Below are positions 1 to 64,000 of a stretch of DNA of 64,000 nucleotides, piece by piece (the stretch's first letter is position 1; every line of letters begins with the position of its first letter). The DNA is from a virus, in IMG/VR virus record IMGVR_UViG_3300025012_000043, positions 1-64,000 of that record; one strand, written 5' to 3'. The translations under genes were made by a program, and so were the position numbers. Below the pieces are notes generated by a model. It was not told the origin of the DNA. It made no database searches and worked only from the letters and a program-made list of their open reading frames with translations.

Positions 1-474
1 ACTGACACGCCAATGGCCAGAAGTTCCATAACCAAAATAAGCAGCTTTCGGGTTTCCTGCCCCCGTCCATGTGTTCTTAACTTGAATCCCGGTAGATCTT
101 CCGTATGGAAAGCTCAGCTGTACTACACTGGGATCCGCATCTGGGTCGGCATTGACTACGATTCTATATTTCGTATCGCTCCACACCCCTGCATGGCGAG
201 AAGCGGAATCTGTTTTTATATCCACATACCTTGTCGCGTCGGTGGTCCATTCAGTGGCCCATTGACTAACAGGAGTCGTATCGGCGGTATGATTTGCATG
301 AGACGACATGCAAATGAATTCAGCGATTTCATCAGCGGTGACTAAATTTCTGGCCTCAGCCGTCATGGCCGCATTTAAAGAGGCATATGCGGCATTAGCA
401 CCAGACAGAGCCGTAGTCGTACCGTTCCCGCCAGCGGAATCGGGATCAACATACCGTGTGATGGTTGTCGCCAT
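1..474 (-). CDS. Partial virion protein, probably beta-helix (tail fibre/appendage type), N-terminal 158 residues
   Basis: An open frame starts with ATG at 474 and runs off the window edge without a stop. The first residues read MATTITRYVDPDSAGGNGTT, followed by an Asn/Ala/Thr-rich stretch and aromatic-glycine patterns such as AAYFGYGTSGHW. This N-terminal style (RYVDPDSAGG, then 'ATRYVDIKTDS', then 'WSDTKYRI') is typical of phage virion proteins with a right-handed beta-helix. That assignment is from memory of the family, not a search. The start directly follows a TAG stop (475-477), with a purine-rich AGGGGG upstream. The gene is visibly richer in G+C than the neighbouring genes, suggesting acquisition from elsewhere, as is common for receptor-binding genes. 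The C-terminal part and its function cannot be seen. Confidence 0.6.
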   Translation of the reverse strand, partial: MATTITRYVDPDSAGGNGTTTALSGANAAYASLNAAMTAEARNLVTADEIAEFICMSSHANHTADTTPVSQWATEWTTDATRYVDIKTDSASRHAGVWSDTKYRIVVNADPDADPSVVQLSFPYGRSTGIQVKNTWTGAGNPKAAYFGYGTSGHWRVS

Positions 475-662
475 CTACTCAGCCCCCTGCAAACTTCCAG
501 GAGTGCGAACGTAGATCATTTTGCGTCCAGAATCTATAAATCCAACTATATCTGAATTATTTTGTAATCTTCCCATAGTTTTTTGCATAGAATCCTGTAT
601 TCCTAATGCTTCTGTAACTCCAGAGTGTACGCAAGGGAACTAACGGCGTAAATTAAGGGCAT
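475..662 (-). pseudogene. Small ORF pair, possibly one gene broken by a frameshift
   Basis: Two short frames lie end to end. ATG at 662, preceded by GGGAGA, encodes MPLIYAVSSLAYTLELQKH and stops at 603. A second frame is open from about residue SGVTEALGIQ, has ATG at 588 preceded by AGGA, and ends at TAG 475 right against the next start codon. Switching frame by -1 near position 624 would join them into a protein of about 62 residues. This could be a sequencing indel, a decayed gene, or simply one real 37-residue ORF (475-588). No family is recognised. Confidence 0.3.
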
Positions 663-812
663 ATCTATTCTCCCTAGGTAGTGATATTTATGTGCTTCCG
701 ATAAATCAAGCCTATTTGATAGTACCAAACAGGAGAGAGAAAAGAGTACATCACTAACATAAATCCCATATCAGTAAGGCACAAATTATTTTCATCTCCT
801 TTCAATATTACT
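663..812 (-). other. Sparse stretch with one doubtful tiny ORF
   Basis: This 150-nt stretch lies after the large glycosyltransferase stop. A Shine-Dalgarno-like AAAGGAG sits just downstream of that stop. The only open frame following it at plausible spacing begins with TTG at 784 and gives 36 mostly hydrophobic residues ending at 674. No terminator hairpin with a U-tract is visible. I do not regard the tiny ORF as established. Confidence 0.2.
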
Positions 813-2438
813 TTATATTTCTTTTAAAAATTCAGTAAATCTGTCTTGTGTCTTGCCCCAACATGGTACCCCAGTTTCGATTTTCCATCCTTTACAAGAT
901 CGTTGGGATCTAAACTGATCTTGACTCCACCTACTTTCAGTCAAATTCTTAGTATGTCTAATATCTACATTTGGGACTTCGGACCAATACGCTTCAGGTT
1001 TAAAATGATCCACCCCATTTGGTGGTGAATGAGTACCTGGTTCAAATCCCATCTTTCTAGAAAACCCTTCAGCTTCAACTCTTTTAACCCTTTCCTTATA
1101 ATGTTGGATTAAAAGATCTCTATATGCACAAAGTCCAGAAGTCTGTTTTGTGTAATAAAATAATGCTCTACCAGTATTACTGTCCACTTTCCATACATTC
1201 TCGTTATAGTAATAAGTATCTTTTTTAGGAGGGGTAAAGTCAAAATGGCTTGGATGATATAAAACATCATGTTCACAGAAATATATAATATCTGCAGTAC
1301 TTGCTTCTAATGCGGCCAAAATTTGTTTAAACATAGTTAAATATCCACGCTCCAAGGGGAGACAGATATTTTTCCCAAAATTGATGGGCTTTAATGAAGC
1401 GGATACGATAGGTAAACCTATCTTGTTTAATTGTTCTTGTACCTTATTGGCAATTGTTGAGTCTAAGTGATTGTCTGTATAATAAATAATACCCTTTGTA
1501 ACTCCTGCTACATTTGGGGCCTCCCAATCAGGTACTGGGGAAAATTTATTTATCAACCATTGTAATGGATATTTAGCTTTTGGCCAACGATTTTCATGCC
1601 ATAAAAATCGCGAATGTCCCCTAGCTTTCTCCACATCTTTGCCAGATAATGGGTAGGGGAAACTAAACCCACCCTGTGTCCTAAACATATGCGCGAACCA
1701 GGTTCTTTTATTAACAACCTGCCTCCCACCAGATAACCAAGATTTACATGCTAATTCGGTGCCCATTTGCCCCCATGACCCATGCCTTTCATCCATCCCA
1801 TCTATCTCCCAATACCGTTCACGTGGCATCATCCAACAAGCCCCAATAGAAGACATGACATCTGTAATCTCTCCTTGAGCCTCTGGCCTAGTCTTATATG
1901 CACCCCAATATTGAAACTTTAAATTTCTATCAAACCTAGCATAATCTGAACATCTATTCCATCGGGGTTTCCATACAACCACCATCTCAAATCCAGATTC
2001 AGCCTGGCATTTCTCACATTTTAAAGGCTCTGGGCCTTGATATATACGATTTCCACAAGCAAGGCACGACCAACTGAAAACATGAAAGTTATACATGCGT
2101 GGTATCGTTGTGGTCTTCATATCTAGTATGTTATCTAAATAAGGAGTCATTAACTTAAGATCAAAATGACGATCCACTCCACAGTGCGCATCAAGCTTCA
2201 TCACAAAGTTTGACTTAGACTCTCTCGCAGCCAAATTAGTAGCAGCACGTTGTCCTATGGATGTGTCCTTATAAATTAATCTCACTCGTGGGTCTTTGGG
2301 TATGTCTGGTATGGGGATAGTATACCCATCTAATACCGCGATAATTTCAGTATCCCCTCCAATGTTTTCAAGAATATCTTGTATTGTGCGGCCTAAAAAA
2401 ATTTCATTACGACTTGGGATAAGTATGCTTAAATTCAT
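813..2438 (-). CDS. Two-domain glycosyltransferase: GT2 domain with zinc-ribbon insert fused to a second GT-like domain
   Basis: 541 residues. Residues 1-120 form a GT-A family 2 domain: start ILIPSRNE, an acidic 'AVLDGY' strand, and DAHCG (83-87) as the DxD/DxH metal and nucleotide-sugar site, resembling polypeptide GalNAc-transferases. Cys125, Cys128, Cys141 and Cys144 form a CxxC-x12-CxxC zinc ribbon inserted in the domain. Residues around 260-310 (ending NKFSPVPDW) match the end of the single-domain paralogue at 6858-7748. The C-terminal half (about 320-541) starts 'GIIYYTDN' and has 'CEHDVLYHPSHFDF'. It is clearly homologous to the separate 222-residue protein encoded just upstream. ATG at 2438 abuts the upstream stop, with GGAAGGAG as ribosome binding site. 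It likely transfers sugar to a virion or host glycan; the substrate is unknown. Confidence 0.8.
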   Translation of the reverse strand: MNLSILIPSRNEIFLGRTIQDILENIGGDTEIIAVLDGYTIPIPDIPKDPRVRLIYKDTSIGQRAATNLAARESKSNFVMKLDAHCGVDRHFDLKLMTPYLDNILDMKTTTIPRMYNFHVFSWSCLACGNRIYQGPEPLKCEKCQAESGFEMVVVWKPRWNRCSDYARFDRNLKFQYWGAYKTRPEAQGEITDVMSSIGACWMMPRERYWEIDGMDERHGSWGQMGTELACKSWLSGGRQVVNKRTWFAHMFRTQGGFSFPYPLSGKDVEKARGHSRFLWHENRWPKAKYPLQWLINKFSPVPDWEAPNVAGVTKGIIYYTDNHLDSTIANKVQEQLNKIGLPIVSASLKPINFGKNICLPLERGYLTMFKQILAALEASTADIIYFCEHDVLYHPSHFDFTPPKKDTYYYNENVWKVDSNTGRALFYYTKQTSGLCAYRDLLIQHYKERVKRVEAEGFSRKMGFEPGTHSPPNGVDHFKPEAYWSEVPNVDIRHTKNLTESRWSQDQFRSQRSCKGWKIETGVPCWGKTQDRFTEFLKEI

Positions 2439-3107
2439 TTACATATACTCCTTCCATAGTGTTTGTCCGTCGCCCCAAGGAGGTAATTCATACTTCACAA
2501 TATCTGTCTTACGTACCATCCTTCGTTTCCCCATTGATAATCTATGATTAAATGTAATAGTTGGTGCATCTAAATATACCCTTTCCATTTTTACTGATGG
2601 TATTCTTAGCGGCCCCTCATATTTCCCTGGTTCACCAAAATATTTAAGCATATTGGTGTCTGAAGATTTATATTTATCAAACTTACTCTCTAAAGTATTG
2701 ATCATCGCCTGGGTAGGCGCAATGCACATTCCAAATATGGTTCGTAGTCTCCAAAAATACCTACCATCTTGATTTAGTCCCCATCTATTGGTATCATAAT
2801 AAAACGTATCATCGCTTGGTGGTATAAATTCGAAATGACTAAAACTATACAAATAATCATCTTCTGCACAAGCCATAAACTTTGTTTTTACTTCACGTGC
2901 TCCAATAAGTACCTGTGTAAATAAACTATACAATCCTACTTCCATTTTACCAACGCATATATTATCTCTCAAATTAATTGGCTTATGCGATACACTAATA
3001 ATTCTCAATCCTTCAGTCTTCCGTAATAAATCACCACGAATACGTTCAGCAGCAACATCATTAATTTGATTTGCAGTATAATAAACTACTGTAATATCTG
3101 GATTCAT
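2439..3107 (-). CDS. Stand-alone glycosyltransferase-like protein, paralogue of the C-terminal half of its neighbour
   Basis: 222 residues. It begins 'ITVVYYTANQ', then 'ISVSHKPINLRDNIC', then 'CAEDDYLYSFSHFEFIPPS', then a run with 'YYDTNRW' and 'RLRTIFGMC'. The order and spacing match residues about 320-480 of the adjacent 541-residue protein ('VSASLKPINFGKNIC', 'CEHDVLYHPSHFDFTPP', 'YYNENVWKV'). The acidic AEDD/CEHD pair probably plays the DxD role of a GT-A fold. Its start overlaps the upstream gene by 4 nt (ATGA). It is either an independent enzyme or an unfused duplicate of the fusion's second module. The exact family name is not known to me. Confidence 0.6.
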   Translation of the reverse strand: MNPDITVVYYTANQINDVAAERIRGDLLRKTEGLRIISVSHKPINLRDNICVGKMEVGLYSLFTQVLIGAREVKTKFMACAEDDYLYSFSHFEFIPPSDDTFYYDTNRWGLNQDGRYFWRLRTIFGMCIAPTQAMINTLESKFDKYKSSDTNMLKYFGEPGKYEGPLRIPSVKMERVYLDAPTITFNHRLSMGKRRMVRKTDIVKYELPPWGDGQTLWKEYM

Positions 3108-3844
3108 AGATCTACTACATTGATCAATTTATCTTTGTTGTCTTCATACCACTCATATGGAATATCATGAGTACCATCTGGTAAATTATGTTTTTTCTCT
3201 TTAATAAATGGTATACCCATCGATTTACAATTTTTAATATTCCTATCTTTAAAATACTTGGGACCAAGATATCTATAATGAAGCATTTTTAGTCCAATAT
3301 TTTTATATGTAATAATATTTCTAGAAGGTAAACATTGATGTCTCCCAGGAGTAAAAGTAATTTGGATCGCAGGATCAAATACCACAGTCTTAGTTGACCA
3401 CCTATCTGCCCATCCCATCTTAATTAAATCATACAACTGTCCTTTAAATTTCCAATGAGGAAATTCTGTGGAATGCATGGTATACCCAGTACATCGTATT
3501 TTTTGTATCCCTTTCTCTCTACATTCCGATAAAAACTGAACAAGATTTGGGTGATAAATGAATTCATCAGCATCCACACACATCACCCAATCAGCATATC
3601 CACGGCTAATAAGTCTATACTGAGGCCAAAGACTTTGCACATAATACATATCATTAGCACCATGATGAGTTAATCCTAAAAGAACAACTTTTGGATGCCT
3701 TGCTAACATTTCTCTGGTACCATCATCACTCTGGTCGTCCCATACAAATATTCTATCAGCAAATTGCTCATAATGACGAAGAAAATACGGCAATATCTTA
3801 ATCTCGTTCCTCATAACACTATAAACATCAATCTTGAGAGGCAT
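3104..3844 (-). CDS. Glycosyltransferase family 2-like protein
   Basis: 246 residues. The N-terminus 'IDVYSVMRNE..ILPYFLRHY' followed by 'VWDDQSDDGT' (34-43) and the metal-binding 'VDADEF' (90-95) is the pattern of the GT2 subgroup that resembles family 92 transferases (Glyco_tranf_2_4 type). The rest is rich in aromatic and basic residues, with 'GRHQCLPS' and 'MLHYRYLG', as in that subgroup. It lies in a tight run of decoration genes, overlapping the downstream gene by 4 nt and the upstream one by 17 nt. Donor and acceptor sugars cannot be inferred. Confidence 0.8.
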   Translation of the reverse strand: MPLKIDVYSVMRNEIKILPYFLRHYEQFADRIFVWDDQSDDGTREMLARHPKVVLLGLTHHGANDMYYVQSLWPQYRLISRGYADWVMCVDADEFIYHPNLVQFLSECREKGIQKIRCTGYTMHSTEFPHWKFKGQLYDLIKMGWADRWSTKTVVFDPAIQITFTPGRHQCLPSRNIITYKNIGLKMLHYRYLGPKYFKDRNIKNCKSMGIPFIKEKKHNLPDGTHDIPYEWYEDNKDKLINVVDL

Positions 3845-4163
3845 GATTGATCTTTATTTCTGGGAATGTTTTTGATAAAGAATTTATCCTATTCTTAATC
3901 TCAATTCGATCCCTATTTTTATTACGTATAGCTAGGGCTCTTCTACCAACTTCCTCTAACCCTAATATGCCTTCTTTGCCTTGTCTAATATCCGACTCTA
4001 ATGTCCAAATATCTGCGTTTACTCGTAATAAATCAAATAGATCATCATTGATGGGGCATTCCTTGGCATACGCCTTCAATTCTTTCCTCACTTCTGCCCC
4101 ATTTATCCATTTTAATAATAAAATAGAAAAACGATCTTGAATATCAGATAAAAGTACCTCCAT
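3828..4163 (-). CDS. DUF6165-like small protein of a glycosylation cluster
   Basis: 111 residues, all helical by composition. The opening 'LSDIQDRFSILLLK', the middle 'LRVNADIWTLESDIRQ', and the end 'AIRNKNRDRIEIKNRINSL' resemble the DUF6165 family pattern (a 'DKITIL' start, then 'NDRRAALKRRIN') as I remember it. Those proteins occur beside glycosyltransferases and have no defined activity. The similarity is remembered, not computed. The gene overlaps the radical-SAM-like gene by one base and the downstream glycosyltransferase by 17 nt, so it is probably translated together with them. Confidence 0.5.
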   Translation of the reverse strand: MEVLLSDIQDRFSILLLKWINGAEVRKELKAYAKECPINDDLFDLLRVNADIWTLESDIRQGKEGILGLEEVGRRALAIRNKNRDRIEIKNRINSLSKTFPEIKINHASQD

Positions 4164-4843
4164 TAAATACCTCCTTGCCTAGACAGTGTAGGATTCTTGT
4201 CAAGACACGCCCTACACATCCTAGGTAGAGCTCTATAGGTACCCTCATCATACCATCTAATCCGTGCTCTCTTCTCCATCCACCTAGTATAAAGTATCTC
4301 CCAATCAGTATTACATATACTACCAATGGCCTCTTCACATCGCCAATCACCACAACATAAACACCAATTACCAAAATTATCTATTAAAATCTCCCATCCC
4401 GAGCCCCTACCACACCAACCTCGCTCCGACATTTCTGAATATAGTTTACCTTCACCTGTATTAGTTTCTATTCTGTTGTCAAGTTGTGCACCGCCTTCAT
4501 AATCACTTATTTTTACTATATCAAAGTCTGAATAATCTCCTTTTATTGAAGTAGTCAATTGAAATGGTTGAAAAGGATCTTCTATCTTTATTTGTTGCTT
4601 TAAAACTCGAATTCGTGGAAGAACTAATATAGGTTCATTATACATATGCCAAAGGATGATCCCACGGAATCCTTTAGTTCTGCACCATCTCCAAAAATCT
4701 AATATTATAGAATCAGAAATAATGATATTTGATGTAGAAAATTTATATCTTTCTGGATGCCCTATTGGGCATCTATCCGTATGCATTTTAATATTAGGAC
4801 AAACACGATTGATCTCAAAAGTAAGATACCTAATCGTATTCAT
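4163..4843 (-). CDS. Radical-SAM/SPASM-like protein with a degenerate cluster motif
   Basis: 226 residues. The opening 'YLTFEINRVCPN' looks like the first strand of a radical SAM barrel. However, the canonical CxxxCxxC is replaced by Cys15 and Cys25, with His21 between them. The C-terminal half has a SPASM-like pattern: 'CGRGSGWEILIDNFGNW' followed by 'CLCCGDW' and a distant 'PRMCRACLDKNP', supplying several cysteines for an auxiliary Fe-S cluster. At 226 residues it is short for a full radical SAM plus SPASM enzyme. It may be a reduced or altered enzyme acting on the glycan cluster, or a metal-binding relative without radical chemistry. Confidence 0.5.
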   Translation of the reverse strand: MNTIRYLTFEINRVCPNIKMHTDRCPIGHPERYKFSTSNIIISDSIILDFWRWCRTKGFRGIILWHMYNEPILVLPRIRVLKQQIKIEDPFQPFQLTTSIKGDYSDFDIVKISDYEGGAQLDNRIETNTGEGKLYSEMSERGWCGRGSGWEILIDNFGNWCLCCGDWRCEEAIGSICNTDWEILYTRWMEKRARIRWYDEGTYRALPRMCRACLDKNPTLSRQGGI

Positions 4844-4845
4844 AT

Positions 4846-5511
4846 TTAATACCTATCCGGTCCTTTTACCCAAAAAAACGATCGCATTTTTTCGCGTTTT
4901 TCTCCTGGATTGACTGCATTAGTGCCTAATAAAAACCAAGGATTAATATGATATGCTTCTGTGAATGCACGCACTGCATATGTTACCTGCATCGGATCAT
5001 GCCATTTTTGCTCTGAAGAATAAGCCATCTTAATCCAATCATGTCCACTAATTATCCCACCAATACGTACCTTTTTACTCCACTCTGCTAAATCATTAAT
5101 TACATACTCAAGTCTATGATTGCCATCAATATATACAAAATCTAATGAGCCATCTTCAAAATCTTTTACTGCATCCATACTTAATTTCCTAACAATCTCT
5201 ACATTATACCCTCTAAGTCTTGTTAATGCATTATTCATTAGATTATCAACATAAGCCTGATCTAAATGTTTCCTATATACATCAAAAGAAAGCCATGGAT
5301 CAACACAATAAAGTTTTAAATTAGGATTAACTTTACATAATGTAGCTGAATATTTACCTTCTTCAACCCCGATTTCAACGCCCCTAGTAAATCCCAATTC
5401 ATTAAATACTCCTGCAAGAGTTACCCTGTCAGTATTTGGTATTTCAATCGGCAACTTCGCCTTCCATAAGTGAAGGGTATACTTTTTGACTATATATTTT
5501 AGTGTATCCAT
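4846..5511 (-). CDS. Class I SAM-dependent methyltransferase (Methyltransf_24 type)
   Basis: 221 residues. Motif I is 'GVEIGVEEGKYSATL' (44-58), the acidic end of strand 2 is 'LYCVDPW' (67-73), and 'DFVYIDGNHRLEY' is the post-motif strand typical of the Methyltransf_24 group, in which the DGNH segment contributes to metal or substrate binding. 'GGIISGHDW' follows as expected. Such enzymes often methylate sugars or small carbon skeletons. The start at 5511 lies 68 nt inside the preceding glycosyltransferase gene. No later Met precedes motif I, so the overlap is probably real unless a non-ATG start is used. Confidence 0.8.
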   Translation of the reverse strand: MDTLKYIVKKYTLHLWKAKLPIEIPNTDRVTLAGVFNELGFTRGVEIGVEEGKYSATLCKVNPNLKLYCVDPWLSFDVYRKHLDQAYVDNLMNNALTRLRGYNVEIVRKLSMDAVKDFEDGSLDFVYIDGNHRLEYVINDLAEWSKKVRIGGIISGHDWIKMAYSSEQKWHDPMQVTYAVRAFTEAYHINPWFLLGTNAVNPGEKREKMRSFFWVKGPDRY

Positions 5512-6397
5512 TCAACAGCCTCCTCGATGTAGAAATCAATTTAATAACACTACGCTCAACATTGTGCTCTTGTAAAATAATCTCTCTATTAATTTTACCA
5601 TGTATGGGATCATACTTATTTATTTCATTGATTAAACTATTTACATCAAATTGATATTTACACATACTCCCACAAAAATTATGAGTACGACTTTCCCAAT
5701 ATACATCATCTATAAAATATCCATCTCCAACACCCTTATCAAAACTAATCACAGCCCTACCACAAGACATTGCCTCTAATATGGCTCGTCCAGACCCGAT
5801 AACAAGATCTACCTCATTAATATCTTTTTCTATGGAGTATGCTCTACCATAAGGTGAACCAACAGCTTTAAACTCTAGATCTAAAATCTCACAAGCTTTT
5901 TTAATAATCGCATATGTCTTCCATTTTTTCCTATTACTAATAAACAACACTTTCTTTAATTTAGTACTTATTTTACTAGTAGGACTAAATAATTCAGTAT
6001 CTACAAAATCTCGTAATATTGCTATATTTATTGGTGAGATGCCTTTAGACACTAAATTATTAAAAGTCTCTTCATTTATTGCGGTATATAATTCAACCTC
6101 TATATCTGGTGGCTGTTCACCATTTGGTTCTACGCCATGCGCTGAAAAAATCATTGGAACATCGGGAAAAGCCTCCCGCATTACATGCACACAATCTCTA
6201 TGTTGCCCAATAATAATGTCTGGCTTATCAACCTTACTAATGTCTGTATATGTGTTCATATTAACAGCTAGTTTCCCAGACTGTGGACTAAATATCTGCA
6301 CAACATGCCCACGCTTTACTAGCTCTCGATAAAGAGTAAGTGTATATGTAGGTACACCTGATAAATCTAATGTGAAACTACTTACTAAAAATTTCAT
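5444..6397 (-). CDS. Glycosyltransferase, GT-B fold, family 4-like
   Basis: 317 residues. It begins 'MKFLVSSFTLDLSGVPTYTL', the GT4 pattern in which a Gly loop follows strand 1. The next strand is 'HVVQIFSP'. The second Rossmann domain starts near 'KKVLFISNRKKWKT'. It contains 'GSGRAILEAMSCGRAVISFD', the GT4 nucleotide-sugar binding segment that normally includes the conserved glutamate. It is shorter than the usual 350-400 residues of GT4. Its start overlaps the upstream HNH gene by 4 nt (ATGA), and its last 68 nt overlap the methyltransferase gene. Confidence 0.8.
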   Translation of the reverse strand: MKFLVSSFTLDLSGVPTYTLTLYRELVKRGHVVQIFSPQSGKLAVNMNTYTDISKVDKPDIIIGQHRDCVHVMREAFPDVPMIFSAHGVEPNGEQPPDIEVELYTAINEETFNNLVSKGISPINIAILRDFVDTELFSPTSKISTKLKKVLFISNRKKWKTYAIIKKACEILDLEFKAVGSPYGRAYSIEKDINEVDLVIGSGRAILEAMSCGRAVISFDKGVGDGYFIDDVYWESRTHNFCGSMCKYQFDVNSLINEINKYDPIHGKINREIILQEHNVERSVIKLISTSRRLLNGYTKIYSQKVYPSLMEGEVAD

Positions 6398-6861
6398 AAC
6401 GCAAACTCTCCGAACAATTCTTTGGCCCTACTATTTCGAGCTAAAATGGCTTCATCTTTCGATTTAAAATACCCAATATGTACTTTATTACATCTATACA
6501 CAATACTAGCTTGCCATACAGCGTCTCTTTTACTCCATACAATACCCTTATATCCAGATGATGAATTTGTACTTATCTTACGATTGCCTTGATTTTGCGA
6601 ATGCGTACAAATACGAAGATTAAACCGCTGATTATTTAATCCGTTACGATCACGATGGTCAGTCTCATACCCTACGGGCGTTTGCATGATCACCCTATGC
6701 ATTGCAATTGAGGTTCGCTTTCCCGATTCTAATATAATATGTGTGTATGCATAATAAGTATTTGCTCCTCTCATTGCAGACCACTTATATCGATTAAGCA
6801 TTTCAAAATCTTCATCATCAACCAACGCTACTTTACCTTGTGATAACTGGATCTCTTTCAT
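6394..6861 (-). CDS. HNH endonuclease with AP2-like DNA-binding domain
   Basis: About 155 residues, starting at the ATG at 6861 that overlaps the upstream stop (GGATGA). An ATG four codons earlier is the alternative. The start 'MKEIQLSQGKVALVDDEDF' is the usual beginning of the HNH_3/NUMOD-like phage endonucleases. 'TPVGYETDHRDRNGLNNQR' is the HNH core with the DH pair. The tail 'SSGYKGIVWSKRDAVWQA' through 'GYFKSKDEAILARN' is an AP2-type three-strand DNA-binding domain. It is probably a free-standing homing-type nuclease inserted between two glycosyltransferase genes without breaking either. Confidence 0.85.
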   Translation of the reverse strand: MKEIQLSQGKVALVDDEDFEMLNRYKWSAMRGANTYYAYTHIILESGKRTSIAMHRVIMQTPVGYETDHRDRNGLNNQRFNLRICTHSQNQGNRKISTNSSSGYKGIVWSKRDAVWQASIVYRCNKVHIGYFKSKDEAILARNSRAKELFGEFAL

Positions 6862-7748
6862 CCCCAGCCACATTCTTTTCTTTTAATAGGGATTTGTTCG
6901 CGCCAATCCACTGGCCAAGTTGGTACAGGTGAGAATTTTTCAATCAACCATTCTAGATCATGGACTCTCTTGTCCCATTTATTCCCGGTCCAAAAATCTG
7001 CACTATATAATGTCCCCTCAATCATTTTACGCTGTGAAATATAATACCCACGCCCATATCGCTTACCCTTATGTAAATGTGCATACCATGTTTTCTTGTT
7101 TATTTTTACCTGGCCACCACCTAGCCATGTCTTATTACCAATTTCTTGAAATTCTTGTACGAATGTACCGTATCCCACTTCACTTAACCCACCAAGAAAA
7201 TTAGTGAAATGATTTTTAGTCATACACCAACACGAACCCTGGCTACTCATCTCATCATCAAGTAAAATATGCTGCCTAGTCCGAGCCCTCTCGTTCCAGA
7301 CAGACCCATGCATTCCTAATTCATTTGGTTTAGCCCATGGCCAACTAAGAAAATGGTAGTCTATAGGAGATTTCTTATTTGTCACATCAATAATCCAATT
7401 TTCAGCATCTAACGAACGACGTCTTGGCACTACCACCCAATTATCATCACATTCAGCTTTGAGCACTTCATCAAACCCTTCATCGAGCATACAATGTCCG
7501 TCTGCTTTTATAAGATACTTACCAGTTGCAGCAGCCGCAGCAGCATTAATACCACCACGCATACCTATAACTACATCTCCATGAAGTATAACTAAATTTG
7601 ACCGCTCTTTTAATGGTGGATCTGGCCAATACCCATCAAGGTAAACCACTACCTCAAATTCTCCTCGTGCCTTATTAAAAACATCATCAACTGTCTTAGA
7701 TAAAAATATCTCTTTATTACTAGGTATGAGAATACTTACCTTATCCAT
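6858..7748 (-). CDS. Glycosyltransferase family 2, single domain
   Basis: About 296 residues from the ATG at 7748, which has GGAGGG four bases upstream. An ATG at 7760 lacks such a site. It begins 'DKVSILIPSNKEIFLSKTV', with a 'VVYLDGY' strand and 'KADGHCMLDEGFD' as the metal-binding segment. It matches the GT2 half of the 541-residue protein throughout: SIL.PS..EIFL at the start, 'SQGSCWCM' against 'SIGACWMM', and 'EKFSPVPTWP' against 'NKFSPVPDW'. It lacks that protein's zinc ribbon and second domain. It is therefore a paralogue from duplication within the decoration cluster. Confidence 0.8.
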   Translation of the reverse strand: MDKVSILIPSNKEIFLSKTVDDVFNKARGEFEVVVYLDGYWPDPPLKERSNLVILHGDVVIGMRGGINAAAAAATGKYLIKADGHCMLDEGFDEVLKAECDDNWVVVPRRRSLDAENWIIDVTNKKSPIDYHFLSWPWAKPNELGMHGSVWNERARTRQHILLDDEMSSQGSCWCMTKNHFTNFLGGLSEVGYGTFVQEFQEIGNKTWLGGGQVKINKKTWYAHLHKGKRYGRGYYISQRKMIEGTLYSADFWTGNKWDKRVHDLEWLIEKFSPVPTWPVDWREQIPIKRKECGWG

Positions 7749-8142
7749 TAATCCCTCCATCTATCTTGTGTGTTTTCCATATAATACATTTTTCTCTATC
7801 CACTGGCCGTTGTTCTTGGTAAAAATGTGGTTGACCAGTCGAAGTCCTTACACCCCATATAATTTTTATAATATTATTATCGACGAACCCAATACCTCTA
7901 GATATGGGTACTTCCCCACCACCAGAGAGTAATGTGCGTTGATGCGCCTGCCAATATGCTTGTGCATGTGGCTTTAATGCTATTGTTTTAGAACAAATGG
8001 TCAATCGTAGATTAGTTAAATATAGACCATTACTTCTACATAACTCCATCAATCTGAGCCACGGTGAAAGTTCATTTGGTGCCCAATATTCTACAACGGT
8101 GGTACCATCACTCAAATTTGCCAACCACGCATCTTGACTCAT
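7741..8142 (-). CDS. Hypothetical protein, unknown, in glycosyltransferase cluster
   Basis: 133 residues, with no family recognised. It contains 'VEYWAPNELSPWLRLMELC' and, further on, 'GGGEVPISRGIGFVDNNIIK', with mixed alpha/beta composition and no signal peptide or membrane segment. It ends 8 nt inside the following GT2 gene and supplies that gene's ribosome binding site, so the two are probably translationally coupled. A role linked to glycan decoration is only an inference from position. Confidence 0.6.
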   Translation of the reverse strand: MSQDAWLANLSDGTTVVEYWAPNELSPWLRLMELCRSNGLYLTNLRLTICSKTIALKPHAQAYWQAHQRTLLSGGGEVPISRGIGFVDNNIIKIIWGVRTSTGQPHFYQEQRPVDREKCIIWKTHKIDGGING

Positions 8143-8187
8143 AATTTCCCCAATTGACCATAATATGGTGTTGGTAACTATTACAAA

Positions 8188-8463
8188 TTAAACCTTGCCA
8201 AATGCTGTCGGTATGGCCTTTTTTATTGTTTTACTATTCAGCCCATATAATCTAAAAGCCTGCTCCATTGCCTTGGGACTAGCGTACATAGCCTTACCCA
8301 ATCTCTCAGGAGATAACACACTAGGCTTTGGTTTAGTCTTTTTTGCTATATTAAAAATTTTGGCGATACTTTCTGCTATACCTTCTTGGACTAAACAATT
8401 TGGGACACTCTTGCGTGTTTTGGCTAATGCAGCATGTATGCCTATAGTAAATGGAAATAACAT
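8188..8463 (-). CDS. Hypothetical small basic protein
   Basis: 91 residues from the ATG at 8463, preceded by AAGGAG at 7-nt spacing. An earlier ATG at 8484 lies inside the upstream gene. It starts 'MLFPFTIGIHAALAKTRK' and is rich in Lys and Ala, with a likely helix-turn-helix-like stretch 'SPKAMEQAFRLYGLNSKTIKKA'. No family is recognised. It follows the Gly/Lys-rich 329-residue protein with a 4-nt gap and may be a minor virion or DNA-binding protein. Confidence 0.6.
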   Translation of the reverse strand: MLFPFTIGIHAALAKTRKSVPNCLVQEGIAESIAKIFNIAKKTKPKPSVLSPERLGKAMYASPKAMEQAFRLYGLNSKTIKKAIPTAFGKV

Positions 8464-8467
8464 TATA

Positions 8468-9457
8468 TTACTCCTTGCCACCATGTTTTTCTTTCATCAT
8501 CTTCATTTTTTCCATTACACTCATATCCTTTTCATCTTTCATACCACCCTTTTTCATCTTACCATGCATAGCCTTCATATCTTTCTTTTCGTCACCAGTA
8601 TCATCTTTATCACCCTTACCATTCTTTAAAAAGTCTGGTAATCCCTTTTTCTTGTCTTTTTCTTTAGCTTTAGCTAAAGCTTCCTGCGCGGGAGTCGTTC
8701 CATCTTTCTCGGTGCCCTTACCACCATCTTTCTTGTCCTTTAGCTTAGAGAAATTAAATGGGGCAGCTTCATACACTGACTTCTTAGGCTTCTTTAGCCC
8801 CCAAGCAGTAAGACCAGCAGCGCCCAAGGTACCACCACCAACAAGTGCGGCACCATAAGGATTAGCCTTAGCAGTATTGGTAACACCCCTACCAACAGCA
8901 CCAGTATTGGCCTTTAACGCCCCAAACTTAGTTTTTCCAATACCTCTATATAACTTATTCCTGGGTCCAGCTGCCTTAGCAATATCTTTCAAATCATTGA
9001 CAACATTACCGGCCTGTTTAACTGCCTTTAATCCCTTAACTTTAGCCAAAAGCCCTGCTACAGTGCTACCAATACCTTCTTCAACATTTTCAATAGCTGA
9101 TTCAGCAACCTTCTTCTTACGTAAAGCGTTAGCAACCATGGCACTATATGTGGCCCCACCACCAACAATAGCACCTGTAGTACCAGCTTTGCCCATATTT
9201 TTCATTAGCCGCTCTAACACTTTAGTGGTCATCTTGGGATGCTGTTTTAGTGCTGTTTTTATTGAATTACCAGTTTTAGCAGTACGTGCACCTACTTTAA
9301 TGAGCGGAACAGTCGAACCAACAAGTCCACCTACAACCATACCAGCAGCAAGTTTGCCACCCAATGGGCGTTTCTTTTTGTCTTTTATATCTGCTTCCTC
9401 GATATTACCAAGTGAATTCTGCATATCTGCTTCAAAAATCCTAGTAAACTTGTCCAT
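8468..9457 (-). CDS. Gly/Ala/Lys-rich protein with glycine-zipper-like segments and charged C-terminus
   Basis: 329 residues. Residues about 33-55 ('GGKLAAGMVVGGLVGSTVP') and later 'TTGAIVGGGATYSAMVANA' and 'GAALVGGGTLGAAGLTAWG' are glycine-zipper-like hydrophobic stretches separated by basic linkers. The last 80 residues are almost entirely Lys, Asp, Glu, Gly and Met. Such composition is seen in phage internal or membrane-penetrating virion proteins, but I recognise no family. AAAAAGGAG stands upstream of ATG 9457. It lies in the late region downstream of the head genes, so a virion role is plausible but unproven. Confidence 0.65.
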   Translation of the reverse strand: MDKFTRIFEADMQNSLGNIEEADIKDKKKRPLGGKLAAGMVVGGLVGSTVPLIKVGARTAKTGNSIKTALKQHPKMTTKVLERLMKNMGKAGTTGAIVGGGATYSAMVANALRKKKVAESAIENVEEGIGSTVAGLLAKVKGLKAVKQAGNVVNDLKDIAKAAGPRNKLYRGIGKTKFGALKANTGAVGRGVTNTAKANPYGAALVGGGTLGAAGLTAWGLKKPKKSVYEAAPFNFSKLKDKKDGGKGTEKDGTTPAQEALAKAKEKDKKKGLPDFLKNGKGDKDDTGDEKKDMKAMHGKMKKGGMKDEKDMSVMEKMKMMKEKHGGKE

Positions 9458-9485
9458 TTCTTATTTCTCCTTTTTAGTTAATGCT

Positions 9486-10079
9486 TTAATAGTATTCCAA
9501 AGTAGAAAATATCCCAAAATTTGTTTTTTCTCCTACACTTAACGGCGAACATGATATAGCCACATACCAATAATGATCAGTGCTTGCGGTTTTATCACCC
9601 AAATCCAACCTTTGTCCTGGATTATCTCCACCAGTTGTACTGCCATTATTAATCGATGTCCAAGTAGTGGCACTAACTCCTTGTTCAAATGCATACACTT
9701 GAATGTCTGTTGCGAAAGTAGTGATAGTCGTCCCGTCGTATATTCCTATCCTTCCATTTTGCACGGCTATAGATTGCGCCCCACCAGATAAATAAACTCG
9801 AACAGTACACTCAGTAGCAATTAAATTTGTATCATTTAGTGTTTCTGTGCCACTTCCACTATCAAACTGCCCACCAGCAATATATTTAACATTCCTATTA
9901 TGATTAGTAGTGCATGCATCACCACCAGCCCCAGAAATATGTGTGGACGATTGATAGGAATCTACTGCTACCCTATCACCATATGCAGCACCATAGAACC
10001 CAATAAGTTGCCCCACAGATTGCAGCGAGGTCCACGAAGGTGATGTTCCAAAATAGCCCTGAAAAACTAAATTAGCCAA
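9486..10079 (-). CDS. Probable beta-rich minor virion protein
   Basis: 197 residues starting at TTG 10079 with AGGAGG just upstream. It begins 'ANLVFQGYFGTSPSWTSL' and is made of short Thr/Ser/Gly-rich strands ('SGGAQSIAVQNGRIGIYDG', 'TDHYWYVAISCSPLS') and few charges, the composition of a beta-sandwich decoration or fibre protein. No family is recognised. It has no signal peptide. It lies among late genes between the membrane-anchored 189-residue protein and the glycine-zipper protein. Confidence 0.65.
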   Translation of the reverse strand: MANLVFQGYFGTSPSWTSLQSVGQLIGFYGAAYGDRVAVDSYQSSTHISGAGGDACTTNHNRNVKYIAGGQFDSGSGTETLNDTNLIATECTVRVYLSGGAQSIAVQNGRIGIYDGTTITTFATDIQVYAFEQGVSATTWTSINNGSTTGGDNPGQRLDLGDKTASTDHYWYVAISCSPLSVGEKTNFGIFSTLEYY

Positions 10080-10094
10080 TCAACCCTCCTATCA

Positions 10095-10664
10095 TTAATA
10101 CTCAATACCAACCAATATTGCACCATTCAAACGTCCTCCGTCCTTCTCAATTCCCACCCTACCTTGAGCACCCCAGGTTATCGTTCCCGTTCGTAATAGT
10201 TTTGCCCTAATTTGTCCTTCAATCTGATTAAGTCCAATAACCCCATAATAAATACCACCATGTATTTCTCTATCAAAGCCCCAAAAAGGAGTTGACTCCT
10301 GTCTATATTCCAAACCACCTCTTAAAACATTATCCTGCCCTGGTTTAAGTGTTGCAAATACTGTTGTATTCCCAGAGTGTTTGGGAACTTGGCCAAAAGC
10401 AATGGTATTATCTGGTGCATCTGGTATCTTTGAAGCAGTCGCCAATTGTTCTTTTGGGAAAAATTCTATTACTGCTCCAGTTGGAACTAAATACGGCACT
10501 GGCGTAACTTTGTCTTTCCATTTGGGTTCGTAAACGGTTTGCACCGATGTTGGCCCAGGGATGTAAATTGGAGGCGCAGTAGGCGTCAACCAAATGTACA
10601 AACCAAATGCAACAATCCCAATAAACAATAAAATATATGGGATTAAAACATTTACTTTTGGCAT
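10095..10664 (-). CDS. Membrane-anchored protein with barrel-like C-terminal strands
   Basis: 189 residues. Residues 7-27 ('LIPYILLFIGIVAFGLYIWL') form one N-terminal membrane helix, followed by a Pro-rich linker. The C-terminal third alternates Gly and aromatic residues ('GGIYYGVIGLNQIEGQIRAK', 'ITWGAQGRVGI', 'GAILVGIEY'). It ends on an aromatic residue, like strands of outer-membrane barrels. It starts by TAATG overlap with the endonuclease VII-like gene. It might be an envelope-acting or lysis-stage protein; the function is unknown. Confidence 0.6.
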   Translation of the reverse strand: MPKVNVLIPYILLFIGIVAFGLYIWLTPTAPPIYIPGPTSVQTVYEPKWKDKVTPVPYLVPTGAVIEFFPKEQLATASKIPDAPDNTIAFGQVPKHSGNTTVFATLKPGQDNVLRGGLEYRQESTPFWGFDREIHGGIYYGVIGLNQIEGQIRAKLLRTGTITWGAQGRVGIEKDGGRLNGAILVGIEY

Positions 10665-11200
10665 TATAAATCTCCACTTAAATATATTATTGCAAGTTTA
10701 TTAAATTTCTCGTCTTCTATAATACCAAGTTTAGTATTACAACGAGTACACAATAACCCTCTAATTTTCCCAGTAATATGATTATGATCTACGTGAAATC
10801 TACCAATTCCACCTAGTTTATCAGTGCCACAAATAGCGCAAACATACTCTTGATCCTTTAACATGGTATCATACTCCTCTAAAGTAATACCATAAGTGCG
10901 TTTTAGGTGGGCTTTCCTCGCAGATAACTTGCCTTTAGGGGTTATATTATATTTTCTCTTCCCTTTTCTCTTTATCTCCTTGCCTTCTGGTGTGTCTCTA
11001 TATTTCTTATTACTTTTTCTATTTGTCTCCTTACCCTTTGGTGTAGTCTTATACTTTTTAACTGCTATATTATTACAAGTTTTACACCAAGAAGTTAGTC
11101 CGCTCTTGTTGTAGTTATTTTTATTGAATTCTGCCTTGGGTTTTTTCACTCCACATTTAGTACAGAGTTTCATAAGGACAGCCTTTGTGGGTAAAGTCAT
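10664..11200 (-). CDS. Recombination endonuclease VII-like HNH nuclease
   Basis: 178 residues. It has an N-terminal zinc pair 'CTKCGVKKP' with 'WCKTCN', then a basic segment carrying three copies of a T-P-[KE]-G-K motif at 18-residue spacing. The C-terminal endonuclease VII core follows: 'YVCAICGTDK', 'FHVDHNHITGKIRGLLC' and 'RCNTKLGIIED'. In T4 gp49 this fold resolves branched DNA during packaging. Here it may do so or be a mobile HNH nuclease. The ATG at 11200 overlaps the upstream stop (ATGA). An internal ATG at 11173 (MKLCTKCG) is the other candidate start. Confidence 0.85.
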   Translation of the reverse strand: MTLPTKAVLMKLCTKCGVKKPKAEFNKNNYNKSGLTSWCKTCNNIAVKKYKTTPKGKETNRKSNKKYRDTPEGKEIKRKGKRKYNITPKGKLSARKAHLKRTYGITLEEYDTMLKDQEYVCAICGTDKLGGIGRFHVDHNHITGKIRGLLCTRCNTKLGIIEDEKFNKLAIIYLSGDL

Positions 11201-11493
11201 TGTTTATTCCCTGTTTCTTTGGGTTGATTATTAGTCCCAACATTAATTTTCATATTATGCACAGCAAAATAAAGAGCACTTGCTGCACCCGTAATTGCTA
11301 GTGCATCTCCCGATGTAAATATTATGGCCCAATATATACCAATCTTTGGTATTGTAAGGATACACCCCTGAAAAATATACTTAAATAAAGCAATGCCCCA
11401 TGCACACACAAGAATCGTTGACGTTTTAGAGAACATACCATTCTTAGTAAAGAGCCGATTACTACGTACGATATCCTTTTGAATTACATCCAT
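11197..11493 (-). CDS. Small two-helix membrane protein, holin-like candidate
   Basis: 98 residues with two hydrophobic segments, about 25-45 ('TSTILVCAWGIALFKYIF') and 52-82 ('IGIYWAIIFTSGDALAITGA'), then a polar tail rich in Asn and Lys. That topology fits a class II holin, but many phage membrane proteins look alike. It is the third of four consecutive small membrane-protein genes (11197-12416), which may form the lysis region. No endolysin is visible in the window to support this. Confidence 0.5.
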   Translation of the reverse strand: MDVIQKDIVRSNRLFTKNGMFSKTSTILVCAWGIALFKYIFQGCILTIPKIGIYWAIIFTSGDALAITGAASALYFAVHNMKINVGTNNQPKETGNKQ

Positions 11494-11498
11494 AAGTA

Positions 11499-11651
11499 TT
11501 AACCTTTCTTAAACTTTGCTATTACGCCAACAATTGTAGTTTTAATCTGTAATGCTACTTCTGGAACAAACCTATTCAATAACCAATACCCGCCACCAAA
11601 TATAACCACCACACCTACAATAAACTGAAGTATGTTTAAAAATATATCCAT
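11499..11651 (-). CDS. 50-residue single-pass membrane protein
   Basis: ATG at 11651 preceded by GGGGAGGGA; TAA at 11499-11501. It reads 'MDIFLNILQFIVGVVVIFGG' and continues with 'GYWLLNRFVPEVALQIKTT' and a Lys-rich end. There is one membrane helix (about 4-26). It is separated by 5 nt from the next membrane gene and by 10 nt from the previous one. The good ribosome binding site and the tight fit between genes argue that it is real despite its size. The function is unknown, possibly lysis. Confidence 0.6.
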   Translation of the reverse strand: MDIFLNILQFIVGVVVIFGGGYWLLNRFVPEVALQIKTTIVGVIAKFKKG

Positions 11652-11661
11652 AATCCCTCCC

Positions 11662-12018
11662 CTAAAGATCAATTTTACGTTTTATTATTAAATAAAGCAT
11701 TATAAACCCAATACTATAAACCCCAGTCCACAATATCTGCACCCATAAATAATGGCTATTTAATTCACAAAATATACACATCTGTACAAACCATGCAATC
11801 GCATTAGCGCCCAATATAACACTAGTTGTTACCATTGATGATAATAACATAACCATCGCGAAAGCAATATTAGACGGATGGCTCCTAAAAACTTTATAAT
11901 ATCCACGTACCAATATAACTCCAACCCATATAACCATTACATGAACTAGCATACTAAATATCTGGGCAAATGAAGCCACAGTAAAAGGATATGCTAATAT
12001 ACTATTCATAAAAATCAT
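11662..12018 (-). CDS. Small multi-pass membrane protein
   Basis: 118 residues with about three hydrophobic segments: 'IFSMLVHVMVIWVGVILV' (20-37), 'IAFAMVMLLSSMVTTSVILG' (51-70), and 'WTGVYSIGFIMLYLIIK' near the C-terminus, which ends in basic KRKIDL. No family is recognised. The compact, multi-helix, basic-tailed layout is compatible with a holin or another phage inner-membrane protein, and its neighbours are also membrane proteins. Confidence 0.55.
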   Translation of the reverse strand: MIFMNSILAYPFTVASFAQIFSMLVHVMVIWVGVILVRGYYKVFRSHPSNIAFAMVMLLSSMVTTSVILGANAIAWFVQMCIFCELNSHYLWVQILWTGVYSIGFIMLYLIIKRKIDL

Positions 12019-12044
12019 CCATTAATACCATATTGACACCTCGA

Positions 12045-12416
12045 TTATTTAAGATCATTAACTTTATCCTCTAACCGTTGATGATCAGTTTTTGCATTTG
12101 TATCTACCCTTTCTACTTTATCCACAATGTATCGATGATCAGCAATATTGGCATCTTTTAATTCTCTCATGCTCTGCGTAACTTCACGAACAACCTCTGT
12201 ATTTGAACTAACCACCCTACTAACCTGTGCCGTAATTTCAATGACCTTATCAGTCATCTGATTTAAGCGTTCTTCTCTTGCAACATCTTTTATTGTTTGT
12301 TTATTTTTGTCTATATAAAAAATGTACACCAAAAAACCAATCCCTATCAATACCAGCCCAACCAAACCATATTGTATGATTATTATTCGTATAGTTTCCC
12401 ACATACCCACTCTCAC
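12045..12416 (-). CDS. Membrane-anchored coiled-coil protein
   Basis: 123 residues. There is one N-terminal membrane helix ('YGLVGLVLIGIGFLVYIFYI', about 15-34), and the remainder is a heptad-like, charged helix ('MTDKVIEITAQVSRVV', 'DHRYIVDKVERVDT'). The listed start is GTG, overlapping the upstream stop. An ATG at 12404 is an alternative. The architecture is like holin-associated or i-spanin-type proteins, but it has no lipobox and no partner is seen, so function is left open. A protein of similar design is encoded at 45294-45650. Confidence 0.55.
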   Translation of the reverse strand: MRVGMWETIRIIIIQYGLVGLVLIGIGFLVYIFYIDKNKQTIKDVAREERLNQMTDKVIEITAQVSRVVSSNTEVVREVTQSMRELKDANIADHRYIVDKVERVDTNAKTDHQRLEDKVNDLK

Positions 12417-12784
12417 ATATAAAGGTTATTTATAAGATGTGTCGTAGAAACTCCTGGCGTACGAGGTAATCGTATTTCATTTGACCATACCTCTGGACGC
12501 ATCTTATTTTGATCTTCTCCCTTAATCCATATATCTGCAATCTGCAAATATGGAGTCATATCCATAGTATCAATAACAATAACTTTATCAACTAAAGAAG
12601 TAATCGCTTCTATACGCTTTACAATCGAATCAATTGGACGCCCAGTGCCCTTTTGCACCATCACCCAATAATCTGTCATCACACCAACAATAAGATAATC
12701 ACACAATCCTTTGGCCCGCTCAAGGAAAATGCGATGCCCTTCATGAAAAAGATCCCACACTCCAACAGTAAAACCAATTTCCAC
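12413..12784 (-). CDS. Cytidylyltransferase-family nucleotidyltransferase (TagD/GCT-like)
   Basis: 123 residues, a typical length for glycerol-3-phosphate cytidylyltransferases. It carries both signatures: 'TVGVWDLFHEGH' (6-17, the GxFDxxHxGH nucleotide-binding motif with Trp for Phe) and 'RTPGVSTTHLI' (the R-T-x-G-I-S-T-T motif). The family makes CDP-alcohols or nucleotide sugars from CTP or ATP and a phosphorylated substrate. It is adjacent to a LicD-like gene (one-base overlap), which in bacteria uses CDP-activated phosphoalcohols. Together they suggest addition of a phospho-alcohol to a glycan. The exact substrate is not determinable. Confidence 0.85.
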   Translation of the reverse strand: MEIGFTVGVWDLFHEGHRIFLERAKGLCDYLIVGVMTDYWVMVQKGTGRPIDSIVKRIEAITSLVDKVIVIDTMDMTPYLQIADIWIKGEDQNKMRPEVWSNEIRLPRTPGVSTTHLINNLYM

Positions 12785-13299
12785 TATGACCTTACCATAT
12801 TATTTGCTTGTTCCCACCACCAACTTACTTTCGCTTTAGACACCTGCCAATCACCATATCTAACAGTTAAATATTCTTCAATAGGAAATGGTATACGTAA
12901 CTCAATATCTCTAATCGTAATCATCTTAGCATTATCTATAAGATGTGCTGGAACTAATAACCTACCATATGGGTTTATATTTACTAAATTATCAACCTCA
13001 CGATGATAAAAATAAATGTCAAAAATAATGTCATTTTTAATCAAGGCAAGTTGTGAAGGTATCCCAGATATTAATTGTTTTACATGAAACCTAAACCCAG
13101 CATTCATATATCTTTTCTCAATCTCTTCAATACCAATACCTTCAACTTCTACGTCAATATCTGTATCCTTAAATAAAAATTCATCATCTAGTCCATTCCT
13201 ATGGATACCAAGTGCTGTACCAGCAGAAACCCACCAATTTGTCCCATCTAATAATTGTACTCCCTCTTGTAATGTCTTGAGCGCCATTACCGGGTCCAT
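12784..13299 (-). CDS. LicD-like phosphotransferase (nucleotidyltransferase fold)
   Basis: 171 residues. 'WWVSAGTALGIHRNG' followed by 'KDTDIDVEV' is the LicD/fukutin pattern: a GT(A)LG loop, then a DxD carboxylate pair on the nucleotidyltransferase fold. The C-terminal 'IEEYLTVRYGDW' is also a hallmark of LicD proteins. LicD enzymes transfer phosphocholine or a related phospho-alcohol from a CDP carrier to a sugar. The neighbouring cytidylyltransferase could provide the CDP donor. This pair sits apart from the two glycosyltransferase blocks, among late structural genes. Confidence 0.75.
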   Translation of the reverse strand: MDPVMALKTLQEGVQLLDGTNWWVSAGTALGIHRNGLDDEFLFKDTDIDVEVEGIGIEEIEKRYMNAGFRFHVKQLISGIPSQLALIKNDIIFDIYFYHREVDNLVNINPYGRLLVPAHLIDNAKMITIRDIELRIPFPIEEYLTVRYGDWQVSKAKVSWWWEQANNMVRS

Positions 13300-13308
13300 T
13301 TAATGTCC

Positions 13309-13590
13309 TTATTTGTAAATTACATAAGAAAGCTTAAGAGCCGTACCACCACCAGCTATGGCATATATTTCACTAAGATCCCCATGAGCATGCCATTCAA
13401 CCATATCACCAGGCTGCAACCCAAAACCATTAGTACCATCAGTTGCAACATCACTCTTACCTAGATAAATAGTATTCGTCCCATCTAGGTTATGGAAAAC
13501 AGCCTCTATAAATGGATCGGGAGTAGCACTTAAAACATCTGCAGCGGTAATACCAATACTTACCGTATTAACCTTAAAATCATACGCCAT
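13309..13590 (-). CDS. Small probable virion protein
   Basis: 93 residues, beta-rich and nearly neutral: 'AYDFKVNTVSIGITAADVLS', 'AVFHNLDGTNTIYLGKSDVA', and an end 'TALKLSYVIYK'. Short proteins of this style (a beta-sandwich with a G-D-x-V-E-W turn) follow capsid genes in many phages as decoration or neck components. The specific family is not recognised. It is the first gene after the hairpin that follows the capsid gene. Confidence 0.6.
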   Translation of the reverse strand: MAYDFKVNTVSIGITAADVLSATPDPFIEAVFHNLDGTNTIYLGKSDVATDGTNGFGLQPGDMVEWHAHGDLSEIYAIAGGGTALKLSYVIYK

Positions 13591-13656
13591 CGTGGGCCTC
13601 CAATAACACCATTACTTATTGTATGATATACAAATAATATGCATTAAACTCAATAC

Positions 13657-13698
13657 TATTGAGGGTAGGTAGGATATTAACCCCACCTACCCTCAATA
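13657..13698 (-). terminator. Perfect 14-bp inverted repeat after the capsid gene
   Basis: Arms 13657-13670 (TATTGAGGGTAGGT) and 13685-13698 (ACCTACCCTCAATA) are exact reverse complements around a 14-nt loop, 19 nt downstream of the capsid stop codon. No long U-tract follows on the minus strand, so this may be a factor-dependent terminator, an mRNA-stabilising 3' hairpin, or a processing site rather than a classic intrinsic terminator. A second, mutually exclusive 7-bp pairing (13649-13655 with 13657-13663) uses part of the same arm. Confidence 0.6.
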
Positions 13699-13717
13699 AC
13701 TAATTACATTTTACTAT

Positions 13718-14740
13718 CTAATTGATTGAATCGTATCCACAGTACCAGGTCCTGTAATCAGTGAGGCCCTTTCCCCAAACAATCCGGACCTTGTACCGAA
13801 TTTGGTCACGTTCAAATGCTGTACCAAGATTCCCATCCTGTACAAAAAGATCTGGTTCCTTCTTGCCATTGAGGAAACCAACCTCAATAGTATCATACTG
13901 TGCAGGATCTGCAACTAAATACCACTCACTAGCGTTAAGCCAGGGCACAAACAGTGGCTGCAACTTCCCTGCGAAAAAGTTACGAGAAGTTGGCTGTACT
14001 GCCTGAGTTGTACCAGTGAGTGTGTCTACCGCCACACCGGTAGTTGGTAGAACTCCAGGATTCAACAGCTTCCATACCTTGATCTCTTGCTGTGGGGAAC
14101 ACACAAGAAACTTGGGTACGATGCGGATTGGGTATCCCTTAAGGTCGGTCTGTCCAATCATCGCATTATAAGCAGTCTGAAGTGCTGCTTCTGAAAGTGC
14201 GACGTTCATGGTAGCTGGAGCATTGGCGTGGCTGGCATTACTAAAAAGGGCCACACCATCATAAATGGTAGGATTACCACGGATGAAATTCCAGATATCA
14301 TAGTCAATTGTACGTGCAGCTGCACGTCCAAAACGCTGTGGCTGTTTCTTGATCTCAGCCATATCATCATTAATCAGTGCTTCCCAAGACACACCAAACA
14401 TGCGGCCAAACTTTTTAGGCGCGTACCGGACTTTCTCGTCTTGCAGCGAGGAATCCTTATATTCCCCGTGCTCTCCAACCTCTAGGAGGTTATCAGATTC
14501 TGAGAAACGAGTCCGTGTCTGCTCTTTGAAATCCTTCAGATTACTAGTTTCACTAACAACATTAGTCCATGTTGAAGGATATTCCGTATAACTCTTTAAC
14601 ATCACCTTGTAAAGCGTATTAGCCATGATAGCCGGAAAATCTGTGGTAGACGCGGCTTCCTGAAGTAACCGCGAATACATCCCACTATCAAGCTCTGCCT
14701 GAGCAGCCTCTTGCAAACTTTTAATTACGTGGACACCCAT
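13718..14740 (-). CDS. Major capsid protein (Mu gpT-like, HK97 fold)
   Basis: 340 residues. The N-terminal helix-rich part ('LQEAAQAELDSGMYSRLLQE', then 'NTLYKVMLKSY') is followed by 'EHGEYKDSSLQDEKVRYAPK', an extended loop-like segment, and by 'FGRMFGVSWEALINDDM', which is characteristic of Mu gpT-type capsid proteins. The end ('RDQIRYKVRIVWGKGLTDYR') fits the P-domain or A-domain strands. Position agrees: protease/scaffold, then cement protein, then this gene. It forms the icosahedral head shell. The hairpin 3' of the gene could raise or isolate its expression. Confidence 0.85.
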   Translation of the reverse strand: MGVHVIKSLQEAAQAELDSGMYSRLLQEAASTTDFPAIMANTLYKVMLKSYTEYPSTWTNVVSETSNLKDFKEQTRTRFSESDNLLEVGEHGEYKDSSLQDEKVRYAPKKFGRMFGVSWEALINDDMAEIKKQPQRFGRAAARTIDYDIWNFIRGNPTIYDGVALFSNASHANAPATMNVALSEAALQTAYNAMIGQTDLKGYPIRIVPKFLVCSPQQEIKVWKLLNPGVLPTTGVAVDTLTGTTQAVQPTSRNFFAGKLQPLFVPWLNASEWYLVADPAQYDTIEVGFLNGKKEPDLFVQDGNLGTAFERDQIRYKVRIVWGKGLTDYRTWYCGYDSIN

Positions 14741-14769
14741 CTATATTCCCTCCTTGTCTATTCTATTAC

Positions 14770-15270
14770 TTATGTTGCATCAGTAATATTGCTATTAGCA
14801 CGAGTTACAATCTTGCACTGAATATATGCAGTTCCTACGGTAGTTCCAAATCCCTTTGTAGAACCAAGTGCAACACATTTACCAATTCCTACATCACTAC
14901 CAGCAGCAGCACCACGATTATTAACTGTAGTACGTGCGCCTTCCTGTTCACCAGCCACTGCTGCAGTGGTGTTATCAACTGCCGCGATAAAAACATCATC
15001 ACCAAGAATAAAGGTGACACCACTTGCAACCGCAAACTCAAATACGCCCTGAGTCTGATAAACACAAGTAGTTGTAATGTAATTGGCCGCATCGGCAGTC
15101 GCAGAACAAGTGTTCATTGAAATCCCATCGATACCAGTAGCATTACCTGCTGGGGCTGCACCTACTCCACCAGCCGATAAATAAATTGGAGTACCAGTAT
15201 AAATCTTTGTAACACCACTCGCCACAGCAGCCTGTAGCGTAACACCATCTTGGACAAAATTCTGAGCCAT
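14770..15270 (-). CDS. Capsid cement/decoration protein, DUF2190-like
   Basis: 166 residues starting 'AQNFVQDGVTLQAAVASGVT', which matches the DUF2190 beginning (NFVQDG..L....ASGV). It continues with Gly/Ala/Thr-rich strands and 'IGKCVALGSTKG', then 'AYIQCKIVT'. Such proteins bind the outer face of the capsid and stabilise it. It lies between scaffold and major capsid genes, the usual position. The protein is acidic, low in aromatics, and lacks a signal sequence. Confidence 0.75.
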   Translation of the reverse strand: MAQNFVQDGVTLQAAVASGVTKIYTGTPIYLSAGGVGAAPAGNATGIDGISMNTCSATADAANYITTTCVYQTQGVFEFAVASGVTFILGDDVFIAAVDNTTAAVAGEQEGARTTVNNRGAAAGSDVGIGKCVALGSTKGFGTTVGTAYIQCKIVTRANSNITDAT

Positions 15271-15299
15271 CTTTTATTCCTCCTTAGTAAGATCCGTGA

Positions 15300-15965
15300 T
15301 TACTTTTTCTCTTCAAGAATTCCAAAAAGATTGTCGAGTTTGGTCTGCCGAATTTCCTTGGTTATCTTATTATTGCCATCACCAAGCCCTCGGACAGTAC
15401 CCTTTGGAGTAAGCTCTTCAGAAATCTCGGCAAACATAGTCTTAGATTCCTGTATGATTGCATCCATCTCATCTGGGTCTGATCCAATAAGAGAAGCCAG
15501 CAACCGTTTCTTCATTGTAGCAGGAAGCCCAGATTCCTGCAACTTCTTCTCTGCAACTGCCTTAGAAGTTACAGCGATAAGCTTCTCTTCAAGCTCTTCT
15601 ACTTTCTTGCCAAGATCCTCATTAGCTTCCTGTGCCTGAGTTGCAGCCTCTGCAAGTAGCTGGATCTGCTCATCACGCTCAGCAAGCACCTCTACAAACT
15701 CTCCCATATTAGCCTCCTCCAGCTTCTCAGTACCCTCAGGAACCTCTGCCTTAGCAACACTTTCAGTTACATTGGTATAAACTTCTGCAGTCTCACTCTC
15801 AACAAGATCAACAAACTCATCGATGAGTGACTTAGTATGTTCAGCCATTGCATCGATCGCCGCAGTTGCCTCAGCAAGAGCCTTCTCTCTAACACCATTA
15901 CTAATCTCTGCTACGATCTCTGGATTGGACTCCATTAACCCCTTTAGCGTAAGCTCTGTAGTCAT
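15300..15965 (-). CDS. Nested scaffold protein from an internal start in the protease gene
   Basis: An in-frame ATG at 15965 (Met193 of the protease-scaffold) is preceded by GGAGGAG at 15972-15978 with 6-nt spacing, as strong as any gene start in the window. Translation from it would give a 221-residue scaffold beginning 'MTTELTLKGLMESNPEIVA' without the protease domain. This is the arrangement known for phage lambda C/Nu3 and several Mu-like head genes. The site and frame are seen directly; production of the short form is inferred. Confidence 0.65.
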   Translation of the reverse strand: MTTELTLKGLMESNPEIVAEISNGVREKALAEATAAIDAMAEHTKSLIDEFVDLVESETAEVYTNVTESVAKAEVPEGTEKLEEANMGEFVEVLAERDEQIQLLAEAATQAQEANEDLGKKVEELEEKLIAVTSKAVAEKKLQESGLPATMKKRLLASLIGSDPDEMDAIIQESKTMFAEISEELTPKGTVRGLGDGNNKITKEIRQTKLDNLFGILEEKK

Positions 15966-16541
15966 CCCTTTCTCCTCCGTTACCTCTAAAATTGAAATAT
16001 CTGATTCATGAACGACTTGAATGTGCCCACCAGCTGACGCATCTGGAACAAAATCTACAGAATGCGGCTTTACAATGGCTTCTACAACATTTACTACATC
16101 ATCACCAATCTTCCCCATACGTGTTTTACCCATAGCATTAATGGATAGCCCAATTTCATTAAGCCAACCATTAGTATGGGCCTCATGTACCTTTTCCCAT
16201 AGGCCACTATCTCTAATCCCTATTTTTGCGCCGATCCCCTTCTCTTCAGGAATGTAATAGGATTCAAGAATGGTACCTACCCAATCCCTAAATGAACGGG
16301 CTGCTTTTCCCGTGGCTTCGGGAGATCCTGGTACAGGATGATCTACGTACATCTTCTTACCAATAAATAGTGGAGCCGCTGACTCTAAGCATTCTGGAGT
16401 GTAGTAATTCTTTCTTTTACTGAGTCCCGACTTAATTAATACCGCAGTGATAGTTTTCTTATCCACATCAACCTGAGGTGTGCCCTCAAATAACAGGATG
16501 TCCCCAACCATCTCCGTTTTTTGATCTACCTTTTTAGCCAA
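15300..16541 (-). CDS. Prohead maturation protease fused to scaffold
   Basis: 413 residues starting at TTG 16541 with GGAGGTG at good spacing. Residues 1-180 are the protease: 'KMYVDHPVPGSPEATGKAAR' with candidate catalytic His68, 'EIGLSINAMG' with candidate nucleophile Ser133, and 'SVDFVPDASAGG' (161-172), the closing motif of phage serine head proteases. Residues about 193-413 are an acidic, Glu/Ala-rich helical scaffold with coiled-coil heptads ('EELEEKLIAVTSKAV'). Such proteins assemble inside the procapsid, cleave scaffold and capsid, and are lost before DNA packaging. It is followed closely by the cement and capsid genes. Confidence 0.8.
   Translation of the reverse strand: MAKKVDQKTEMVGDILLFEGTPQVDVDKKTITAVLIKSGLSKRKNYYTPECLESAAPLFIGKKMYVDHPVPGSPEATGKAARSFRDWVGTILESYYIPEEKGIGAKIGIRDSGLWEKVHEAHTNGWLNEIGLSINAMGKTRMGKIGDDVVNVVEAIVKPHSVDFVPDASAGGHIQVVHESDISILEVTEEKGMTTELTLKGLMESNPEIVAEISNGVREKALAEATAAIDAMAEHTKSLIDEFVDLVESETAEVYTNVTESVAKAEVPEGTEKLEEANMGEFVEVLAERDEQIQLLAEAATQAQEANEDLGKKVEELEEKLIAVTSKAVAEKKLQESGLPATMKKRLLASLIGSDPDEMDAIIQESKTMFAEISEELTPKGTVRGLGDGNNKITKEIRQTKLDNLFGILEEKK
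15972..15978 (-). promoter_or_regulatory. Internal ribosome binding site for nested scaffold
   Basis: On the minus strand the sequence reads GGAGGAG, then six bases, then ATG at 15965, inside the protease reading frame. The codons used (ACG GAG GAG AAA GGG, in-frame TEEKG) permit the Shine-Dalgarno without cost to the protease-scaffold linker. Confidence 0.65.
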
Positions 16542-16609
16542 CGCAACACCTCCATAGAAATAAACCTGTCATATGAAAAATGATAAATTATATCTAATTG
16601 GACACAATA

Positions 16610-19600
16610 TTACACACCATACATTTGATGTGCAAGTAAACGTATCCTACTTAAAAATGCCTCACTATCTATCGTCTCACCAACAAACTGATTAATGGGC
16701 ACATGAACAAATTTATATTCACCATACGGGCTTAATATATCTTTAATATTCCCACGAACTGATGTGGCAATATCACTAACCTTATCTTCTCCGATCCGAC
16801 CTATCACCTTATCCCCAGGAGTTAATTCATTCTTCATATTAGCCAACACCTGTTTAATGGATCCTTCTATTTTATTAATAGCCTCAACATATTTCTCCCC
16901 ATATCCAGCTGGATTACCTTGCCCAACCTTAAGCACCCCAGTTTTAATTAACTCATCAATCTTTGATGGGAGTGAAAATGGGCTCATACCCTGCACACGC
17001 ATTAATGCATTTGATATCATCCCCCTATTTTTTAATGAAACATCCTTATCTTTAAGTGTAAATATATATTCATATATATTCTTATCTGGTGTAGCTGAGA
17101 CTTTTTTGATAACCGCCTGTCTTTTCTTAATATCGTCAAGCTTTTTAGATGACATTTTATCAAATGATATAGTAGGTGACGTTTCAACAACTCGGCCACC
17201 GATATTAACATCTATAGATACAAACCTAGATATATCAACCCTTGGGTCTGCCTTTTTCCACATGCCTATTAATTCTTCCTTGGTGGCATTATACATCATA
17301 CCATCAGGCCCAATAGTAATATTATTAATCTCTCTAGTTGGCCATCCACCAATGCCAACACGCATCCCCTGTGGGGTTATCTCAATTACACGAATAGCTT
17401 CTAAATCACTAGCAATACTAGTAGTGGAATCAATATAAAATTTCTTAACTACCGACTTAATTGTTGGATTATGCAATAAGTCTAATAATATAGTACGTTG
17501 GTTTTCTGGTAATCTTAATAATCTACCTTTAAATGCCTCATCAGTAAGTAATATTTTAGCCGAAGAACGCTGGGTACCCATTAATTTGCCGTAAATGTCT
17601 AGAACTTCTTTTTTGCCTAAGACATCCTTTTCAGTATCTCTAACAGTGGTATTAACTAAATCCTGTATTCTATATAATCCATCGTCAGCAAAACTAGTAG
17701 AATTAAATATACTATTACTAATATGATTCTTATTTCTCATAATAGGTCTCAGTCTAGCAGCAATGGCTTCATCTTCTGGTAAAGTAATAATGTCTTTGGC
17801 TAATTGTTGAAATATTTCAGTTCTATGAACAATTGACATATCGGCTAATGGTGCTACTCCCTCTACCCCAATATTAAACCATGGATCAATGGCCCTCATA
17901 AACTCACTCTGTAAAAAGCCACTATTTTCTTTTACTTTTTTATTGCGCATACCAATAGCCTTAGTATATGCTTCAGCGATAGCTGCTTCACTGGTATCTC
18001 CAGCTGCAACCTTACCCCATACCGCACGTTCTTCTTCAGCCATACCACTCAATTTAGTTATAAGTTTATTATTAATAAATTTGCCACCTAACATATTCCA
18101 CCAAAAACTAGCTTTATTAAATGTTTTAGTACTAGCTACTCTATTAATTAATGCCTGCAATGGCCCAGCCTCATTTGGATCAATCGGAATAAGTCCATTA
18201 ACTGATCTATTAAATGCTTCAGTGACTGAATTTTTAATGATACCACCAGGCCCAAACATCAGTCTCTTCCACGCAAGACTACTAATAGTTGTCATTGCTT
18301 TCTTTGGAGAATTCCATATATCAAATAAAGATGAATAAACCTCACTATTAGTAAACGTATTAAACATTAATTGTCTTACACTATTTGTTGCCATATCTTT
18401 CGCAAACACTTTGCCCACATTTTTACTAGCACTAACAATAAGTGCCTTTTTATCTATGGGTGCATCAACCCCAAATACACCTAGTGAATTAGCAAGATCA
18501 TGTTCATCACCAACCATCATTTGCCGGATATCAAATGGCTGCTTATTAAACCACATGATCCAATCTTCATCACTAATAGTTCCATCAGGCTTTATGGGCT
18601 TTATTAATTTACTAAGCCCATCACCAAACCCAGCAAAATCATCTGGCCCTATATCAAATTTTGCTCCAATGGGGACTCTTGGTTTGCGTGGTACTTGCTC
18701 TAATTCTTCTGCTGCAGAAGATATAGATTTAAACCATGGACGATATGTACATCTACAATTTGGATGTCTCGGCAATTGAGGACGTGGTTCTTCTGGTTTA
18801 TATAATATTCCATGGGTAGCCCTACAATATTTACATGTTCTTGAATCATTAATGGCTGTATATTCAAAATATCGAATCTGATCAGCATTATCAATATAAT
18901 TAGACATAGCCGACTGATTAAATGCCGTATACCCAGCATCACTAATCATCCCCTCAAGATCATCTGCAGCACGAGCATATGCCCCACGAACTTCATTAAC
19001 CGCTCCACCAACTGCCAAAGACGGCATGACGCCTTGTGCCATTTTTCTATTCATATCATTACCGGCCTTATTAACTCTACCAAGCAATCTATTTAAAACC
19101 GTATCGGCACGCTTGTCAAATATAGTATTCTGCCAATTGTCCCCTTCTCTTTCAATTTTATCCCACATAGCCATGAACTGTGGTCCAGTCATGTCCCATG
19201 GTAAAGGCTGTGCTACTGCGGCAATCTGATTCAATGAATCAGTGGTCGCCCTAGCACTTAATAAGTATGCCCCAGACGATGCCGCATTAACAATATTCTT
19301 AATCCCAGATAAAGTCCTTCTCGTCTCTTCACCAAATATCATCTCTGCAGTATTGGCTAAAGTGGTGCCTTGCTTAATCGCCGTATTAATAGCAAGTTTA
19401 CGCAATAATGACCCAATATCACCACGACCACCAAAATATTTAACAAATTTGGCCCCCTTTTTATAATAAGATTTGGCCGTGGCGGCATGCGTATATAGTT
19501 CTTTAATTGAATCTTCCGATACACCATTAAGTAAGCTACGCATGAACCCATTTATTGATCCTTGTACCTTATCTATGCGCACAACAGCTTCCTTGACTAT

Positions 19601-22600
19601 TTTATTCGTAATGACACCAGTGGCCACTACAGCACCAAATGCCTTATTTAAAGCATTGAGTTGCCATTCATTTGGTATACGCTCACGCATTACATTGATA
19701 ATACGATCTATCTTGTCCTCCATAGTTGTTTCAACAATCTTACCAAGTGTATCACGTATAGTTATATTGTCCGCATAAATGAATGAAGCCTTTAAATATT
19801 CTTCCAATAACTGCACTTCAGTTGGAGCATCACTTATATATCCTTTAAAGGGATCGCGCCATGATATATCAGAAAGCTTGCTCAATGATTGGGTTGGGTC
19901 AATAACCCCATTAATAATTGGAACAAATTGCCCGCCACTATCTTTGGTGATATCAGCAATCCCAATATATTTATATAATGGGATGCCACCATCTTTACTC
20001 ATTAATTTATATGCTTCCTTAAAAACGTTGTCATCCTTAAAATCTAATAAAATATTTGTTTCCTTGGATACCTTATTAGCTATATCCTTGCTGATTTTAC
20101 GCAAAATACGCATACGATCTTCAGTAAGCGCAGTAATATCTACCCCTTCATTAAATTTACTAACCAATTCACTAATTGGCACCCCATTACCAGATAAATT
20201 AGTAGTATATATCATGCGCTCATATGTATTAGCTAATTCTTTAACAAGATTAACATTCATAGATATCTTTTGAACTCTATTTGGGATCCTTATATCCTTA
20301 CCAACTTTTTCAACCACATCAACCGCACGCTTATATGCACCAAGTAACCCTTTTGCATTGGTTAGTTTGATAACCTCTTTAGTCAAAGCATCCGACTGAT
20401 TATAATATACCATGTTTTCAATCAACATTACTTCAGCTCGATATTTCGCTATTCTTGCACGAATATGAGCTAGGTCAGTCTGGATCTTTATATCCTTCAT
20501 TAGCGCCTTTACTTCTTCGCCAAGACTATTCTTAACTATATTCCGCTTTATTTCTCTCTCAGCATTTAAAAACATATTCCTTCTGTCTGCCGTAATAGTT
20601 TTTAATATTCTAACCTTATCTGCTTCAGCATTTGGCTTACTTGAATCATATCCTTTTTGTACCAATTCAGATAAAACGTCATTATAAACATCTCTTTTAG
20701 CTTTAGTGACCTCTGGTATATGCAATCTATCTAAATATTCACGCATTGACTGAATTTGCTGATCAGACATCTCAACAAAACCAGCTGGTAGTGCATCTAA
20801 TTTCTTTTTATGGTCTTTGATAGCCTCCATTAATTTAGAAACAGCAGAATCTCTATCCATAGAGATCGGTATTTTAATATCACCACTATCAAAATACCCA
20901 ACTTCGATTCTATACCTGGCCATGATATCCCCGGCCATTTGCTCGCCATTTGGTATTGAGTATGAGTTTAATATAGACATCTCATCAACTATGGCTTGCA
21001 TTGCATCTATAGCAGAAATATTATTAGCATGCATAAGAGCATACATATGTTCTACACTAGGTCGTAATCTTACATTATCCTTAAATTTATCCCATAATTT
21101 TGGCAAAAATTCATTAATAGAAATAGAAAATTTAGTCGTTATCCCATTAATATATTTTAATTCATCGTCAGTCAATGGTAACGTTATTGCTATATTTTTA
21201 AACTGTTGGATATTACCTGTATAAAACTCCGTATTTTTACCAACCCTCATCTTAAGTGCGCGTTCTATATTTATTATTCTTGTTTCAATAGTAGATAATG
21301 CACCACGGGCGGTAAAAAGATCAATATTTAAAGCTTCTATCTCACCAGCATCTAATAATATATCAAGTTTACTCAAACGGTCTTCTAATGATTTAATTTT
21401 TTCAATAAACTCCATCTTTTGGGCTACCAATCCCTTAATACGTAATCCTTTTTCATTAATCCCCCCCTTTAATTGCATATTTAAAACATAAAATGTCTCC
21501 TGATATTTTCTAAACCCACGCTGTGACGCCTCATTCAATCGTCCCTGTAATGTGGTAATTTTCTCTCCATATAATTTCTGCAATATAACATCATTTGTTT
21601 TTTCAAGTTCCACTGAAAATTTGTCAATCTGATGTACAATACGGCTCATTTCTGTATCATTGATGGGCCGCAGAATCTGATCAATCTCTATTTTAACCTC
21701 CGTATCTAATATCCCACCTGCATCTTTATACCATGTATGTAATATTTGCTCAATGCTCATATCCCGTTGCATCATAAGCCCAAAATTATGATATGTAGAA
21801 TTAATATATTTAGCCCCCATAAAAATATCACTTACTTCATCGAGTTCAGCTATCAATTTATTATACTCATTTTTATATTCATTCATCCATTCACTATTAC
21901 TCATCTTTTTACTCTGTTCAAATAGAATACCAAGCCTATCAAATATAGCTATTTGCCTAGAATTCATTTTAATATGTAGTCCAGCATCACCTATGCGATT
22001 AAGCTGCTCAATCAATTCTTTATATTCAGCCCAGTCTTGTGGACTAGCTGCCTTCCCAACGATAGTAAGTTTTTTCTGTAGTGCTACCATTTTATTTAAT
22101 GATTCAGTTTCATCTATCTGTTTAATATTTACAGGAGTACGTAACAATTCTTGTAATCGCTTAATCTCACCTAATATTAATCCTGTTTCAGTTTTATTAC
22201 CCTCTGCCTTCCGTAATGCCCTATATGCAGAAGATAACTGCATATCAATATTAGAAGTTGATAAAATATCGTATTTATCAACGAACATCTTACCACGTCC
22301 TTCAATTATAACCTTTCTACGTTCAGTAAGATCATTCAAGTCCACTAATAATTGATTAACCTTGTTCTGGTCATTAATCTTCCTAGCTTCTTCTATCTCG
22401 CCCCTCAATCTTTTCATTTTCTTATCAAAAGCATCAATCCCAGCGATAATAATACCAGATATATATTTTTGTTTATTGGGTAAAGAAGTACGGACCAGAT
22501 TATTTTTCAGCGCAATAGTAATATTAAGCTCATCAATAACTAAATCAATATTCTTAATAATTTCTTGATTAGTAGCTGTAACCTTTTCTTGTATTGGCCG

Positions 22601-25600
22601 CATCATTCTTTTAAATATATGTACTTCATCAAGCTTTGGCAAAGAATGAGTTAGATCATCAATGACTGAATGGATCGATTTTAATTCATCTGTTAATTCA
22701 TCCACAGTATGTAATACAAATCCACCATATGATGACCGCTCAGCAATCCTAATTGCTGATGGAGTATCCTTTTTTGCTAGCCCATTTAATTCGGCTCTTA
22801 ATTTCTTTAATATTTTATCTGCTGTCTTGATCCTATTATTTATATGTGGTGTACCAAGTTTACTTTTTAATTTGCCAATATACCCACCTAATTCATAGGG
22901 ACCCGTACCAACTAATTTCTTTATGGCTATATTTAATCTATTAATCCTAGCTAAACGCTTATCAACACTCATTCCAGTATTAATAATATCATTATTTATT
23001 GACGACAAAACATTATATAACTCTATTTGCCTCAAAATCTTTCCAGAATCTACCATCATAGCATTTAAAACATTGTCTTGGTTATATAATCCCTTAAGCT
23101 TATCAATTATATCTGATACTATACCAACTCTATCTATATCAACCTGTATCAAGCGTTTTTCAGTTATATCTTTGGTTTCTAAATATATCTTATTTAACGA
23201 TTCAAGTTTTTCTTGGATACCTTTGATAGACTCTATAGTACTACCATCAGATAATTTAACGCGGATCATCCAATCTTCTATAAATATAGGAGGCTTGGGT
23301 TGCCCGCCTATCCTAGGCTTAATCTTAAGATCCGCACTAACAAATGGGATGCCAACTAGCTTGCGCTCATACATAGCTATTTTCTCTAAAACATCATCAT
23401 ACAATGATGGCTTATATTTATAAGAAGGGCTTACTGCATTGCTTATAGTATTTAATATAATTAAATCTAATGCCTTACTAATTTTAGATATGGTTTCTGG
23501 CTCTGAGAATTTTAATTTTCTAAAATCTGGTACCCTACTATCTTGTATCCCAGCCTTTTCTAATATATCTATAATGCCATGCATCTTTTCTTCTAGAACC
23601 GTAGCGACATTACCTATATCATCAATAGTATATTCTTTACCATCAACAACCCCAATAGACCTAATATTAGTCTTGGCACGCAATAATAAACTTTCAATAA
23701 ACAACTTCCTGTCCTTATTCCTGCCCAATAATTGTTCTAATATAGGTTTTTGCTCATATCTACCTGCTATTTTTTTAATGTCCTCACCAATAGTCCCGCG
23801 AGTCAAGAAGTCTACAATAGACTTTGGATTTAAACTAATTTGTACACCTTGTGGAGATGGACCATTAATCCTATTAAATATGTCTGATTCATATTTAGAT
23901 ATTCTCTTCTTAATCCTTAAAACTTGCTCATGCACCTTACCATATTCAGTTACTTTCTTTTGATAGATTTTAAACCATTCATCACTTCTTATTAAAACTT
24001 GGTCATCTACACCAGCAGCCCTTAAAATATTTAAAAATGTTTCTTGCACCCCACCAGTGGTTTCATTTAATAATTTTACCCATTCATCCGGATTAACCTT
24101 CATTTTCTCTTTGGCTATATGTGTAACTTCAACGGTTTGGTCTAATAATTTCTTTAAACTAATACTATTCAATTTGTCATAATATTGCATATATATCGCA
24201 CTTGGGTCATCAACAATCTTGGCGTCAACGACAATATTAAATCTATCTTTCAATATGATCCGTAGGGCCATAGCAACTAATCCACGACTATCATAGCTGG
24301 GATTAATTAATAAATTACTGTATATTTTTCTGTCAGCATTATAATTTTCAAATAAATATTTCTCTATCCCACCTAATGGTTTTTCATGCAATACCTTTAA
24401 TATCCTAAATCTAGGCTCAATCAACGCAAAATTTGGATCATACATTACTTGATTACTGGCAATGACTATTCTGCCATCATCTAAAGCATATGTACGTATA
24501 TACGATTTAAGCATGTCATCCTTATATTCAAATTTGGGCATGACACGTACACTTTCCGACCAACGCTTTAAATCATTAAATCTATCGAATTCTACACCAG
24601 CCAATGTTTTTTCTCGTACTAATAAATTTCTATATTCTTCTGCCTCTTTTTGTGTTAGCCCACGTTGTAGGCTGGCGAACGGTACCTCTATTGATCCTGT
24701 GGCCAAGGCTGATATAAATTCATAGGTACGCTCACCCATATATCTACGTAAAGCACCAACAATATTTCTACCATAATGATCTTTAGATATACCAGACATA
24801 CCCAACAATGAATTTGACAAATCAAAGGCAAATTCGTCTAATATAATACCATGCTTTTTAGCGACTTGTCGTAAGGCTGCGGTAAATACTGGCGAATCTA
24901 TATTAATCAACAATGCCTTATTAAGAGTCTTCCTTGCTCGCGGCAAATTCCACCCAGCGACTTTAAATGTTGAATTAATGTTAACCCCAGCACTACGTAG
25001 GTATTTCTCTAATTCAGTAGCTACCTCTCTAGATGTTTTAACATTATAATCCTTAGTTGATTTTAAAACACCATCGACTATACCAAGTATGGCCTCACCT
25101 AAATCATTTTGTGGTAGGTATCTATATAAAACATCACTTTCAAGATCTTTAAATATTCTTGCCCTTCTGGCGTCACTAGTAGTACGTACTATCTTAAATT
25201 GTTGATCAACCTCATCAATCTTTTCCCATTCCTTGGTTAACATTTCTTTAGCTAATGATAAGTGTAAAAAATCCAACACGGTTTCCTTAAATGGGACGAC
25301 TTTAGATAGATGCACAATATCATCACTACGTACCGAGAAAGCCTTCCCTACCAATACTAATTCTTCTTGTATTGTAAGCTGCATATCTAATTCTGTTTGC
25401 TTCCTAAATAAACTTTTGATCTTTCTCTCTAGATTGCCAATCTTTAAATTATCTTTAATCTCATTCGCATTTTCTCTAATAAGAACTTTATATGCTGCAT
25501 CACGCTCAATAATTATATTATTCAATTTAACCCTTAAATCATGAGCCTTGGTCTCTGCTTTGGTGATATTGATCTTCAAGATTCCTTTATCAACATTGCG

Positions 25601-28600
25601 GGACAACAATGTTAATAGTTTAAACCTATCAACCGATACAACATCAAAATTATCAGCATATCGTACAGTCAAATTCTCAACCAGATCTTTAAGCGGCCCC
25701 TTTATCTGCCCTGGATCATAGTCAACTACCATTGGAACTAATTTACCTAATTCTTCTGGTTTTGTTGATGGGACCATGACTTTCTGTGACTCTATGAAAT
25801 CAATCACATCCTTTAAAATAAACTGAACCCGCAATTCAGATTTCTGCTTTGCCGTCAATGATACTAATTTACTGGCTGATTTAGATATATCTTGTATCAC
25901 CAAACTAACATCGGTACCTAATTCTGCAGCCTTTTTAAATTCATCATTATATTTTTGATTTAAAAATATAAAATCATTAATACTTTTTGTGTTTAATTCG
26001 GCAATAATGTTGGCCACAGTATCTTTACTAACCTTTTTGCCGATAGCGATATCTGATATAAACTGATCTACTTCATTGGCAGCATTATTAAATTTACGAG
26101 CAAATTGTACTTGAATATACTTCTTCACATATATTTCAACAAGATTATTCTGGGCAATAGTTTCTATCTGTTTAGGTGGTAATTTGACAGCTTTAACCAA
26201 ATTGCTAAATACCTTTTTGAGAACCTCATAATCATGTTTAAGCATTGAAGCAGTATAAAATGGATCATGGACGCTTAATTGTCCTGTTAATTCGCCTACC
26301 TTACTTTTTAAGGCAGTGATCTGCTCCTGTAATTCAATTAAACGTCTAGTATATTTTGGTTCCATTAGTACTTTACCAGCATTTGCTAATACATACAATC
26401 TTTCAGATTGGACCACACCTAAATCATTTAGAGCCTTTGATAATTCATCGTATAAATCCTTCTTAACTTTCGTATCCTTTAATTTTTTAATATTAATCTC
26501 AGCAATTGATATCCCGTTACGTAATTTGGACACATTACGACGCAACAGAACTGGCCTAGACATTTCAATATCCAACTGCTCCTTCATGTCTTTTAAAGAA
26601 ATAGTTTGCTTATTTATTTGTTCATTAATATATGCCAAATTAGCCACTTTAACATCGTCATATTGTAAAACATTTTGTGCTAACCTATCTTCAACGACCT
26701 TCATATTTGCTTCATGGGCACTAATAATATCACGTATAATAGTAATATCATTTTCTAGTTTAGTAATCTCAGTTTGTACTCTACCAGCAATATCACCACC
26801 AGCCTTTGAAAACTCATTCTTCTTTATATCTAATATTCTATTCAATCTTTCTACCTGGTCATTTGGTTGAATCTTCATTGTGTATATATATTGTGCATCA
26901 TCGGCTATGACACTTGGCAACTGTTTGATTTTTAATACCACACTATCTAATTCAGCATTGAGTGTCCCAAGTAAATCAGTATGCCTGATTATCTCAGCGT
27001 CAATACGTTCGGCCCTAGGTAATTCCTTGATATTGCCAATATTACTCTCAATAACTACCAATCTATTACGAGCTGCCAATATCTCTTGATCTAACTTGTC
27101 AACACCAAGTGAAGTGGCCTTACCTACCATATTTCTTTTATTAAGTTCATCAAAATTATTTAATACATCATTAATATCTATAATTTGTTTATTGGCATCA
27201 TCAGTCTTTTCTTTGGCTAATTCGTCCAATCTAATACGTAATACGTACTTCATACGCGTAACTACTTCAGGATTAAAAAATGGTACGCCACCATTTAATT
27301 GTTGTATGATCTCTCTCGTATTTGCAGATATATCACCAGAAGTAGCAATATCGCTAAATATATGGGTCCATTTATTAATTATCTGCTCACGATTTCTATT
27401 TAACCCATCTAATTCTTCTTTAATATTTTTATATTCTGCGCGTAATTCACTAATCCCAGATTTACCAATGATCCAATTATATTCAGCCTTAAGTTCAATT
27501 ATTTTCTTCTTAATATTTTCTACTTCGCCATTTATTGTATCCTTAGTAGCGAATAAATTAATAAATTTAACAGGTGATCCATTGATACTATTCCAAAAAT
27601 CAGTAGTCTTAGGCAGTACTCTTGCCATTGATGAACCAATATTTGATAACCATTCTTTGGCAATAATATTCACAACATTACTACGTAATTTAAACCAGTC
27701 TGCTAGGTTTGACGAATCAACCCTAGGTAACATCATTTTATCAATATCTGAAATAAGCTGTGACTTGGTTGTGGTTAGTGTTACAAAATACCCATATTTT
27801 TGTTCTAATTTGCTTAATGTTTCTTTCTCAATATTTGTTAATACTGCTTTATGTCTTAATTTATATAACTCTTCACCACCTATAAATTTACCATTGTCAT
27901 TCGCAAACCACAACCATCTTTCATTAATGACCCCAAAAGCCCTAATTTTACTAGCTAAATCTTCTTCTCTCTTAATACTATTACGTAATAATTCAATCTG
28001 ATATAATACCTTATCTTGTAATGTTTTGTCATCCACTACACGCGCATATCTTAAGTCTATATCAATAAGTTGCCGTAACATGAAATCATTATATATTGCA
28101 TTCAATGATGGATTGAATATTAACGTTCTACTGTCCATATTAACAAAATGCGAGCGCATGGTTTTTAAAGCATCTAGCTTAGCATATAATTCAGTGGCTT
28201 TTTGGGGTTCTTTTGTAAGCGCCGCATATGCCTCTTTGATTTGTAAATCAATATATGATGATGATATGGATTGTACTGGGATACTTTGATCAAACCAAAT
28301 TGACACACCAAAGGCACTACCAATCTTTGTGGCTGAAGTTATGATACCATCAGTTTCTGGGATATATCCATATATATCTTTACCAGCTTCGCCCAAATAT
28401 TTGGTCTTAATATTGCTATATTTCTGCCATTTAATATTAATGCCTTCTATACCCTTTTCTCTATTCAGCCCAACTAATCCACCATAGAGTTGCCTAATGC
28501 CTTTTTGATACTCTTCCATAGCCATCTTTTCTATAACTTCCGACCCCATGGCATCTTGTATCTTATCTGTAAGAATACTTTTTAATTTCCCTTCTGCTTC

Positions 28601-31600
28601 ATTGATATATTCAATATCCTGATTGGTAAGCCCAATTCTAGATATCTCTTTATTCATTTCATAAAAAGAAGTTTGTATATCTCTGTCAATACTTGTCATA
28701 TCAGTAGTATATTGTGTTCTAGTTTTGGCCGATATTAATTCAGTAGCAGTATGGATCATTGAATTAAATGATATATCTTTTGGTAAAACGCCCTCAGCAC
28801 CAATTATCCTAAATCTATTCTCCATACTTTCAACGATTATTGAAAATTTGGCATCATGTGGTTTAAATCCTTTACCACTATTTAAAATTATTTGAGTATA
28901 TGGGTCTAATTCACCATTTATATTTCTAAACCCAAGGTTCATAGTACGTATATTATTATTCTTATCCACATATACAACAACAGGAAATTCAGCCGACTCC
29001 CATCCCTTTAATCTACCATCCGGTGCCTTGCTTCTTAGTATTTCAAATAATTTATCCCCTCCTTCTTTAACGACTCTACCTACTTGCCTACGTTTCTCTT
29101 CATTAACCCTACTGGATATCATTGGAGTAATCTTCTCAAGATTCTCAATACCAATATTGTCTATTTCGCTCTTCATAATAGACTTTTGTATTGGTGTGCC
29201 AATATCATCAACAATTACCCTTATTCTATTATATATATCTAATTGAGTATCTGGGTCTATAGCACTCTTAGTAATAGTACTAATATCATCAATATCATCG
29301 ACTGGTGCCTTTGCAATTATGGTTTGATATTTCCTAATCTTATTACCATCACGTGATATGTCATAATGATATCCAGACCCAATTATTGATGGCTTAGAAT
29401 TTATACCAAATAAATTAAAATTTTCAATTACACTTTTACGCTCTATATCAGATAGAGCATAATATTTATATAATTTTGGATAAACCTTTTCATCTGGTAT
29501 AAACCCACCAAACATCTTTGATGGAAATTCTACAACTAATGCATCAAGCCCCTTGGTACCGTGCGATATAATCTCTGCTTCAGTAATCAATGCATTAGCT
29601 TGAGCTGGTGTGGCATTTATAGGAATATGCAATTTATATACAGCCATCGCACCTACTCGATCTGGGAATAAAAATGCTCTGTCTCCCAATAACCCGAACC
29701 TTTTCATTAAATCAAATGGTAATCCTGGTGCTCCATCTGCTCCAGTTATTAATGACGGAGATATAACCTCTACAGTACTAACCATTTCACCTTTCATACT
29801 TAGAATGATGTGGTCAGTTGATAATCTAAAACCATCATCAATAATATTCTCACGCATAAACCTTTTAAATGGTATGTCAATTCTAATAGAATAACTCTTT
29901 AATCTTTGAATCGCTTTTTCTGCTTTATTGATGGTCTGATCAAGCTCTTCTAACCGAAAAGCAATAGCATCAACTATCATGCCAATGTGTCTATCAACAT
30001 CTCCATCAGATGCAAACTCAGCCTTAATTGATGGTAATATAATATCCATATATTTATGTGGATCTGATAAGGAAATCTCACCAGAAATAACATTAAATAT
30101 CTCTTCGTTTATCTTATTCTTTTTGGTTATATCAATAAGGGATGTTCTTTTCTCATGTAACTCTTGTATTTTACGTAATACAACCATTAATCTTGCTTTT
30201 TCAGAATTCCTACTATCTAACACTGATAAAACACTTGATACCTCACCGATAGCATCCGGATTGATCTTCCCAGCTCTAATGATACTAAAACCACCAATGG
30301 CATCATCGGCATATAAATCAGGGTTAGATGCATCAAATTGGGCAAACTTATCTATATCTAACTTTACAATCTTTGAACGAATATCTACTATATCATTTTT
30401 TAACAAAAGCCGGTTACGCTTAAACTGCTCCATATTAAGTATAGAAAGTGCTGATGCACTCTCTTCTATTATATCTGGTATTTTTCCAATATCTTTGGCT
30501 TGGTCTTCGGGCATATTAGAAGCAATAGCCGCAAACCTAGTCTCTAACTTTGAAAGTTCTTCAACTTTACTACTTAACTGCATTACAAGAACTTCTCTAT
30601 CATCTAATACTTTACGCAATAGTGCATTACTAGCGCTCTTTGTTTTATTCTCGGTGACCAGATTATGCCCAATAGACTCAAATAACTTTTTATTAGCATC
30701 TTTTACTCGTATTTTAACTTCAGAAAATATGTTACTTGCACCAGTATTAAAATGTTCTTCCTTTAGTTTATCTACATCTGCCAGATCAAGTAATACAAAA
30801 CGTCTTTGTTCAGTAGGTAAATATCCAAGACCACCCATTACAAAATCAACTGCTTCATCTAATTTCTGGTTATATTTTGCCCTTCCAGGGATATTCTCCA
30901 ATTCATCCAATTCTTTGGTAAATCCATTAACTTTAAACTTAAAATAATCATTTATTAATTGTTTTAGTTTATTACTATCTCTAATATTAGTAGCATCTTC
31001 CTTAATTAAATCTTCAATTCTATGTATGTCATATTCAAATTTACCAAATTCTTCTGCTGAACTGAATGGCCCATGAGGATGTAACAAATACAACATTGGT
31101 GGTTGTAATGTTTGGATCTCTGTCAAAATTGACGCCACACGACCACCTATTAACGTATCAAACCCATAATAAATTGGTGGGTCTTTAAACAAATTATTGG
31201 CCCCACCAAAATATTTAATAACATTATCAAGCTCTTTAGTTAGTGCCGCATATTCTTCTGGGGATTTGATCTTATCAATCTTATTTAATCTGGTCAATAA
31301 ACTACTAACTCTATCCATACTAATACCTTGCTCAAATGAACGATCAAAAAGTTTTGTGACGTCACGTATTTTAGTTAGTTGATTAAATTTGATTTCTAGT
31401 TCAACCCGTAATTCATCTAATATATATGAGTTAGTAAGTGATTCTAAAAATAACATCTCTTCTACTGGTTTAATTGAGGTATTGCCCTTAAGATATGAAC
31501 CAACAGCCGAATTTACTGATTTGCTGTTATTTTTGATCCAATCTAAAAATCCTCCATATGAATCTTTATAATTAATATGATATAATAATTTCTTTCTGGT

Positions 31601-33961
31601 CGCATCAATAGTTTCCGATGAAGCGCCTTTAAAATATGCTAAATCTAACTTCATAAAGGTACTTAAATCTTTAGCATTGTCTCTTGTTATATTAATATCT
31701 ATATCACTCAACCCCAATGAATATAGGATATTATTTAACGTAGTATTATTAGTAGCAACTTCTTGTATTATTAATTTACTAATATTCTTAATAAATTTAC
31801 TTCTTTGTATAATAAACTCGGTACCCTTATCTCCCGAGTTTAGATTTTTAAAAAGTTTCTTATCTATATTGGTGAATGCTCTTGCAGCCCTTCCTTTAAA
31901 TACTCTAACTAATTTTTGTGAATCATCAATTTCTGATAACATACCAGAAGTAGATACCATATTAATAGCATCTTGCTCATGTTTAAACCAATCGATCCTT
32001 GGACTAAAATGCGGGACCACCCACGTATAATCTCTTATTAATCTATTAAATTCGGCCCATGCATCAATACTAGACACAAACCTGGCTGAACCATCAGCCC
32101 TTTTAATACTTTGCCAATCAATGATTTTATCAAATTCGTCTTGTGATAATATGGCAGTTCTTATAGAAGTAATCAAACTTTCTTTGTATGGTGCCGTCCT
32201 TAAATCTACTCCCTGTCCACTAATCTTAAATTTCTTAACTATTTCCTCTATAGTAACTGGATCCTTTGGCCGCACATGGAGATTGATCCATTCCTCGGCA
32301 CTAGTATTAATTACACTAGGGTCCGCAACAACATTAAATGTTTCACTTGATATGCCATATTTAATTAAAGGATCCGGCTCAACAACATCACCCATAATAC
32401 CTGGTGGTATATCAAGATTTGATGCATTGACAAATTTATTTATCTCTTCTACAGCATCCATTAATATAGGCAATTGTCTTTCATCATCTAGTGATACCAA
32501 AGAAATATCTTCAATTCCAGTATAAGCCTCTCTACGAGCCTCCCTAGATCTAATTTGTGATCGTAATATAGCATCTTGAACAATATCCCCATTAGACTGC
32601 TCGCCTGCTCGTATGGCAATGTCATTATAACTAATACCAATGATATCTGGTCTTACATTATGTTTAATAGGTGATAATCTAACATCAACGTCATCCAAAA
32701 TATCACTAGCGATTAATCTCTTCTTAATTGACTCGGCCACTACTCCAGCTTGCATATTATCATCAGTATTCATCAATTGAATAAATTTGGGTCTTTTAGT
32801 ACTACGCTGATATGATCTAACTATTGCATCACCCATATCTTCACTAGATACATATTGTGATGCTCTACTAATAAATTCTAGATCATTAATATAATAATTA
32901 GATATATTACTATATCTCGCATCTATATATAATATATCAATATCATTTTTGAAGATTTGCTCTAGTACACCACTATCTTTAACTGGTGGGATATATGCTA
33001 TTGTTTTATTGCTAGGCTTGTGTTTTAATAATATGGCAAATGAATGATCATCAACTTTAATACGTTGCATAATAAAATCTTCAACTTCTTGTGTGGCGTC
33101 ACCAGACATCAGCCCAACATTGTTGGCTAATTTGAGCGCTTCACCTAATGGTAATAGTTTACCACTACGAAATTGCGTATAGATTAGCCCACTATCTTTA
33201 TCCATCCAAACATTTACTCTTGGGTTCTGTTTAATTATTTTAGTGGCTAATCTAGAATAAGCCACATCATTATTTGGCAGAACCAAATCTGTATAATTTC
33301 TACTAACTATAGTCGCACCTACTTCATCGAGTAATGTATTTAGTTGTCCTATTAAACGGCTACGTTCTTGTTGTATTTTTTGTGGTTCTGATTTTATGCC
33401 AGCATACGGATTAACACCAACTAACATTTTTGCTGGGGCGGTTATCACTTCATTAATCTGTAAAATCTTTTTATTTACATCTTTGATTTCATTTTGTAAT
33501 TTGCTAATCCTGTTAATCTCTTCAACACTCACTACTTGATTAAACCCAGCCTCAACAGAAAAAGCATGCATACTATTATTACCAACGCCAATGGAAAATC
33601 TTTGTTTACCACTATCAACAAGAATTTGGATACCATATCTATTACCTATACCACTAACACGTAATGCCTCGGTATTTGCACCATTAACAACAGGCTTCCT
33701 AACAATAAGGTCAGCTATTCTTTTATCTGTTGCGTCTATTAACGAATCGGCAGTATACCCGAGCGCGGCACGGTCTAATTGTACTACTCCCTCTTCACCA
33801 GCTATTGTCTTGTATTCAGAACGCAAATTCTCTAACTTAAGGTCTAGCTCTTGAATACGCTCTTGGGCTTCATCACTCCCGTCATTATTTACGAGTGCTA
33901 AATAGTGATCAGTATATGCCGCAACATACCTTTTTATAAACCCATTATGAGATTCTGCCAC
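16610..33961 (-). CDS. Giant 5,783-residue head protein containing a MuF domain
   Basis: This is a single uninterrupted frame of 17.35 kb. GTG at 33961 overlaps the portal stop (TAGTG) and has GGAGGA upstream. Residues about 5,035-5,070 carry the MuF/SPP1 gp7 head-protein signature: 'YFEYTAINDSRTCKYCRATH', then 'PRHPNCRCTYRPW'. Its place between portal and protease is the standard MuF position; ordinary MuF proteins have 250-500 residues. Roughly 5,000 residues precede the motif, mostly helical with long Lys/Glu/Leu/Ile heptad stretches and scattered beta-rich patches (for example about 100-125). About 700 residues follow it. I find no HExxH metalloprotease, Walker A, or DxDGD polymerase motif. 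Two pairs of distant segments resemble each other (about 43-62 with 2153-2172, and 1899-1915 with 3901-3915). MuF domains occur in 'polyvalent' phage proteins packaged and injected with DNA. I infer a giant virion protein of about 650 kDa that is likely ejected or internal. A tape measure role is less likely given its position and motif. Confidence 0.85.
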   Translation of the reverse strand: MAESHNGFIKRYVAAYTDHYLALVNNDGSDEAQERIQELDLKLENLRSEYKTIAGEEGVVQLDRAALGYTADSLIDATDKRIADLIVRKPVVNGANTEALRVSGIGNRYGIQILVDSGKQRFSIGVGNNSMHAFSVEAGFNQVVSVEEINRISKLQNEIKDVNKKILQINEVITAPAKMLVGVNPYAGIKSEPQKIQQERSRLIGQLNTLLDEVGATIVSRNYTDLVLPNNDVAYSRLATKIIKQNPRVNVWMDKDSGLIYTQFRSGKLLPLGEALKLANNVGLMSGDATQEVEDFIMQRIKVDDHSFAILLKHKPSNKTIAYIPPVKDSGVLEQIFKNDIDILYIDARYSNISNYYINDLEFISRASQYVSSEDMGDAIVRSYQRSTKRPKFIQLMNTDDNMQAGVVAESIKKRLIASDILDDVDVRLSPIKHNVRPDIIGISYNDIAIRAGEQSNGDIVQDAILRSQIRSREARREAYTGIEDISLVSLDDERQLPILMDAVEEINKFVNASNLDIPPGIMGDVVEPDPLIKYGISSETFNVVADPSVINTSAEEWINLHVRPKDPVTIEEIVKKFKISGQGVDLRTAPYKESLITSIRTAILSQDEFDKIIDWQSIKRADGSARFVSSIDAWAEFNRLIRDYTWVVPHFSPRIDWFKHEQDAINMVSTSGMLSEIDDSQKLVRVFKGRAARAFTNIDKKLFKNLNSGDKGTEFIIQRSKFIKNISKLIIQEVATNNTTLNNILYSLGLSDIDINITRDNAKDLSTFMKLDLAYFKGASSETIDATRKKLLYHINYKDSYGGFLDWIKNNSKSVNSAVGSYLKGNTSIKPVEEMLFLESLTNSYILDELRVELEIKFNQLTKIRDVTKLFDRSFEQGISMDRVSSLLTRLNKIDKIKSPEEYAALTKELDNVIKYFGGANNLFKDPPIYYGFDTLIGGRVASILTEIQTLQPPMLYLLHPHGPFSSAEEFGKFEYDIHRIEDLIKEDATNIRDSNKLKQLINDYFKFKVNGFTKELDELENIPGRAKYNQKLDEAVDFVMGGLGYLPTEQRRFVLLDLADVDKLKEEHFNTGASNIFSEVKIRVKDANKKLFESIGHNLVTENKTKSASNALLRKVLDDREVLVMQLSSKVEELSKLETRFAAIASNMPEDQAKDIGKIPDIIEESASALSILNMEQFKRNRLLLKNDIVDIRSKIVKLDIDKFAQFDASNPDLYADDAIGGFSIIRAGKINPDAIGEVSSVLSVLDSRNSEKARLMVVLRKIQELHEKRTSLIDITKKNKINEEIFNVISGEISLSDPHKYMDIILPSIKAEFASDGDVDRHIGMIVDAIAFRLEELDQTINKAEKAIQRLKSYSIRIDIPFKRFMRENIIDDGFRLSTDHIILSMKGEMVSTVEVISPSLITGADGAPGLPFDLMKRFGLLGDRAFLFPDRVGAMAVYKLHIPINATPAQANALITEAEIISHGTKGLDALVVEFPSKMFGGFIPDEKVYPKLYKYYALSDIERKSVIENFNLFGINSKPSIIGSGYHYDISRDGNKIRKYQTIIAKAPVDDIDDISTITKSAIDPDTQLDIYNRIRVIVDDIGTPIQKSIMKSEIDNIGIENLEKITPMISSRVNEEKRRQVGRVVKEGGDKLFEILRSKAPDGRLKGWESAEFPVVVYVDKNNNIRTMNLGFRNINGELDPYTQIILNSGKGFKPHDAKFSIIVESMENRFRIIGAEGVLPKDISFNSMIHTATELISAKTRTQYTTDMTSIDRDIQTSFYEMNKEISRIGLTNQDIEYINEAEGKLKSILTDKIQDAMGSEVIEKMAMEEYQKGIRQLYGGLVGLNREKGIEGINIKWQKYSNIKTKYLGEAGKDIYGYIPETDGIITSATKIGSAFGVSIWFDQSIPVQSISSSYIDLQIKEAYAALTKEPQKATELYAKLDALKTMRSHFVNMDSRTLIFNPSLNAIYNDFMLRQLIDIDLRYARVVDDKTLQDKVLYQIELLRNSIKREEDLASKIRAFGVINERWLWFANDNGKFIGGEELYKLRHKAVLTNIEKETLSKLEQKYGYFVTLTTTKSQLISDIDKMMLPRVDSSNLADWFKLRSNVVNIIAKEWLSNIGSSMARVLPKTTDFWNSINGSPVKFINLFATKDTINGEVENIKKKIIELKAEYNWIIGKSGISELRAEYKNIKEELDGLNRNREQIINKWTHIFSDIATSGDISANTREIIQQLNGGVPFFNPEVVTRMKYVLRIRLDELAKEKTDDANKQIIDINDVLNNFDELNKRNMVGKATSLGVDKLDQEILAARNRLVVIESNIGNIKELPRAERIDAEIIRHTDLLGTLNAELDSVVLKIKQLPSVIADDAQYIYTMKIQPNDQVERLNRILDIKKNEFSKAGGDIAGRVQTEITKLENDITIIRDIISAHEANMKVVEDRLAQNVLQYDDVKVANLAYINEQINKQTISLKDMKEQLDIEMSRPVLLRRNVSKLRNGISIAEINIKKLKDTKVKKDLYDELSKALNDLGVVQSERLYVLANAGKVLMEPKYTRRLIELQEQITALKSKVGELTGQLSVHDPFYTASMLKHDYEVLKKVFSNLVKAVKLPPKQIETIAQNNLVEIYVKKYIQVQFARKFNNAANEVDQFISDIAIGKKVSKDTVANIIAELNTKSINDFIFLNQKYNDEFKKAAELGTDVSLVIQDISKSASKLVSLTAKQKSELRVQFILKDVIDFIESQKVMVPSTKPEELGKLVPMVVDYDPGQIKGPLKDLVENLTVRYADNFDVVSVDRFKLLTLLSRNVDKGILKINITKAETKAHDLRVKLNNIIIERDAAYKVLIRENANEIKDNLKIGNLERKIKSLFRKQTELDMQLTIQEELVLVGKAFSVRSDDIVHLSKVVPFKETVLDFLHLSLAKEMLTKEWEKIDEVDQQFKIVRTTSDARRARIFKDLESDVLYRYLPQNDLGEAILGIVDGVLKSTKDYNVKTSREVATELEKYLRSAGVNINSTFKVAGWNLPRARKTLNKALLINIDSPVFTAALRQVAKKHGIILDEFAFDLSNSLLGMSGISKDHYGRNIVGALRRYMGERTYEFISALATGSIEVPFASLQRGLTQKEAEEYRNLLVREKTLAGVEFDRFNDLKRWSESVRVMPKFEYKDDMLKSYIRTYALDDGRIVIASNQVMYDPNFALIEPRFRILKVLHEKPLGGIEKYLFENYNADRKIYSNLLINPSYDSRGLVAMALRIILKDRFNIVVDAKIVDDPSAIYMQYYDKLNSISLKKLLDQTVEVTHIAKEKMKVNPDEWVKLLNETTGGVQETFLNILRAAGVDDQVLIRSDEWFKIYQKKVTEYGKVHEQVLRIKKRISKYESDIFNRINGPSPQGVQISLNPKSIVDFLTRGTIGEDIKKIAGRYEQKPILEQLLGRNKDRKLFIESLLLRAKTNIRSIGVVDGKEYTIDDIGNVATVLEEKMHGIIDILEKAGIQDSRVPDFRKLKFSEPETISKISKALDLIILNTISNAVSPSYKYKPSLYDDVLEKIAMYERKLVGIPFVSADLKIKPRIGGQPKPPIFIEDWMIRVKLSDGSTIESIKGIQEKLESLNKIYLETKDITEKRLIQVDIDRVGIVSDIIDKLKGLYNQDNVLNAMMVDSGKILRQIELYNVLSSINNDIINTGMSVDKRLARINRLNIAIKKLVGTGPYELGGYIGKLKSKLGTPHINNRIKTADKILKKLRAELNGLAKKDTPSAIRIAERSSYGGFVLHTVDELTDELKSIHSVIDDLTHSLPKLDEVHIFKRMMRPIQEKVTATNQEIIKNIDLVIDELNITIALKNNLVRTSLPNKQKYISGIIIAGIDAFDKKMKRLRGEIEEARKINDQNKVNQLLVDLNDLTERRKVIIEGRGKMFVDKYDILSTSNIDMQLSSAYRALRKAEGNKTETGLILGEIKRLQELLRTPVNIKQIDETESLNKMVALQKKLTIVGKAASPQDWAEYKELIEQLNRIGDAGLHIKMNSRQIAIFDRLGILFEQSKKMSNSEWMNEYKNEYNKLIAELDEVSDIFMGAKYINSTYHNFGLMMQRDMSIEQILHTWYKDAGGILDTEVKIEIDQILRPINDTEMSRIVHQIDKFSVELEKTNDVILQKLYGEKITTLQGRLNEASQRGFRKYQETFYVLNMQLKGGINEKGLRIKGLVAQKMEFIEKIKSLEDRLSKLDILLDAGEIEALNIDLFTARGALSTIETRIINIERALKMRVGKNTEFYTGNIQQFKNIAITLPLTDDELKYINGITTKFSISINEFLPKLWDKFKDNVRLRPSVEHMYALMHANNISAIDAMQAIVDEMSILNSYSIPNGEQMAGDIMARYRIEVGYFDSGDIKIPISMDRDSAVSKLMEAIKDHKKKLDALPAGFVEMSDQQIQSMREYLDRLHIPEVTKAKRDVYNDVLSELVQKGYDSSKPNAEADKVRILKTITADRRNMFLNAEREIKRNIVKNSLGEEVKALMKDIKIQTDLAHIRARIAKYRAEVMLIENMVYYNQSDALTKEVIKLTNAKGLLGAYKRAVDVVEKVGKDIRIPNRVQKISMNVNLVKELANTYERMIYTTNLSGNGVPISELVSKFNEGVDITALTEDRMRILRKISKDIANKVSKETNILLDFKDDNVFKEAYKLMSKDGGIPLYKYIGIADITKDSGGQFVPIINGVIDPTQSLSKLSDISWRDPFKGYISDAPTEVQLLEEYLKASFIYADNITIRDTLGKIVETTMEDKIDRIINVMRERIPNEWQLNALNKAFGAVVATGVITNKIVKEAVVRIDKVQGSINGFMRSLLNGVSEDSIKELYTHAATAKSYYKKGAKFVKYFGGRGDIGSLLRKLAINTAIKQGTTLANTAEMIFGEETRRTLSGIKNIVNAASSGAYLLSARATTDSLNQIAAVAQPLPWDMTGPQFMAMWDKIEREGDNWQNTIFDKRADTVLNRLLGRVNKAGNDMNRKMAQGVMPSLAVGGAVNEVRGAYARAADDLEGMISDAGYTAFNQSAMSNYIDNADQIRYFEYTAINDSRTCKYCRATHGILYKPEEPRPQLPRHPNCRCTYRPWFKSISSAAEELEQVPRKPRVPIGAKFDIGPDDFAGFGDGLSKLIKPIKPDGTISDEDWIMWFNKQPFDIRQMMVGDEHDLANSLGVFGVDAPIDKKALIVSASKNVGKVFAKDMATNSVRQLMFNTFTNSEVYSSLFDIWNSPKKAMTTISSLAWKRLMFGPGGIIKNSVTEAFNRSVNGLIPIDPNEAGPLQALINRVASTKTFNKASFWWNMLGGKFINNKLITKLSGMAEEERAVWGKVAAGDTSEAAIAEAYTKAIGMRNKKVKENSGFLQSEFMRAIDPWFNIGVEGVAPLADMSIVHRTEIFQQLAKDIITLPEDEAIAARLRPIMRNKNHISNSIFNSTSFADDGLYRIQDLVNTTVRDTEKDVLGKKEVLDIYGKLMGTQRSSAKILLTDEAFKGRLLRLPENQRTILLDLLHNPTIKSVVKKFYIDSTTSIASDLEAIRVIEITPQGMRVGIGGWPTREINNITIGPDGMMYNATKEELIGMWKKADPRVDISRFVSIDVNIGGRVVETSPTISFDKMSSKKLDDIKKRQAVIKKVSATPDKNIYEYIFTLKDKDVSLKNRGMISNALMRVQGMSPFSLPSKIDELIKTGVLKVGQGNPAGYGEKYVEAINKIEGSIKQVLANMKNELTPGDKVIGRIGEDKVSDIATSVRGNIKDILSPYGEYKFVHVPINQFVGETIDSEAFLSRIRLLAHQMYGV

Positions 33962-35997
33962 TAATCATCCTCCGATAAAAATGCCTCAACTAGCTTATGT
34001 GACATCATTAGACGAGATTCTGTAACTGGTGCACGCTTTTTGGCCCTACTTGGTCTATTTAATATATCACTCAATACCATCTGTATATTACCAGCCTCAT
34101 TATTCTGTCCAGTTGGGGTTGGCATCCCTGGCATAATACCAGCACCAGGCCCAGCGCCAATATCATCTTGAGTAGGAGCCCCAGGCATAGGATTGACCCC
34201 ACCACCCAAGGCTGGATTATTAGCCAAACTAGCCTGTTGCTGCTCCATTTGCTTCATGGCTTCAGCGGTTTCTTGGGCTACTAGCTCTTTCTCCTTCTCA
34301 TAATCAAATCCAGCAAGTTTAGCCAATGTACGCTTAGATACTATCTTCATAGCATCAAATGCCTGGAATGCCATTGCCATATCACCAAGATTTTCCGTAT
34401 CAATCCTTGGGAAATGAATTTCAACTAAATCTACTGCATCTACTTCCTCACTCATCGTAATTACGACATAATCATTCATCATACCTTCTGCCTTAGCTGG
34501 GTCACCTCCATCAATGGGCATTTCGGGGGTCGGTGGCACACCAGGCATTGGGCGTCTACCGGCTGGCATACTGGTAATGTCATTACCAGGGATTGCCGCA
34601 GCTTCCATCACATTCTTTAAATATTCTTTAACGACCTTTGTAGTCCGCTTATTAACTATCGCCATCGTATTCGTATCGTATAATTCCCCCTCTTGCGTTA
34701 ATGCTAACGATGAAATATTAAGTCTCTTTGCGACTTTAAAACTATCAGGTAATTCACCATGCTCAGTTGCTGCCCACACTACTACCCACATAATACCATA
34801 TTTAAGCGCAAACTCCCACAATTCTTGCTGAAATTCCATGGAACGCAAAAATGGGAATTTTGTCCTGCCAGAATTCTGATAGTTAGATTTCCCCCCAGTA
34901 TCCCCAAGAATATCCGGTGGTAACATAGACCCAGTAGCAGACATGTTTTTAATTTCCGACAAATCAGATTGAACATCGGACCCCTGTATATTTGGGGTCA
35001 TAAAAGCGTACACCATATCATCACCATGGACAACAGTTGTATTTGGCCGTGGCGGTGACTTATGCTTTTTGGCTTCTTCCTGTATTTGTACTTTATTGGC
35101 CCCCTTCATGGTTATATCAAGGAAAAATGTAGACCTTGCTTTATTAATACCAGTACGCATCCTAAGAATATCTTTATATTCACGCAACCATGGTAAATGA
35201 TTTGTAAGTGTGGATAATCCTCTCCTACGATTGGTAAGAAGACTATTTTTAAAATGAAATACAAATACATCAATATTTTTTTCATCCATGCCAGCAATTT
35301 CAGCATTATCTGGCAATTTTACTTCTTTCTCTAACTGTGGATGCTGAATACAATCAATACTCTTATACCATATATCTTTCATTTCACTATTAATACTCAC
35401 ACCCTTGGCACCAGTTGCCTTAACATACTGGCGTCTGAAATAAACTGGTACGGCAACATCATCTGGATCAAATAAAATTTCCACAATTTCCTGAGGCTCA
35501 ATGTCTCGTAATGTAACCTTACCACTCTGTTTATCAACAAACAGCGCAAAGAATACTTCGCCATCAATATTATATCTATTGATATACATAGGGAAATGAT
35601 AAGGTATTTTATTGCGAGTTGATGTCCAAAATTCATCAATCACCTTTTGAATTTCTGGGATCTGCGATGTCACCCTTAGTCCCTTACCAGCCACAAATAC
35701 GGTCTTATAAAAAATCTCGCGAGCAGCAATTGGATTGGTCATTACGGCTGACCAAGCCATCTTACTTAATTCTTTGTGTGTATCAGATGTAAAGTCTCTT
35801 ATGGAATCATTGGAAGTGCCAATACTACGCCATCCAGCGTTCTCAGATTCCAATTCATTTAACATGCTAATCATAGTAGACTCATACAACTCTTTAGCCG
35901 CACCAACTGTGCGTTCTAAATGATCAACTGCTATCTCGGTATCTAATAATGACTCTTCTAGCTTTGTAACCCCAAACATTCTATTAAATATACCCAT
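33961..35997 (-). CDS. Portal protein
   Basis: 678 residues. The N-terminal and core pattern is that of SPP1/lambda-type portals: 'NPIAAREIFYKTVFVAGKG', 'VIDEFWTSTRNKI', 'MYINRYNIDGEVFFALFVDK' and 'LRDIEPQEIVEILFDPDDV'. A crown-like C-terminus is rich in Pro, Gly and Met (about 590-650), and the protein ends in a short basic and acidic tail. The portal forms the dodecameric gate at the capsid vertex through which DNA is packaged. AAGGGG precedes ATG 35997. The stop overlaps the giant MuF gene start by one base, implying coupled translation of the two vertex proteins. Confidence 0.85.
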   Translation of the reverse strand: MGIFNRMFGVTKLEESLLDTEIAVDHLERTVGAAKELYESTMISMLNELESENAGWRSIGTSNDSIRDFTSDTHKELSKMAWSAVMTNPIAAREIFYKTVFVAGKGLRVTSQIPEIQKVIDEFWTSTRNKIPYHFPMYINRYNIDGEVFFALFVDKQSGKVTLRDIEPQEIVEILFDPDDVAVPVYFRRQYVKATGAKGVSINSEMKDIWYKSIDCIQHPQLEKEVKLPDNAEIAGMDEKNIDVFVFHFKNSLLTNRRRGLSTLTNHLPWLREYKDILRMRTGINKARSTFFLDITMKGANKVQIQEEAKKHKSPPRPNTTVVHGDDMVYAFMTPNIQGSDVQSDLSEIKNMSATGSMLPPDILGDTGGKSNYQNSGRTKFPFLRSMEFQQELWEFALKYGIMWVVVWAATEHGELPDSFKVAKRLNISSLALTQEGELYDTNTMAIVNKRTTKVVKEYLKNVMEAAAIPGNDITSMPAGRRPMPGVPPTPEMPIDGGDPAKAEGMMNDYVVITMSEEVDAVDLVEIHFPRIDTENLGDMAMAFQAFDAMKIVSKRTLAKLAGFDYEKEKELVAQETAEAMKQMEQQQASLANNPALGGGVNPMPGAPTQDDIGAGPGAGIMPGMPTPTGQNNEAGNIQMVLSDILNRPSRAKKRAPVTESRLMMSHKLVEAFLSEDD

Positions 35998-36008
35998 TTA
36001 ATTACCCC

Positions 36009-36290
36009 TTAGACCGAAATATGACTATCAATATAGCATTTTCTATGATACTTTTGCGTCTCCCATTGATGATCTGGTGTATGAACATCACGTTGAATAA
36101 CTTTATTACAGTGTTGGCACATTTTAGTATCTGCAACACGTGCAGTATAAATAGCAGCATTCTTACGGCCACGGTTACGACGCATAATCCTTGCGCGTTT
36201 ACATCGACGGCCACAATAAACGGCGTTTTCATATACTGGGAAAAATGGCTTACTACAATTCTCATTAGCACAGATACGTTCTTCAGACAT
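36009..36290 (-). CDS. Small zinc-finger protein
   Basis: 93 residues with two metal-binding clusters: 'CANENCSKPFFPVYENAVYC' plus 'GRRCKRA' (CxxxxC...CxxxC) and 'CQHCNKVIQ...HRKCYID'. The centre is very basic ('RIMRRNRGRKNA'). GGAG precedes ATG 36290. It sits between the tandem HNH gene (8-nt overlap) and portal. It is probably a DNA- or RNA-binding protein. The family is not known, and a role in packaging is only suggested by position. Confidence 0.65.
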   Translation of the reverse strand: MSEERICANENCSKPFFPVYENAVYCGRRCKRARIMRRNRGRKNAAIYTARVADTKMCQHCNKVIQRDVHTPDHQWETQKYHRKCYIDSHISV

Positions 36291-37074
36291 TAGATTTCTC
36301 CTTTTCTTTATTATATCTAATTTCTTTACGTCGAACTACTTCTTTACGTATATTATGATTCCAGCATAGATCCTGAAAACCAGGCGGGTAATTATTTTCA
36401 ATAATCCAAAGATACACACTTTTCTTTAGTTTCTTTCTATGTTCCGCACCATCATCATTAATGTGGTCTAAGGTTAGCATATCTAAATCCATAACCAAAC
36501 AATCTGGATATGCACATTGAGGATGATCAAATAACGAATAATGAGTTAAAATATCTATTTTAATCTTACGTTTACATTTGTCTTTTAATGCTTTTTTAAG
36601 ATTATGATTCCAACACAAATCCTGGAACCCTAATGGGTAATCATTTTCAATAATCCACTCATAAAGATGTCTACCAATTTTCTCTCTGTGTTTATTGCCC
36701 CCACCATTAATATGATCTAATGTAAGCATATCAAGGTCGGTTATACCACATCCTGAGACAGCACATATTGGATACTCACATATAGAATAATGAGCCAAGA
36801 CTAAAAGTTTGCGATTTTGCCGTTTTATACGTGATTTTTGCGAACGTGTCTTCTTATTTTTTGTATGTCTTATTCGATCACGTATTTTATTTTTTTCTTT
36901 GTCTCTTATACGTCTATTCTTTTCATATTTTAAAACTTCTTCAATATTTTCTTGCCGTCGCTGTTTACGAATAGCCAATATTTTAATAGCATGTTTGTGA
37001 TATGATTTCCTATTCCATTCATTAACTTTGTCTGGGTTCGCTTCTCGCCATTTACGATTTGCTGGTGTTATCAA
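36283..37074 (-). CDS. HNH-like protein with two tandem nuclease-type repeats
   Basis: 263 residues starting at TTG 37074, overlapping the terminase stop. The first 90 residues are extremely basic and helical. Two repeats follow, about 91-163 and 173-246, each with 'HYS..[ED][YH]P.CA', 'DLDMLTLDHIN', 'YEWIIEN[DN]YP' or its variant, and 'GFQDLCWNHN'. The layout is that of phage HNH endonucleases in which 'LTIDHINGGG' supplies the catalytic His and 'C.NC/H' the zinc ligands. Here the second zinc-ligand motif reads C-W-N-H. It may be a homing-type nuclease or a packaging-associated nuclease next to terminase. The internal duplication is unusual. Confidence 0.7.
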   Translation of the reverse strand: MITPANRKWREANPDKVNEWNRKSYHKHAIKILAIRKQRRQENIEEVLKYEKNRRIRDKEKNKIRDRIRHTKNKKTRSQKSRIKRQNRKLLVLAHYSICEYPICAVSGCGITDLDMLTLDHINGGGNKHREKIGRHLYEWIIENDYPLGFQDLCWNHNLKKALKDKCKRKIKIDILTHYSLFDHPQCAYPDCLVMDLDMLTLDHINDDGAEHRKKLKKSVYLWIIENNYPPGFQDLCWNHNIRKEVVRRKEIRYNKEKEKSNV

Positions 37075-38855
37075 AAGTCAGCCATCCCCCATCGGTCGTA
37101 ATAACTTTTGTTTGTGGCTTCTTCATCCTCAGAGTAATATGCTGAAGCCGTCCCGAATGAAGCACTATTTATCATCGCACAAAGTAATGAATCAGGCCCG
37201 TGATCATTTTTCTTCAAGATGTTCCCATTTACATCTCTTCGCCAATTCTTAAGATCTTTGGCTAAAGTAGCCTTATACCTTTCTGGGATTCTTACCTGCC
37301 TACGTTCAAACTTCATACGCATGGCCCCGACACCCGCTTCTTTTTGTGTGGTAAAATTAATCGGACTGACCGATAATCCAAATTCTCTTTGTATGTGCAT
37401 GTTCTGAAATACATGTGAACTGTCTGGTAATACTTGTAATATATCATATCTCTTGGCAAGTTCGGCGACCAATTGATAACAATCAGTATCTGATGGTGAT
37501 GTCAATGAGTGATATGAAATGATATTAACATATTCATCTGCCATATATTGAGCAACCGTCATAGCTGTAGTACCAGCAGCCCCCCAGTCAATACCAAGTA
37601 CTGTTGCACCAAATCCTTTTTTATATTGAACATCCCTATCTGGACATATAGACATATCAACTTCATATGGATCTAAAACGAAAATGCCACGTCCGGGACG
37701 CCATCCCATATACTCAACTTCAAACGTAACTTTATCATTACGTCTCCATGCCTTACGTACCTCTTCAACTGGGAAATGCCCCCTACTAAGTCTAGCTTTA
37801 TGTTCAACTTTGTGTCCACATTTATCACATATCTTGCCTAAATCACCAGGCTGTCTCATTTTTACCTTGATGGCTGCACAACCATCTTTATACTTACATT
37901 CTGAGCATAATTCGGGGTAAATACACCCAGACGGCTTCTGGTCCAACCTAGTCTCATCTAATCTTTCTTGATAAGTAAACCGTGTCCATTTAGGCAAATC
38001 ATCTCTTGGTATATCAAAATTAAAATAGCAACCACACACCAGTTGACAATAAAGCTCATCAAATTCTGGTACGCATTTTGCACATTCACCTGTACATTCC
38101 TCACATACATCAAACGAATCCATTGCAATTTTCATGAAGCCACGGGCTTCAGCGTTGTCCCAGAAATCCTGAAAATCACCAAAAGCATGGTGAAATGTTG
38201 AGATGATCAAGTTAAATGGCGGCCTAGCCTCCTTGGTCATTGGCAATGCTTGTTTCATAAGCCCATCCGCCATTTCTGCGGCTTCGTCCAAGACCAATAA
38301 TCCCGGAGCTTTACGTAATGCTCCTAAATGGGGACCTCTCACGGCTTTTGCAGAACTAGCGACACAGCGTAAAAATGGTGTCGGTGCTGGTCCCTTTTTA
38401 TTAGTCATAGATAGTGTACGTTTATCAACAACACTGGCTACCTTTATGTCTGCATCAATATATGAACACACATACCCATAAACAATTAAAGCTTGGTCTT
38501 CTGATCCACCACATGAAAGGGCGTCAGCATCAAGAAAATACCACAATGCAAATTCAATCATTGATGCAAATAATGATTTACCGCCTCCACGAGCAGCGCA
38601 CATAATAATATCAAGACCATTTGCACGTGAACCCGTGTCAACACTTTCTCTTGCCATATGATATATCTTATTAAATACCCATTTTAAAATAGGCGGCAAT
38701 ACAAATCCATGAAACTCTTTAAAATATTCTAATGGATCATTCCTATATTTTGCACGTACGTCTGAATCAACATACGCAGTAAAATCATTAGCCAAATCAT
38801 CTAATGAAGTATATAGCCCTTTATTAGTACTATTATCTTCCAATATACCCACCAT
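37071..38855 (-). CDS. terL: Terminase large subunit
   Basis: 594 residues. The ATPase half has Walker A 'CAARGGGKS' (86-94) and Walker B 'GLLVLDEAAE' (185-194). The nuclease half starts with the RNase H-like strand 'VLGIDWGAAG', with further acidic positions after 'VLPDSSH' and near 'KKNDHGPDSLLC'. Between them are cysteine-rich insertions: 'CEECTGECAKC', then 'CQLVCGC', 'CSECKYKDGC', and 'CDKCGHKVEH', probably zinc sites. The enzyme packages DNA into the prohead through the portal and cuts it. The gene order terL, portal, MuF, protease, capsid is canonical. Confidence 0.9.
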   Translation of the reverse strand: MVGILEDNSTNKGLYTSLDDLANDFTAYVDSDVRAKYRNDPLEYFKEFHGFVLPPILKWVFNKIYHMARESVDTGSRANGLDIIMCAARGGGKSLFASMIEFALWYFLDADALSCGGSEDQALIVYGYVCSYIDADIKVASVVDKRTLSMTNKKGPAPTPFLRCVASSAKAVRGPHLGALRKAPGLLVLDEAAEMADGLMKQALPMTKEARPPFNLIISTFHHAFGDFQDFWDNAEARGFMKIAMDSFDVCEECTGECAKCVPEFDELYCQLVCGCYFNFDIPRDDLPKWTRFTYQERLDETRLDQKPSGCIYPELCSECKYKDGCAAIKVKMRQPGDLGKICDKCGHKVEHKARLSRGHFPVEEVRKAWRRNDKVTFEVEYMGWRPGRGIFVLDPYEVDMSICPDRDVQYKKGFGATVLGIDWGAAGTTAMTVAQYMADEYVNIISYHSLTSPSDTDCYQLVAELAKRYDILQVLPDSSHVFQNMHIQREFGLSVSPINFTTQKEAGVGAMRMKFERRQVRIPERYKATLAKDLKNWRRDVNGNILKKNDHGPDSLLCAMINSASFGTASAYYSEDEEATNKSYYDRWGMADF

Positions 38856-39318
38856 AGCTAAAATAATATTGTTTGTGATACTCTTTACACTTATCAGTCT
38901 TTCTATATTTTTCCGCCTGTTCCTTCATACAGATTCTACATTTCCTTCCACCGCTTGGGCGAATATAAGTATTTTCTTTAATAAATTTGTGTCCATTAAT
39001 ACAACAGATCTTGGCATTATTTATAGCCGCACGACCATTATTGTTCTCGATAGAATTTATTTGTGGCGTAACCTCTCTCAAATGATCAGGACGAACACAT
39101 GCGCGGTTTCTACACATATGATCCAATAAATACCCAAGCTTAATCTTTCTATTGTGGAAATACTCAAATGAAACTCTATGAGCCGGGTATTGTTTACCAT
39201 CAATTTTAAATTGGCCATAGCCACTACTATCTTTGCAAGCACCCCAATCCCAGCACCCAGTGGGACTACTGGATTCTATATCTATTTTATTAAAGAACCT
39301 TTTTTCTAAATCAATCAT
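38833..39318 (-). CDS. HNH endonuclease (HNH_3 type)
   Basis: 161 residues from the ATG at 39318, four bases after the upstream stop. An upstream in-frame start at 39372 would overlap the methyltransferase. 'GCWDWGACKDSSGYGQFKI', 'AHRVSFEYF', 'LLDHMCRNRACVRPDHLREV' and 'NSIENN' make up the standard HNH_3 nuclease core of phage homing-type endonucleases. A C-terminal 'GHKFIKENTYIRPSGGRKC..C' zinc-ribbon element follows. It lies directly upstream of terminase (23-nt overlap), a favoured site for such free-standing nucleases. Confidence 0.85.
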   Translation of the reverse strand: MIDLEKRFFNKIDIESSSPTGCWDWGACKDSSGYGQFKIDGKQYPAHRVSFEYFHNRKIKLGYLLDHMCRNRACVRPDHLREVTPQINSIENNNGRAAINNAKICCINGHKFIKENTYIRPSGGRKCRICMKEQAEKYRKTDKCKEYHKQYYFSYGGYIGR

Positions 39319-39322
39319 ATTA

Positions 39323-39862
39323 TTATTTGTTCCTATATTCGAAAAGCCCGCATACCCCAGCCATTGTAACAAATTTAAACCCTAATTCCCTTTCTACCTC
39401 TTCCTTTGTCCAATGATACAAATGTGCTTCATATTTATTACCCCATTTATTATTTGACCCTTGCTCAAACTTTTGCATGGGTAATGATATAATGATCCAA
39501 TTATAGATACTTACTAACCTATCAACTACTCGTATACAATCACTCTTTTGTAAATGTTCTAATACATCTCCCGCTATAACCAGATCTGCTATGGCATATT
39601 TATAATCAAAATATCTAATATCACCAATATAAATATCTTCATAACAGGCAAGATTCTGTTTAAATGTAGTTAAATATGGTGCCCAAATTTCAACGCCATA
39701 TATTTTGCAATTTGGTGCTATCTGCTTAAACATAGTACCATATCCACCAGCACCAACCCCAAGATCAAGAATTACATCTGGTATACCAATCCCTTTTACA
39801 TAATTCACTAATGCTTCTCTTGCTGCTGGATCACTAGATGGCACAGAAACCTCCCCTATCAA
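39323..39862 (-). CDS. Class I SAM-dependent methyltransferase
   Basis: 179 residues. Motif I is 'VILDLGVGAGGYGTMF', the acidic second strand 'IYGVEIWAPYL', then 'IADLVIAGDVLEHLQKSD' (motif IV plus the typical DVLEHL helix) and 'NWIIISLPM'. This is the Methyltransf_23/11-like fold common in sugar and lipid modifying clusters. It sits at the end of the decoration block with GT2, PIG-L and hexapeptide transferase genes, so it probably methylates a glycan component. The substrate is unknown. Confidence 0.8.
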   Translation of the reverse strand: MIGEVSVPSSDPAAREALVNYVKGIGIPDVILDLGVGAGGYGTMFKQIAPNCKIYGVEIWAPYLTTFKQNLACYEDIYIGDIRYFDYKYAIADLVIAGDVLEHLQKSDCIRVVDRLVSIYNWIIISLPMQKFEQGSNNKWGNKYEAHLYHWTKEEVERELGFKFVTMAGVCGLFEYRNK

Positions 39863-39878
39863 TAATTAGTACTTCCAA

Positions 39879-40643
39879 TTACTCGAAGGCATGTTCTACC
39901 TCATGATAAAATGATATATTTTTAAACCTCTCACTAATCGGGATCACATGTGGTCTCTCTTGAGTTCTCATAGACCACCTAATAACTTCGTCAGTTTTAC
40001 CATAATGTGGATTACCTGGCACTGCGGCATACTTTCTATATTTTGTGAGTAACAAATCAATACTCTTTAATGATTCAAAATGAATGGCCCACACATTATT
40101 ATGTAATCGCTGCCATGAGTACTTAAAATGTGCCCCAAAAATTACGTCGTTATTATAATAAAAATCCTCCAACCCAAGATGTGATTTCTTAAATCTAATC
40201 TCTGGTATGTTTCTAAATAGTCCTATTAATGGGTCTGGCCCTGTGTTATAGATATGATATATATCACTCGCCAAATGAAACTTGGGGAATGAATATATTA
40301 AATATCTATCTGTTTTCACTAATTGATTGATATCTTTAAAAAGGCAATCACACGCCAACGCATCTGAATCAGTCCAATAAATCCAATTGAATTGTGATTT
40401 CTCTATAGCAAAGTTCCGTTGAGCCCAAAATCCAGGCCAGGGATTATGAAATATCTTAAATCTTTCATCCTTTTCTGAATTTATGATATCTAATGTCGAA
40501 TCAGTACTACCACCATCAACGATAATTAACTCGGTCGGTCCTTCAATTGAATTCATTAATTTTTTCAACCAACGTACGGTCTGACCGATCATTTGTTCTT
40601 CATTCTGACAAATCAGGTTTAGTGATATGCTATTATTAGTCAT
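39879..40643 (-). CDS. Glycosyltransferase family 2
   Basis: 254 residues. 'ISLNLICQNEEQMIGQTV' starts the GT-A fold, 'LIIVDGGSTDST' (58-69) is the family 2 nucleotide-sugar motif, and 'IYWTDSDAL' the DxD metal site. The central region 'WPGFWAQRNFAIEKS' is also typical of this family. The start overlaps the PIG-L gene stop by four bases (ATGA). It is probably part of a pathway with the deacetylase and the acyltransferase-like protein encoded immediately upstream. Confidence 0.85.
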   Translation of the reverse strand: MTNNSISLNLICQNEEQMIGQTVRWLKKLMNSIEGPTELIIVDGGSTDSTLDIINSEKDERFKIFHNPWPGFWAQRNFAIEKSQFNWIYWTDSDALACDCLFKDINQLVKTDRYLIYSFPKFHLASDIYHIYNTGPDPLIGLFRNIPEIRFKKSHLGLEDFYYNNDVIFGAHFKYSWQRLHNNVWAIHFESLKSIDLLLTKYRKYAAVPGNPHYGKTDEVIRWSMRTQERPHVIPISERFKNISFYHEVEHAFE

Positions 40644-41236
40644 ATTTTATACTCAAACCTATGACAATGAAACCCCTCTGCATACACATCATCTCCAGAA
40701 AGAAACGTACCCATATATCTATTTTGTGCTATTATACGACCAATAGATATACGATTAGTATTAACCTGTGATTTAAATATTTTCAATAAAAGTTCTTTTC
40801 TATTTTTATTAATACGGCTAAAAATATTTGGCACAAAATTATAACTTGACCCACTATGATATGAAAATAATATACGATCCTTCTTTCTGGATACTGAAAG
40901 CCCAACACGTGCAGCTCTTATATGATCTTGGTGCGTATCAAACTCATATGGCGCATATATAATCATTGGCGATAATATGTCTATCTGCCCAACCATTTCA
41001 TCAATAGTATACATCTTTGTAAAATATCTTATATGAATCTTATTACCACCCAATTTTGATAACACCATATCTTGTTCATGCATTCTAGTACTGGGGACTC
41101 CACCAAATTGATCATCAGAATTGGTAATAATACAATTAATATGGATATCTTTCTTATCACAATAGTTAATTAATACTCCACCACATCCTGCTTCAATGTC
41201 ATCAATATGCGCCCCAATAAAACATACTCTGTCCAT
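40640..41236 (-). CDS. PIG-L/LmbE family deacetylase
   Basis: 198 residues from ATG 41236, which overlaps the upstream stop (TAATG). A TTG four codons upstream is less likely. 'FIGAHIDDIEAGCGG' is the AHxDDxE zinc-binding motif and 'YEFDTHQDHI' the HxxH partner. These zinc enzymes remove N-acetyl groups from amino sugars such as GlcNAc conjugates. Together with the adjacent hexapeptide acyltransferase and GT2, it could swap an N-acetyl for another acyl group on a sugar. That scheme is inference from gene order. Confidence 0.85.
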   Translation of the reverse strand: MDRVCFIGAHIDDIEAGCGGVLINYCDKKDIHINCIITNSDDQFGGVPSTRMHEQDMVLSKLGGNKIHIRYFTKMYTIDEMVGQIDILSPMIIYAPYEFDTHQDHIRAARVGLSVSRKKDRILFSYHSGSSYNFVPNIFSRINKNRKELLLKIFKSQVNTNRISIGRIIAQNRYMGTFLSGDDVYAEGFHCHRFEYKI

Positions 41237-41970
41237 TAGAAATTCCAATTAGGCGTATATGGGGCCTTTAGCTTGGCGGGTATACCAGCATAAACACCTG
41301 GTTCAGTAATGTCCTTAGTAACACAAGCCGCCATGCCAACGATGACATTATCACAAATAGATATGCCATTTCGGATAACCGCCCCAAGACCAATCCAACA
41401 GTTTTTACCAATCTCAGCCGACCCTCCAATAATGGCTCCCGTAGCAATCACTGTGTCTTGATCAATAAGACTATTATGTCCAATAGTACATCGTCCATCT
41501 ATTTTTACACCCATTGCAATAGTTGTAGAATCAAGTACTCCTCGCTCGACTAAAGTAAGTGCACCAACTTCAACACCTTCACCAAAGAAAACATTACCCA
41601 TGTGTTTAATTTGTACTTTACCACCCTTAGGCGAAATAGCAACATTGACACCTTCACTAATTACTGCCGTAGGATGGATAATAACATTTCTCATATATTC
41701 ATCTGGGGCTGGCTGACGGCCATAGTTAATTTTATTATGGATAATTGTAAATTCGTAATCAACATATTTTGTTGGATATAATTGAATATTTTCTGGTAAT
41801 ACTGGGAATTTAGATATATTAATATCATCAGCAATAATAACCAAAAGAGGGTTATTAAAAGAACGAACTCTGTCTAAATATTCTACCTTACGCGCAAAAG
41901 TAATACTATTAGGCTTAGGATTAAAAATTGAACATGTACGACTAAATTTTTGTGTGTTATACGCAATCAT
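41236..41970 (-). CDS. Left-handed beta-helix (hexapeptide repeat) acyltransferase-like protein
   Basis: 244 residues. From about residue 95 it carries imperfect hexapeptides: 'IHPTAVISEGVNVAI', 'GVKIDGRCTIGHNSLIDQDT', 'AIIGGSAEIGKNCWIGLGAV', 'VIVGMAACVTKDI', and the typical end 'GVYAGIPAKL'. The arrangement resembles LpxD/NeuD-type N- or O-acyltransferases. 'CTIGHNSLI' contains the candidate catalytic His. The N-terminal 90 residues form a small alpha/beta domain ('FNNPLLVIIADD'). It is likely a trimeric sugar acyltransferase working with the PIG-L deacetylase encoded next. Confidence 0.8.
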   Translation of the reverse strand: MIAYNTQKFSRTCSIFNPKPNSITFARKVEYLDRVRSFNNPLLVIIADDINISKFPVLPENIQLYPTKYVDYEFTIIHNKINYGRQPAPDEYMRNVIIHPTAVISEGVNVAISPKGGKVQIKHMGNVFFGEGVEVGALTLVERGVLDSTTIAMGVKIDGRCTIGHNSLIDQDTVIATGAIIGGSAEIGKNCWIGLGAVIRNGISICDNVIVGMAACVTKDITEPGVYAGIPAKLKAPYTPNWNF

Positions 41971-42536
41971 TTATTGCCTCCTATGGGAACGGCGTTTATT
42001 AATTCTTGCTCAACAACATTGATTGGCCTAGTATCCTCTACAATTATCTTCATTCGTCCAGACTGTAAAGCCCTCTTAAGCCCATCTAAACATTTCGGGC
42101 ACCCAGATACCACGCCTTTTACTATGTTAATAAATTGATTTTGGGTTGATTGGGCTAATTGTAGCCTAGTAATCGCATCCTTATCACTACCAAGTAGCTG
42201 TAATATCTGGCTACGTTGTGACTCAACTTCTGTGATTAATTTTAATAATTTGGATTTAGAATTAGTATTATCAACTGGAGTATTCTGATATAAAATCCAA
42301 GTTTCCTTTTTAACCAAATCAAGATTGTCTAGTGCGGCTAGGACATGATCGAGTTTTTTGTCTAATATGTCAGGATTATCTTGGATTTTTCTATCCAAGA
42401 TAATCTTATATTCAGCGATCACGTCGATAACGTCGCTAATATCTAACTTCATATCACGAGCTATTACGTAAGATGGTTGGAGTTTTAGTGCCCTATCCCA
42501 AATCTCGTCTTTGACTTCAATAGAAATAATAGGCAT
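41967..42536 (-). CDS. Hypothetical helical protein, possible small terminase or DNA-binding protein
   Basis: 189 residues, mostly helical. The first 45 residues ('EIWDRALKLQPSYVIARDMK' and 'DISDVIDVIAEYKI') suggest a helix-turn-helix. A long helical central part follows ('SKLLKLITEVESQRSQILQL'), then 'SGCPKCLDGLKRALQ' with a CxxC. HTH plus long oligomerisation helices is the layout of terminase small subunits, and no other candidate is seen in the window. However, it lies 3 kb from terL among decoration genes. I therefore call it hypothetical. Confidence 0.55.
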   Translation of the reverse strand: MPIISIEVKDEIWDRALKLQPSYVIARDMKLDISDVIDVIAEYKIILDRKIQDNPDILDKKLDHVLAALDNLDLVKKETWILYQNTPVDNTNSKSKLLKLITEVESQRSQILQLLGSDKDAITRLQLAQSTQNQFINIVKGVVSGCPKCLDGLKRALQSGRMKIIVEDTRPINVVEQELINAVPIGGNK

Positions 42537-42617
42537 TAGTTACCTCAAAATTTATGTTTAATTCCTGTGTCTTCAAAGAAAATAATATTCTATTATACAT
42601 ACGTAAATTGAATTACC

Positions 42618-43901
42618 TCATCTCCTTTTAATACGGCTACTGACATCATTGATGCCAGGTATATGAATCGTATAATTTGTTCTAGTCACTCTTAATCGAC
42701 AACTCTTAGAGTGGTATATTTGGAATGGTTTAGGTGTGAATAAAATACCACAGGCTGGATTCGCACACTTTATCTGGTTAACAACCTTAACTTTATACCG
42801 GGTCTTTTGTAAACTGGCCCTACGATCTCTACGAATGTCTCTACGCTTCTTTGTATATAATTTCACTCTACATTCTTCAATACAAAATTGTTGGTGCTTA
42901 TACCTGGTTTTAAATGACTTCCCACATACAATACACACCTTGTCATATTCTGGTATGTCAAACATATCCAAATCGATCAAAAATTTCTTGCGTATATTTG
43001 ATAGTCCCCACTTAATATACCTATTAACGGCCTGTGATGTAATATTGGTATGTGAAAACTTAATCGATCCACATCTTGGACAAGCATCAACCTTTTTAGG
43101 ACTGAAAAATACACACCCATCTCCTAGACACCTGTATGCTGATAAAATGTCTTTAATATCTTTTTGGTGAACACCCTCTATAAAATGTAACCATAATACA
43201 TCTCTCTGTCTTTTTGATAGAAACTTCTCACATTTAAGTAATTTTATTAACTTTAACCTAATTTCTGGCGTAACATATTTAGATCCAGATAATAATTTAA
43301 CTTTCATATTTTCAAATTCCCCCTCAACACTATCATTAATAACACCAGCTAGTACTGAGGCCATTTTCTTACACAACGTTAACGCATAACATTTATTTCT
43401 ACTCTTACATACACCACAATCTAAACCATTAATATGCACTATATCTTCAATTTTACCAACTGGTATGACCACATTTTGTTCGTCTTCATCAATATCAAAA
43501 TAATTAGTTAGTTTATGCTTGGCTATCTCAATTGCACTAGGATCATAAGCTATCTCTTTTCTAAACCCACTCTCTATACCATACTTAAACACCTGCCCCT
43601 TTTCAATCTGATCATAATTTTCACATGTATCTATATCACATCCCAGTACCCAATGTTCGTGCCCAAATGAACATCCATTAAATTTTGAACATCTGGCTTC
43701 ATTACACGTGCCATATTCACCATCATAATTTTGGTATAACTTATCCGGATCGCCAGCCATACATTCTGTGCCTATATCATGATAACATCCATCTCTACTA
43801 TATTTACATATATTATGCGTATGCGAATATAACAAATTCTCAATGTAGGGGCAGACTTTTGTACATTTGTTATATTTGGGGCAATTATTACAACCGGACA
43901 T
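42618..43901 (-). CDS. Cysteine-rich protein with sigma-region-4-like HTH split by a zinc ribbon
   Basis: 427 residues. The N-terminal 95 residues hold about 14 cysteines ('CNNCPKYNKCTKVC', 'CDIDTC'). Residues 154-177 give another cluster ('CGVCKSRNKC', 'LCKK'). Residues 227-254 ('FLSKRQRDVLWLHFIEGVHQ', then KDIKDIL) match the first helices of sigma-70 region 4. The recognition-helix half ('ITSQAVNRYIKWGLSNIRKK', 287-306) comes only after a ribbon with Cys258, Cys263, Cys274 and Cys277. Two more zinc-finger units follow ('CIVCGKSFK..FCIEEC', 'CANPACGILFTPKPF'). The basic C-terminus suits nucleic-acid binding. It is probably a phage transcription factor; late-gene control is inference. Its start overlaps thyX by 14 nt. 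Confidence 0.65.
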   Translation of the reverse strand: MSGCNNCPKYNKCTKVCPYIENLLYSHTHNICKYSRDGCYHDIGTECMAGDPDKLYQNYDGEYGTCNEARCSKFNGCSFGHEHWVLGCDIDTCENYDQIEKGQVFKYGIESGFRKEIAYDPSAIEIAKHKLTNYFDIDEDEQNVVIPVGKIEDIVHINGLDCGVCKSRNKCYALTLCKKMASVLAGVINDSVEGEFENMKVKLLSGSKYVTPEIRLKLIKLLKCEKFLSKRQRDVLWLHFIEGVHQKDIKDILSAYRCLGDGCVFFSPKKVDACPRCGSIKFSHTNITSQAVNRYIKWGLSNIRKKFLIDLDMFDIPEYDKVCIVCGKSFKTRYKHQQFCIEECRVKLYTKKRRDIRRDRRASLQKTRYKVKVVNQIKCANPACGILFTPKPFQIYHSKSCRLRVTRTNYTIHIPGINDVSSRIKRR

Positions 43902-44577
43902 TAGGTTTATCCTTCTTATTGGCTAATTTTAAAGCATTCCATGATATAGGAAAATACTTAGAACAAATAATATTTATAGCCTTCGCATATTCTTGGATCT
44001 CTAATTGCGCATGACTATCTTGTCGTGATTCCCAAAAATAAAACGCTGCCTGTAAACTCATCCTACTACGTACAGTAGTATATAAACCATAGGGGATAAC
44101 TTGCCTAATATTTTCTACGGCCACGCCACGTTCCACCCATTTATTATAGAGACTTAAAGCTGAGGCATACGCAATATTTAAATCATCCTTAAATTCATCT
44201 TTATACTCTTCTAATACCTGCCCCTGGCCCCATTTTCCTTTAGGCTCTCTAGGCACTGGGCAATAAAATTCGTAAACCCGTTTATTTCTACCAGATTGTT
44301 CATTCCAATTTGTCCCATCTTCAACATTAGAAACACCAATTACATGTTTATAATATTGTTGACGTACACATAGTGGCATCTTCACTTCGACCCATATGCC
44401 AACGCTTCGAAATGGTGACGAATGACCTTCATTGGCTAGTCGCTCAATAAATCCTGGAGTTACAACCACTACTTCTTTAACAAATGAAGCTCGTGCACAA
44501 TTCTCAATATCGACATCAACCCCATCAATTCTACATATTTTAACATATCCATGATCTAATACTTTTATTAGTTCCAT
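43888..44577 (-). CDS. thyX: Flavin-dependent thymidylate synthase ThyX
   Basis: 229 residues, the usual ThyX length. 'HSSPFRSVGIWVEVKMPLCV' is the conserved beta segment before the substrate site. It is followed by 'RQQYYKHVIGVSN' and 'NWNEQSGRNKR', a variant of the RHRxxSxNxxSxR signature with an insertion. 'RQVIPYGLYTTVRSRMSL' is the C-terminal active-site helix motif. ThyX makes dTMP from dUMP with FADH2 and methylenetetrahydrofolate. It fits with the dUTPase, RNR and kinase encoded upstream. Confidence 0.85.
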   Translation of the reverse strand: MELIKVLDHGYVKICRIDGVDVDIENCARASFVKEVVVVTPGFIERLANEGHSSPFRSVGIWVEVKMPLCVRQQYYKHVIGVSNVEDGTNWNEQSGRNKRVYEFYCPVPREPKGKWGQGQVLEEYKDEFKDDLNIAYASALSLYNKWVERGVAVENIRQVIPYGLYTTVRSRMSLQAAFYFWESRQDSHAQLEIQEYAKAINIICSKYFPISWNALKLANKKDKPNVRL

Positions 44578-44843
44578 GTTTGGTTGTCTCCGACCGTTGA
44601 ATCCTCGTGTTTATTTGTGTGTTCTTTTTCCCAAAAGAAAATGGTATCCACAATTCTAGCAATAAATTCCACTCCAGGATGCCCATGTCTATACTTACCT
44701 AGACGACTAGAGATCGTTTCTTTTCCATCCCCACCTAAAATTGCATTAACTAGCATATCTATCCCACGCAAAAAATTAGATACACCATATCCTAAACTTT
44801 TAAAATATAAGAAAAATTTATCTCTAAATATCACAAATTCCAT
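44568..44843 (-). CDS. Hypothetical phage protein
   Basis: 91 residues. The motif 'MLVNAILGGDGKETISSRLG' with a following 'KYRHGHPG' recurs, as I remember, in small uncharacterised phage proteins ('LLGGDPDETISSR' style). The C-terminal 'ARIVDTIFFWEKEHTNKHE' is charged. It has no signal or clear membrane segment, although the first 40 residues are aromatic-rich. It overlaps thyX by 10 nt and lies 1 nt after the exported protein gene. Function unknown. Confidence 0.55.
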   Translation of the reverse strand: MEFVIFRDKFFLYFKSLGYGVSNFLRGIDMLVNAILGGDGKETISSRLGKYRHGHPGVEFIARIVDTIFFWEKEHTNKHEDSTVGDNQTWN

Positions 44844-44844
44844 C

Positions 44845-45294
44845 TTATTTCACCTTCACTCTAATACCAGTCATCCAATAATATTCAGACATTTGTGCTG
44901 GTGGTCTCGCCTCAGTCAAATAGTCCCACTTATTATGTTCTACAAATACCTGAATTGGTCCGTAAATATCAACCCCAAGTTTCAAATTATAGTCAATGCG
45001 TGCCCGTTCAAAATCCCAATCCGATCCTTTCCATGCATCAGGGAATCCATGCCCTACCACATCCGGAGTACGCCAGTTCTGTAAAAACCATATCTTTGTA
45101 TTCACATCAAATGTAACGCGTTTCCAAAATCTAATGCCTCCATCAGCCTCAAGTTTATATCGTGCCACCATATCTTGTATGATAGGTTCGTTGTGGGGAA
45201 TAGTAAATGCAGCACTTAATTCAAACTTCTCTAAATTAATAGCATGAGAGGAAATGGGCACCAATAAAATTAATAATATCAAGAATTTTTTCAT
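44845..45294 (-). CDS. Exported beta-rich protein with signal peptide
   Basis: 149 residues. 'MKKFLILLILLVPISSHA' is a textbook Sec signal peptide with likely cleavage after SHA (residue 18). The mature part is strand-rich, with many Trp, Tyr and Arg ('FWKRVTFDVNTKIWFLQNW', 'YYWMTGIRVKVK'), and could be periplasmic or outer-membrane located. No lipobox cysteine is seen. It is encoded between the coiled-coil membrane protein (one-base overlap) and a small hypothetical gene. Presence of a secreted protein fits a diderm host, but this is weak evidence. Confidence 0.6.
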   Translation of the reverse strand: MKKFLILLILLVPISSHAINLEKFELSAAFTIPHNEPIIQDMVARYKLEADGGIRFWKRVTFDVNTKIWFLQNWRTPDVVGHGFPDAWKGSDWDFERARIDYNLKLGVDIYGPIQVFVEHNKWDYLTEARPPAQMSEYYWMTGIRVKVK

Positions 45295-45650
45295 TAGTTT
45301 TTGCCTTTCTTTAAGTCATTAATTCGTATGTCTAGTCTATCTTTCTCTGCTTCTAGTTCACGCAACCGTTGTCTGGCCACACTATCACTTGGCCTCTGTT
45401 CAACTCTATCCTGTACTTTCCACATCTTTTCCTGTACATACGATTTTGATTGCTCTGCTTGGTAGATCAGTAATTTGGTATTAGCTTCAACGAACCTTTT
45501 ATCAGTGACATCAACATATGATTGAAAAGCACGTTCTTTGGCAAAATAAGCATTAACACCAAGTACTGATCCCACCAGCAAGGCAAGGCTAGCGACCAAA
45601 GCAATTGCACCCTGAAAATTAAAATATTTACCAAAATTAAACTGGGTCAT
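45294..45650 (-). CDS. Membrane-anchored coiled-coil protein
   Basis: 118 residues. There is one membrane helix near 14-33 ('GAIALVASLALLVGSVLGVN'), then a continuous charged helix ('VQEKMWKVQDRVEQRP', 'LRELEAEKDRLDIRINDLKK'). This design is like an inner-membrane spanin or a membrane tether. The next gene encodes an exported protein overlapping by one base, which superficially resembles i-spanin/o-spanin pairing. The partner lacks a lipoprotein signal, so the spanin reading is not secure. Confidence 0.5.
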   Translation of the reverse strand: MTQFNFGKYFNFQGAIALVASLALLVGSVLGVNAYFAKERAFQSYVDVTDKRFVEANTKLLIYQAEQSKSYVQEKMWKVQDRVEQRPSDSVARQRLRELEAEKDRLDIRINDLKKGKN

Positions 45651-45661
45651 TTGTATCTCCT

Positions 45662-47812
45662 TTATATTATACTAACATCATTTACTTTTTTAATGGTTAT
45701 AACATTATCAAACTCATCAACCAAATTTTTAAGATCAGAATGTGTAATAATCAAAATACGTTTAATCTTAGTTGATAAATATTTTAACACGTCTATTAAT
45801 ATTCTACGCTTACCATCATCTATCTTACCAATACCCTCATCTATCATTAAAATGTCTAATATATTATCTGGATTACGAACCCGCCATACTAAAAATAATG
45901 CTGCTCGAATACTTAAGTCTATCCAATACGCCTCTCCCCCGGAAAACCTAAATAATGGTAATATCTTGTCACCCTTCTTAACTAAAATCTTGAAAACATC
46001 CTTAGTACCCTCGCCAGATTTCTTTGGTTCCTTTAGTAATATTGCTATCGATACTTTTTGCCCACCATATTGTAATATATTGTTAGCAAATACCTCAATT
46101 TGGTCCTTCATAGCTTCAATTTGCATCGCTGGTACACCATTCGGGCCAAATGCCGACACCAATACATCATAAACACACTGCTCATTTACACACTCATTAT
46201 ATAATTTGGTAATCTTCTCAAGTTCGGCAAGTTTTTCAGTGTTTACCCTTATCATAGTCTCATTAGACGAAACAATACCTTGTAATTTATTGTTCTGGTC
46301 TTCTTTACTTTTTAAGTCGGCTTGGAATGAAGCGATATCAATAAGAAGTTTGATATGTTGATCACGCAACCCAATAATGATACTGGCCCCTTCTTTAATT
46401 TGCATTAATTCTATAGATATTGATGCATGCTTAATATTAGCATTATTCATTAAAGTATCTATATTATTTACATTAGCCTGAGCAGATTCCATTAATTCAT
46501 TTATATTATTACATTCAACCACTAATGGAGATATCTTGCCACACAAACTATCATATGAAGATTTAATATTAACATAATTACTTATATTATTCTCATATAA
46601 AATCACTTTAGACTGTAATTCGTCAATATCATGGCGTATACTTATGATCTCTGCAAATAATTGATCATGCTCATTTTTCATAGCAACAATTCTAGGTTGT
46701 AGTCTGTCACCACATAATGCTTCACACTTTACACTCAATATTGGGCACATATCACCGCAAGTACTTAAAGTATCTATTTGTTTTTTTAAGAAATCGATCC
46801 TAGTAATAAGCCCAGTTAAGCCTTCCTTTTTATTAATAAATACGGCCCTGTATGATACAAGTAATGCCGTATCTTTTTCTTGTTTATTTAGTATATCTTT
46901 AATATTGATCGAATTTATCTGGTTATTAATACTATCAACCTCTTTATCTATCGCAATTCTCCGGTCAACATACCCTTTTAATTGCTTTCTAATATTCCAC
47001 ATCTTTTGTGTATATTCTTCAATCTCTACCTTAATCTTTGATAAATTACTTAATTTCTCTTCTTCTAGAGCATTTTGAGTATTTATGGCACTAATCTGAC
47101 CAAATAACGATGCAGCATTGGTTTGTACGTTGGCTAGTATATTTTTGGCAATCTCTGTTTCTAGTATAAGGATATTGATTTTAATGTGTGTATCTTTTAT
47201 ATCACATAAAGCTTGCTCTATCTTGGTTGTTAAATCCTTACTATCGATATTATCAATACTAGTCTTATATTTTAATGCTTGTTGTTTAATCTCTAATAAT
47301 CTCTGTGACGCGATAGCTTGCTTTTCCTGCCATCTGTCCAAGCCAAGCATTTCAACAACCTTTTTTCTAGATTCGGTAGAAGTTAATTCGGAAAACGCTT
47401 TATCCTTGCCCTGTTGAAAATAAGCAGTCTTTATAAAAGTATCATATCCCATGCCAACTATATCATTAATTAATTTCTCCCCAGCATCCAAGGTAACGAA
47501 TTGTTGATTTGCGCCACACACATTAATATCAAGATTGGTGGTATTATTACCACGCCCCCGAGTAAGTTTGATTTGTTGAGGCAATGGAAATTGAACACTT
47601 ACTGACATATCTCCAGTAAGATCACGAATAAGATGGTCACCACCAGGAAATTCGGAGGTGCCACGTGCTTTACCCCAAACTGCATAAGTAACCCCTTCTA
47701 ATAAGCCTGACTTACCAACCCCATTATCACCACGGACTAAGGTCACTCCAGGGGGTATGTCAACGACAACATTATTCCCAAAAGCCAAAAAATTATTTAG
47801 TATGATTTGCAT
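45662..47812 (-). CDS. SbcC/Rad50-like SMC-family ATPase (T4 gp46-like)
   Basis: 716 residues. N-terminal Walker A 'RGDNGVGKSGLLEG' (27-40) lies after the 'NFLAFG' start typical of Rad50. Long coiled coils flank a cysteine hook region ('CGDMCPILSVKCEALCGDR') rather than a single CxxC. The C-terminal ABC signature is 'FRFSGGEAYWIDLSIRAAL' and the Walker B is 'ILMIDEGIGKID'. Rad50/SbcC works with an Mre11/SbcD nuclease in end processing and recombination-dependent replication; the partner is encoded at 48125-49171. At 716 residues it is a compact phage version. Confidence 0.85.
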   Translation of the reverse strand: MQIILNNFLAFGNNVVVDIPPGVTLVRGDNGVGKSGLLEGVTYAVWGKARGTSEFPGGDHLIRDLTGDMSVSVQFPLPQQIKLTRGRGNNTTNLDINVCGANQQFVTLDAGEKLINDIVGMGYDTFIKTAYFQQGKDKAFSELTSTESRKKVVEMLGLDRWQEKQAIASQRLLEIKQQALKYKTSIDNIDSKDLTTKIEQALCDIKDTHIKINILILETEIAKNILANVQTNAASLFGQISAINTQNALEEEKLSNLSKIKVEIEEYTQKMWNIRKQLKGYVDRRIAIDKEVDSINNQINSINIKDILNKQEKDTALLVSYRAVFINKKEGLTGLITRIDFLKKQIDTLSTCGDMCPILSVKCEALCGDRLQPRIVAMKNEHDQLFAEIISIRHDIDELQSKVILYENNISNYVNIKSSYDSLCGKISPLVVECNNINELMESAQANVNNIDTLMNNANIKHASISIELMQIKEGASIIIGLRDQHIKLLIDIASFQADLKSKEDQNNKLQGIVSSNETMIRVNTEKLAELEKITKLYNECVNEQCVYDVLVSAFGPNGVPAMQIEAMKDQIEVFANNILQYGGQKVSIAILLKEPKKSGEGTKDVFKILVKKGDKILPLFRFSGGEAYWIDLSIRAALFLVWRVRNPDNILDILMIDEGIGKIDDGKRRILIDVLKYLSTKIKRILIITHSDLKNLVDEFDNVITIKKVNDVSII

Positions 47813-48132
47813 TATTGTATCTGCTTCCCATCAATTAATTTACTGGCAGAACACGCTTGGCAAATTTCAAATACAGCATTAGAACATTTTACACTATGGT
47901 TTACCATATTTCTAGACATTAACGCCACCATGTCACTAAGAATTTCATCTTTTAACGCTATATCATGCAATAATAATAAGGCACTTATACCAAGACATAA
48001 TTCGTAGGAATTATCTGCTACTTCTTTTAAAATAATCTCCTGTAAATACTTACACTTCATTGTAGGACACCCGATTTCTTGTCTATGATTATACAACGCT
48101 ATTACCTTTTCTTTAAACGCTGCTTCATCCAT
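47812..48132 (-). CDS. Hypothetical protein between sbcD and sbcC
   Basis: 106 residues from ATG 48132, which has AAGGA eight bases upstream. It is helical ('AAFKEKVIALYNHRQEIGCP', 'GISALLLLHDIALKDEILSD') with five cysteines, including 'CSNAVFEICQAC' near the end. No family is recognised. It overlaps sbcD by 8 nt and sbcC by one base. Insertion between the two subunit genes suggests a role in the same recombination complex, but there is no direct evidence. Confidence 0.55.
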   Translation of the reverse strand: MDEAAFKEKVIALYNHRQEIGCPTMKCKYLQEIILKEVADNSYELCLGISALLLLHDIALKDEILSDMVALMSRNMVNHSVKCSNAVFEICQACSASKLIDGKQIQ

Positions 48133-49171
48133 ATAGGATATCCTTACCAATAATTTTTACTCTATCAATTATATCATTTCCGTATTTATCTGACAATGTA
48201 TCACAATATGCCTGAAACATTTTCTCATCATCAGTTATATCTAGGCTTTTAAATTCTTTTTTGCCTGATATTTCATACTCTATTTTTAAATCATACGCAT
48301 CATGAACTATAGGACCAATACCTCTTTCATATTCTTCTTGGGTACAAGATACCTTTAATTTTACCATCTTATTACTAATAACCGGGTCTAATAAATAATG
48401 TTCAAGTTGCGCCATCTTAATTTCTGCTATATGTGTATCACGACACCCAAGCCACAAATTGGTGGCAGACATTGTGTCTGTATCAAATAACACAACACGC
48501 TTATCACCACTCTCTCCAAAATTTGAATTCCTAATGCCCCCGACATATAATGCGCGGGTACCAATATCTTGGGGCGAATGAATATCACCAAGAAATGCAA
48601 ACTCAAAAGTTGGAATTGCTTCTAATGATTTAATGGAGGGAAAATTCTTAGATTGATTGCTTATCATTCTACTATTATTAAACTTTGCTTCAACAAATGG
48701 TAGATGAGCAAACAACACGAATTTTATACCCATCATTCTTAAATCATTACATTTAAACTCAAACCATTCAACCGTATTAGTCCTACGATGTACTTCCCAC
48801 GGCAACATAACGGCAACAATATCATCTTTAATACGAAATGTTGATTGCATTGTATCATATAAAAATACATTACTATGCAAATCAAGTGTTTTTATTTCAC
48901 TTAATAAATTTCTATCATCTGACAAATCATGATTACCAGTTAATATATGAACTCTAGTCCAATAAGGGAATGACTCCAGGAATTTATGAAATCTTAATTC
49001 TTCTGCTCCGCCTTTCTGTATATCTCTACGATGATAGATATCACCAAGCAACACAACATTCTCACATCCGTGCTCATTAACAAATTTAATAATTTTATCT
49101 AAACACTCATCGGTGTCACTAACCCATTGTGAATCTAAATGAATATCTCCGACTATTAAAACTTTGGACAT
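48125..49171 (-). CDS. SbcD/Mre11-like nuclease (T4 gp47-like)
   Basis: 348 residues. The calcineurin-like phosphoesterase motifs are in order: 'VGDIHLDSQW' (7-16), 'VVLLGDIYHRRD', 'HILTGNHDLSDDRN', 'VLFAHLPF' and 'AFLGDIHSPQ'. These give the two-metal nuclease centre of Mre11/SbcD. The start (ATG 49171) overlaps the TnpB-like gene stop as TGATG, and its ribosome binding site AGGGAGGT lies inside the last tnpB codons. It functions with the SbcC-like ATPase in DNA end processing. Confidence 0.85.
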   Translation of the reverse strand: MSKVLIVGDIHLDSQWVSDTDECLDKIIKFVNEHGCENVVLLGDIYHRRDIQKGGAEELRFHKFLESFPYWTRVHILTGNHDLSDDRNLLSEIKTLDLHSNVFLYDTMQSTFRIKDDIVAVMLPWEVHRRTNTVEWFEFKCNDLRMMGIKFVLFAHLPFVEAKFNNSRMISNQSKNFPSIKSLEAIPTFEFAFLGDIHSPQDIGTRALYVGGIRNSNFGESGDKRVVLFDTDTMSATNLWLGCRDTHIAEIKMAQLEHYLLDPVISNKMVKLKVSCTQEEYERGIGPIVHDAYDLKIEYEISGKKEFKSLDITDDEKMFQAYCDTLSDKYGNDIIDRVKIIGKDILYG

Positions 49172-50247
49172 CAGGCTACCTCCCTAATTTCTGACGCTAC
49201 CTCACGATAGCTCTCGTGGCTGATCCCCAGCCCGGCAATAAGAGTGTTGATCGCAGCATTAACATCGCGATCATGAACCGTCCCACAAACGTTACACTCC
49301 CAGTACCTTACCTTCAAGCCTGATTTCCCTGTTGGACCAGAACGCGCCCCACAGGTAGAACAGGTCATGGTGGAAAACTTAGATGGCACTTCGATATACT
49401 CTCTACCGCCTGCACGGCATTTGTAAGAAAGCATTGATCGAAGTTGTCCGTGGGCAGCTGCTCCCACGGACTTGCCAAACCCTGAACGAGCCAAACCACC
49501 CAAATTATCCTTACTAATCGCAATGACTTGATTCTTGGACACTAATTCACGAGATATCTTATGATTTCTGTCCTTGCGCTGATTCTTAATCCTTTCATGA
49601 AGTCTAGCAACTTGTTTACGATTTATACCACGCTGGGCTTGGCCCAAACGGATTAAATTATTCTGTAATTCCTTGGGGTGTTCAATCTTTTCACCAGTTG
49701 AAAGTGTAAGTAAGGTAACATATCCAGGGTCTATACCAACCTGATCATCAGAAACATGAGGGATAACATTAGGTTGGGCATTTATATTTAAACACAAGTA
49801 CCAGCCAGAAGCCCGTTTAATAATGCGGCCTGAATTTATCTTGCCTTCAGGGATATCCTGTTTATGGAATTTTACTAAACCTAGCAATGGCATTCTAACC
49901 CTATTATTTAGGGGTGGTTTAATGGGGTCTGGAAATGGGATAGAATTTAACTTATTTCGACGGCCCTTAAATCTTGGCTTCCTAGAAATTTTCTTAAAAC
50001 AACGTTGCCAAGATAACCAAGTTTGATCTAACATGCCCTGTATAGTATGGCTGGGGATGCCAAGTTTGCCACTATGGCCAGTGAGTAAATTCTGAAATGT
50101 TTTTCGTGAATAATAAACCTTATCCCTGGCATCTAACTCAATTTTACGAATAGCCCAATTCCAGACAGAAGTAAGATGAAACAGCCAAGTATTTAACTGG
50201 GCCTCTTGAACCTTGGTTAACTTTAATTTACGTTGATATTGAATCAT
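49171..50247 (-). CDS. TnpB/IS605 OrfB-like protein, RuvC-II glutamate apparently lost
   Basis: 358 residues. RuvC-I 'QVGIDPGYVTLL' has Asp. RuvC-III 'VHDRDVNAAINTL' has Asp. The zinc ribbon 'CSTCGARS' with 'CNVCG' is intact. The RuvC-II strand reads 'VIAISKDNLGGLAR', where TnpB proteins normally have VEDLN, so the catalytic Glu is Ser in an ungapped alignment. That would make the protein a poor nuclease, as in nuclease-dead TnpB relatives used as RNA-guided repressors. It could also simply be a decaying copy. No tnpA and no insertion-sequence ends are seen. It sits 21 nt after the upstream gene with no obvious ribosome binding site, and overlaps sbcD. Its G+C is visibly higher than its neighbours', which suggests acquisition by transfer. 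Confidence 0.8.
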   Translation of the reverse strand: MIQYQRKLKLTKVQEAQLNTWLFHLTSVWNWAIRKIELDARDKVYYSRKTFQNLLTGHSGKLGIPSHTIQGMLDQTWLSWQRCFKKISRKPRFKGRRNKLNSIPFPDPIKPPLNNRVRMPLLGLVKFHKQDIPEGKINSGRIIKRASGWYLCLNINAQPNVIPHVSDDQVGIDPGYVTLLTLSTGEKIEHPKELQNNLIRLGQAQRGINRKQVARLHERIKNQRKDRNHKISRELVSKNQVIAISKDNLGGLARSGFGKSVGAAAHGQLRSMLSYKCRAGGREYIEVPSKFSTMTCSTCGARSGPTGKSGLKVRYWECNVCGTVHDRDVNAAINTLIAGLGISHESYREVASEIREVA

Positions 50248-50268
50248 TCTTATTTTATCGTAGTACTT

Positions 50269-50478
50269 TCATTTGTCGTTAAACGACACACGAATTTTAA
50301 TGCCTTCTTTTTTACCTAAAGAAATTAATATATCAGCTAAATCTTTAAGTGCAAATTGAATTTGGTCATGTAAATGATACCCAGTTGGTTTATTACATTT
50401 CTCATTTATATATCTTTTCATAACATCTCGTACATCAACATTAACTTCAATATTTGTGGTGACTGATACCATTGTCAT
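50269..50478 (-). CDS. Hypothetical small protein
   Basis: 69 residues: 'VSVTTNIEVNVDVRDVMKRY' followed by a helix 'HDQIQFALKDLADILISLGK' and a closing strand 'GIKIRVSFN'. This is a small alpha/beta fold that is not recognised. ATG 50478 has GGAG five bases upstream, provided by the end of the polymerase gene. Position suggests a replication accessory role, which is inference. Confidence 0.55.
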   Translation of the reverse strand: MTMVSVTTNIEVNVDVRDVMKRYINEKCNKPTGYHLHDQIQFALKDLADILISLGKKEGIKIRVSFNDK

Positions 50479-50480
50479 GT

Positions 50481-53400
50481 CTACTCCCTAATTACCGCAT
50501 ATATAGTCTGCCCAACAATATCTGTTAACGCTTTGGCTATAGTATTATTCAATATATCGAGATTCACAATATCACCAACAACCTGCTTAATTAACATCCC
50601 CTCCATTTTTGATGGTTGCTTCATAAACCCAAGATTCTTGATCTTAATACCATATTGTGGCAATATTGGTTTACCAATTAATGTAAGCCCCTTGCCACGC
50701 TTACTACTGTATTTTACTATTGCCTTCAAAATAACTGGCGCAAATTTTTTGGCTAATGATGTCTTAATACACCCATAATTCACTCCACTAATAATCTTGT
50801 CATCTAAGTCTTCCGTATTAACATTAATATTCCTATCATGACATCCCTCTCGATCTATTAAAGAAACTGACCCAAATTTATTCCATGTTTGATCTTTCTT
50901 TGGATATATAACCTCAATCCCATTATTAATCCCATATATATATACGACTGATTGTGTTGGTAATGCTAGTGCCTTAGTAAGGGAGATGGCACCAACTGAA
51001 TCTGCTAATGCCTGATACAAATCCAATACTGGATCAACATCAAGAAGTCCTATAGTACCTGATTCATTTTCCAATATCTCAGCCGACTCATACTCTTCTT
51101 GCTTAACAAACCATGGCATAGTAATCATATTATTTGGTAGATCTAAACTAATCTGCCCATTCTCCATTGCTTTTTTATAGGCTGGCTTGTCAAATGCCCC
51201 AGATTCATTATATTTAATTGTCGCAGTTTTAATAGCTATACTCTTAGTACGTACATATTTCTTAATCTCTTGTATGTTTTTAACGATATCCTTCCTATTT
51301 AATGTGGGATCAAACAAAAACGCTCCAGCCAATGCTAATTGTGAAATCTGGTTAGATGGGACGCTTTTGTTACGATTAATAAAATCAGCAAAACATTTAT
51401 ATTCTCCATTCATCTCACGTTCTTTAATAACCACTTTAGCCGATGATTCACCGATTCCCTTCACAGAAGACAAGCCAATATAAATAGTATCTTTGAAAGC
51501 AGAAAATACTAGTTTTGACTTATTAATATTTGGCCTAGAGATCTTAATCCCCAATTTCTTACAGTCCGCTATTATAATTGAATGCTGGTCTGAATCAGTC
51601 ATTATAAGATTGGCGCACATAAATTCTGTAGGATAATTTGCCTTCAAATATGCGGTTATATAAGTAATAACACCATACGCCGCAGCATGAGCCTTCGGCC
51701 ACATATACCTTGCTGATGGCTTAATAAGCCCAAATATATATTCAGCGAATTCTTTTGTTTTGCCAAATCTAATAGCACTAGTTATAAATTTCTCACCCTC
51801 TTCGTCAATTTCTTTGACTAATTTTTTACCAACAACCTTGCGCAAATGATCGGCTTCGGCCATTGAATATCCAGCCACCCTACGTGCTATTTCCATGATC
51901 TGTTCTTGAAATAACATCATATAATGTGTAGGCGCAAGAACATCATCAATACATGGGTCAATTTTTGTCGGTGGCATCAACCCATTTTTAGTTCTTATAT
52001 ATTTCTCAGCCATAGACATTTTGATTACTTCATCATATGCCAAGGCCCCTGGCCTATATAAAGCATTCATGGCTATGATATGCTCAAATTCTGTAGGAAT
52101 CAATCCTTTCATCATATTTGTAAACCCATCACTTTCAGCCTGGAAAACACGACACGTATTGCCATCTTGTAATAATTTAAACGTTTTCATGTCATCAAGC
52201 GGAAGTGTATATGGGTCAATATTAACCCCGTGATTTTCTTTGATCAACTCACATGTGATCTTAATAATATCTAATGTTGTTAAGCCAAGCAAATCAAATT
52301 TAACCAGCCCTACCTTTGATGCGACATACATATCACACATAAGCGCTGTTTCTGACTCACTATTTACCTTAAATGTTGGTATTATATCACTAAACCGATC
52401 TTTTGAAATAATAACTCCCGATGCATGGATAGACACCGATTTAGGATTACCAGATAATCCCATAGCAAAATCATACCAGCTTTTATCAACACGTGGGGAT
52501 TTAAAGGCTTTCATCTTCTCCATAGCAGATATGATACTCTCTTCTTCTCTTTTGGCGGTCTCTTCAAATAACTCCTTGGGTTCCAATTCATCCAATGCCC
52601 CGAGATCTTTAATTAAATCATCTACTCGCCTACGATCTGGTTCTATTGCTCGGATGGCCTCACGAATAGCTAACTTAGTAGTCATATTATTAAATGTTGC
52701 AATCTTAGATACCTTGTCAGCACCAAAGATTGATTGAACTATCTCAATTACTTCTGGCCGCCGCCGTTGTTCAAAATCAATATCAACATCTGGAAGATCA
52801 ATACGACTGGGATTTAAAAACCTTTCAAACATGAGTTTATATTTAATCGGATCTATACCAGAAATCCCGAGAGCAAACAATACAAGACTACCAGCACTAC
52901 TTCCCCGGCCCGGTCCAATCAAGATCCCTCTTTTACGCACTTCCTTAATAACAATACCAAGGATTAGAAAGTAAGAAGAAAAATTGAGTTTCGAAATAAT
53001 CCCCAATTCATATTCTAATCTATCTTTGTACTCCTTGGTGGCAACCCCTCTAGTTTTAAGGCCCTCATAAGCAAGAGTCTTTAAATATTCATCATTGGTC
53101 TCTATGTTTGCAGGTAAGAACGACTTGGGTAATTCTGGCATATACTTACCCATTTTGAACTCTATATTATAATCTTCTAACTTTTCATAGATCTCCATGG
53201 TATTATCAAATGCTACCTTAGGAATATTTGACGCAAACTTCTCTAATTCACCACGAGTCTTCATATAATATTCAGCATTCAGAATAGCTGGCTTACTTAT
53301 GTCGTCTGGAAATTCACCATATACTACCCCACGTTTTCTATCTAAAATATGTGTACCAAACTGAAGTGATAACAGTGCATCCTGAACTTCAGCATCACTT

Positions 53401-54017
53401 TTATTTAAATAATGAACATCATTAGTAATAATCGGCTTAATATGAAACTTTTCTGCCATTTCTAACATAACATCTACCCAACCAGCTTGCATTGGTACGC
53501 CGGTTTCCATGACTTCCACATAAAGGTCATCTTTAAAAATTGATTTTAAACGAGATACTGTGGCCACAGCCTCATCAGCTTTATCATTATAAATGTCTCT
53601 AGCAATTAACCCGTGTAAACATGCAGTTGAACAGATAATGCCCTCACTAAATCTGGCAATAACATCTAATGACATTCTTGGCTTATAATAAAAATATTCA
53701 AAAGCATCAGACACTATCTTTATTAAATTTTGATATCCAATACGATTCTTAGCGATTAAAACTATATGCCCAAGTTTCTCTCTACCTTCAAATTTCCTCT
53801 CTTTTGATACATACCCCTCAATGCCTATGCCGCACTTCAAATCAAACTCTTTGCAAGCCTCGTAAAATGGAATGGCACCAAACATTGTGCCATGGTCAGT
53901 TAAACAAGCCCCCTGAAACCCAAGCTTCTTGGTATGCTCTACTATTTTCTTAGGTGATGTGGTGCCGTCCATCAATGAATAAAATGAGTGCTGGTGGCAA
54001 TGTATGAAATCTTGCAT
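50481..54017 (-). CDS. dnaE: DNA polymerase, C-family (PolIII alpha/DnaE-like)
   Basis: 1,178 residues from ATG 54017 (AAAGGA four bases upstream, one base after the preceding stop). An upstream frame extension to 54053 is not needed. The N-terminal PHP domain starts 'DFIHCHQHSFYSLMDGTTSP' and 'ACLTDHGTMFGAIPFYEAC'. The palm has 'GPGRGSSAGSLVLFALGI' and 'RIDLPDVDIDFEQRRR', which holds catalytic aspartates, and a later 'LVKFDLLGLTTLDII'. The fingers and HhH regions follow ('VKGIGESSAKVVI'). It is the replicative polymerase of the phage and slightly longer than bacterial DnaE cores (about 1,160). The gene lies between a glycosyltransferase and TnpB. Confidence 0.9.
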   Translation of the reverse strand: MQDFIHCHQHSFYSLMDGTTSPKKIVEHTKKLGFQGACLTDHGTMFGAIPFYEACKEFDLKCGIGIEGYVSKERKFEGREKLGHIVLIAKNRIGYQNLIKIVSDAFEYFYYKPRMSLDVIARFSEGIICSTACLHGLIARDIYNDKADEAVATVSRLKSIFKDDLYVEVMETGVPMQAGWVDVMLEMAEKFHIKPIITNDVHYLNKSDAEVQDALLSLQFGTHILDRKRGVVYGEFPDDISKPAILNAEYYMKTRGELEKFASNIPKVAFDNTMEIYEKLEDYNIEFKMGKYMPELPKSFLPANIETNDEYLKTLAYEGLKTRGVATKEYKDRLEYELGIISKLNFSSYFLILGIVIKEVRKRGILIGPGRGSSAGSLVLFALGISGIDPIKYKLMFERFLNPSRIDLPDVDIDFEQRRRPEVIEIVQSIFGADKVSKIATFNNMTTKLAIREAIRAIEPDRRRVDDLIKDLGALDELEPKELFEETAKREEESIISAMEKMKAFKSPRVDKSWYDFAMGLSGNPKSVSIHASGVIISKDRFSDIIPTFKVNSESETALMCDMYVASKVGLVKFDLLGLTTLDIIKITCELIKENHGVNIDPYTLPLDDMKTFKLLQDGNTCRVFQAESDGFTNMMKGLIPTEFEHIIAMNALYRPGALAYDEVIKMSMAEKYIRTKNGLMPPTKIDPCIDDVLAPTHYMMLFQEQIMEIARRVAGYSMAEADHLRKVVGKKLVKEIDEEGEKFITSAIRFGKTKEFAEYIFGLIKPSARYMWPKAHAAAYGVITYITAYLKANYPTEFMCANLIMTDSDQHSIIIADCKKLGIKISRPNINKSKLVFSAFKDTIYIGLSSVKGIGESSAKVVIKEREMNGEYKCFADFINRNKSVPSNQISQLALAGAFLFDPTLNRKDIVKNIQEIKKYVRTKSIAIKTATIKYNESGAFDKPAYKKAMENGQISLDLPNNMITMPWFVKQEEYESAEILENESGTIGLLDVDPVLDLYQALADSVGAISLTKALALPTQSVVYIYGINNGIEVIYPKKDQTWNKFGSVSLIDREGCHDRNINVNTEDLDDKIISGVNYGCIKTSLAKKFAPVILKAIVKYSSKRGKGLTLIGKPILPQYGIKIKNLGFMKQPSKMEGMLIKQVVGDIVNLDILNNTIAKALTDIVGQTIYAVIRE

Positions 54018-54018
54018 G

Positions 54019-55077
54019 TTATCCTTTCTTACTGTTTCTTCTTGCGTACACATTATTAAATATTACATCCATAGTTTCTGGTAATAAAGTACTGGTTATA
54101 ATATTCAATTGTTTCTTTTCTATCGTATTCATGGCCTCCATAACCATTGATCTAATATTACCTGGAGCATGAATTAGTCCTGATATGGCATTATACCAAT
54201 CACGAGGCCGTTGCTCTTCTACTAATATACCATTTACACCATTAGTAATAACTTCTTGATATGGAACAATATTAGATGCCACTGTAACCGCACCAACCGC
54301 CGTATACTCTAACCATTTAATATTACTCTTACTCTTATTAAAAATATTGTGTTCAAGTGGTACTATACCAATATGTGGCTGAATAGATACCAATGTTTGT
54401 AGATAGTCTTTAACTGGTAACCAAGGTATATACTTAATACGAGTATCATCCTTTAGCCCTGCTGGTATCCATCCCATAAAAAACAATTTAATCTTATCAC
54501 CAAAGGTATCGAGTAACTTAATAATCGCTCCCTCTACACCCTTAAAATCATCAATATGTGAAGGCCCTCCAGCATATACTATGCGTATTTCTTTATCAAC
54601 ATTATATGGGCGCTGAGCAATAAAATTTTTGTCTAATTCAATCATATTAGGGATACAATAAATATTCCTATTATAACATTTCATTTGATTCTTTAAAAAT
54701 TCGGTAGAAACTATAACTGCATCCGCTGATTTCATAAAATTTCTAACATTTTGCTTAGCATTATTATCTATAAACTTATAGGCAGGATTTATGGGCCGTA
54801 CATTAAAGAAATCATCATCAGTTTCATATCCCACTATTGCACCAGATTCCTTTGCGGCATTCCATAACGGTTTAACTTTGTCCTCAAAATGCCTTTGGAA
54901 TATAATCATATCATAACAATACATATCAGCTATCTGTAATTCAGTAGCACAAACTATATGATATATATCAGTATTTAATTGTAAATACCAGGCTGGTAAC
55001 ATACACCGATAGTTTCCACAGCCTTGCCGATCGGAAAGCGTATATAACAATTTTCTTTTATTTACTCGCTTCCTCAT
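54019..55077 (-). CDS. Glycosyltransferase, GT-B fold, family 4-like
   Basis: 352 residues. The opening 'LLYTLSDRQGCGNYRCMLPA' is the pattern of a GT-B subgroup common in viruses and anaerobes. 'GYETDDDFF' and 'ADAVIVSTEFLKNQM' follow. The second domain starts 'RIVYAGGPSHIDDFKGV'. The nucleotide-sugar segment is 'KSNIKWLEYTAVGAVTVASN'. It is isolated from the decoration blocks, immediately upstream of dnaE. It could modify DNA or a virion component; nothing in the sequence decides. Confidence 0.75.
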   Translation of the reverse strand: MRKRVNKRKLLYTLSDRQGCGNYRCMLPAWYLQLNTDIYHIVCATELQIADMYCYDMIIFQRHFEDKVKPLWNAAKESGAIVGYETDDDFFNVRPINPAYKFIDNNAKQNVRNFMKSADAVIVSTEFLKNQMKCYNRNIYCIPNMIELDKNFIAQRPYNVDKEIRIVYAGGPSHIDDFKGVEGAIIKLLDTFGDKIKLFFMGWIPAGLKDDTRIKYIPWLPVKDYLQTLVSIQPHIGIVPLEHNIFNKSKSNIKWLEYTAVGAVTVASNIVPYQEVITNGVNGILVEEQRPRDWYNAISGLIHAPGNIRSMVMEAMNTIEKKQLNIITSTLLPETMDVIFNNVYARRNSKKG

Positions 55078-55600
55078 CCTTCTTCTCCTCAGGCCATATA
55101 TAATTAAGTATGGGCTCTATATCATCAGTAATATCTGTTGGTAATTTCTTTAACTGGGCCTTATCTACTACTGATAAACTTCCATCAAACCCATTAAATG
55201 AATCGCCAGTCCAAAAACTAACAGTAAATTTTTGTGATGGCGAACTATCGGAACCAAGTGTAGCAATAATTTTAACCTTGTCCGTGTTTTTATATAATTT
55301 ATTATTATTAGATAATTTCCATCCACGACCCAAAAGATGTATAAATATTTTTTCTTTCTCTATAACTAATACGGCTTTCTTAAATTGAACAGTAGGTGGG
55401 GATGGTAATATTATAGAGGGGACTTCTTCCTTCTTAGATTGCTTAATAGACACCACTTTAACATCTTGTTTCCTAGATATTTTCTTATCTGTCTTCTTGC
55501 CCCTATGCTCTTCACATTTATCTAAATATGGATTAAATTTAGATTTCTCAAATACTATACCACATTGAACACACTTTTGCTGTATTTTGGATGGCGACAT
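55058..55600 (-). CDS. Hypothetical protein with N-terminal zinc ribbon half
   Basis: 180 residues. 'CVQCGIVFEKSKFNPYLDKC' at the N-terminus gives a CxxC plus a third Cys and His (CEEH). A Lys-rich linker and a 'PSIILPSPPTVQ' segment follow. The C-terminal 100 residues form a mixed domain ('FIHLLGRGWKLSNNNKLYKN', 'FTVSFWTGDSFNGFDGSL'). No family is recognised. It overlaps the glycosyltransferase start by 20 nt. Confidence 0.55.
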   Translation of the reverse strand: MSPSKIQQKCVQCGIVFEKSKFNPYLDKCEEHRGKKTDKKISRKQDVKVVSIKQSKKEEVPSIILPSPPTVQFKKAVLVIEKEKIFIHLLGRGWKLSNNNKLYKNTDKVKIIATLGSDSSPSQKFTVSFWTGDSFNGFDGSLSVVDKAQLKKLPTDITDDIEPILNYIWPEEKKDEEASK

Positions 55601-55623
55601 ATTCTCCCCATACGATTATTTAC

Positions 55624-55926
55624 TTATTTTATCGTATTAGTGGATTCATCTAAATACTGTGGTTTGATTGGTTTGTCTTCTGGGATCTCTTTATTCTTAA
55701 AAGCTTCCCAATTTAATACTGGCTTATTTAATGCTGCAACCATATACGACAAATCATTCTTTAATTCTTCTAATGTTTCACCATATGGTGACATATAATC
55801 CGTTGTAATGGCAGTAGGTACACCATCTTTATTATAATAAGTTTCATAAATAGCAAATTGCACATTCTCATTCAAACATTTGCCATGATAAGTGCGCTTA
55901 CGAACTACGCGGTAGTTCCATGACAT
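55624..55926 (-). CDS. Hypothetical small phage protein
   Basis: 100 residues from ATG 55926, one base after the upstream stop. An ATG further upstream would lie inside the neighbouring gene. 'SWNYRVVRKRTY', 'FAIYETYYNKDGVPTAITTD' and 'SPYGETLEELKNDLSYMVAA' form a beta-meander plus helix fold seen, as I recall, in small uncharacterised phage and bacterial proteins ('WNYRV..' family). No function is known. Confidence 0.6.
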   Translation of the reverse strand: MSWNYRVVRKRTYHGKCLNENVQFAIYETYYNKDGVPTAITTDYMSPYGETLEELKNDLSYMVAALNKPVLNWEAFKNKEIPEDKPIKPQYLDESTNTIK

Positions 55927-55927
55927 A

Positions 55928-56152
55928 TTATTTAGTTTCCACATTAGGAGTTCCCTCAATAACATCAATCTCTAAATTAACAATTTGAATAACGGCTTCC
56001 TTGTGTCTATTAATCATCTCACCCACAATACGTTGAAAATAGGGGTCAATCAATCCTAGTGTCTGAAAAATACTTACTTCGAATTCCTTGAACTTCTTGT
56101 CAATCTTTGCTTCCATCTCTACCATATGAACCCTCTCTTTTGATTCAGTCAT
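55928..56152 (-). CDS. Hypothetical small helical protein
   Basis: 74 residues, almost entirely helical ('VHMVEMEAKIDKKFKEFEVS', 'QRIVGEMINRHKEAVIQIVN'), acidic and basic in turn. No family is recognised. Its start overlaps the upstream gene's stop by 8 nt, within a string of four very short genes between RNR and the glycosyltransferase. Confidence 0.5.
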   Translation of the reverse strand: MTESKERVHMVEMEAKIDKKFKEFEVSIFQTLGLIDPYFQRIVGEMINRHKEAVIQIVNLEIDVIEGTPNVETK

Positions 56153-56375
56153 TATTTTTACCCTCCTCGTGGGCTCCTGCCTTAGTTTTTGCCGTTGGTT
56201 TAATACTTAACAATGTTATTAACCTATCTAACTTTTCATTCGTACGTTGTAATTCTTTCATTTTTAAAACTTCTATCTGTATGCGGACTATCCCCATCTT
56301 AGCATTTTCCATATAAACTTCTGGTGAGTCAATGTCATCAATACTACTAACATCCCAAAGATTTTTAGCGCTCAT
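56145..56375 (-). CDS. Hypothetical small helical protein
   Basis: 76 residues: an acidic N-terminus ('DVSSIDDIDSPEVY'), a central helix ('VRIQIEVLKMKELQRTNEKL'), then a basic Thr/Lys-rich tail. AAAAGGAG precedes the ATG. No family is recognised. Confidence 0.5.
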   Translation of the reverse strand: MSAKNLWDVSSIDDIDSPEVYMENAKMGIVRIQIEVLKMKELQRTNEKLDRLITLLSIKPTAKTKAGAHEEGKNND

Positions 56376-56495
56376 TTATTCTCCTTTTTTAATAATGGGG
56401 TCTAATTTAATATTCACCTTATTCTTATTACGACTACGCTTATTGGATAAGCGTATATTGTACGGAGTCTTATATTTTGGATCGTCTTTAATCAT
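56376..56495 (-). CDS. 39-residue basic protein
   Basis: ATG at 56495 lies one base after the RNR stop. TAA at 56376-56378 directly abuts the next ATG. The sequence is 'MIKDDPKYKTPYNIRLSNKR' followed by an Asn/Lys-rich stretch and KKGE. It fits exactly between two genes on the same strand and carries the AAAAGGAG that serves the next gene. It could be a genuine micro-protein or just a leader; no homologue is recognised. Confidence 0.45.
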   Translation of the reverse strand: MIKDDPKYKTPYNIRLSNKRSRNKNKVNIKLDPIIKKGE

Positions 56496-56496
56496 T

Positions 56497-59241
56497 TTAT
56501 TTGCAGCGACTCCATCCGCAAGCCGAGCACTCTATACACTTTGACATATGCACTACGGGATTTCCACACTCAGGACAAGCTTGTTTATATGTAATCGCTG
56601 AATCATGTTTATCCTTATTTTGAACCAATTTATTTTTATTCTCTTTTGCTCCTACATGAGTTTCTATCGCCACACATATGGCATCAGATAATGATGTAAT
56701 GGTACGCCCACCCTTATAGAAAGCCGTCTCCCCAGCGGAGATACCACGAAGTTGTTTCGTGATATATTTTGTAGACACACCACACCGCATAAGTAACGAT
56801 ACCAACCTACCAAGTGCTTCGGCTTCTGCTGCGATCGGTGACCCGGACCGCCCGGCCTTAATAATAACCTCACACAACCCAATATCATCTTCATTGACAG
56901 TGATTAGTGCGTCACCGAACCCAAAAGGTATCTCATATGTACGACCAGTTGGGGCCTCGATTCTAACTCTTGGCCCAAACCCACCATTCTGCTCAATTGG
57001 TTTGGCCTGTTGTCCGGAAGTCAAAACCTGCACACCCTTTGATCCATCACGATAAATAGTTACACCTTTACAACCAAGTTTATATGATAAACGATATGCC
57101 GCATCAATATCTTCTATTGTTGCGTCCTTCTTCATATTAATAGTCTTACTAATTGAATTACCAACATATTTCTGAAATGCTGCTTGCATACGTACGTGCC
57201 ACTCGGGAGCAATATCATGTGCAGTAACAAATATATACTTAATATCTTCTGGTATATTCATCTTCTGTACTGATCCATTGTGTTCATTAAATATGACATC
57301 AAATAGATCTGGGATATTTAAATTGCGTCTACGTATTTCCTCATCAAAATCGCCATGCAATTCACTCAATTTTTTATCGCCAAACGCCATACGATTATAT
57401 GCAACGGCGTATAAAGGTTCAATGCCTGATGATACACCAGCAATAAGAGCTATTGACCCAGTTGGGGCAATGGTAGTAACAATTGCATTTCTGCGGGCCT
57501 CACCAATCTTATCTAACTCCCAAGCTGGGAATATGCCTTTCTCTTTGCCTAATTCAATACTGGCTTCAATCGCACGAGTATTAATATACCCCATGATATG
57601 TTCTGCTTGCTCTAGCCCTTGCATTGAATTATATTGAATCCGCATCTTAATAAGTGCATCAGCAAAACCCATGACACCAAGACCAATCTTTCTGGTCTTC
57701 ATGATGGCATCTTTAATCTCTTGAAGAGGTTGTGGGCTAACATCAAGCACAGCATCCAAAAACCTAACAGCCAATGGTATTAACTTATTTAATTTTTCAT
57801 AATCCCACTCATAGATAACTACACCTTCTGAATCAACCTTTTTCTTTAGCATAGCAACAAGATTAATAGACCCCAATACACATGATTCAGAGGGATATAA
57901 TATTGTCTCACCACAATTTCGCCCAAACACACCACTAGAAACAACAAATTTACCATCTTTTTTGCTCGTTATTATCCCATAATTATGATTGTCATCCACA
58001 GTTATATTATATACATCATCATATCCATAGAATCCCACTGATTTTACTTTATGATTATAATATTGAACCGCCTCATCTAAGTTTTTATTATATTTATATT
58101 TATCTCTATGCCTATGTATATTGGCAACACTATTACTATTAAATGGCATTAAACTATCGCCTTCTTTTAACTCCTTAAGTTCTACCTTCTCACCATTACG
58201 CCTAATAAATTTGTGATCTGGTGTCGCAATAACCGTCGAATCGTCATCGAGTGTGAGCTTCCAAACTTCCTTCTTTTCTCCCGTAAGCCTAGGATTTTTG
58301 CCCCATTTGATCTCTACCTGTCCATTCTCCAAATTACGTGAATACACTGGCACATCATTACCCTCTTCAACTAATTGTCTAATACTAACCGCATTACGTC
58401 CATCAGCAACGGCAATTAGTGTATCTCCAACGACACATGGGTTTGATGCTCGCAAAATCCCAAGCGATGGCGTTGGATTGTCACGATTAACTCTATCAAT
58501 CCACAATACACCTGGGTCACCAATACGCCACGCCATCGACACAATCTTATCCCATACTTCTTTGGCATCTAATTCTCCGACTTTCTCTTTATTACCATAG
58601 ACAGGAAAATATAAATTATATTTCTTACCCTCGTCTCTTGCCTTCATAAATTCATCGGTAACAGCAACTGAAATATTCATATTCTGCGCAGCACCAGAAT
58701 GCTTCATATTAATAAATTCAAGAATGTCTGGATGATGGACAGATAAAATACCCATATTGGCTGATGGTCTAATACCACCTTGATCAACTACTGACATTGC
58801 ATCAGCATAAATTTTAATAAACTGAACAACACCACGAGTCTTATATCCGGTTGACTTAATAATAGTATCTCGTGGTCTAATATTAGACCAGTCCATCCCG
58901 ACACCACCACCAGCCTTTTGAATTAAGGCAGCCTTGCGATAAGTACTAAAAATATCATCTAATGAATCCTGGACATCCAACACAAAGCACGCTGGATAGG
59001 AACATCCATTCCCAGTACCAGCGTTTACTAATGTTGGGGTATTTGGTAAAAATTCTAGATTGGCCATCATGTTAGTATATGATTCAACCAATTCTTCTTT
59101 CTTCTTCTTGGGAAGCTCTTCACAACTGGCTATATCCTTAGCTACCCGTGAAAACAATTCCTCTGGCGTTTCATATGTAGACCCCTTTTTACGAAGGTAC
59201 CTTCTACGCAGTACCGTAAGAGCATTTTGGCTTAAGTGCAT
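56497..59241 (-). CDS. nrdJ: Class II (B12-dependent-type) ribonucleotide reductase with an intein
   Basis: 914 residues, of which about 740 remain after removal of an intein (residues 269-442). The host protein has 'LPNTPTLVNAG', 'GCSYPACFVLDVQDSLDDIF', 'KAGGGVGMDWSNIRP' and the active-site strand 'NPCGETILYPSESCVLGSIN', which is interrupted by the intein. It also has 'PTGSIALIAGVSSGIEPLYA' and a C-terminal cysteine-rich tail ('CPECGNPVVHMSKC', 'CSACGWSRCK') for redox relay or zinc. The pattern without a separate small-subunit gene nearby fits the adenosylcobalamin class. It makes deoxyribonucleotides for phage replication and neighbours dUTPase and a nucleotide kinase. Confidence 0.9.
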   Translation of the reverse strand: MHLSQNALTVLRRRYLRKKGSTYETPEELFSRVAKDIASCEELPKKKKEELVESYTNMMANLEFLPNTPTLVNAGTGNGCSYPACFVLDVQDSLDDIFSTYRKAALIQKAGGGVGMDWSNIRPRDTIIKSTGYKTRGVVQFIKIYADAMSVVDQGGIRPSANMGILSVHHPDILEFINMKHSGAAQNMNISVAVTDEFMKARDEGKKYNLYFPVYGNKEKVGELDAKEVWDKIVSMAWRIGDPGVLWIDRVNRDNPTPSLGILRASNPCVVGDTLIAVADGRNAVSIRQLVEEGNDVPVYSRNLENGQVEIKWGKNPRLTGEKKEVWKLTLDDDSTVIATPDHKFIRRNGEKVELKELKEGDSLMPFNSNSVANIHRHRDKYKYNKNLDEAVQYYNHKVKSVGFYGYDDVYNITVDDNHNYGIITSKKDGKFVVSSGVFGRNCGETILYPSESCVLGSINLVAMLKKKVDSEGVVIYEWDYEKLNKLIPLAVRFLDAVLDVSPQPLQEIKDAIMKTRKIGLGVMGFADALIKMRIQYNSMQGLEQAEHIMGYINTRAIEASIELGKEKGIFPAWELDKIGEARRNAIVTTIAPTGSIALIAGVSSGIEPLYAVAYNRMAFGDKKLSELHGDFDEEIRRRNLNIPDLFDVIFNEHNGSVQKMNIPEDIKYIFVTAHDIAPEWHVRMQAAFQKYVGNSISKTINMKKDATIEDIDAAYRLSYKLGCKGVTIYRDGSKGVQVLTSGQQAKPIEQNGGFGPRVRIEAPTGRTYEIPFGFGDALITVNEDDIGLCEVIIKAGRSGSPIAAEAEALGRLVSLLMRCGVSTKYITKQLRGISAGETAFYKGGRTITSLSDAICVAIETHVGAKENKNKLVQNKDKHDSAITYKQACPECGNPVVHMSKCIECSACGWSRCK
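57916..58437 (-). other. Mini-intein inside nrdJ (174 residues)
   Basis: The intein begins at Cys ('CVVGDTLIAVADGRN', block A), has block B 'DDDSTVIATPDHKFIRRNGE' and block F 'GYDDVYNITVDDNHNYGII'. It ends 'SSGVFGRN' before the +1 Cys of the extein (CGETIL). Removal restores the NPCGE motif, so the insertion splits the catalytic site of the reductase. No LAGLIDADG or HNH homing domain is present between blocks B and F, so it is a mini-intein. The residue before the terminal Asn is Arg instead of the usual His, which may slow Asn cyclisation. Confidence 0.85.
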
Positions 59242-59259
59242 CTATAGTCTCCCATCTTG

Positions 59260-59715
59260 TTATTCTGAAAATCCCGCTGTACTTCCGAAACCATTCTCAC
59301 CTCGTTCAGTCTTGGGCAATTCATCAACATATTCTATACGATATACAACCGATTGATGTAGCACTAACTGCGCCAGTCGGTCTCCCCTATTAACCACTAC
59401 ATCATATTTATTGGGATTCAATGCAAACACAAGCAAAGCGCCAGTAAAGCCCTCATCTATTGTCCCATCCATAATAAGTAACTTCTTTTTAGCAAATGTT
59501 GAACTACGAGGTCTGATTGATGCCCACGTTCCCCAGGGCAATTTTATACTAATTCCAGTTGGGATATTTATCATACCACCACTCGGGACAATAATTTTCT
59601 CTTCTTCAATACATACAACCAAGTCTAAACCTATATCACCTTCTCGGGCTGGCTTTAATACCGGGGGTATAAATGCCGCATTATCTAATACTTTTACCTG
59701 TAGCCTATTGCTCAT
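59260..59715 (-). CDS. dut: dUTP diphosphatase (trimeric dUTPase)
   Basis: 151 residues from ATG 59715 with AGGAGGAG at ideal spacing. An upstream start at 59733 is not needed. Motifs are in order: 'AREGDIGLDLV' (I), 'IRPRSSTFAKK' (II, RSS), 'IMDGTIDEGFTGAL' (III, with catalytic Asp and substrate-binding region), 'RGDRLAQLVL' (IV), and a C-terminal 'RGENGFGSTAGF' (V, the mobile arm). The enzyme hydrolyses dUTP to dUMP, feeding ThyX and keeping uracil out of DNA. Confidence 0.95.
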   Translation of the reverse strand: MSNRLQVKVLDNAAFIPPVLKPAREGDIGLDLVVCIEEEKIIVPSGGMINIPTGISIKLPWGTWASIRPRSSTFAKKKLLIMDGTIDEGFTGALLVFALNPNKYDVVVNRGDRLAQLVLHQSVVYRIEYVDELPKTERGENGFGSTAGFSE

Positions 59716-60217
59716 TAAACTCTCCTCCTTCACAAATATTCAATGACTCACCAAGCGTAAACTCCTCTGTGAGCTCTATAAAATTTTCAGCATTTATCTG
59801 CACAATCTTATTATTTAAAATATTCCCTAATTCTCTATAATTAGTAATCCATCTAGTATTAAATTGTTTGGCGACCCATTTCATATATACTGATATCTTT
59901 ACATCTGCGTCCGCGCACAAAATGACCGATTGATGTAATTTGTTTTTATTATCTATACACCACGAAACCTCTAACCACGTACCAACAGTTGGTATTCCAT
60001 TGATATAAACTACAACAATGTTGGCCCTTTCTAAGGCCAAACGATTAACATCAACTATATAATCTGGGTCCACATCACCCATTGGTATAAATGCCCTGCC
60101 TGGCATAAATAATGTAACATTTTGGTCCTTGTTAACTAAATTGTTAATTACATCATAATAAGCCAATTTATCGGTATTATTATCAACATTCCCCGCACAA
60201 TATACAGAGACTGACAT
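59705..60217 (-). CDS. Nucleoside 2-deoxyribosyltransferase-like protein
   Basis: 170 residues. The fold signature is an N-terminal 'VSVYCAGNVD', a central 'IVDVNRLALERANIVVVYIN', and 'PTVGTWLEVSWCIDN', where Glu after G-T-W-L would be the catalytic nucleophile of the deoxyribosyltransferase/DRT family. Such proteins exchange or hydrolyse bases of deoxynucleosides, and viral versions are linked to nucleotide salvage. It overlaps the dUTPase start by 11 nt and follows the kinase with no gap. Substrate specificity cannot be read from the sequence. Confidence 0.7.
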   Translation of the reverse strand: MSVSVYCAGNVDNNTDKLAYYDVINNLVNKDQNVTLFMPGRAFIPMGDVDPDYIVDVNRLALERANIVVVYINGIPTVGTWLEVSWCIDNKNKLHQSVILCADADVKISVYMKWVAKQFNTRWITNYRELGNILNNKIVQINAENFIELTEEFTLGESLNICEGGEFNEQ

Positions 60218-60769
60218 TTACTCCTCCATCATCCTAAGTAGTGTCATCACCCTATCAACCTCTGCCGAAGTATTCCCATTAATTAGTGACTCTAAAAACT
60301 TAATTTTATCGTGTCTAAGCATATTGAAACATATGTCTCTAATTTGTTGCATATTTGTTTCATCCTTAGTAATCCTCTTCATTATTACTTCAGCAGTATC
60401 ATAATCATCACGATTCCTTTTAATTAAGCGCCCAATCCGTTTAATCGCTGGCGCATCAATATAGACCACGCTCCATAAATATGCCTTGAGGTTCTTGCTA
60501 ATCCAGGTAACCTGTCCCTCTGTCCTAGGAACTCCATCAACCAATATAATTTCCCTATTCGTTCTATTAATGCGATCACTGATCCCTCCCATGATAGCAT
60601 CATCATTATAATAAAGATCACCATTAGCCAGATCCTTATGTGAATCAGCAAGACTTCTAACTATATCGCCAGATGAAATAAATTCTGCCCCAACTATGGC
60701 TGATACTTGTTTAGAAATGGTAGTCTTACCCGAACCAGCCGGACCGATTACCCAGAGAATTCGTCTCAT
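60218..60769 (-). CDS. Adenylate-kinase-like nucleotide monophosphate kinase
   Basis: 183 residues. P-loop 'GPAGSGKTTISKQ' (9-21), 'EFISSGDIVRSLA' (NMP-binding start), 'ILVDGVPRTEGQ' (the DGFPRT motif with Val for Phe), and 'RLIKRNRDDYDTAEVIMKR' (lid/LID-base arginines). The length is that of a short adenylate kinase. In a phage it probably phosphorylates (d)NMPs for the replication pool together with dUTPase, RNR and ThyX. Confidence 0.8.
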   Translation of the reverse strand: MRRILWVIGPAGSGKTTISKQVSAIVGAEFISSGDIVRSLADSHKDLANGDLYYNDDAIMGGISDRINRTNREIILVDGVPRTEGQVTWISKNLKAYLWSVVYIDAPAIKRIGRLIKRNRDDYDTAEVIMKRITKDETNMQQIRDICFNMLRHDKIKFLESLINGNTSAEVDRVMTLLRMMEE

Positions 60770-60808
60770 TATATACCCCTAAAAATTTATACTATACCCT
60801 TTGTATCG

Positions 60809-63454
60809 TTACACATATGTTGGTATAATATTTGTGTCTATATTAATCTCCTTACCAAAATTTGCTGCCTCTCCAGCCCTAAGCGACCCAACATTAGGGT
60901 CTTTATCATAAAACACATCAATCATTATATCAGAAGGTCCCATTCTAACCTTGGCTATATTCATTGTAATATTGCCACGTTTTCCACCAAATCTACCAAT
61001 ATCATCTAATGATTTTTTAGTAAAAATAACGACCTTGGCCGCGTCTTGTGATAATTTGTACGCACCACCAACCCCCTCAACTGATCCAAACGCTTCTGAT
61101 TTATCTTTATTCTGTTGTGCAACGGTAACAATACACAACGGATCACGAGGATTCATTGCTCTATTTTGTAATAGTGAACTAGCAACATCTAATACTTCCC
61201 ATTTCTTCCCTACTTTATTATCTGATTTAATTAATTGAACATAATCAATAAACACATGTTTACATCCAAATTTTAATCTATGATATTCAATGATGCCCAT
61301 GATCTCTGAAATAGTAAAATTATTTGGCACTATAACATATCCAGGAGAAGAACGAAGCCGATTATATGAATCCATCATCTTTTGCCATTCTACTGACCCT
61401 TGAGGATACTTCCCAAGCCTAATCATCGTATTTGAAAGATCACAATCAATAGATATCATTCTTGTCCAAATGTCATCCCTAGACATTTCAGCAGAAATGA
61501 ACAATGATGGTTCCTGTGATATGGTGATGACATCATTAAACCAATTTACGGCGACAGATGTTTTACCAACACCAGTATGCGCGGCTACCATATGCACATA
61601 TCCTAATTCCAACCCAGACCAAGCTGTATTAAGTGTCGCCCATCTCTCAGATAATGGTGTACCAAGAATCGCCTTGCCGGATTTAGACCGCTCTATGTAA
61701 AGGTCTGAGAACCTATCAGCTAGATCTTGTGTTGATGATGTAACCATAGTATTTCTACGATCATTAATCTCAACTATTGAAGCACGATGTTCCTGCATGA
61801 TAACATCTACTGGTTTGTCTATATCCATAGACTCTGCCAATAATTTCGCCGCCACCTTGCTAGCACTACGTCGCATATGCAATTCTTTAATCTGTTGAAT
61901 ACAAAACTCAACATCTAAATTATGTTTCTGTAACGTTGCCCAATATTGTTGCAATGGTTTTTTAATGGTACTTAGTAAAATTTCTTCAGATATGGTGCTA
62001 TATTTCATCAAACATGAACACACAGTCTTATATAGATCTGAATTATTACGTACATAAAATTCGTGCTCAGCGATCTCGTGCCTGACAGTATAGGCAAATT
62101 CCTTATCTTCGACCATTAATTTAATAATAGTACTCTCGGCTTCCTTATTATGTATGTCCCTTGGATTTGACGAATATGTGATGAAATAATCAAGCGCATT
62201 ACAAATATTATACTTGATCTCTATATATTTAGATGCCATCTCACGATAAACCGTACTAAATTTATTAATATATTTACACACTACATCCAAGAATTTTATC
62301 TCTTCCGTTAATCCAGGTACCACACTATAAGCATTATCAATATAGAAATGGATGGGATGTACACTGGCATTAATATATTTACCAATCCCATCGGCCCCAA
62401 ATTCTTTCAATATCTCATCTGGATCTCCGCCCTGCAATACAACAAATGATACAAATATATTACCATATATAGTAAACTCATCAGCGATTTTTATCAACTC
62501 TCTCTTACCTGGCTCATCACCATCTGGTATTAATACTACTTCATTAACTTTATATTTAGACAACGCCCCAATTAAAACTGGTGATAGAAATTTAGACAGA
62601 CCACAAGTAGCTATTGTATTTTTAAGCCCGTGTGAATACATCTGTAATAAATCAATTTGTCCTTCTACCACGTTCAATTTATAATTATTATTTCTCAATT
62701 CCTTTCTAGCTAAATTAAGCCCATAAATCGAAGTCTCATCATACATCTGAGAACTTGATGATGACCCGACATATTTAACACTACCAGAAAATGGTCTTGT
62801 ATAAAATTGTGTGGCGTGTCCACTACTATTAAACACTGGGAATACTATGGCATTATCCCACATCATTGGATTACATAAATCAATGTCCTTCAAATCAGTG
62901 TATGGTATGGTAGTACCAAGTTTCCTAGTAATGGCTTCATGTAACCACTGGGTGGATACCGTATACCCTATCTTAAATGTTTTTAGGGTTTCAATATCAA
63001 TCTTACGTTCATTTACCATAAAAACAGATGAATCACCCAAATCCCCGAGAAGCGCTTCGTGGCATACTTCAACCACAGCATCATAAATTTTAGAGTGGAA
63101 GATGTGACGGGAGTCTTGCGAGGAATCGAGGAAGGGGGTTAGATCTATATTATATCGTTCAGCAAGTAACTGAGTGGCCTCAATTACTTCAACACCCTCA
63201 GCAAACTGTACGAAGTCAATCGCATTGCCGCCACGTTTACATCCGAAACAGTAAAAATAATGTTCACTTATTTCACCCGTAGTATTTACTTTGAACGATG
63301 GCACACTCTCCGAATGAAATGGGCAACAGAAGGCAGAATTAACACCCTGTACCTTACCATCTTCTCCAGTGTGCTGTTTGACCAACTCAATCAAACTTAC
63401 CTTATTTAGAACTAAACCTATAGCACCAGTCAGATTAGTTAAACGTAATCCCAT
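60809..63454 (-). CDS. DnaG-type primase fused to DnaB-type helicase
   Basis: 881 residues. The CHC2 zinc finger is at Cys44, His47, Cys69 and Cys72 ('CCPFHSESVPSFKV' and 'YFYCFGCKRGGNAIDFV'). The Toprim domain has 'LNVVEGQIDLLQMYSHG' (catalytic Glu) and 'VVLIPDGDEPGKRELI' (DxD). The RecA-like helicase has Walker A 'MVAAHTGVGKTSVAVN' near 620-635, 'FISAEMSRDDIWTRM', and Walker B 'VFIDYVQLIKSDNK'. It provides DNA unwinding and primer synthesis in one protein, as T7 gp4 does. It works with the C-family polymerase encoded downstream. Confidence 0.9.
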   Translation of the reverse strand: MGLRLTNLTGAIGLVLNKVSLIELVKQHTGEDGKVQGVNSAFCCPFHSESVPSFKVNTTGEISEHYFYCFGCKRGGNAIDFVQFAEGVEVIEATQLLAERYNIDLTPFLDSSQDSRHIFHSKIYDAVVEVCHEALLGDLGDSSVFMVNERKIDIETLKTFKIGYTVSTQWLHEAITRKLGTTIPYTDLKDIDLCNPMMWDNAIVFPVFNSSGHATQFYTRPFSGSVKYVGSSSSSQMYDETSIYGLNLARKELRNNNYKLNVVEGQIDLLQMYSHGLKNTIATCGLSKFLSPVLIGALSKYKVNEVVLIPDGDEPGKRELIKIADEFTIYGNIFVSFVVLQGGDPDEILKEFGADGIGKYINASVHPIHFYIDNAYSVVPGLTEEIKFLDVVCKYINKFSTVYREMASKYIEIKYNICNALDYFITYSSNPRDIHNKEAESTIIKLMVEDKEFAYTVRHEIAEHEFYVRNNSDLYKTVCSCLMKYSTISEEILLSTIKKPLQQYWATLQKHNLDVEFCIQQIKELHMRRSASKVAAKLLAESMDIDKPVDVIMQEHRASIVEINDRRNTMVTSSTQDLADRFSDLYIERSKSGKAILGTPLSERWATLNTAWSGLELGYVHMVAAHTGVGKTSVAVNWFNDVITISQEPSLFISAEMSRDDIWTRMISIDCDLSNTMIRLGKYPQGSVEWQKMMDSYNRLRSSPGYVIVPNNFTISEIMGIIEYHRLKFGCKHVFIDYVQLIKSDNKVGKKWEVLDVASSLLQNRAMNPRDPLCIVTVAQQNKDKSEAFGSVEGVGGAYKLSQDAAKVVIFTKKSLDDIGRFGGKRGNITMNIAKVRMGPSDIMIDVFYDKDPNVGSLRAGEAANFGKEINIDTNIIPTYV

Positions 63455-63503
63455 CCAGATACCTCACTTAATAAGATAAATACTTATCGCTACAAAAATC
63501 AAT

Positions 63504-64000
63504 TTAACTACTCGTCCCATAATAAGGTACATCAACCTCGAACATTTTACCTAGTTGACACATATCACACTTCCATTCCCATGAAAGATGTTCCTCCACT
63601 GGAATCCAAGTATTCGTCCAATAAAACCCAGGTTCTAATAAACCAGACTTAGGGTCGTAATCTTTACCAGTAGGTAATACACGTTTGTGAGATTTGTCTT
63701 TGATTTTTAATACCTCCTCTTGGTTTGGAGGGGGGTTAGGAGGAAGTACTAAAAACGAATCTACTACTTTTGGATCTACTGCTATGGATCTACTAAAATC
63801 GGATCCGGATTGTTTTCCGGTTATTGGCCCGGATCGCTTTCCGGTGTCAGGCCCGGATCGCTTTCCGGTTCCGGAACCGGATCCTTTTCCGGAAGGTTGT
63901 TCTTGCTTAACGTCTTCATCAAATGTTTCTTTCCATAAAAACTTATATTCATTATTATAATGTTTTAATCTATTAATGCCACTAGGTGGGATAATTTTAA
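63504..64000 (-). CDS. Partial protein (C-terminal 165 residues) with Gly/Ser/Lys repeat and CxxC end
   Basis: A frame open from the window edge ends with TAA at 63504-63506. The N-terminal part is 'SGINRLKHYNNEYKFLWKET', then a low-complexity repeat ('SGKGSGSGTGKRSGPDTGKR') running to 'GSDFSRSIAVDPK', a Pro-rich hinge ('LPPNPPPNQEE'), and 'EWKCDMCQLGK' at the end, which gives a CxxC half zinc site. The repeat is a flexible positively charged linker. The start and function of the protein lie outside the window. It is immediately upstream (49 nt) of the primase-helicase. Confidence 0.65.
   Translation of the reverse strand, partial: KIIPPSGINRLKHYNNEYKFLWKETFDEDVKQEQPSGKGSGSGTGKRSGPDTGKRSGPITGKQSGSDFSRSIAVDPKVVDSFLVLPPNPPPNQEEVLKIKDKSHKRVLPTGKDYDPKSGLLEPGFYWTNTWIPVEEHLSWEWKCDMCQLGKMFEVDVPYYGTSS
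63802..63895 (-). repeat. 24-bp tandem repeat coding TGKRSGPx
   Basis: GGCCCGGATCGCTTTCCGGT occurs at 63826-63845 and again at 63850-63869. A degenerate unit precedes them (about 63802-63825) and decayed TCCGGA-rich units follow to about 63895. The period is 24 bp, eight codons, so copy-number change keeps the reading frame. The stretch is far richer in G+C than its surroundings. Confidence 0.7.

Follow-up and report, generated by a model that had tools for sequence, protein, structure and literature searches.

A giant gene in the head module

The window analysed here is the whole stretch of 64,000 nucleotides with which a virus record of 112,589 bases begins. It carries a head gene module in the order terminase large subunit, portal, giant gene, protease/scaffold, small gene and capsid, with the following features.

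37071..38855, minus strand: terminase large subunit, 594 aa (phrog_2, 9e-12, a weak match)
33961..35997, minus strand: portal protein, 678 aa (phrog_10963, 2e-32; 79% identity in both relatives)
33969..33973, minus strand: ribosome-binding site GGAGG, 7 bases before the GTG of the giant gene
16610..33961, minus strand: giant MuF gene, 5,783 aa, GTG start and TAA stop (orthologues in three lineages, pN<pS)
15300..16541, minus strand: head maturation protease/scaffold, 413 aa, directly downstream of the giant gene (phrog_29592, 1e-9)
14770..15270, minus strand: small protein, 166 aa, in the cement/head-fibre position (by position only)
13718..14740, minus strand: major capsid protein, 340 aa (PF25209, 4e-49; 84% identity in relatives)

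The giant frame runs for 5,783 codons without an internal stop and occupies 17,352 of the 64,000 nt, the 27% of the window given in the preliminary description; its product has a predicted mass of ~650 kDa as a single chain. The portal stop TAG and the giant's GTG share one base (TAGTG) behind the GGAGG, and this overlap is retained in the relatives, confirming that the start of the giant gene is coupled to the portal stop. The downstream protease/scaffold protein is 29% identical to the prohead protease of Glutamicibacter phage Montesquieu over 144 residues and 84% identical to its copy in a 178-kb relative, with an additional weak scaffold match (phrog_172). The small 166-aa protein had no family match in Pfam or PHROGs.

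The gene order portal, giant, protease/scaffold, cement, capsid had been called canonical from the letters alone, and Montesquieu, which has a related portal, displays the identical order, the cement assignment resting on position. In that phage the terminase and portal are followed by a head morphogenesis protein of 354 aa and then by a protease (395 aa), a head-fibre protein (117 aa) and the capsid protein (360 aa). Because a 354-aa MuF protein holds this place in the same order, the giant gene sits in the MuF slot, that of the minor head protein.

Conservation of the frame in related viruses

The same frame was found in five further IMG/VR contigs from five IMG datasets, giving three lineages in all: one contig was 100% identical over the compared regions, one encoded 5,910 aa, and three carried the same 5,840-aa frame. 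The architecture sought in related metagenomic phages is thus present in them, with frames of 5,910 and 5,840 aa. End to end, the three giants (5,783, 5,910 and 5,840 aa) share 42–54% identity, and the gene is undivided in each lineage; homologues with the MuF part as a separate gene, which the preliminary description had allowed for, were found in none of the three. In every 500-residue bin pN was lower than pS and divergence was highest at third codon positions, a substitution pattern which indicates that the giant is under purifying selection over its entire length. Homologous frames in independent contigs, together with this selection, establish the frame as real, and recurrence in five contigs, five datasets and three lineages with third-position divergence rules out an assembly artefact, a concern raised at the outset, as well as a chance open frame.

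Wider searches returned nothing beyond this clade. Five profiles (A1, A2, A5, A7 and A8) run against viral_contigs retrieved the same five contigs only, a portal profile found no match in genome_contigs, residues 1–2,800 and 2,501–5,000 of the giant found none in the phage collection, and four slices of the giant found none in a PDB sequence search.

The window record and the 178-kb relative (G005) are colinear. At its other end the relative encodes a tape-measure candidate of 1,674 aa, identified by position and composition rather than by a family match, which is cysteine-free and contains hydrophobic segments. One gene beyond it lies a 724-aa protein with weak tail-family matches (Prophage_tail). 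The relative is probably a long-tailed virus with a genome of about 180 kb, and the same would by extension hold for the window phage, whose record stops short of the tail end.

Several further differences and similarities between the two records were observed. The terminase large subunit of the window is 77% identical to the relative's copy, intein excluded: the relative carries inteins (Intein_splicing, two with LAGLIDADG) in its terminase, ribonucleotide reductase and AAA-type ATPase genes (L017:8894-11845, L040:2948-6505 and L038:9339-11537, respectively), and the window record's copies of these three genes align on both sides without an intein. A segment of ~3 kb (38836-41970) that separates the window's terminase from the nearest conserved gene beyond it holds genes for an HNH endonuclease and a PIG-L deacetylase-like protein and is absent at the corresponding site of the relative, and a transposase gene (49171-50247, phrog_506) has no counterpart there by blastp. 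A conserved 427-aa protein near the terminase (42621-43901) has no Pfam match, and its G005 relative contains 6.8% cysteine, the opposite of the giant. The window also carries two glycosyltransferase genes (816-2438 and 54022-55077, the second conserved in the relative) and genes for an SbcC-like ATPase and an SbcD-like nuclease with one small gene between them (45662-49171). Two genes of the record (86324-86926 and 99007-99585) match one 200-aa G005 protein (175132-175731), from which a small repeated gene family appears to exist in the record.

A conserved MuF core between two diverging extensions

The giant protein is divided as follows.

19622..33961, minus strand: N-terminal extension, residues 1-4,780 (cysteine-free and without a known family; lineages share 38-48% identity)
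32522..33709, minus strand: possible degenerate metallo-beta-lactamase-like (PhnP/RNase Z-type) domain, residues 85-480 (Foldseek, tentative)
18692..19624, minus strand: part equivalent to an ordinary MuF protein, residues 4,780-5,090, a putative portal-binding minor head protein
18749..18835, minus strand: MuF zinc-type motif, residues 5,043-5,071 (C-x2-C ... HPNC-R-C)
18452..18694, minus strand: second conserved block, residues 5,090-5,170, after the motif (DGTISDEDWIMWFN..QP.DIRQMMVGD)
16613..18451, minus strand: C-terminal extension, residues 5,171-5,783 (no known family; 38-47% identity)

Curated cut-offs for MuF membership were passed by two families: residues ~4,990–5,090 scored 35.5 bits against Pfam PF04233 (cut-off 29.6), and the protein scored 50.2 bits against NCBIfam TIGR01641, the SPP1 gp7 family (cut-off 39.65). 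Matches of the MuF region to PHROG minor head/head morphogenesis families reached 3e-12, and PF04233 was above cut-off in the giants of both other lineages too. The gene adjoins the portal in the head module, with the capsid gene three genes on. These results confirm the Cys/His signature first noticed near residues 5,040–5,070 and place its cysteines precisely, in a C-x2-C at 5043/5046 and a C-x-C at 5069/5071.

Conservation is concentrated around this motif. Between lineages, residues 4,960–5,090 share 72–79% identity and residues 5,090–5,170 share 68–79%; the MuF core, at ~79%, is as conserved as the portal (79%), against 38–56% for the remaining ~5,400 residues. For capsid and protease the identity is 84%, compared with 42–54% for the giant end to end. 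A conserved core with a diverging remainder would fit a fixed anchor with diverging cargo. No known domain was found outside MuF with Pfam, NCBIfam and PHROGs, and no internal repeat was significant, the one pair seen (2,814–2,876 and 3,903–3,973) showing 29% identity over ~70 residues at E 0.004. Of the ~5,000 helical residues originally described ahead of the motif and ~700 behind it, the lengths stand, and the helical character holds only in part, since a low-confidence model contains strand-rich segments (e.g., ~250–450).

To place the size of the giant, we surveyed IMG/VR using a single codon form of HPNCRC as the pattern, with limited flanks, which yielded at least 80 readable loci. The complete MuF frames in this sample (at least 50) ranged from 79 to 824 aa with a median of ~350, and they carried 62–715 residues ahead of the motif versus ~5,040 in the giant. 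Among the matches listed, the only MuF frame of more than 1,000 aa was a member of the giant's own clade. The longest of four MuF matches inspected in the phage collection measured 1,463 and 1,197 aa, with the MuF region near the N-terminus. A length more than ten times the usual, as first described, thus agrees with the sampled median (~16-fold), with the qualification that some MuF proteins reach 1,197 and 1,463 aa. The literature searched, which mostly excluded subscription papers, did not describe any MuF protein as large as this. Judged by its sequence, the giant is an extreme, hugely extended MuF minor head protein and a new variant of the type.

A fold hint near the N-terminus

AlphaFold models built with three sequences had a pLDDT of 42 for residues 1–1,130 and 36 for residues 4,690–5,783, and the N-terminal model was the one used for fold searches. 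With this low-confidence model, the top Foldseek hits in the PDB were mostly metallo-beta-lactamase folds (RNase Z, PhnP, YhfI and PqqB; best E 1.7e-3), and BFVD returned two phage hydrolases (7e-5 and 3e-4). When 28 slices were aligned with PhnP relatives by hhalign, residues 320–350 scored best (30.5 versus 19.8 for the next), pairing TIAYIPPVKDSG..LEQIFKNDIDILYIDARY of the giant with the PhnP segment RVAWLSDTAG... at a probability of only 12–14%. No sequence-level metallo-beta-lactamase match was found for the N-terminal region, and the HxHxDH metal-binding motif is absent from all three giants. These models give a hint of a metallo-beta-lactamase-like fold near residues 85–480, which would be degenerate if there.

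Cysteine exclusion

Each of the three giants contains exactly four cysteines, all in the MuF motif. At the 1.88% cysteine content of the genome's conserved genes, ~108 would be expected (P about 4e-41, Poisson), and ~29 would be expected even at 0.50%, the rate of four other head proteins. Other amino acids deviate far less, with histidine and tryptophan also low (ratios of 0.56 and 0.59). Three lineages have thus kept ~5,700 residues cysteine-free outside a zinc-type motif.

We compared this composition with that of proteins from other phages. There are no cysteines in the 3,500 residues of N4 vRNAP, in T7 gp15 (747 residues) and gp16 (1,318), or in P22 gp7, gp20 and gp16 (1,309 residues together); T7 gp14 has one. 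Extended MuF proteins from other phages (1,463, 1,197 and 656 aa) have only 2–4, in or near the motif. P1 DarB is a packaged, injected protein and has 9 cysteines in 2,255 residues, so the absence of cysteine is not a requirement for ejected proteins. Cysteine scarcity is a mark of virion proteins in a wider sense, being seen also in the T7 and P22 scaffolds (0) and the relative's tape-measure candidate (0 of 1,674); it therefore favours use in the virion or its assembly over ejection specifically. On composition, the pattern lends strong support to the giant as a virion protein and moderate support to its passage through a channel, and a redox or threading constraint may lie behind the scarcity. 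As a sequence signature of virion or ejected proteins, cysteine exclusion is both simple and testable. In the window, a 329-aa protein without cysteine or family match (8471-9457), which shares 55% identity with the final gene on the contig of the relative, is possibly another virion protein.

A proposed packaged, ejected, portal-tethered chain

The reading that best accounts for these observations is a MuF-tethered, capsid-packaged giant protein that is ejected at infection, analogous to N4 vRNAP without the polymerase, to which we assign a probability of roughly 0.6. It follows from the MuF identity, the position in the head module and coupling to the portal, conservation in three lineages, cysteine exclusion, the conserved MuF core versus the diverging rest, and the lack of any enzyme or toxin family found. 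The original suggestion of a giant internal or ejected virion protein holds as the best reading, with the cysteine pattern as new indirect support.

On this model, a MuF minor-head gene would have gained ~4,800 residues ahead of the MuF part and ~700 after it, to encode one chain of ~650 kDa. By analogy with SPP1 gp7, which is portal-bound at 1–2 copies per capsid (PMC5576092), the MuF module near the C-terminus would attach the chain to the portal while the procapsid assembles, and the long cysteine-free chain would be packed together with the DNA. At infection the chain may exit through the portal and tail, extended or as beads on a string, as has been proposed for the transit of N4 vRNAP (~383 kDa, 4 ± 1 copies) through a channel of ~35 Å (PMC12633501), and after ejection it would act in the cell envelope or cytoplasm. 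N4 vRNAP comprises an N-terminal injection region, the polymerase and a C-terminal region needed for encapsidation (PMC5512222), and crAss-like phages package giant RNA polymerases and partly unfolded cargo (PMC10136315). By our own estimate, two copies of the giant amount to ~1.3 MDa, a cargo mass similar to that of N4 vRNAP.

The steps of this model differ in strength. That the giant is packaged in the capsid is very likely; that it is ejected at infection is probable to a lesser degree. The relatives resemble siphoviruses whose tail is filled by a tape measure, and this counts against the model, as the best-studied giant ejected proteins come from short-tailed phages. Also against it, usual MuF toxins have their cargo after the MuF domain instead of ahead of it. 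For the role after ejection, we would tentatively guess at a conduit or scaffold for DNA entry in preference to an enzyme, a doubtful proposal as it stands. The odds are somewhat short of even that the giant typifies a new ejected class, a cysteine-free chain of ~650 kDa that is tethered through MuF, exceeds N4 vRNAP in size, is found in large long-tailed phages and serves with no known enzyme, e.g., as conduit or scaffold. If packaged and ejected, the giant would set a new size mark among single chains that pass through phage tails, and would indicate that MuF anchors can carry cargo on their N-terminal side. Its slot among the head genes is a place to seek unidentified early-infection proteins of environmental phages.

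Among the alternatives, the giant could be an internal head protein that is not ejected, a portal-nucleated core or scaffold that organises a large capsid or its DNA and either stays or leaves cleaved. Helix-rich composition, MuF docking to the portal and the lack of enzymatic domains would all suit such a protein, the T7 and P22 scaffolds are cysteine-free too, and SPP1 gp7 binds both DNA and portal, according to works cited in PMC5576092. We nevertheless consider it unlikely: a separate protease/scaffold gene with its weak scaffold match follows, and the body of the giant diverges faster (42–54%) than other head proteins (79–84%), which would be surprising in part of a structural lattice.

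Cleavage by the head protease could turn the giant into several virion proteins, the MuF piece serving as minor head protein and the others as ejection proteins. The protease gene lies directly downstream and the MuF core, in contrast to the rest, is as conserved as the portal; we know of no cleavage motif for this protease. Proteolytic maturation of head proteins and many ejected proteins in the virion are described for the giant phage SPN3US (PMC10052503). The frame, however, was never split into separate genes in three lineages, and we regard such a polyprotein as quite improbable.

More improbable again is a MuF polymorphic toxin or polyvalent effector, in which the giant would deliver one or more enzymes against the host or competing elements. 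Many phages join MuF to effector domains (PMC5576092, PMC5512222), and the Foldseek hint of a metallo-beta-lactamase-type fold near the N-terminus could be read in this direction. Searches with Pfam, NCBIfam and PHROGs in those giants that were scanned found no toxin, MPTase, ART, methylase, helicase, PBECR or LPD domain, and the HxHxDH, HExxH and Walker A motifs are all absent. Usual MuF toxins carry their cargo behind the MuF domain rather than in front, opposite to the main extension here, and the next gene encodes the 413-aa head protease rather than an immunity protein. No RNA polymerase family was found in the same three databases or in the PDB search with four slices, so the preliminary remark that no classical toxin or polymerase motif is visible is borne out; the placement among 'polyvalent' proteins is unsupported, since no defining catalytic or LPD domain was found in Pfam, NCBIfam or PHROGs.

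A tail tape measure protein, or a fusion with one, can be rejected: PF10145 has no match in the giant, its weak phrog_167 match (residues 2,386–2,705) is coiled-coil noise because that family matches all 14 control genomes, and the colinear 178-kb relative has its separate 1,674-aa candidate.

Comparison with known systems

Compared with MuF proteins of the SPP1 gp7/Mu gpF type (PF04233, TIGR01641), the giant likewise has the C-x2-C ... HPNCRC motif and a gene right after the portal, and differs in being ~16 times the sampled median length with ~5,040 residues before the motif. Other long MuF proteins include the 'minor head protein-like protein' of DSS3_VP1 (1,463 aa) and the minor head protein of Stenotrophomonas phage vB_Sm_QDWS359 (1,197 aa). 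Each is encoded next to the portal gene, on its downstream side, and has a long extension and only two cysteines; their MuF region is N-terminal with the extension behind, and they are four to five times shorter. MuF polymorphic toxins and polyvalent proteins share with the giant a MuF domain fused to long extra sequence and a late gene, whereas the giant has no catalytic or LPD domain, its main extension on the opposite side and no small immunity-type gene downstream.

Among ejected proteins, T7 gp15/gp16 and P22 gp7/gp16/gp20 resemble the giant in lacking cysteine, apart from its MuF motif, and in a proposed role as ejected cargo, but they are encoded by separate smaller genes of short-tailed phages, have no MuF and show no detectable sequence relation. 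With N4 vRNAP (gp50, Schitoviridae), the giant has in common a giant single chain, a cysteine-free cargo part and a packaging part towards the C-terminus (PMC5512222); it differs from the polymerase in that no enzyme was found, in its MuF-type anchor, in a chain ~65% longer and in its siphovirus-like relatives.
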